NCBI GenBank assembly: GCA_934515035.1
Contig: CAKSXP010000007.1
Location: 1 to 19,138, forward strand
Length of the DNA: 19,138 nt
Origin: an uncultured Oscillospiraceae bacterium
GTDB lineage: Bacteria > Bacillota > Clostridia > Oscillospirales > Oscillospiraceae
Reading direction: 5' to 3'
Shown here in pieces: positions 1 to 19,138 of this stretch (position 1 is the first letter of the stretch; each line of letters opens with the position of its first letter). The position numbers were made by a program, and so were the translations under genes. The notes under the pieces were generated by a model, which saw only the letters and a list, made by a program, of their open reading frames with translations, was not told the origin of the DNA and did no database searches.

Positions 1-19
1 CTTGTAGATTGCTCTTCAT
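1..19 (-). CDS. Probable start of a downstream gene (partial)
   Basis: An ATG on the minus strand at 17-19 opens a frame (MKSNLQ...) that runs off the left edge. A strong Shine-Dalgarno sequence, GGAAGGAG, lies about 12 bases upstream. That spacing is a little long but acceptable. Only six codons are visible, so no product can be named. It would be the gene after the flavoenzyme operon, or its continuation. The AT-rich spacer and a possible promoter in front of it suggest it may have its own transcript. Confidence 0.4.
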
Positions 20-100
20 TTTTTGCTGTTTCTCCTTCCGAAATTAGGGTTTGTGCGTTCTGCTATGTTTTTTCGTCAATTTTCCATTGACTTTGTAAAA

Positions 101-129
101 ATTTTAGCACATAGCATAGATATTTAGAA
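101..129 (-). promoter_or_regulatory. Possible extended -10 promoter in the 1-159 spacer
   Basis: On the minus strand an extended -10 element TGCTAAAAT is read at 109-101. A weak -35 (TTCTAA, 3 of 6 consensus bases) lies at 129-124 with a 17-base spacer. It would drive the gene starting at position 19 with a leader of about 75 bases. The spacer is much more AT-rich than the flanking genes. It also contains nested inverted repeats, TGCTATGT/ACATAGCA (61-68, 109-116) and GTCAAT/ATTGAC (75-80, 86-91). No U-tract terminator was found for the gene ending at 160. Confidence 0.35.
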
Positions 130-159
130 ATTCAATTTACAGCTCCAGTTATATAAAAA

Positions 160-1602
160 TTAAATAGCTCCCGCGGCGTCCTCTCCCGCGAGATAACCGC
201 TCGTCATGGCCCAGCTCATCCCGGCTCCGCCCGGGCCGTAAAACTCGCTGACCCAGCCGGAGACATGGTCGCCGGTCACATACATGTTCCCGATCGCTTC
301 GCCCTCGGGCGTGACAGCCTGAAAGCTGCGGTTGACCGAGATGCCGCCCTGCGTGCTGTCCATGTCGCGGATGCAGTAGAGCACATAGTAGGGGCCGCCG
401 CCGATAGCCATCAGGTGCTGTGCGGGCTTGAGCAGGTGCTCGTCATATCCGGCGCGGCACGCGGCGTTATAGCGCTCTATCCCCGCGCGGAGAACGTCCT
501 CCCTGCATCCGATAAACTCTGCCGCGCCCCCGAGCGTATCCGTGATGCACAGCCAGCCGCGCTTTATCTCACTTGCGAACCGCCCGGCGAACTCTTCGGC
601 GCCGTAGGGGGGATCGCCCGCGTGCGCGTCGCTCCAGATCCTTTCGATGCCCTCTTTGTCATATATCTCATAGAGCACCTTTCCGGGGGAGCGGTTCGTC
701 AGCTCCTGCGCATCGCGGAATTTGGACTCGTCCATGACCCGCCTGCCGTGCTTGTTGACGATATAGCTGCGCGGGTCGATGCCGACGGGGAACAGCTTTG
801 AAAAGCGCCCGCCCGCATATGTCGGCCCCAGCAGGTGTATATTCATCGAGACCTCCGTCTCCGCGCCGAGCTCCGCCGCCATCGCGATGCCGTCGCCGAC
901 GCAGGTGCGCACGCCGCCGATGCGCAGATCGTCGCCCTTGACGAAATATTTCGGCAGATACCGCGCAAGAGACTCGTGACTCCCGCCGACGCCGCCGCAG
1001 GAGAGTATCAGCCTTTTGGAGTTGAAAACAAGGTTTTTCCCCTCGGCGTCCGAGCGTGCAGCAACGCCGCTGACGTTTCCCTCGGCGTCGGTAAGAAGCT
1101 TGACGGCTCTGGCCTGCATGAAGAAACGGACCTTCCCGCTCCGGCGGCATTGCTCGATCAGCTTGTCGCAGATGACCGCGCCGAGACGCGCCGCGCCGGT
1201 GCCGTCGTCATGCAGCTCGACATTGCGGGAGCAGTCGCTTTTGAACGGTCCCGCGTTTGCGGGCACCGGCTCCCACTCGATGCCGCGGCCCTCGAGCCAG
1301 CGCGCTATCGTCTTTGTGTTATAGAGGTAGCGCTTTATGATCTCGGGGTTCCCGGTGTTGTGCAGGGTGTCCATCGTGTTCCTGTAAAGCTTTTCGGCGT
1401 TTGCGTCCGTGCTGTAGTCGCCGTAATCGGAAAAATCGGAGGATATGAACGTCCGCGCGAGTCTGCCGTTGCCGCCGAGTATCTTCCCGGCTTCTATCAC
1501 GGCGATGCTGCCGTCCGTTATCTCCGAGGCGTGCGCCGCCGCGCACAGCCCGGATATTCCGCCGCCGACTACCACAATATCAAAGGAATATGCTTCGTTC
1601 AT
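160..1602 (-). CDS. FAD-dependent oxidoreductase, fumarate reductase flavoprotein-like
   Basis: A 480-residue soluble flavoprotein of the FAD_binding_2 family, which includes fumarate reductase, urocanate reductase and ketosteroid dehydrogenases. The N-terminal dinucleotide fold has GGGISG at residues 13-18, followed by the acidic EAGK and the GGNG motif that contacts FAD. The C-terminal FAD lid ends with GGISVN, YVTGD and GPGGAGMSWAMTSG. The segment GRRVMDESKFRD is placed where fumarate reductases carry a catalytic Arg in a (T)RD motif, so Arg-Asp here could be the proton-delivery residue; this is inferred. Unlike the first gene of the operon it has no ferredoxin domain, so its electrons must come from a partner or reduced flavin. 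SD AAGGAG lies 8 bases before the ATG. It is the last clear gene of the four-gene operon. The exact substrate cannot be read from sequence; reduction (or dehydrogenation) of a C=C bond conjugated to a carbonyl is the family-level expectation. Confidence 0.88.
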   Translation of the reverse strand: MNEAYSFDIVVVGGGISGLCAAAHASEITDGSIAVIEAGKILGGNGRLARTFISSDFSDYGDYSTDANAEKLYRNTMDTLHNTGNPEIIKRYLYNTKTIARWLEGRGIEWEPVPANAGPFKSDCSRNVELHDDGTGAARLGAVICDKLIEQCRRSGKVRFFMQARAVKLLTDAEGNVSGVAARSDAEGKNLVFNSKRLILSCGGVGGSHESLARYLPKYFVKGDDLRIGGVRTCVGDGIAMAAELGAETEVSMNIHLLGPTYAGGRFSKLFPVGIDPRSYIVNKHGRRVMDESKFRDAQELTNRSPGKVLYEIYDKEGIERIWSDAHAGDPPYGAEEFAGRFASEIKRGWLCITDTLGGAAEFIGCREDVLRAGIERYNAACRAGYDEHLLKPAQHLMAIGGGPYYVLYCIRDMDSTQGGISVNRSFQAVTPEGEAIGNMYVTGDHVSGWVSEFYGPGGAGMSWAMTSGYLAGEDAAGAI

Positions 1603-1618
1603 AGTTCTTGCTCCTTTT

Positions 1619-1654
1619 CGGCCGGTCAGAAGCGGGAGAACATCTGACCGGCCG
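1619..1654 (-). promoter_or_regulatory. Strong stem-loop directly before the ribosome binding site of the distal flavoprotein gene
   Basis: A perfect 12-bp inverted repeat: CGGCCGGTCAGA (1619-1630) and TCTGACCGGCCG (1643-1654), with a 12-base loop. On the minus-strand transcript it ends only four bases before the GGAG of the gene starting at 1602. No U-tract follows, so it is not a standard terminator. It may set transcript stability or processing, or tune translation of the last gene. A second, smaller repeat (CCGGA 1673-1677 / TCCGG 1683-1687) lies between it and the stop codon of the preceding gene. Confidence 0.65.
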
Positions 1655-1699
1655 GGACTTTGATCGTTCAGACCGGATATGCTCCGGCCACGCTATGAT

Positions 1700-3649
1700 T
1701 TATATGTCCAGCGCGCTGAAGTATGCGCTTCTGGAGGCCTCGCGCACGGTGGCGGGAGTGATGCAGTCGCCAAGAGGAATGACGTCCGGCGCGCAGAGGC
1801 GCAGCTGCTCGAACACCTCAAAGCGGGACTCGCGGCCGGAGGCAAGGACCACGCTGTCGCAGGGCAGGAACAGCTCCTCGCCGTCCTTCTTCACATACAC
1901 GCCCTCCTCCGTTATCTTCGTGCAGGGCGCTCCGGTCAGGGTCTGAACGCCGTATTTATAAAGATAGAAGTCGAGCGTCTGGTCGCGCTCCTTGTCCGGG
2001 TGCAGAACGGGGTTGCGGCCCGCGATGGTGACGGACTCCTTACCGATGTGCCTGAAGAAAAGCGCGCTCTCGCAGCCGTTGAGGTTGCCGCCGACTATAA
2101 CGATGTGCTCGCCGAGCTTTTCGGGCGCGGCATGAGCCTGCTCCGTCGTGAACACGTTCGCGCCCGTCACTCCCTCGATGGCGGGGATGCGGGTGCGGGA
2201 ACCGCTGGCAACGAAGATGACGTCGGGCTCGACCTGCTTCATGAGCTCCGGAGTGACCTCCGTGTTCAGGCAGACCCTGACATCTGACTTGCCGAGCTGA
2301 GTTATGAGATAGGTCTCATAATTGTGCAGGCGGCGTTTTATGTGGTTTCCGTTGGTGATCTTGAGCAGACCGCCCAGCTCGCCGGTCATTTCATAGAGGG
2401 TGACGTCATGGCCGCGCTGGGAGGCCGTTATCGCCGCCTGCATACCGGCCGGGCCGCCGCCGACGACAACGACCTTTTTCCTGACGGGAGCCTGCGGCAC
2501 CTGCTCCGGAACGCGGGCCTCGCGGCCGAAGCGCGGGTTTATGTCGCAGCCGATCATATGGGTGTGGTGCATGGCGTCAAGGCAGTGATAGCAGCCGATG
2601 CAGGTGCGGATATCCTCGTCCTGACCGCGCCGGGCCTTGTTGGGCAGCTCGGGATCCGCCATCAGCGGACGGCACATCGCAACGAAGTCCGCCTTTCCGG
2701 AGGCGATGACTTCCTCGGCAAAGGCCGCGTCATAGATCTGGCCGACGACGGCGACGGGGATGTTGATGCGTTCTCTGAGCGGGGCCGCGGCGGCAAGATT
2801 GCAGCCGGGATCATCAAGGTAGGACGGGAACATGTGGTTGGGCTTGGGCGTGCCGTCGTTCGTGGAGCGGTCCTCGCCGCCGGAGGAAACATGGATGATG
2901 TCCACCAGACCCTCAAGCGCATTGCACAGGGCGACCTGTTCCTCAAAGCCCCTGGGATCTGCCTCGGGCTCGATGCCGCTCACGCGGTATTCGATTATCA
3001 TGTCGTCCCCTGCGGCCTCGCGGCAGGCCTTACAGAGCTCCACGGAGAAACGCATGCGGTTCTCAAGGCTTCCGCCGTATTCGTCCGTGCGGTGGTTGGT
3101 CTCCTCGAGGAAGAACTGCATCGGCAGCCAGCCGTGCGCGCCGTGGATCGTTACCATCGTAAAGCCGCAGGTGCGCATTTTTGCAACGCACTCGGCGTAC
3201 ATGCCGATGACCTGCTGTATCTTCTCCTTCGTCATCTCGTGGACGACCTTTCCGTCATGCCCGATGAAGCCGTCCGGCCCGTAGCAGACGCCCTTGTGCC
3301 CATGAGTGTAAACGCCGCCGTAGTTGAGCTCGATGCTGGGCTGGCAGCCGTGCTGCCGGATGGCATGGGCAAACTCGGTCAGCGCGGCGGTGCCGTTGAG
3401 CCCGCGTATCTTGAAATAGAGTCCGAAGCCGTCGCTGTCCTCTTCTCCGACGTTCACCTCGGTGTGTCCGACGCAGATGGTCGCGGCTCCGCCCTTTGCA
3501 ATGTCCTCAAAGGCTTTGAGCGCATAGTCGAATATATAGTTGTCCTGCGAAAAGCCCCAGGCGCCGAGGGGCGCGCCGATTATGCGGTTTTTCAAAAGGA
3601 CGCTGCGTATCCTTACGGGTGTGAAAAGATTCTGATATTTGGGTTCCAT
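1700..3649 (-). CDS. Old-yellow-enzyme family NADH:flavin oxidoreductase / enoate reductase (2,4-dienoyl-CoA reductase type)
   Basis: A 649-residue three-domain flavoenzyme. Residues 1 to about 345 form an FMN-binding TIM barrel, with HGAHGWLPMQFF (169-180) and RTDEYGGS (187-194) as active-site signatures. A 4Fe-4S cluster site follows: C350, C353, C356, C368. The C-terminal half is an FAD/NAD(P) domain with GGGPAG at 397-402 and a second nucleotide fold at IVIVGGNLNG. Relatives include E. coli FadH, BaiCD/BaiH of bile-acid 7-dehydroxylation and clostridial enoate reductases, all of which reduce C=C bonds next to a carbonyl. Two departures are visible: Trp174 stands where classical members have the proton-donor Tyr, and the third cluster Cys is one residue closer than in FadH-like proteins as I recall them. 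AGGAGG lies 6 bases before the ATG. The family is clear; the substrate is unknown, and steroid, bile acid, enoate or plant aromatic are all possible. Confidence 0.92.
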   Translation of the reverse strand: MEPKYQNLFTPVRIRSVLLKNRIIGAPLGAWGFSQDNYIFDYALKAFEDIAKGGAATICVGHTEVNVGEEDSDGFGLYFKIRGLNGTAALTEFAHAIRQHGCQPSIELNYGGVYTHGHKGVCYGPDGFIGHDGKVVHEMTKEKIQQVIGMYAECVAKMRTCGFTMVTIHGAHGWLPMQFFLEETNHRTDEYGGSLENRMRFSVELCKACREAAGDDMIIEYRVSGIEPEADPRGFEEQVALCNALEGLVDIIHVSSGGEDRSTNDGTPKPNHMFPSYLDDPGCNLAAAAPLRERINIPVAVVGQIYDAAFAEEVIASGKADFVAMCRPLMADPELPNKARRGQDEDIRTCIGCYHCLDAMHHTHMIGCDINPRFGREARVPEQVPQAPVRKKVVVVGGGPAGMQAAITASQRGHDVTLYEMTGELGGLLKITNGNHIKRRLHNYETYLITQLGKSDVRVCLNTEVTPELMKQVEPDVIFVASGSRTRIPAIEGVTGANVFTTEQAHAAPEKLGEHIVIVGGNLNGCESALFFRHIGKESVTIAGRNPVLHPDKERDQTLDFYLYKYGVQTLTGAPCTKITEEGVYVKKDGEELFLPCDSVVLASGRESRFEVFEQLRLCAPDVIPLGDCITPATVREASRSAYFSALDI

Positions 3650-3675
3650 TGTTTCCTCCTGATTATTTTACCGGA

Positions 3676-3715
3676 ATGCCGGGGGACGCCTTCCGGCATC
3701 TCCCGGCCCCGATTT
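3676..3715. repeat. GC-rich stem-loop between solute-binding protein and enoate reductase genes
   Basis: The short spacer holds overlapping inverted repeats that cannot form together: ATGCCGG (3676-3682) with CCGGCAT (3693-3699), and GCCGGG (3678-3683) with CCCGGC (3702-3707). The run of six T at 3713-3718 lies on the plus-strand side. On the coding (minus) transcript no U-tract follows the stem. It therefore looks like a 3' stabiliser or a partial barrier after the binding-protein gene, not a full terminator of the operon. Confidence 0.5.
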
Positions 3716-3721
3716 TTTCCG

Positions 3722-5410
3722 TTATCTTGCAAGGTATCTCTCGTAGGCGGCCTGTTTGGCTGCCAGAAGCTCCTCAACGCCGAAGCTGTTTATCTTTTCG
3801 ATAAAGTCGCTGTATTCGCTCTCAAAATCGCCTCCGCCGAAAACGAGCCGTCCCATCGTCTCGTTGACGAGAGTGCAGATGTCGCTCTCGATCGTCGAAA
3901 CTCTCGCGCTCTCCTCGCCGGTGAGGCTGCCGTAATACTTGTGGCTGGCGTTTCTGTTCGCGCTCCAGATCTCGACCGCGTCAAGCTGCGCCTGGCTGTC
4001 GAGAGAGGCGAGCTTGCTCTCCACGCTGACGCGCGTCGGGCCGATGCAGACATTGACGTTCAGCGCGGTGGACTGGCTGAGGCCGTCGGGGTTGTTCAGA
4101 ACGAGGTCGGTGAACTCGTGGGAGCCGTCCGCTCCGTAATTGAAGGTAACGCCCTCTGCGCCGAAGCTGACGTATTCGGAGCCCTTTTCGGTGAAGAAAT
4201 AGTTCATATAGGACACCGCGAGTCCGGGATCGTCGCAGCCGGTGGTCACCGAGTAGTCGAACATGGCCTCGCCGCCGGAGGAACGGAGCTTGAACACTCC
4301 GTCGGGATTCCATTCCTCGCTCATCAGCTCGGGCACGGCGACCATATTGAAGTCGGGGTTCTGAGCCTGAGCCTTCAGGGAGTCGGCGAGATAGTTCGTT
4401 CCGCCGCCGACGGCGAAAGCGACCTCGTCGTTAAGGATGTTGCCCTGTATCTCTCTTGCGTTGTTGACGGAAAGGCACGCATCGGTGAGCAGCCCCTCCT
4501 CATACCATGTGCGCAGCATCTGAACATAGGCCTTCCACTGGGGAAGCGTTGCGGAGAGCTGGACCTCTCCCGCGTCGTTGACCTGATAGTTCAGCTCGCC
4601 GGGGGTCCTGTCAACGCAGACGTCATAGCCGCCGCTGAAGGAATCATAGGTCCCCGCAAGGGTCCATGCTCCCATCCAGGTGTTCTTTGTGTTGAACTCG
4701 GTCTTGATGGCGGTGAGCGCGTCGTGCAGCTCGTCATAGGTCGTCGGGACCTCCATGCCGACCGCGTCGAGCATATCCTTGCGTATCGTGGAGCCCTCGA
4801 GCGTCACGCCCGCAGGGGACATGCCGTACATTCCGATAACGTTGCCGGAATCGGACTTTGTGGCTTTATAGAACTCGGGATATTCCTGGCACAGCGCCCA
4901 GTAATCCGGTGCGTACTCAGGCAGAAGGGGATCGATGTTCACGCAGACCTCTTCCTCGACCAGCGCGTCGATGCCGCCGGGGTAGAAGAACGACGCCAGC
5001 GCTATTATGTCGGGATATTCCGCGCTCGCTATCATGATGTTCATCATCTGGATATACTGGTCCATCTCGTAAGCCACATAGTTGACGTACACGCCGGTGT
5101 TTTCAACTACCTGCTTTGTGGCCTCGTTTCCGTTCCAGAGCTTGTCGGACATCGCCGCGATAACGTCGCCGCTGCCGCCGTACCACAGCTCCAGCTCAGC
5201 GGTCTCCTCGCTGAGGGGATAGGTGACGCCTTCGGGCTCATCCGCGGGCGCGTCCGGTCCGGTACCGGGTCCCTCCGCGGGCCCGGCGGGAGCTTCCGCC
5301 GCGGGTCCCTCCGTGGGCTTATCCGACGGCTTATCCGCAGTGTTTCCGCAGCCGGCCGCGAATGACAGCAGCATCACGAGCGCGGTCAGCAGTGCCAGAG
5401 TCTTTTTCAT
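3722..5410 (-). CDS. Extracellular solute-binding lipoprotein (ABC-type, family 1-like)
   Basis: A 562-residue exported lipoprotein. The start at 5410 is preferred over the longer open frame because GGAGG lies just upstream and the sequence then begins with a proper signal peptide: MKKT, a hydrophobic core, and AAGC with lipid-accepting Cys21. A linker of about 40 residues rich in Pro, Gly, Ala, Asp and Glu follows. The mature part resembles the large clostridial solute-binding proteins of the LplA/YtcQ kind, with segments such as YPDIIAL, YGMSP, RKDMLDAVG and a Trp/Tyr-rich cleft. It would capture a ligand outside the membrane for uptake or sensing. No permease or ATPase gene is adjacent within the window, unless the gene starting at 19 is one. 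It sits 40 bases after the ferredoxin-flavoprotein gene and before the enoate reductase gene. The ligand, possibly the substrate of the flavoenzymes or a conjugate of it, is not readable. Confidence 0.88.
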   Translation of the reverse strand: MKKTLALLTALVMLLSFAAGCGNTADKPSDKPTEGPAAEAPAGPAEGPGTGPDAPADEPEGVTYPLSEETAELELWYGGSGDVIAAMSDKLWNGNEATKQVVENTGVYVNYVAYEMDQYIQMMNIMIASAEYPDIIALASFFYPGGIDALVEEEVCVNIDPLLPEYAPDYWALCQEYPEFYKATKSDSGNVIGMYGMSPAGVTLEGSTIRKDMLDAVGMEVPTTYDELHDALTAIKTEFNTKNTWMGAWTLAGTYDSFSGGYDVCVDRTPGELNYQVNDAGEVQLSATLPQWKAYVQMLRTWYEEGLLTDACLSVNNAREIQGNILNDEVAFAVGGGTNYLADSLKAQAQNPDFNMVAVPELMSEEWNPDGVFKLRSSGGEAMFDYSVTTGCDDPGLAVSYMNYFFTEKGSEYVSFGAEGVTFNYGADGSHEFTDLVLNNPDGLSQSTALNVNVCIGPTRVSVESKLASLDSQAQLDAVEIWSANRNASHKYYGSLTGEESARVSTIESDICTLVNETMGRLVFGGGDFESEYSDFIEKINSFGVEELLAAKQAAYERYLAR

Positions 5411-5433
5411 TGCTTTTCCTCCTTCTATTTTTT

Positions 5434-5448
5434 CTCTGCCCCGCAGAG
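5434..5448 (-). repeat. Small stem-loop between the first two operon genes
   Basis: CTCTGC (5434-5439) and GCAGAG (5443-5448) form a 6-bp stem with a 3-base loop. It sits between the stop of the ferredoxin-flavoprotein gene and the SD of the binding-protein gene. On the minus strand it is followed by A-rich sequence, so it is not a terminator. It may be an RNA processing or stability element that allows high expression of the binding protein. Confidence 0.3.
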
Positions 5449-5450
5449 TG

Positions 5451-7133
5451 TTATTGCGCAAGAAATTCGATCGCGTTCTCCGCGCAGAGATAACCGCTCG
5501 CCATGGCCCAGGCACAGTCGCCGAACTTGTTCATGAAGTCCTGCGTCACAAGCCCGCGGCAGCAGTCTCCCGCGACGAACAGGCTCTCTATGGAGCTTCC
5601 GTCTGCGCGGACGGCGTTCAGGTTCGTGTCGTTGAGTATGCCGCCCATCGTCGTTTCGTTGAATCGGGAGAGATAGCAGGCATAGAACGGGGCCTTCACA
5701 AGCGGGACGAGCTGGGAGCGGTCCTTGCCGAAGTCGGCGTCCTCGCCCTTTTCACAGAAGGCGTTGTATCTGTTCATCTCGTCCATGAACTCCCCGGCGG
5801 GAACTCCGATAAGCTCTGCCAGTTCCTCGAGCGTATCGGCCTTTTTCGCCGCGAGGTCAAAGGTCGTTTCCTCCTCGAGCTGCTCGCGCCAGGATTCAAA
5901 GCCCCTGCGCACAACGGGGTCGGAAGCCGTTTCGACCAGCCTTTTTCCCATGATCTCCGCGGTGTTTGAATCCAGTATCGCCCAGCCCGCGTGGCCGGGC
6001 AGAGCCTCCATCGCGCCGAGGACCTCAACGCTCATCTTTCCCTCGTTGCGGAACCTGCGGCCCCGCAGATCGATATCCACGGTCTCCGGCTGTTCGACGA
6101 GCCGGACAACGCCGTAATGGAACGGGTGATGCGTCGGGCCGAACATCGGAACGCGGACGTTTTCCCAGTCCATGACGCCGCCGGCCCCGGCGACGAGCGC
6201 CACGCCGTCGCCCGTGTTGGAAGCGACGGTAAAACTGTGGACCTCCGCCTCCTCGAAAAAGCTGGGGCGGAGCTTATCCATAAGCTCGCGGCTGCGGGAG
6301 AAGCCTCCCGTGGCGACGATGCAGGCGCGGGTCCTTATCCCGATCTCCCCGCCGGGATCGCGCGCCGTAACTCCGCATATTTCGCCCTTTTCGTCCGTGT
6401 GCAGCTGCACGGCGGCCGTCTCGCGGAGTATCGTGACTCCCGCTCCGCGGGCAAACTCCTCCAGCTTCTTGACGGCGAAGGTGGTCTGCCAGCCGGGCCC
6501 CATCGAATGGTCGGTGCTCTTGAGATTATCGCCCACGCGGTTCGGAAATTCGATTATGTATTCGCCCGCGTCCGGCCCGTGCTCCATTTTGAACATCTCG
6601 AAATATTCCTCATATCCGCCGAGACTGAACAGGAAGTCGCACATGTCGCAGAGCGCATACTGCGCGTCGCGGATGAGCTGTGCGTCGAGCTCCGGACTGA
6701 TGCTTATCAGTTCCTCGATAAACTTCTCGCGTCCGTCGGGCAGTCCGGCCTTTTCGTGCATGCTGCTGTATTTCGCGGACTTTGCAAAGCCGTGGGCAAG
6801 GGTCGTGTTGCCGCCGCATTTCGGTCCCTTTTCGAGCAGGACCACGCGGTTTTTCGAGCTTCTGGCCAGCTTCGCGGCCGCAGTCAGTCCCGCTCCGCCG
6901 CCGCCGATGACAACGACGTCGCAGTCAATGAAGATCTTTTCATGCTTCTGCGGAGCCGGGGCCCCGGTGTCTCTGATGATGCCGCTCGGACAGACCTCCG
7001 CGCATTTTCCGCATTCTATGCACTTCGACTGGTCGATCGCATAGTCTCTGCCGGCAAAGCCTATCGCGTGGACGGGACATTCATTGTAGCAGTAATGGCA
7101 GGTCGAACAGTTTTCGCCTATCACATATGGCAT
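5451..7133 (-). CDS. Ferredoxin-domain FAD-dependent oxidoreductase (fumarate/urocanate reductase-like)
   Basis: A 560-residue fusion of a bacterial-type 2x[4Fe-4S] ferredoxin domain and an FAD_binding_2 flavoprotein. The cluster ligands are C9, C12, C15, C19 (CSTCHYCYNECP) and C38, C41, C44, C48 (CIECGKCAEVCP). The FAD fold starts with GGGGAG at 77-82, then EKGPKCGGNT. The C-terminal lid is MGGILNDTNL, VAGDCC and CAWAMASGYLCAENA. The architecture implies electrons entering through the clusters and being passed to FAD for reduction of an unsaturated acid or ketone in the cytoplasm; no signal peptide is present. The region aligned with the fumarate reductase Arg loop reads GRRFRNEGKMSVEVL and lacks a clear Arg-Asp pair, so the substrate is probably not a simple C4 dicarboxylate. 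AAGGAGG lies 9 bases before the ATG. It is the promoter-proximal gene of the operon, facing the AraC gene across a 267-bp intergenic region. Confidence 0.88.
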   Translation of the reverse strand: MPYVIGENCSTCHYCYNECPVHAIGFAGRDYAIDQSKCIECGKCAEVCPSGIIRDTGAPAPQKHEKIFIDCDVVVIGGGGAGLTAAAKLARSSKNRVVLLEKGPKCGGNTTLAHGFAKSAKYSSMHEKAGLPDGREKFIEELISISPELDAQLIRDAQYALCDMCDFLFSLGGYEEYFEMFKMEHGPDAGEYIIEFPNRVGDNLKSTDHSMGPGWQTTFAVKKLEEFARGAGVTILRETAAVQLHTDEKGEICGVTARDPGGEIGIRTRACIVATGGFSRSRELMDKLRPSFFEEAEVHSFTVASNTGDGVALVAGAGGVMDWENVRVPMFGPTHHPFHYGVVRLVEQPETVDIDLRGRRFRNEGKMSVEVLGAMEALPGHAGWAILDSNTAEIMGKRLVETASDPVVRRGFESWREQLEEETTFDLAAKKADTLEELAELIGVPAGEFMDEMNRYNAFCEKGEDADFGKDRSQLVPLVKAPFYACYLSRFNETTMGGILNDTNLNAVRADGSSIESLFVAGDCCRGLVTQDFMNKFGDCAWAMASGYLCAENAIEFLAQ

Positions 7134-7173
7134 GGTGTACCCCCTCCTTACAAATATCTGTGTATGCGTTTAC

Positions 7174-7202
7174 AGGTTAACAGAGACCGTTTTCAAGGGC
7201 AA
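7174..7202 (-). promoter_or_regulatory. Weak candidate promoter for the flavoenzyme operon
   Basis: On the minus strand TTGCCC (7202-7197), a 17-base spacer and an extended -10 TGT-TAACCT (-10 at 7179-7174) sit about 40 bases upstream of the start codon. The match is poor at -10 (3 of 6). That fits a promoter that needs an activator, and the dyad at 7231-7250 lies about 70 bases upstream of the predicted start of transcription. The assignment is tentative. Confidence 0.3.
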
Positions 7203-7210
7203 TGAGCTGA

Positions 7211-7250
7211 TTTTCACCCCGTTTTCACGACTGTGCAAATTTTTGCGCAG
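7211..7250. promoter_or_regulatory. Candidate regulator-binding region: TTTTCAC repeats plus CTGTGCAAA dyad
   Basis: Two direct TTTTCAC repeats (7211-7217, 7222-7228) are followed by the imperfect palindrome CTGTGCAAATTTTTGCGCAG (7231-7250). The 13 bases CTGTGCAAATTTT recur in inverse orientation at 9734-9746, upstream of the LysR gene, again next to TTTTCAC. A further half-site CTGCGCA lies at 7271-7277. The position between the divergent operon and AraC promoters fits an operator for the LysR or AraC protein. Confidence 0.6.
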
Positions 7251-7311
7251 TCCGCTCCGCGAAACGGGACCTGCGCATTTTTTTGTGAGTGGTGCATTAT
7301 TTGCCGTTTGA

Positions 7312-7341
7312 TTGACGAAGCTCCGCATCGTGTGATATAAT
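7312..7341 (+). promoter_or_regulatory. Strong sigma-A promoter of the AraC regulator gene
   Basis: TTGACG (7312-7317), an 18-base spacer and TATAAT (7336-7341) with an extended TGA directly before it (TGATATAAT). It predicts transcription from about 7348 and a leader of about 50 bases before the ATG at 7401. The near-consensus form suggests steady expression of the regulator, in contrast to the weak divergent promoter. Confidence 0.85.
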
Positions 7342-7400
7342 TTTTGTATAAATTACACGGCTAAGCTGATGAGAGCCGAACTGAATAAGAGGCGTTTCTT

Positions 7401-8675
7401 ATGGATATACGTTCTCCGTCCGGGAGCGGCGGCATCCGCCCGTCCCGCAACTTTTATATGTCCAAATATATCTCCCGGCTCCTGCACGACAGCTTCTGCA
7501 TCGCTTCAAACAGCTTCATGGCGCCCATGGCCGCGGGAGACATGATGGCGGGCAGGGGCCCTTTTTCGCTCATGCTCTTTTATCAGGACCGCTTCGCTCC
7601 CCAGATGTCGATATTCGGCAGCAGCGAGCTGGCCGCCGCCAACTTCACCGACGATCTGTCGGACGCCCTGAACGAAAAAATGACCGCCTTCGTCTCGGAG
7701 GTGGACGGCTTCACCGTGGCCATCGCCTTCCTGCCGCAGGAATATATATCCGGGGACGACGGCGATGACCGGTTCTGCCAGCTCTGCCGGGACATCGCGC
7801 TCCCGCTCATAGAGCGCGCAGACCGGGAGGATATGATACGCTTCCGCTGTCTTTACCTCGGGCCGATAACCTCCCTCGGGACCCTGGCCGCGAGCTATGA
7901 CCTGATCCACGGCGTCTGGGAGTTCCGCAAGTTTTTCCTGGGTCTTCTGCCCTCCCCGGTCTTTACGCGGGTAAACGGAACGCCCGTCGAGGCCCACGAA
8001 AACAGCGAGGAATACTGCGCGCGCTCCATGCGCAGGCTCTGCCAGCTCCTTAAGGAGGACACCAAGGAACAGACGCTCGAATACGCAAGCGAGGTCATGG
8101 AGCATATCTTCACGCTCGAGCCGCAGACCTTCACCGGGCTGCGCATAAACCTTCAGTGTCTGTGCACGACCCTGCGCTGGACGCTGATGACAAACAGCAT
8201 CACCATAGCCGACGGCTTCGGACAATATTCCGCCAGCATCATCCGGGCGGTAAACCACAACCAGCTGCGCCGGAACTTCGCCGACTGCATCGAGACGCTC
8301 TATGACGACTACCGCAGCCAGCCGTCCCGGACGCAGATGGAGGACATCGTCGAATACATCGACGAGAACCTCCAGGAGCAGTGGCTGTCCGTCCAGTCCG
8401 TGTCGGACAGGTTCGGGATAAGCCCGTCCCTCCTCTCAACCCAGTTCAAGCTGCGCACAGGTCAGTGCCCGATAGACTATATCCACACAAAAAGGATGGA
8501 GCTTGCGGTCGATTATCTGCGCGAGACGGATATGAGCATACGCGATATCTCCATAAAGGTCGGATACGGCAGCATCGCAACAATGAACCGTTCCTTCCGC
8601 AACTACGCCGGGGTAACTCCCTCGTGGATACGCCAGCACTCGAAAAACAACACCGGCGGAGAACGAACGAAATAA
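7401..8675 (+). CDS. AraC family transcriptional regulator, YesN-like with N-terminal sensory region
   Basis: A 424-residue cytoplasmic regulator and the only plus-strand gene. The C-terminal 100 residues form the double helix-turn-helix of the AraC/XylS family: VQSVSDRFGISPSLLSTQFK, then DISIKVGYGSIATMNRSFR and YAGVTPSWIRQ. The first 300 residues are not a cupin. The stretch around FRCLYLGPITSLGTLAASYD followed by EFRKFF resembles the degenerate GGDEF-like middle domain of YesN-type regulators (IGIS...SLxxLxxSYxxA...RFF). No membrane helices are seen. The start at 7401 has a modest SD (AAGAGG, 8 bases away); a second ATG at codon 20 has no SD. It is transcribed divergently from the flavoenzyme operon and is the natural candidate for its activator, perhaps responding to the imported compound. 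The regulator assignment is firm; the target and ligand are inferred. Confidence 0.9.
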   Translation: MDIRSPSGSGGIRPSRNFYMSKYISRLLHDSFCIASNSFMAPMAAGDMMAGRGPFSLMLFYQDRFAPQMSIFGSSELAAANFTDDLSDALNEKMTAFVSEVDGFTVAIAFLPQEYISGDDGDDRFCQLCRDIALPLIERADREDMIRFRCLYLGPITSLGTLAASYDLIHGVWEFRKFFLGLLPSPVFTRVNGTPVEAHENSEEYCARSMRRLCQLLKEDTKEQTLEYASEVMEHIFTLEPQTFTGLRINLQCLCTTLRWTLMTNSITIADGFGQYSASIIRAVNHNQLRRNFADCIETLYDDYRSQPSRTQMEDIVEYIDENLQEQWLSVQSVSDRFGISPSLLSTQFKLRTGQCPIDYIHTKRMELAVDYLRETDMSIRDISIKVGYGSIATMNRSFRNYAGVTPSWIRQHSKNNTGGERTK

Positions 8676-8676
8676 C

Positions 8677-8725
8677 AAAAAAGAGAGCCTGCCGGGAAGC
8701 TTTTCCCGGCAGGCTCTCTTTTTTT
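8677..8725. terminator. Bidirectional terminator between AraC and LysR genes
   Basis: A perfect 18-bp stem (8681-8698 with 8703-8720) and a GCTT loop, flanked by an A-run on the left and a T-run on the right. It serves both converging genes. The stop codon of the LysR gene (8724-8726) lies inside the T-run. No space is left for another gene here. Confidence 0.95.
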
Positions 8726-9644
8726 ATTCTACGCTCAGGTTCCTCCATGGGCAGCGCTCCGGCGCGCCCTTTTCCGCCGTGCTTTGCAGAAGCCTTGCAA
8801 GCTCGCGCGGCACCGGGGAATTGTCGTCCGCCCGGCAGACGAGCGCCTGACGGGAGCTCATTCTATCCGAATCCGGCGGCGGGAATGAGGGCAGCACCAC
8901 GATGCCCTCCGGCTCCGTAAAGCAGGTGGAAGGGAACATCGCGATCCCCAGATTTGCCGCGACCATCTCCATCGTAGCGGAAACATCCTTGGCCACGATC
9001 TGGCGGCAGCGCTCCGGCGCGCCGCCCATCACCTGGTGCCGCGCCTCGACCTGGGCAAAAGTTATGACCTTTTCGCCCTCGATCTCCTTCTGTCCGACAA
9101 AGCCCGGCCAGTCGGCAAGACGGTGGTTCTTCGAGACATACACTGCCGAGCGCGTACCGCCGAGGTCATAATATTTCAGATCATCATACATCGTGTTGAA
9201 CGGATCGATAAACAGAGCCGCGTCAAGGCTCTTCGACAGCAGGCGCGTGTGAAGGTCGTCCTCCGGCTCTACATGCTCGAGCAGAAAATCGATCTCCGGA
9301 TGCAGCTCCGCAAGCTCGCTCACGGCCTGCTGGAACAGAGAGCCGTTGCAGAAAAGCGAATAGCCGATCGTGAACACCGGCCTTACCGGAGAGAGCTTGA
9401 GCAGATTCTCCGCGCGGTCCACAAGGTCTATGGCAAGCTTTATGTCGCGGTAGATCATCTTTCCGGCGCCCGTTATGCTGACCGATTTCGTGGAGCGCTC
9501 GAACAGCTCGACGCCCAGTTCCTTTTCAAGCGACTTTATCTGGTAGGTGATCGACGTCTGCGACACATAAAGGCGCTCGGCGACTCTGGTAAAATTGAGC
9601 TCCTCGGCAAGCGCAACAAAGCATCTCAGCTGCATCAGCGTCAT
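8724..9644 (-). CDS. LysR family transcriptional regulator
   Basis: A 306-residue LysR-type regulator. Residues 1-60 hold the winged helix-turn-helix: LRCFVALAEELNFTRVAERL, VSQTSITYQIKSLEKELG and ELFERS. A linker helix and a two-lobe periplasmic-binding-protein-like effector domain (residues 90-295) follow. GGGAGG lies 10 bases upstream of the ATG. Its own promoter (9699-9727) is bordered by a dyad whose 13-bp core also appears upstream of the flavoenzyme operon, so it probably autoregulates and also controls that operon. It is separated from the upstream CoA-transferase gene by a strong terminator, so the two are not cotranscribed. The effector is unknown. Family assignment is secure; the regulon is inferred from the shared site. 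Confidence 0.92.
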   Translation of the reverse strand: MTLMQLRCFVALAEELNFTRVAERLYVSQTSITYQIKSLEKELGVELFERSTKSVSITGAGKMIYRDIKLAIDLVDRAENLLKLSPVRPVFTIGYSLFCNGSLFQQAVSELAELHPEIDFLLEHVEPEDDLHTRLLSKSLDAALFIDPFNTMYDDLKYYDLGGTRSAVYVSKNHRLADWPGFVGQKEIEGEKVITFAQVEARHQVMGGAPERCRQIVAKDVSATMEMVAANLGIAMFPSTCFTEPEGIVVLPSFPPPDSDRMSSRQALVCRADDNSPVPRELARLLQSTAEKGAPERCPWRNLSVE

Positions 9645-9698
9645 TTTCCCGTTACCTCCCGCAAAAATATATTATTTTTCCATTCTGCATCGGATATT

Positions 9699-9727
9699 AT
9701 TATACGCAAAGCGGCGGTGTATTACAA
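9699..9727 (-). promoter_or_regulatory. LysR gene promoter
   Basis: On the minus strand TTGTAA (9727-9722), a 17-base spacer and a perfect TATAAT (9704-9699). Predicted transcription starts near 9692, giving a leader of about 48 bases before the ATG at 9644. Confidence 0.75.
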
Positions 9728-9728
9728 T

Positions 9729-9753
9729 CTGTGAAAATTTGCACAGTTTTCAC
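9729..9753. promoter_or_regulatory. Operator-like dyad upstream of the LysR gene
   Basis: CTGTGAAAATTTGCACAG (9729-9746) is a dyad with CTGTG/CACAG ends. It overlaps a second perfect dyad GTGAAAA (9731-9737) / TTTTCAC (9747-9753). The bases 9734-9746 are the exact reverse complement of 7231-7243. The site abuts the -35 box of the LysR promoter, as expected for autoregulation in this family. Confidence 0.65.
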
Positions 9754-9783
9754 CTTTCTTCGCGCTTTGCGGAAAACCCGCGG

Positions 9784-9822
9784 GAAAAACAAACACCGGC
9801 GGATGCATAACGCATCCGCCGG
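9784..9822 (-). terminator. Terminator of the CoA-transferase gene
   Basis: A perfect 11-bp stem CCGGCGGATGC (9796-9806) / GCATCCGCCGG (9812-9822) with a 5-base loop. On the minus strand it is followed by TGTTTGTTTTT. The 47 bases between stem and gene are a pyrimidine-rich tract on the coding strand with no further gene. Confidence 0.92.
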
Positions 9823-9869
9823 CGCCGGTAAAAAAGAAATGAAAAAAAGAAAAAAAGAATGGACAAAGA

Positions 9870-11165
9870 TTAAATATATCCCAGCTCGCGGGCCTCGCTG
9901 CGCAGTTGGTCCCGCACGGAGGGGTGCGCGATCTCTATAAGCGCGGCGGCACGCTGGCCCACCGTGCGCCCGCGCAGACGTGCAATGCCGTACTCCGTTA
10001 CGATATAGTCAACGTGATTGCGCGAGACCGAGACGACGGAGCCCGGCGTCAGCGTGCTTTTGATCTTTGAAACGCCCTTGCGCGTCATGGATTCAAACGC
10101 GAATATGCCCTTTCCTCCCTTTGAGTGCAGCGCGCCGACCGCATAATCGTCGCCGCCGCCGGTTCCGGAAAACTGCATCGGGCCTATACTTTCCGCGTTG
10201 ACCTGACCCGTCAGGTCGATCTCCATAAGCGTATTGACGGAGACCATATTGTCGTTCGCCGCAATTATGACCGGGTCGTTGGCATAGCTGGCCGGTACAA
10301 GCTTGCAGGCGGGATTTGTCGAAAACACCCGGTAAAGATTCTCATCGCCGAGAACAAAGGTCGCAAGGTGCAGTCCCGTGTTCAGGTTTTTTGCCTTGCC
10401 GGTTATGACGCCCATGTCAACAAGCCGCGCCATGTTCGCCGAGAACATCTCGCTGTGTACGCCGAGGTCGTTCTTATCCTTCAGGTGCTCGCCGATCGCA
10501 TTCGGAAGTCCGCCAAGGCCGAGCTGTATGCAGTCGCCGTCGTTTATGAGCGAGGCGACGTTTGTCCCGATCACCTCGTCAAGCTCCGTGACCTTGAATT
10601 CCGGCAGGCAGAACAGCGGCTCATTGACCTCGTAAAGCATATCCACTCGCTCGATCGGAATGCGGCAGCCGCCGTTCGTGGGCGCATACTTCGGGTTTGT
10701 GTTGACCTCGCAGATGATATGGCTGGCGTTTTTCATCGCGTCAAGCTCAAACATCTGGCAATACGGAACGCAAAGTTCGCCGTTCTCGTCCATCGTCGTG
10801 GTCCGCGCCCAGAATATTTTGTCCGGACTGACCTCGCTTCTTATCGCCATGAAGTTATGCAGATCGCTCGGCAGATAGGCGCAGATCCCGTTGTTAAAGC
10901 CCTCCCGCAGATTGTCCGCGAAAAAATGCCCTATCGTATCCACTCTGCCCTTCATTGACGGATCCCTCAGGTAGGGATAGGACCCGTCGCGGCTTTTATG
11001 CAGCGTGACGCCTTCAACATTCTTCGCCAGGTCCTGGATGCGATTGAGAAAAACGGCCGGCTCGCAGGCCGCGCCGGAGACGATTATGCTGTCTCCGTTC
11101 TGAACAAAGGCCATACATTCCTCAAGCGTGTGCAGCCTGGCTTTATACTGTTCTGTAATATCCAT
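9870..11165 (-). CDS. Acetyl-CoA hydrolase/transferase family CoA-transferase (4-hydroxybutyrate or butyrate:acetate type)
   Basis: A 431-residue class I CoA-transferase, one chain holding both halves of the fold. Recognisable parts are GLGGLPNAIG (residues 216-225), the catalytic glutamate E239 in LGVHSEMF, and GTGGGDDYAVGA and GIARLRGRT near the C-terminus. It moves CoA between acyl-CoA and a free acid, usually acetate, in clostridial butyrate or 4-hydroxybutyrate fermentation. The start at 11165 is chosen because AGGAG lies about 7 bases upstream and it matches the family N-terminus; a longer frame begins at 11207 but overlaps the promoter. It has its own strong promoter and terminator, so it is monocistronic. 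It could activate acids as CoA thioesters for the nearby enoate-reductase-like pathway, but this is speculative. The exact acyl substrate cannot be set from sequence alone. Confidence 0.9.
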   Translation of the reverse strand: MDITEQYKARLHTLEECMAFVQNGDSIIVSGAACEPAVFLNRIQDLAKNVEGVTLHKSRDGSYPYLRDPSMKGRVDTIGHFFADNLREGFNNGICAYLPSDLHNFMAIRSEVSPDKIFWARTTTMDENGELCVPYCQMFELDAMKNASHIICEVNTNPKYAPTNGGCRIPIERVDMLYEVNEPLFCLPEFKVTELDEVIGTNVASLINDGDCIQLGLGGLPNAIGEHLKDKNDLGVHSEMFSANMARLVDMGVITGKAKNLNTGLHLATFVLGDENLYRVFSTNPACKLVPASYANDPVIIAANDNMVSVNTLMEIDLTGQVNAESIGPMQFSGTGGGDDYAVGALHSKGGKGIFAFESMTRKGVSKIKSTLTPGSVVSVSRNHVDYIVTEYGIARLRGRTVGQRAAALIEIAHPSVRDQLRSEARELGYI

Positions 11166-11193
11166 AAGCAGCTCCTTTTTTTTTGACAGGAAA

Positions 11194-11223
11194 ATTATAA
11201 GCCCCACCGCATCGCCAAGTCAA
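11194..11223 (-). promoter_or_regulatory. Promoter of the CoA-transferase gene
   Basis: On the minus strand TTGACT (11223-11218), an 18-base spacer and TATAAT (11199-11194). The start codon at 11165 follows a very short leader containing AAAAAAAAAGGAG. A strong constitutive-type promoter. Confidence 0.88.
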
Positions 11224-11256
11224 TCCGCTAAATTGTTCATTCAAAATACGAATAAT

Positions 11257-11297
11257 AAAAAGCGCATTGATAGACAAATTCTATCAATGCGCTTTTT
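11257..11297 (-). terminator. Terminator overlapping the end of the radical SAM gene
   Basis: A perfect 17-bp stem (11257-11273 with 11281-11297) and a 7-base loop, with TTTTTATTATT on the minus-strand exit side. The upstream arm lies inside the last codons of the radical SAM gene, whose stop is at 11284-11286. It closes the two-gene unit, leaving no room for a downstream precursor gene. Confidence 0.93.
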
Positions 11298-12402
11298 CCT
11301 GCATCAGCCGCACGGTCTCCCGCGCCATCCGGCAGAGATACTCCGGACGCTTGTCGAACGCGCCCGTCTCCGTTACGCACATCGCCGCGCACAGGTGGCA
11401 AAGCTCCCTGTGCCCGCAGGATGAGCACACGGCGGGCAGCCTTATCGCAGCGGCAGCCGCCTTCGTCCGCTCCCACGCCTCGGAAAAACCCAGCTCCGGC
11501 ACGGACGCGGCGGGAAAGTTCATCATGCCGCAGGGGGTCATATTTCCCTGCCAGTTGATCCAGAACGAGCTTCGCCCGGCGCGGCACATGACTCCCTCGC
11601 CGGGGGTGCCGTCGCAGGCGTCGCAGTCCGCCGGGAAATCCCCCCGGCATATGCGCCCGGCACGCAGCCGGAACTCCTCCGGCGAAAGACGTATACGGTC
11701 CCACTCGACGGCATAGCGCGCCGCATCCTCCGCCGTGAAGCGGTCGCCGCCTCCGGCAAGGCTCTCGTCGCGGCGTATGGGCGGGAACATATAGGTCGTC
11801 AGCTGCATCGGAATGCCCTGCTCCCGGGCAAAGTCATATATCGCGCGCATGTCGTCCCTGTTATACGGCGTTATCGATGCGTTCAGCTTGACCCCGACGC
11901 CGATCTCGCGCAGCGCGCGTATGCTCCCGGCAACGCGGTCATAGACCGGTCTGCCGCACAGCCTTTCATAGGTTTCCGCGCTGCCTCCGTAAAGCGTTAT
12001 GTTGAAGCGGAAGGGCGGCTCCTTTTTGAAAAATTCCAGCCAGTCATCGTCTATCAGCGAGGCGTTGGAGTTGACCGAGACGAGAATGCCCATCTTTTTC
12101 AGCTCCGTGAGAATATGACGGAAATCCGGCCTTATCAGCGGTTCGCCGCCCGTCAGAAGCAGAAACAGCATCCCCTGCGAGCGCGCCTGTTCCGCTATGG
12201 CGAGCCATTCGTCCGCCGTCAGCTCGCGCCCGCGCGCCTGCTGCTCCTGCGCCGAAAGCCGGACATAGCACATTTTGCAGTTCAGGTTGCAGCGCGCGGT
12301 CAGCTCAAACGTCCCGGCCAGCGGGATGCCCCCGGCGCAGGCCTTTGCGTGCAGATAGGCCGAGAGCCGGGGCTCGGAACCCGTGTATTCCATATCAGAC
12401 AT
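11284..12402 (-). CDS. Radical SAM/SPASM domain protein
   Basis: A 372-residue radical SAM enzyme. The SAM-cluster ligands are C38, C42, C45 in CNLNCKMC, and LLTGGEPLIRPDF (GGEP motif) follows. The C-terminal third is a Cys-rich SPASM-type region for auxiliary clusters: CRGDFPADCDACDG, CRAG, then ITPC-like MTPCGMMNFPA, CSSCGHRELCHLCAAMC and a final C near the end. This is the layout of PqqE/AlbA/anSME-like enzymes that modify peptides or proteins, though some members act in heme or cofactor pathways. Its start overlaps the end of the HPrK-like gene by 8 bases (12395-12402), so translation is probably coupled. No PqqD-like peptide-binding domain is obvious in the chain. The family is secure; the substrate is unknown. 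Confidence 0.92.
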   Translation of the reverse strand: MSDMEYTGSEPRLSAYLHAKACAGGIPLAGTFELTARCNLNCKMCYVRLSAQEQQARGRELTADEWLAIAEQARSQGMLFLLLTGGEPLIRPDFRHILTELKKMGILVSVNSNASLIDDDWLEFFKKEPPFRFNITLYGGSAETYERLCGRPVYDRVAGSIRALREIGVGVKLNASITPYNRDDMRAIYDFAREQGIPMQLTTYMFPPIRRDESLAGGGDRFTAEDAARYAVEWDRIRLSPEEFRLRAGRICRGDFPADCDACDGTPGEGVMCRAGRSSFWINWQGNMTPCGMMNFPAASVPELGFSEAWERTKAAAAAIRLPAVCSSCGHRELCHLCAAMCVTETGAFDKRPEYLCRMARETVRLMQEKAH

Positions 12403-13204
12403 CGCTCCTTAAAACTTCTTTCAGTGTATCGACCGCGGAACGGTCGGGCAGGCAGTCCAGCCGGTATACCGGAACGGAGGACACGAGCCTTGCAACCGCT
12501 TCCGTGACGTTTTCCGCCGCTTCGGCGTCCCACTCGCGGTATGAGCTCTGGGACAGCAGCGCGGCGAAGGCCTCCTTCCCCGGCACGCGGCGGACGCGGT
12601 TTTCCTTCGCCTGGCCCAGCAGGACAACGGCGGCCAGCGGCGCTTCCTCGTTCCTGCAAATGCCGGACGTGCCGCAATAGCACACGCCCGAAGCGGCGGC
12701 GCCCTCCGGCGTACATCTGACGAGCGCCCGGTCTCCGTTTATGATCTCCGCGCCCTCGAAAACGCGCCAGAGCTCCGCCTGCGTGCTCTTCCCTGTGCCG
12801 CTCGGCGCGGAGAAGAGGACGGCCCGCCCGTTCACCGTGATAAACGAGGCGTGCAGCACCACCGCGCCGAAGCGCGCAAGGATGCGGGACAGTTCCGCCG
12901 CCTCGAAGATGACACGGGCCGTCAGATATTTTTCGTAGTCGCGGCGCAGCACGATGTCCGTGCGCCCGGGTCTGTGCGCACAGACGGCATAGCCGCCGGA
13001 TGTATAGAGCGTTCCGTTCTCCGTCCAGTGCCGCGGCGCGCCGGAGCGCGCATCCTCCGGCAGGTCGGACAGTCGGACGCTTATGATATGATCCGGCCGG
13101 GTCTCCGGCACGGAAAAGGGTTCATAATGCGGGGACTGGGCAAATTCTGCCGTCGACTCCGCAAGAACGGCGACCCCGCCGAAGCTGTAATACCGCCGAA
13201 ACAA
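12395..13204 (-). CDS. HPr kinase/phosphorylase C-terminal-like ATPase (ScmC/PEPCK-like)
   Basis: A 269-residue P-loop protein resembling the catalytic domain of HPr kinase/phosphorylase and the HPrK-like members of RiPP cassettes. Visible motifs are VLHASFI (H118), the P-loop SAPSGTGKST (132-141), INGDRALV with acidic D158, and a closing PVYRLDCLPDRSAVDTL typical of these proteins. It lacks the N-terminal domain of true HPr kinases, and HPr is an unlikely substrate. The frame has no ATG. The best start is TTG at 13204, with GGAAAGG about 12 bases upstream and an in-frame stop just before it. It is cotranscribed with the radical SAM gene. It may phosphorylate a peptide or small molecule before or after radical SAM chemistry; this is inferred from genomic habit, not shown. 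Confidence 0.8.
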   Translation of the reverse strand: MFRRYYSFGGVAVLAESTAEFAQSPHYEPFSVPETRPDHIISVRLSDLPEDARSGAPRHWTENGTLYTSGGYAVCAHRPGRTDIVLRRDYEKYLTARVIFEAAELSRILARFGAVVLHASFITVNGRAVLFSAPSGTGKSTQAELWRVFEGAEIINGDRALVRCTPEGAAASGVCYCGTSGICRNEEAPLAAVVLLGQAKENRVRRVPGKEAFAALLSQSSYREWDAEAAENVTEAVARLVSSVPVYRLDCLPDRSAVDTLKEVLRSDV

Positions 13205-13237
13205 TACTCATCATGGCCTTTCCGATAAAATCAAAAG

Positions 13238-13267
13238 TGTTCCCCGGGGCAAATGCCCCGGGGAACA
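13238..13267 (-). terminator. Stem-loop after the nitroreductase gene (terminator or attenuator)
   Basis: A perfect 13-bp stem (13238-13250 with 13255-13267) and an AAAT loop. On the minus strand it is followed by CTTTTGATTTTAT, an interrupted U-tract. The HPrK-like gene begins only 34 bases further on, with no promoter visible in between. Leaky termination here may set the level of the two-gene unit. Confidence 0.75.
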
Positions 13268-13300
13268 TTATCTCACACATATCCGTTCATTTCAAGGCCA

Positions 13301-13834
13301 TTACCACTTATCATAGTGTACATGGCTTGCGGGATCGTCGGCCTTTGACGGCAGCGGAGCCGCGCCGCCATCCGCCGCGGGATGTCCGATCGCGATTATC
13401 GAATGCGGCATCACGCTGTACGGCAGTCCGAACAGCTTTCTCTGTCCGTGGACGCGCTCCATCTGCGGCCAGGTGCCGAGCCACACCGCGCCGAGGCCCA
13501 TCGCGTGGGCGGCAAGGCAGATGTTCTGTCCCGCGATAGCGCCGTCGATGACCCAGTAATCCGGCGCGGGAGGAAAGGCCCGCTCAAGGTCGCCGCAGAT
13601 CATGATCGCAAGGGGGCAGCTGCGCAGCGGCTTTGCCGGAGCTCCGTTTGCGTCCGCCATTTTGGACAGAGTCTCCCGGTCGCGCACGACAATGAAGCTC
13701 CAGTCCTTCGCATTCGTGCAGCTCGGGCCGCTCATCGCGCTTTTCAGCAGCGTTTCGATCTGTTCGTCCGTCACCGGCTCGTCCGTATATGTGCGGACGC
13801 TGTGCCTTGTAAATATAGCATCCAATGTTTCCAT
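13301..13834 (-). CDS. Nitroreductase family protein
   Basis: A 177-residue FMN-dependent nitroreductase-fold protein. It begins with the typical RHSVRTYTDEPV and then SGPSCTNAKDWSFIVV. The FMN/dimer region reads DGAIAGQNICLAAHAMGLGAVWLGTWP, and it ends HVHYDKW as small members do. It probably uses NAD(P)H to reduce a nitro, quinone or flavin substrate in the cytoplasm; the physiological substrate of most such proteins is unknown. SD GAGGT lies 7 bases before the ATG. It has an almost perfect promoter and a stem-loop after it. The radical SAM unit follows at once on the same strand and may be read from this promoter. Confidence 0.92.
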   Translation of the reverse strand: METLDAIFTRHSVRTYTDEPVTDEQIETLLKSAMSGPSCTNAKDWSFIVVRDRETLSKMADANGAPAKPLRSCPLAIMICGDLERAFPPAPDYWVIDGAIAGQNICLAAHAMGLGAVWLGTWPQMERVHGQRKLFGLPYSVMPHSIIAIGHPAADGGAAPLPSKADDPASHVHYDKW

Positions 13835-13858
13835 GTTATTTACCTCTTTCCATCTGCC

Positions 13859-13881
13859 GCGGGCGGCCTGAACCGGCCCGC
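13859..13881 (-). repeat. GC-rich inverted repeat in the nitroreductase leader
   Basis: GCGGGC (13859-13864) and GCCCGC (13876-13881) can pair in the 5' leader of the nitroreductase mRNA, upstream of its SD. This may be a simple leader hairpin; no known riboswitch pattern was recognised. Confidence 0.35.
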
Positions 13882-13903
13882 CGATATAGTTTGTATGCTA
13901 ATG

Positions 13904-13933
13904 ATTATAGCACTCCGCCGGCTCTTTTGTCAA
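13904..13933 (-). promoter_or_regulatory. Near-perfect promoter of the nitroreductase gene
   Basis: On the minus strand TTGACA (13933-13928), an 18-base spacer and TATAAT (13909-13904), with TGC before the -10 (extended -10). Transcription would start near 13897, giving a leader of about 60 bases. This is the best sigma-A match in the window. Confidence 0.92.
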
Positions 13934-13956
13934 CCTCGCCGCGTTTGGTGTCCTTA

Positions 13957-13993
13957 TATGAAAAGAGGCTGTCTCCTGCGAGACAGCCTCTTT
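13957..13993 (-). terminator. Terminator of the peptide transporter operon
   Basis: A perfect 14-bp stem AAAGAGGCTGTCTC (13962-13975) / GAGACAGCCTCTTT (13980-13993) with a 4-base loop, followed on the minus strand by TCATAT. It lies 39 bases after the last gene of the operon and just upstream of the nitroreductase promoter. Confidence 0.88.
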
Positions 13994-14032
13994 CCTTCCC
14001 TTTTTCTTCACTCTTGACTTCGCTGCGGGCGT

Positions 14033-14878
14033 TTATTTCATCTCGCCCTCGAAATGATATTCGTCCCAGACGGGCTTGAGCCGCAGTGCGGCGAACAGCG
14101 CGATGAGCACGACGGCCGCGGCAATCAGGACCGGCACGGGCAATATGCCTATAAGCTGGTTTTCGCCCGCGCCGATCGCGGTTATGCGCTCGAGGTCCTC
14201 GGTGCGTATCTCGGTGCCGCAGTCGGCGATATAGCTCTCCAGAGCATCGACAAGGCCGATATCCAGAGTCTGCGCGTCCGCAAAGACGGGATAGCCGAGA
14301 GAACCCGACAGCACCGCCTCCGTTGAGGCGAGCCGGTAAACCGTGGTGTCGTCGCTCAGGTCGAGAGCCGTTCCGTCCGGCAACTTTATCCAGACAACGC
14401 GCTCACCGGCCGGAGCCGAAGCATCGTATTTGAAAACGAGGCCGGAGACCTGCGCGAACCCTTCCCAGTCCGACGCGGAGCGGTCTATCGTCTCCGTTTC
14501 CATATCCGTTACTATGGGCGTCACCGAGTTCTCAAGGACGGCCTTCAGCCGCGCGGGCGTCACCCCGGCGACCGCAGCGGCCGCGTCTCCGTCGACCACC
14601 GCCTCCAGCTGTTCTCTCGTCAGGAAGCCCTGCTCAAGGCCGCCCGCGAGCATACCGGAGGGCAGCACCGCAAAGTCCGCGTCCGCCGCATAGCGCAGGG
14701 CGTCCGCGGCAACACTGCCGGACGCGCTGCATTCGCTCCCGGTGTTCTCCGACGACAGCGGCGGCAGCTTTACTCCCAGGAAGGCTTCGCCCTCCGCATA
14801 TGCCGCGCCGGCCGTCAGAACGGCGGCAAACGCCGCCAGGACGATAAGGATCAAAAGTTTGCGTATACGGGCCTTCAT
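14033..14878 (-). CDS. Membrane-anchored protein with a 5'-nucleotidase C-terminal-like domain
   Basis: A 281-residue exported protein. The start at 14878 gives a signal peptide (MKARIRKLL, hydrophobic core, cleavage after AYA near residue 28). The body matches the C-terminal substrate-binding domain of UshA-type 5'-nucleotidases: VAADALRYAADADFAVLPSG, then FLTREQLEAVV, VTPARLKAVLENS, the GFAQVSGLVFKYD motif and ASTEAVLSGSLGYPVF. The metallophosphatase half that carries catalysis is absent, so enzymatic hydrolysis is not expected. A transmembrane helix (about residues 243-265, LPVPVLIAAAVVLIALFAAL) and a short cytoplasmic tail close the chain. It starts 7 bases after the stop of the second ATPase gene and is last in the peptide transporter operon. 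An accessory role such as ligand capture at the membrane is a guess. Confidence 0.75.
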   Translation of the reverse strand: MKARIRKLLILIVLAAFAAVLTAGAAYAEGEAFLGVKLPPLSSENTGSECSASGSVAADALRYAADADFAVLPSGMLAGGLEQGFLTREQLEAVVDGDAAAAVAGVTPARLKAVLENSVTPIVTDMETETIDRSASDWEGFAQVSGLVFKYDASAPAGERVVWIKLPDGTALDLSDDTTVYRLASTEAVLSGSLGYPVFADAQTLDIGLVDALESYIADCGTEIRTEDLERITAIGAGENQLIGILPVPVLIAAAVVLIALFAALRLKPVWDEYHFEGEMK

Positions 14879-14885
14879 GACCGTA

Positions 14886-15875
14886 TCACTCCGCCGCGAG
14901 CGGAGCCTTTCCGTCAAGGCCGTTTATCTCGCGCACGCGGTGGCACGCGACGAAATGGCCGGGCTCGATCTCCTCATATGCGGGCATTGCGCTGCGGCAG
15001 ACCTCGCTTGCATAGGGGCAGCGGTTGGCAAAGCGGCAGCCCGGCTTCGGATCGACAGGGCTGGTCAGCTCGCCCTGCATGATGATGCGCTTTTTCTCCC
15101 GGTGTATGGACGGGACCGGTATCGCGGAGAGCAGACCCTTTGTATAAGGATGATACGGGTGCTCAAACAGCAGGTCGGCCTGGCATTTTTCGACCATCGA
15201 GCCGACGTACATGACCATGATGTCGTCCGAGATGTGCTTGACGACCGACAGGTCGTGCGTGATGAAGATATAGGTCAGGTCCTTCTGTTCCTGAAGATCC
15301 TGCAAGAGGTTCAGCACCTGCGCCTGTATCGAAACGTCGAGCGCGGAAACGGGCTCGTCGCAGACGATGAACTTCGGCGACATTGCCAGAGCGCGGGCGA
15401 TGCCGATGCGCTGGCGGCGTCCGCCGTCGAGCTCGTGCGGATATGAATAGGTAAAACGGCGGGCAAGGCCGACCGTATCCATCAGCTCAAACACCTTGCG
15501 GTTCAGGTCGTCCCGGGATTTGTAGTCGTGATAGACCTTCAGCGGATATGCGATGAGGTCAAAAACACAGTAACGCGGGTTCAGTGAGGAGAACGGATCC
15601 TGGAATATGATCTGCATCTGCCGCTGAAGCTGACGGCGACGCTTGCCCTTTGCACCGGTGATGTCCTCACCGTCAAAAACTATCCTGCCGTCGGTCGCAT
15701 CAAGCAGGCCGAGAACGGTCCTGCCGAGAGTCGATTTTCCGCAGCCGGATTCTCCGACGACGCCGAGAGTTTTTCCGCTCTCGATAGTGAAGCTGACGTC
15801 GTCCACCGCGTGCAGCGTGCCGCGCGGCGTTTTGAAATATTTCTTCAGGTTTTCAACGCGAAGCAGCTCACTCAT
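14886..15875 (-). CDS. dppF: Dipeptide/oligopeptide ABC transporter ATP-binding protein (DppF/OppF type)
   Basis: A 329-residue ABC ATPase that couples ATP hydrolysis to peptide or nickel-chelate uptake. Walker A is GESGCGKST; Walker B is FIVCDEPVSALD; the H-loop is FITHDLSV. The signature motif reads LDGGRRQRIGIARAL instead of LSGGQ. The C-terminal oligopeptide-transporter domain has the PGCRFANRCPYASEVC cysteine motif and a final HFVACHRV. It overlaps the stop of the partner ATPase gene by 8 bases. The symbol marks the family position; the substrate could be peptide or another solute. Confidence 0.92.
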   Translation of the reverse strand: MSELLRVENLKKYFKTPRGTLHAVDDVSFTIESGKTLGVVGESGCGKSTLGRTVLGLLDATDGRIVFDGEDITGAKGKRRRQLQRQMQIIFQDPFSSLNPRYCVFDLIAYPLKVYHDYKSRDDLNRKVFELMDTVGLARRFTYSYPHELDGGRRQRIGIARALAMSPKFIVCDEPVSALDVSIQAQVLNLLQDLQEQKDLTYIFITHDLSVVKHISDDIMVMYVGSMVEKCQADLLFEHPYHPYTKGLLSAIPVPSIHREKKRIIMQGELTSPVDPKPGCRFANRCPYASEVCRSAMPAYEEIEPGHFVACHRVREINGLDGKAPLAAE

Positions 15876-16854
15876 TGTTCAGCCACCCCTCTCCGCTGCA
15901 CTTGCAGCATTTGACAAAGTGTCCCTCTCCCAGCTCAACGACCGGAGGATCTTCCTTCCTGCATTCGTCGGTCGCATACGGGCAGCGGGGATGGAACGCG
16001 CAGCCTTCCGGAAGGTTGGCGGGGTCCGCCATAAGGCCCGTTATCGGCTTGAGCCTGTGCACCTTTTTCTCCAGGCTGGGCAGCGAACCGAACAGCCCCT
16101 CGGTATAGGGGTGGGCGCGGTGGTCGAAGATCTGCTCCAGCGAGCCGGACTCCACGATCTCTCCGGCATACATGATCGCGACGGACTGGCAGGTCTCCGC
16201 GACGACGCCGAGGTCGTGGGTGATGAGAAGCATAGAGGAACCAAGCTTTTCGTTCAGCTCGGTCATCATGTCGAGTATCTGCGCCTGGATCGTGACGTCC
16301 AGCGCCGTTGTCGGCTCGTCCGCTATCAGAAGCTGGGGCGAACACGCCAGCGCCATCGCTATAACGACGCGCTGCTTCATCCCGCCGGAGAACTGGTGGG
16401 GATAATCACCGCCGCGGGAGCCGGGAATGCCGACAAGCTCAAGCGTCTCGCGCGCCTTCTCAACGGCCTGCGCGCGGGTGCATTTTTCGTGTATATGTAT
16501 GACCTCCGCGATCTGATCCTCAACGGTGAAGATCGGGTTCAGGGCGGTCATGGGGTCCTGGAATATCATGGAGATCTTTTTGCCGCGTATCGCGCGCATC
16601 TCGATCTCCGCAATGCCCAGCAGATCCTCTCCGTCAAAGACGATCTCACCGCTGGCGATCTCGCCGGGGGGAGACTGGATGAGCCTCAGGATGCTCAGGG
16701 CCGTCGTTGTTTTTCCCGCGCCGGTCTCGCCGACGAGGCCGAGGGTCTCGCCCCGGTTTATCGAAAGGCTGATGCCGCGCACGGCCTTGACAACGCCGTC
16801 ATGCATGTTGAACTGCACGCTCAGGTTCTTTATATCAAGCAGTTTTTCGCTCAC
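15868..16854 (-). CDS. dppD: Dipeptide/oligopeptide ABC transporter ATP-binding protein (DppD/OppD type)
   Basis: An ABC ATPase of about 328 residues, partner of the following gene. Walker A is GETGAGKTT; the signature is FSGGMKQRVVIAMAL; Walker B is LLIADEPTTALD; the H-loop is LITHDLGVV. The C-terminal domain carries CAFHPRCPYATDEC and ends with CCKC. Two GTG starts are in frame. The one at 16854 has GAGG 8 bases upstream, while the GTG at 16863 has the SD touching it, so 16854 is preferred. The upstream permease gene stops at 16865. Confidence 0.92.
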   Translation of the reverse strand: MSEKLLDIKNLSVQFNMHDGVVKAVRGISLSINRGETLGLVGETGAGKTTTALSILRLIQSPPGEIASGEIVFDGEDLLGIAEIEMRAIRGKKISMIFQDPMTALNPIFTVEDQIAEVIHIHEKCTRAQAVEKARETLELVGIPGSRGGDYPHQFSGGMKQRVVIAMALACSPQLLIADEPTTALDVTIQAQILDMMTELNEKLGSSMLLITHDLGVVAETCQSVAIMYAGEIVESGSLEQIFDHRAHPYTEGLFGSLPSLEKKVHRLKPITGLMADPANLPEGCAFHPRCPYATDECRKEDPPVVELGEGHFVKCCKCSGEGWLNNE

Positions 16855-16864
16855 AGTCGCCACC

Positions 16865-17755
16865 TCAATTCTTCAGCTTCGGATCCATTGCGTCGCGCAG
16901 ACCGTCGCCCATGGCGTTGAAGCCGAACATGGACAGCAGGATCGCAATGCCGGGGAACAGCAGCATGGGATAGAAGGACATGATGAATTCACGTCCGACG
17001 TTCATGATGGAGCCCCATTCCGCCGTCGGCGGCTGAACGCCGAGGCCGATAAAGCTCAGCATCGATATCTGGAGTATGTTGGTGCCCAGACGCAGAGTGC
17101 AGTCAACGATGACCGGCGAGAGCGTGTTGGGCAGGACCTGGCTCCAGATGATGCGGAGGTTGCCGCTGCCGCAGGCACGGGCCGCCTCGACATATTCCTG
17201 GTCGCGGACGGTAAGCACGCTCGCGCGCAGCAGACGCGCGCTCGGCGCGATGCCGCCGATCGAGATGGCTATCGCCGTGTTTACCGCGCCCGTGCCCAGC
17301 AGAGCCGAGATACACACGGCCAGCAGCATACCGGGGATGGACATGAGTATGTCCATAAGGCGCATGATAATGCTGTCCACAATGCCGCCGTAATAGCCGG
17401 CGATAGCGCCCAGCACGCCGCCGATGACAAGCGCGATGAAAAGTCCCGCGATGGAGATCAGCAGCGAAACGCGCGTGCCGTAGATTATTCTCGTCAGCAG
17501 GTCGCGCCCGTAATTGTCCGTTCCGAGCAGGTGCTCGGCGGAGGGGAACTGAAGGCGGTTTGCGATGTTCGCGGCAGCCGGGTCATAGGGTGCTATGACA
17601 TCCGCGAAGATCGCGACAAGAATGAGAACGGCAATGATGACAAAGCCGACCATAGCCAGCTTGTTGAGACGGAAGCGGCGCCATATCTCCTTGATCTGGC
17701 TCTGCTTCTTGACGATCTCGTTATCAGGAGTCGTTATGGCCTTTGTTGTTTCCAT
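16865..17755 (-). CDS. dppC: Dipeptide/oligopeptide ABC transporter permease (DppC/OppC type)
   Basis: A 296-residue inner-membrane permease. The cytoplasmic N-terminus (IKEIWRRFRLNKLAMVGF) leads into the first helix and the APYDP motif of OppC proteins. Five further helices follow, and the ATPase-contact EAA loop is EAARACGSGNLRIIWSQVLPN. Its ATG shares one base with the stop of the preceding permease gene (TAATG at 17757-17753), so translation is coupled. It forms the transport channel with the DppB-type permease. Confidence 0.94.
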   Translation of the reverse strand: METTKAITTPDNEIVKKQSQIKEIWRRFRLNKLAMVGFVIIAVLILVAIFADVIAPYDPAAANIANRLQFPSAEHLLGTDNYGRDLLTRIIYGTRVSLLISIAGLFIALVIGGVLGAIAGYYGGIVDSIIMRLMDILMSIPGMLLAVCISALLGTGAVNTAIAISIGGIAPSARLLRASVLTVRDQEYVEAARACGSGNLRIIWSQVLPNTLSPVIVDCTLRLGTNILQISMLSFIGLGVQPPTAEWGSIMNVGREFIMSFYPMLLFPGIAILLSMFGFNAMGDGLRDAMDPKLKN

Positions 17756-18729
17756 TATGCAGCGGCCTCCTTTTTTGCTCTCTTTCTGCGCGCGGAGCCG
17801 CCGGTGTACTGCGCCTTGATGCGCGGGTCAGCCGCGGCATACGCAAGATCGACCAGCAGGTTAATAATGCAGATAACGAGGCTCAGCACAAAAACGGAAC
17901 CCTGTATCAACGGGTAATCGCTGTTGTTTATCGCGCTGAGCATCAGCATGCCGATGCCGGGAATGCTGAAAATGCTCTCGATAACAACGGAGCCCGCGAT
18001 GACCATGCTCAGCTGCATGCCGATGACCGTTATAACAGGTATCAGCGCGTTGCGCAGGGCATGCTTCATGATAACGGTGCGCTCCGCAACGCCCTTTGCG
18101 CGGGCCGTGCGGATATAGTCCTGATGTATGACGTCAAGCATGCTCGAGCGCGTCATTCGGATTATGATCGCTATCGGCGAGAGGCCGAGACACAGCACGG
18201 GCAGCACATAGTGCTTCCAGGACGTGAGTCCGGAGGCGGGCAGCCAATGCAGCTTGATGCAGAAGAGCATCAGGCACATCAGCGCGAGCCAGAAGCCCGG
18301 CATTGCTGCGAAAAAGACGCTCAGCGACATTGAAACATAGTCCATGACGGAATACTGTTTGACGGCGGAGATGATCCCGACGATTATGCCGAGAATGATC
18401 GTCAGCAGACTGCTGAGGATGCCTATTTTAAGCGTCGGCACGATCCTCTCTGCGATCATTGTTGAAACCGGGCGGAGCGTGGAATATGACGTGCCGAGGT
18501 CGAGCTTCGTCACTATATTCTTCAGATAGATACAGTATCTCAGCAAAAACGGCTGATCCAGGCCCATTTCGGCCACCTTGGCCTGATATGCGGCCTCCGT
18601 ATAGTTTTTGCCCAACGCGCTCATCGCCGGGTCGCCCGGCGTGAAATAGTTTATCGTGAAAATAATAAGTAGTATTCCAAGGAGCGTTGGGATGATGATA
18701 AGGAGTCTTTTTAATACGAACCGAAACAT
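17755..18729 (-). CDS. dppB: Dipeptide/oligopeptide ABC transporter permease (DppB/OppB type)
   Basis: A 324-residue permease with about six helices. It starts with MFRFVLKRLLIIIPTLLGI and the FTPGDP motif typical of DppB, followed by MGLDQPFLLRY. The EAA-type loop is DYIRTARAKGVAERTVIMKH. A basic C-terminus ends the chain. SD GAGG lies 8 bases before the ATG. A small hairpin (GGGCG 18755-18759 / CGCCC 18766-18770) and the larger stem-loop at 18797-18828 separate it from the binding-protein gene. Confidence 0.94.
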   Translation of the reverse strand: MFRFVLKRLLIIIPTLLGILLIIFTINYFTPGDPAMSALGKNYTEAAYQAKVAEMGLDQPFLLRYCIYLKNIVTKLDLGTSYSTLRPVSTMIAERIVPTLKIGILSSLLTIILGIIVGIISAVKQYSVMDYVSMSLSVFFAAMPGFWLALMCLMLFCIKLHWLPASGLTSWKHYVLPVLCLGLSPIAIIIRMTRSSMLDVIHQDYIRTARAKGVAERTVIMKHALRNALIPVITVIGMQLSMVIAGSVVIESIFSIPGIGMLMLSAINNSDYPLIQGSVFVLSLVICIINLLVDLAYAAADPRIKAQYTGGSARRKRAKKEAAA

Positions 18730-18796
18730 TTACACAACCTCATCTTCCCTGTAAGGGCGTTTTTTCGCCCAGAAATGACAAAAGCTTTTTTCAAAA

Positions 18797-18828
18797 CAAC
18801 AGGCAGCATCTATAATTGCTGCCTGTTG
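18797..18828 (-). terminator. Stem-loop between binding-protein and permease genes (partial terminator)
   Basis: A perfect 12-bp stem CAACAGGCAGCA (18797-18808) / TGCTGCCTGTTG (18817-18828) with an 8-base loop, followed on the minus strand by only four T. Such elements after binding-protein genes usually let part of transcription through, giving more binding protein than permease. No separate promoter for the permease genes was convincing in 18730-18907. Confidence 0.7.
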
Positions 18829-18907
18829 CGTTTGCTGCGGCAAGACAACGGAGGGGGTCATATTTTTCTTTCCACGGCCTGCCGCCCATTATTTATAATG
18901 TATGCGA

Positions 18908-19138
18908 TCAGTTAAAGGTAACGAATGCCAGGCTTCCGCGGTTGACGGAGGCCATGCTGAAGGAAGCGATCCTGGAGCTGTTGTAGCAGAAAGCTTCGCC
19001 GCGCTCGCAGATGGGGATGACCTGGTTGTTGTCATAGAGCCACTGGTCAACTTCCTTGTAGATCTCGGTACGCTTTGCAGCGTCGGTGGTGTTCAGGCCC
19101 TGAGCGAGCAGATCGTTGAAGTGCTCGTCGGATATGGC
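18908..19138 (-). CDS. Peptide ABC transporter substrate-binding protein, C-terminal end (partial)
   Basis: The last 76 residues of a family 5 extracellular binding protein (DppA/OppA type), entering from the right edge and ending with TGA at 18908-18910. The segment AAKRTEIYKEVDQWLYDNNQ followed by VIPICERGE is the typical C-terminal lobe sequence of these proteins, where a helix precedes the strand with the ligand-facing residues. It is the gene directly upstream of the permeases, as expected for the first gene of a dpp/opp operon. Confidence 0.88.
   Translation of the reverse strand, partial: AISDEHFNDLLAQGLNTTDAAKRTEIYKEVDQWLYDNNQVIPICERGEAFCYNSSRIASFSMASVNRGSLAFVTFN

Follow-up and report, generated by a model that had tools for sequence, protein, structure and literature searches.

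The window, the whole stretch of 19,138 nucleotides of DNA analysed here, carries four open, co-directional reading frames on the minus strand (Table 1). Read from 7133 to 160 they encode a ferredoxin-fused flavoenzyme (Fd-FAD), a solute-binding lipoprotein (SBP), an enoate-reductase-type enzyme (OYE) and a second flavoenzyme (FAD2). The gaps along the operon are 40, 72 and 97 bp, and a GGAG-type ribosome site is found at the start of each of the four genes. A consensus scan listed no terminator-like sites inside the operon on the minus strand; the SBP-OYE and OYE-FAD2 gaps each contain a strong hairpin that has no T-run. The four-gene operon is thus confirmed as the preliminary description had given it, in direction and position as well as in its domains: Fer4 and FAD_binding_2, SBP_bac_8/SBP_bac_1, Oxidored_FMN and Pyr_redox_2, and again FAD_binding_2. 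The statement that no permease gene adjoins the SBP is true within the window; a further gene starts on the same strand at about position 19.

Table 1. Features of the operon and its surroundings in the window
Feature	Position	Strand	Description
Fd-FAD	5451-7133	-	560 aa; N-terminal 2[4Fe-4S] ferredoxin domain and FAD_binding_2 flavoenzyme
SBP	3722-5410	-	562 aa; family-1 AlgQ2-like solute-binding lipoprotein, lipobox Cys21
OYE	1700-3649	-	649 aa; FMN/4Fe-4S/FAD enoate-reductase-type; H169/H172 pair; Cys cluster within 350-368
FAD2	160-1602	-	480 aa; second FAD_binding_2 flavoenzyme, without ferredoxin domain
SBP-OYE intergenic hairpin	3650-3721	-	-31.3 kcal/mol, z -3.5
OYE-FAD2 intergenic hairpin	1603-1699	-	12-nt perfect arms, -41.6 kcal/mol, z -4.0
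Further co-directional gene, start only	1-19	-	ATG after GGAAGGAG; continues past the window edge
AraC-family regulator, divergent	7401-8675	+	424 aa; matched by AraC profile F7, E 4e-50
Promoter-like site 5' of the divergent regulator	7312-7341	+	TTGACG-18-TATAAT, 11/12; scan at chance level (3 sites, 2.9 expected)
Butyryl-CoA:acetate CoA-transferase-like gene	9870-11207	-	224 bits, under the cut-off of 675

Genes in the neighbourhood of relatives' SBPs served to build profile F7, which matches the divergent regulator. At 14.9-18.7 kb, 7.7 kb upstream of the operon, the window carries an Opp-type transporter with ABC_tran/oligo_HPY and BPD_transp_1 domains; oligopeptide (Opp)-type transporters normally pair with family-5 SBPs. 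No LplB/YtcP-type permease and no glycosidase is recognised within the window.

The SBP is a family-1 extracellular solute-binding protein (PF01547, 44.5 bits; PF13416, 57.1 bits; gathering thresholds 26 and 27). Its N-terminus is hydrophobic and Cys21 is invariant across 9 aligned sequences. The best structure matches are oligosaccharide binders, namely AlgQ2, AlgQ1, a chondroitin-disaccharide binder and FusA. With two permease-linked SBPs as the root, the window SBP clusters in the tree with orphan SBPs, and its neighbour is an SBP found beside SnoaL-type genes (support 0.957). A Gly-Gly-Pro linker, eye-catching at first, is a weak feature (40 of 829 genes, against 3 of 147 in the control).

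The fold and family of the SBP are those of the AlgQ2-type carbohydrate ABC importers, and the locus could represent an ordinary importer of this kind, its cognate LplB/YtcP permease lying just beyond the window and the reductases belonging to the same catabolic operon or being accidental neighbours. The further gene at the window edge would fit such an arrangement. More distant SBPs, at 23-24% identity, would fit as well: those of G323 and G369 adjoin two genes for permeases and large genes for enzymes, with BPD_transp_1 and glycosyl hydrolase family 2 domains recognised at locus L073. Beside the closer SBPs, however, LplB/YtcP-type permeases are almost absent. The codon-model gene caller under-calls (just 829 genes in 1.33 Mb), and permeases and gene densities were therefore redone on six-frame open reading frames; around 149 closer SBPs, one LplB/YtcP-type pair was found in 115 loci. 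This pair belongs to a gene run that also includes a different lipoprotein gene and a LacI gene on the other strand, 0.8 kb from a window-type SBP. Such permeases are missing from the window and from 114 of the 115 relative loci, and the partners in the operon are redox enzymes; an ordinary importer appears unlikely.

Close relatives of Fd-FAD are rare. The protein was found in 2 of 400 genomes in the family scan (E<=1e-130) and in 1 of 394 and 1 of 391 genomes in the order and class scans (E<=1e-120), G001 being among the positive genomes in all three; genus scans gave 1 of 2, 1 of 35 and 1 of 1 genomes. The genomic context was therefore taken from SBP-centred searches. A scan of viral contigs found no relatives, and the plasmid matches listed (ten of 252 records) show only 24-27% identity. 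The longest contig in both the Fd-FAD (81%) and the SBP (70%) clusters measures 39,014 bp, an indication that the two genes may lie side by side in a relative. Fd-FAD relatives at 45-48% identity adjoin a different SBP family and an Opp transporter in two loci. OYE homologues at about 40% were followed in 10 family genomes, and tblastn with the window proteins recognised SBP/FAD partners in none of the 10 loci.

Among 390 genomes from a single Oscillospiraceae family, 8 carry the window SBP type. Five of these, G034, G062, G125, G187 and G236, carry 72, 50, 27, 45 and 31 SBP matches (E<=1e-8) and 48, 42, 24, 33 and 26 OYE matches (E<=1e-25), respectively, and show many SBP paralogues without membrane partners, as in a Bug-like expansion. 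According to PMC5994714, the Bug/TctC (TTT) SBPs of Bordetella, Cupriavidus and Rhodoplanes number dozens to hundreds per genome; most have no membrane partners, many stand beside regulators and some are in tandem. The relatives studied here are alike in these respects, with dozens of SBPs per genome. The Bug/TctC proteins differ in belonging to another SBP superfamily and transporter class and to Proteobacteria, whereas those described here are family-1 lipoproteins from Oscillospiraceae-related genomes and have flavin enzymes as some of their neighbours.

Context counts refer to 149 SBP genes in 115 fetched loci and leave out the loci of G323 and G369 and those of G168 (L072, L075 and L076), a sixth genome rich in SBP candidates (27). 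A flavoenzyme (OYE/FAD) is immediately adjacent (±1) to 33 of the 149 SBPs and to none of the other 116. Operon-like spacing between the two was observed 21 times against a permutation mean of 9.7, and 0 of 1000 within-locus permutations reached 21. Within ±2 genes the excess is modest, 48 SBPs against 36.1 expected (9 of 1000 permutations). A first permutation with a loose "OYE" set gave 48 against 38.9 expected (56 of 2000); 5 of 40 proteins under the loose label have no proper FMN domain, one that was checked being GltD-like, and with the strict set the counts of 33, 48 and 21 are unchanged. Flavoenzyme midpoints lie no more than 1.5 kb from a listed SBP at 22 of 213 places (7.3 expected) and show no excess within 500 bp (1 of 213, 2.6 expected). 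By printed coordinates, a flavoenzyme is found within 500 bp of 17 of 150 SBPs. Control contigs were chosen to contain no listed SBP or OYE, and their OYE/FAD densities are low-biased and do not count as evidence.

The commonest Pfam families among the 196 immediate non-SBP neighbours are DAO (31) and FAD_binding_2 (29), and Oxidored_FMN (14) and SnoaL_4 (13) are also represented. A GH3 glycosidase, BKACE and a MaoC-like (FAS1_DH_region) protein are found near orphan SBPs of relatives as well. One directon of G062 (C12:29673-36926) contains, in order, an FdFAD gene, a FAD2-type gene (48% to the window FAD2), an SBP and a second FdFAD gene. Thus the SBP type recurs with flavoenzymes in related genomes, which bears out that part of the expected co-occurrence; the exact four-gene set is read in the window only.

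Adjacency of this sort could arise by density alone, if SBP, flavoenzyme and SnoaL genes pile up in the same accessory islands without a functional connection. The loci are indeed rich in all three families, the excess at ±2 genes is modest and the majority of SBPs have no flavoenzyme neighbour, 111 of 133 SBP directons being devoid of one. Other families show nothing clear in within-locus permutation (beta-helix 13 against 12.6, LysR 13 against 9.9, AraC7 11 against 8.2), and for SnoaL genes, which tend to occur in clusters of three, the count at ±2 (27) is lower than the 41.1 expected. Operon-like flavoenzyme adjacency is nevertheless twice the within-locus expectation, and some linked pairs are kept in diverged genomes, for example OYE-LysR-SBP in G034/G125 (81/76/71%) and FAD-SBP in G125/G187 (86/83%). 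An origin through co-expansion without function is considered improbable. Counting against the capture-and-reduce reading given below, only 9 of 35 reciprocal SBP pairs between genomes (sister pair G034-G187 excluded) have any neighbour in common and 4 a flavoenzyme.

Regulators also adjoin the SBPs, AraC domains being present in 13 and LysR in 10 of the 196 immediate neighbours. The SBP could be a sensor part, that is, an extracellular receptor that reports a substrate entering by another route, and PMC5994714 discusses orphan SBPs of the TTT family in such terms. The AraC protein of the window, however, has no membrane segment by simple hydropathy, so that it is difficult to picture the lipoprotein signalling to it directly. 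In addition, no histidine kinase family appears in the 25 leading Pfam families listed for each half of the neighbours. A sensor role thus seems quite unlikely.

OYE has the features of its superfamily (PF00724, 173.2 bits with a gathering threshold of 27; Pyr_redox_2, 100.9 bits; C350/C353/C356/C368). Of the 25 top-scoring NCBIfam models listed for each of the three enzymes, none reaches its cut-off. The nearest model to OYE is BaiCD (NF041087), at 351.6 bits against a cut-off of 825. This match is at the superfamily level, because long-form bilirubin reductase (NF045599; 340.3 bits, cut-off 750) and mycofactocin OYE 2 (338.6 bits) score nearly the same. The domain architecture is like that of BaiCD/BaiH, the steroid 5beta-reductases (PMC12238238), bilirubin reductase and 2,4-dienoyl-CoA reductase, but at 340-352 bits against cut-offs of 750-825 OYE stands apart from BaiCD and bilirubin reductase, and its gene neighbourhood differs from theirs.

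Fd-FAD and FAD2 have the FAD_binding_2 fold in common with flavocytochrome c, urocanate reductase, TcuA and vinyl phenol reductase, yet both are under the listed cut-offs. The flavocytochrome c subfamily (TIGR01813) gives 151.1 bits for Fd-FAD and 116.8 for FAD2 (cut-off 285.45), vinyl phenol reductase VprA (NF053717) scores of 138.4 and 115.8 with the two enzymes (cut-off 600), and tricarballylate dehydrogenase TcuA (NF006130) 102.7 for Fd-FAD and 122.9 for FAD2 (cut-off 369). The 3-ketosteroid dehydrogenase models NF009478 and NF005882 (cut-offs 789 and 788) score 138.2 and 129.4 with Fd-FAD and 82.6 and 67.4 with FAD2. A steroid or bile-acid reductive pathway of BaiCD or KSTD type, to which the nearest OYE model and the ketosteroid dehydrogenase matches might point, is therefore highly improbable with scores this far under the cut-offs and an OYE match that bilirubin reductase and mycofactocin OYE 2 nearly equal. 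Assignments to the steroid/bile-acid, bilirubin, tricarballylate and vinyl phenol families were all rejected on these scores.

HMMER alignments place Arg296 of FAD2 and Ser368 of Fd-FAD in the NE-x3-R column. Arg296 aligns with an arginine common to urocanate and fumarate reductases and is a candidate for the catalytic residue known from flavocytochrome c/fumarate reductase. Fd-FAD differs from the solved reductases in having Ser368 where these and FAD2 have Arg, and in its additional 2[4Fe-4S] domain with two C-x2-C-x2-C-x3-C motifs (C9-C19 and C38-C48). Simple hydropathy finds no leader or membrane segment in Fd-FAD, OYE or FAD2. The "anaerobic respiration-like" use of an organic acceptor proposed earlier is therefore weakly supported and narrowed to a cytoplasmic electron sink at most.

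At a probability of about one half, we favour the reading that the operon represents a single cassette within a repertoire for capture and reduction, in which an orphan SBP and a remote or shared permease feed cytoplasmic reductases. For ligand and substrate, transport, electron donors, reaction order, regulation and purpose we infer a scheme in which the lipoprotein would bind an extracellular compound, most likely one carrying a sugar or another glycan-like moiety, given that the SBP has the fold of oligosaccharide binders. The compound would be passed to an ABC permease encoded elsewhere, possibly common to several SBPs. In the cytoplasm Fd-FAD, the NAD(P)H-type OYE and FAD2 may reduce activated C=C bonds, either in the compound itself or in its aglycone, the electrons of Fd-FAD arriving via its own 2[4Fe-4S] domain. 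Such reduction would dispose of reducing power, and the AraC protein would be the putative regulator of the operon. What stands of the capture-and-reduce pathway in the preliminary description is the genomic association (SBP-flavoenzyme spacing beyond permutation, LplB/YtcP permeases nearly absent), while its functional side stays a proposal.

The equol operon (daidzein and tetrahydrodaidzein reductases) also combines an OYE with a fumarate-reductase-like enzyme, the two acting sequentially on a plant aglycone. The likeness is at the level of protein families, and we know of no SBP in that operon. In the literature searched, no paper was found that describes the four-gene set, nor a description of a Gram-positive orphan-SBP expansion tied to redox enzymes. 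To our knowledge, many gut reductions of dietary or host compounds lack a known uptake step, and no substrate has been assigned to many flavin reductases of these bacteria. Should the pairing be functional, each SBP can be purified to measure its ligand, which would name the substrate of the adjoining enzymes, and a Gram-positive orphan-SBP expansion would be linked to redox enzymes. The pairing would also bear on the number of receptors that one ABC permease can serve. A wider and more speculative possibility is that this Oscillospiraceae lineage holds dozens of capture-and-convert cassettes, each with an orphan SBP of oligosaccharide-binder fold for one plant- or host-derived conjugate, together with flavin reductases (or SnoaL, GH3 or BKACE enzymes) and one or a few shared permeases. 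In a Gram-positive, anaerobic setting such a repertoire might then correspond to the Bug receptors and widen the range of organic electron acceptors. As a separate observation, homologues of the CoA-transferase-like gene of the window (41-47%) are found in SBP loci of relatives too, and the gene could conceivably have a role in the pathway.

The preliminary description had claimed four co-directional genes, and the domain search agrees with it on each: a ferredoxin-fused FAD flavoenzyme (Fd-FAD), a family-1 (AlgQ2-like) solute-binding lipoprotein (SBP), an FMN/4Fe-4S/FAD enoate-reductase-type enzyme (OYE) and a second FAD enzyme (FAD2). The successive gaps are 40, 72 and 97 bp, and a good ribosome site precedes all four genes. 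A consensus scan of the window gave 12 terminator-like sites (8.7 expected), none of them listed on the coding strand within the operon. Stable hairpins are present in the SBP-OYE gap (z = -3.5) and the OYE-FAD2 gap (z = -4.0); a T-run is absent from both, so a role in message stability seems likelier than termination. Beside the divergent AraC gene is a promoter-like site with 11/12 matches, one of 3 such sites in the scan where 2.9 are expected.

Features of the window and of loci (L), genomes (G) and contigs (C) of relatives
Feature	Location	Strand	Remark
Fd-FAD	window 7133-5451	-	first operon gene
SBP	window 5410-3722	-	second operon gene
OYE	window 3649-1700	-	third operon gene
FAD2	window 1602-160	-	fourth operon gene
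Further gene	window, start at 19		exits the window
AraC gene	window 7401-8675		divergent, upstream of operon
Long two-way terminator-like stem	window 8678-8723		between convergent AraC and LysR genes
CoA-transferase	window 9870-11207
Radical SAM/SPASM gene and gene run	window 11284-13204
5'-nucleotidase C-terminal domain	window 14033-14917
GltD-like protein	L126:4286-5755; L011:5992-7437		directly 3' of Fd-FAD gene
SnoaL-like genes, examples	L002:3279-5681; L057:1-2198; G187:C50 (L170-L172); G034:C60 (L098)
Beta-helix-domain proteins	G034:C58:12945-14417 (in L096); L070:4910-6415		beside SBPs
NifH-family ATPase	L060:16027-16857 (G034:C45:25026-25856)
CoA-transferase of G001	L035:9325-15663		beside two OYE genes

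The SBP is a family-1-type lipoprotein, and a sequence comparison with solved structures matches it to 5gub, AlgQ2, AlgQ1 and the 5g5y group, among others. Its AlphaFold2 model (pLDDT 76.6) best matches AlgQ1, AlgQ2 and a glycosaminoglycan/chondroitin-disaccharide binder; the first 13 structure matches have TM scores of 0.62-0.67 by query length and are followed by FusA. Four protein clusters of relatives, P0001 to P0004, share 89, 70, 55 and 38% identity with it, the P0002 sequence being incomplete (416 residues), as if at a contig end. P0002 and the Fd-FAD cluster P0028 probably lie on one contig, because each has 2 members on 2 contigs and the longest contig is 39,014 bp in both. The 120 best OYE clusters listed include none with that longest contig.

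The OYE is a three-cofactor protein with 2,4-dienoyl-CoA reductase and NCR as its nearest PDB entries, and its relatives are found at 100, 87 and 58% identity; those of Fd-FAD are at 99, 82, 81 and 62%. For each of the three enzymes, none of the best 25 NCBIfam models listed, out of a larger number of matching families, reaches its cut-off. The best models for the OYE are BaiCD (352 bits, cut-off 825), bilirubin reductase (340, cut-off 750) and mycofactocin OYE 2 (339, cut-off 793). Fd-FAD carries a 2[4Fe-4S] domain. In the alignment, Ser368 of Fd-FAD and Arg296 of FAD2 occupy the column of the catalytic arginine of fumarate and urocanate reductases. The hydrophobic segment of the SBP has no counterpart in the three window enzymes; FAD2 scores 2.08 by a 14-residue hydrophobicity rule, in a segment read as the dinucleotide-binding strand. 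Among relatives the rule is passed by 139/149 SBPs and by none of 24 FAD genes or 40 OYE-labelled genes.

A scan of 390 genomes from the GTDB family of locus L001 with the window SBP gave matches in 8 at E ≤ 1e-40. In G323 and G369 the SBP adjoins two permease genes, forming a canonical importer; Pfam identifies BPD_transp_1 in L073, together with a protein of glycosyl hydrolase family 2, and the L074 permeases are named by resemblance. Neighbourhoods were analyzed in five of the 8 genomes (G034, G062, G125, G187 and G236, with G168, G323 and G369 outside). These hold, respectively, 72, 50, 27, 45 and 31 SBP matches (E ≤ 1e-8), 48, 42, 24, 33 and 26 OYE matches (E ≤ 1e-25) and 17, 26, 14, 15 and 6 Fd-FAD-type matches, some split (E ≤ 1e-15). 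G034 and G187 are counted as sisters of one lineage from their sequences, 18/20 reciprocal SBP pairs being 91-100% identical and the other two 63 and 80%. The loci taken number 115 (15/20 of a first round and 100/115 further planned regions, the 15 left out being 9 in G236 and 6 in G187) and contain 149 SBP genes: 57 in G034, 43 in G062, 25 in G187, 20 in G125 and 4 in G236.

Hardly any of these 149 SBPs has its own nearby permease by LplB and YtcP profiles (the permease pair of canonical carbohydrate importers), which were built from two sequences each (L073/L074), run on six-frame ORFs of the 115 loci, and could be escaped by distant types. The pair was found once, on G187:C37, with BPD_transp_1 in both genes. 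It runs with a LacI gene and a gene for a 482-residue lipoprotein without a Pfam match. Two window-type SBPs are on the opposite strand, one of them as near as 0.8 kb. Pfam scans covered the 196 of 207 non-SBP genes directly next to SBPs whose products have up to 700 aa; BPD_transp_1 is not among the first 25 families of either scan, in lists reaching down to 2 members. The counts, which overlap since FAD_binding_2 also matches OYE C-terminal halves, are DAO 31, FAD_binding_2 29, Oxidored_FMN 14, SnoaL_4 13, AraC HTH_18 13 and LysR 10. In a FastTree of 179 SBPs, rooted on two permease-linked SBPs, the window SBP falls inside the orphan set, grouping with P0001-P0004 and next with an SBP of G062:C31 (support 0.957). 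The latter adjoins SnoaL-type genes.

When OYE is defined strictly, 33/149 SBPs have an OYE or FAD gene as immediate neighbour and 48/149 have one within two genes. The latter figure compares with 36.1 when the 59 flavoenzyme labels are redealt among non-SBP genes within loci of the same genomes (9/1000 runs reach 48). For 21/149 SBPs the flavoenzyme gene is on the same strand and less than 350 bp away, an operon-like spacing, vs 9.7 by permutation, and 0/1000 runs reach 21; a flavoenzyme is present in 22/133 SBP directons (runs of co-directional genes). By coordinates alone, listed for 150 of 225 SBP places and 150 of 173 OYE places, 22/213 flavoenzyme midpoints lie within 1.5 kb of a listed SBP, where coverage predicts 7.3 (p = 5e-6, binomial), and 55/213 within 6.5 kb vs 23.5 (p = 1e-9), clumping of places making these p-values too small. 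Within 500 bp there is no excess by this test (1/213 vs 2.6). SnoaL, beta-helix, LysR and AraC7 neighbours show no clear excess over the within-locus permutation.

The closest parallels to the window are on G062:C12, where 14-62 kb holds 7 SBP, 10 FAD and 5 SnoaL genes and 3 that are labelled OYE, of which one is GltD-like. The directon at 29673-36926 has the order Fd-FAD, FAD2-type, SBP, Fd-FAD. Identity to the window proteins is 48% for the FAD2-type protein (to FAD2, over its whole length), 27% for the SBP and 28 and 30% for the Fd-FADs. Another, at 16293-24056, encodes an Fd-FAD (36%), a GltD-like protein, an SBP (28%) and an OYE (31%). G034:C45 displays two SBP-OYE pairs in tandem. OYE-LysR-SBP is kept in G034/G125 at 81, 76 and 71%, and FAD-SBP in G125/G187 at 86 and 83%. 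Of all reciprocal SBP pairs between genomes, 27/55 are without a common neighbour within 3 genes; outside G034/G187, 9/35 have one and 4/35 share a flavoenzyme.

The preliminary description is correct in what it observed, and its capture-and-reduce reading is supported at the level of a recurrent genomic association. The analysis shows the operon architecture, its recurrence, the scarcity of LplB/YtcP-type permeases nearby and enzyme types that lack a leader; the function we infer as follows. The SBP would capture a compound bearing a glycan-like part, a remote permease would import it, and Fd-FAD, OYE and FAD2 would then reduce its C=C bonds. Both components are of known kinds, an orphan SBP expansion and a flavin reductase operon. 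A single Rhodoplanes genome has 434 TTT-family SBPs, and orphan SBPs occur in Bordetella, according to PMC5994714. For family-1 orphan SBPs with flavin reductases no description was found in the literature searched, which included PMC12238238, PMC8957926 and PMC5994714 and lay mostly outside subscription papers.

Three further Fd-FAD relatives, L001, L002 (both from a profile scan of genomes) and L013, are 48, 45 and 46% identical to the window protein. The L013 contig is 3.9 kb long and has a divergent AraC gene. In L001 and L002 the surroundings of the gene include an Opp-type transporter and a lipoprotein SBP of family 5, so that Fd-FAD enzymes are found near capture lipoproteins of two superfamilies, in a small sample. 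L002 has three SnoaL-type genes in between (PF13577 in two, the third without a Pfam match). In two genomes a GltD-like protein (Fer4_20 and Pyr_redox_2) follows Fd-FAD directly, and might serve as its NAD(P)H input.

A GH3 enzyme (one representative), BKACE and a MaoC-like protein are encoded near sister SBPs and would fit glycosides of plant compounds; no glycosidase was recognised in the window. Homologues of the window CoA-transferase (41-47%) also occur near such SBPs. In G001 the homologue (44%) has an Opp transporter at a distance of about 14 kb and Fd-FAD at 20-25 kb, and the adjacent OYE genes are at 33-35%.

SnoaL-like genes, often triplets of 240-300 aa each, lie near SBPs or Fd-FAD. 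The SBP loci, 1.33 Mb in all, contain 73 such places vs 1 in 273 kb of control contigs, a biased comparison, and these genes are no closer to SBPs than other genes of the same loci. Some of the right-handed beta-helix-domain proteins have Gly-Gly-Pro-rich linkers, and like linkers are found in several other proteins (40/829 genes vs 3/147 in controls). The NifH-family ATPase (Fer4_NifH, E = 2e-125) is in a run with SBP and OYE genes. Elsewhere in the window, a radical SAM/SPASM protein gene overlaps the beginning of a gene run, one product of which is HPr-kinase-like by eye and without a Pfam match; together they resemble a peptide-modification pair. Another protein has a hydrophobic end and, of 5'-nucleotidase, the C-terminal domain alone; its gene overlaps the Opp genes at their end.
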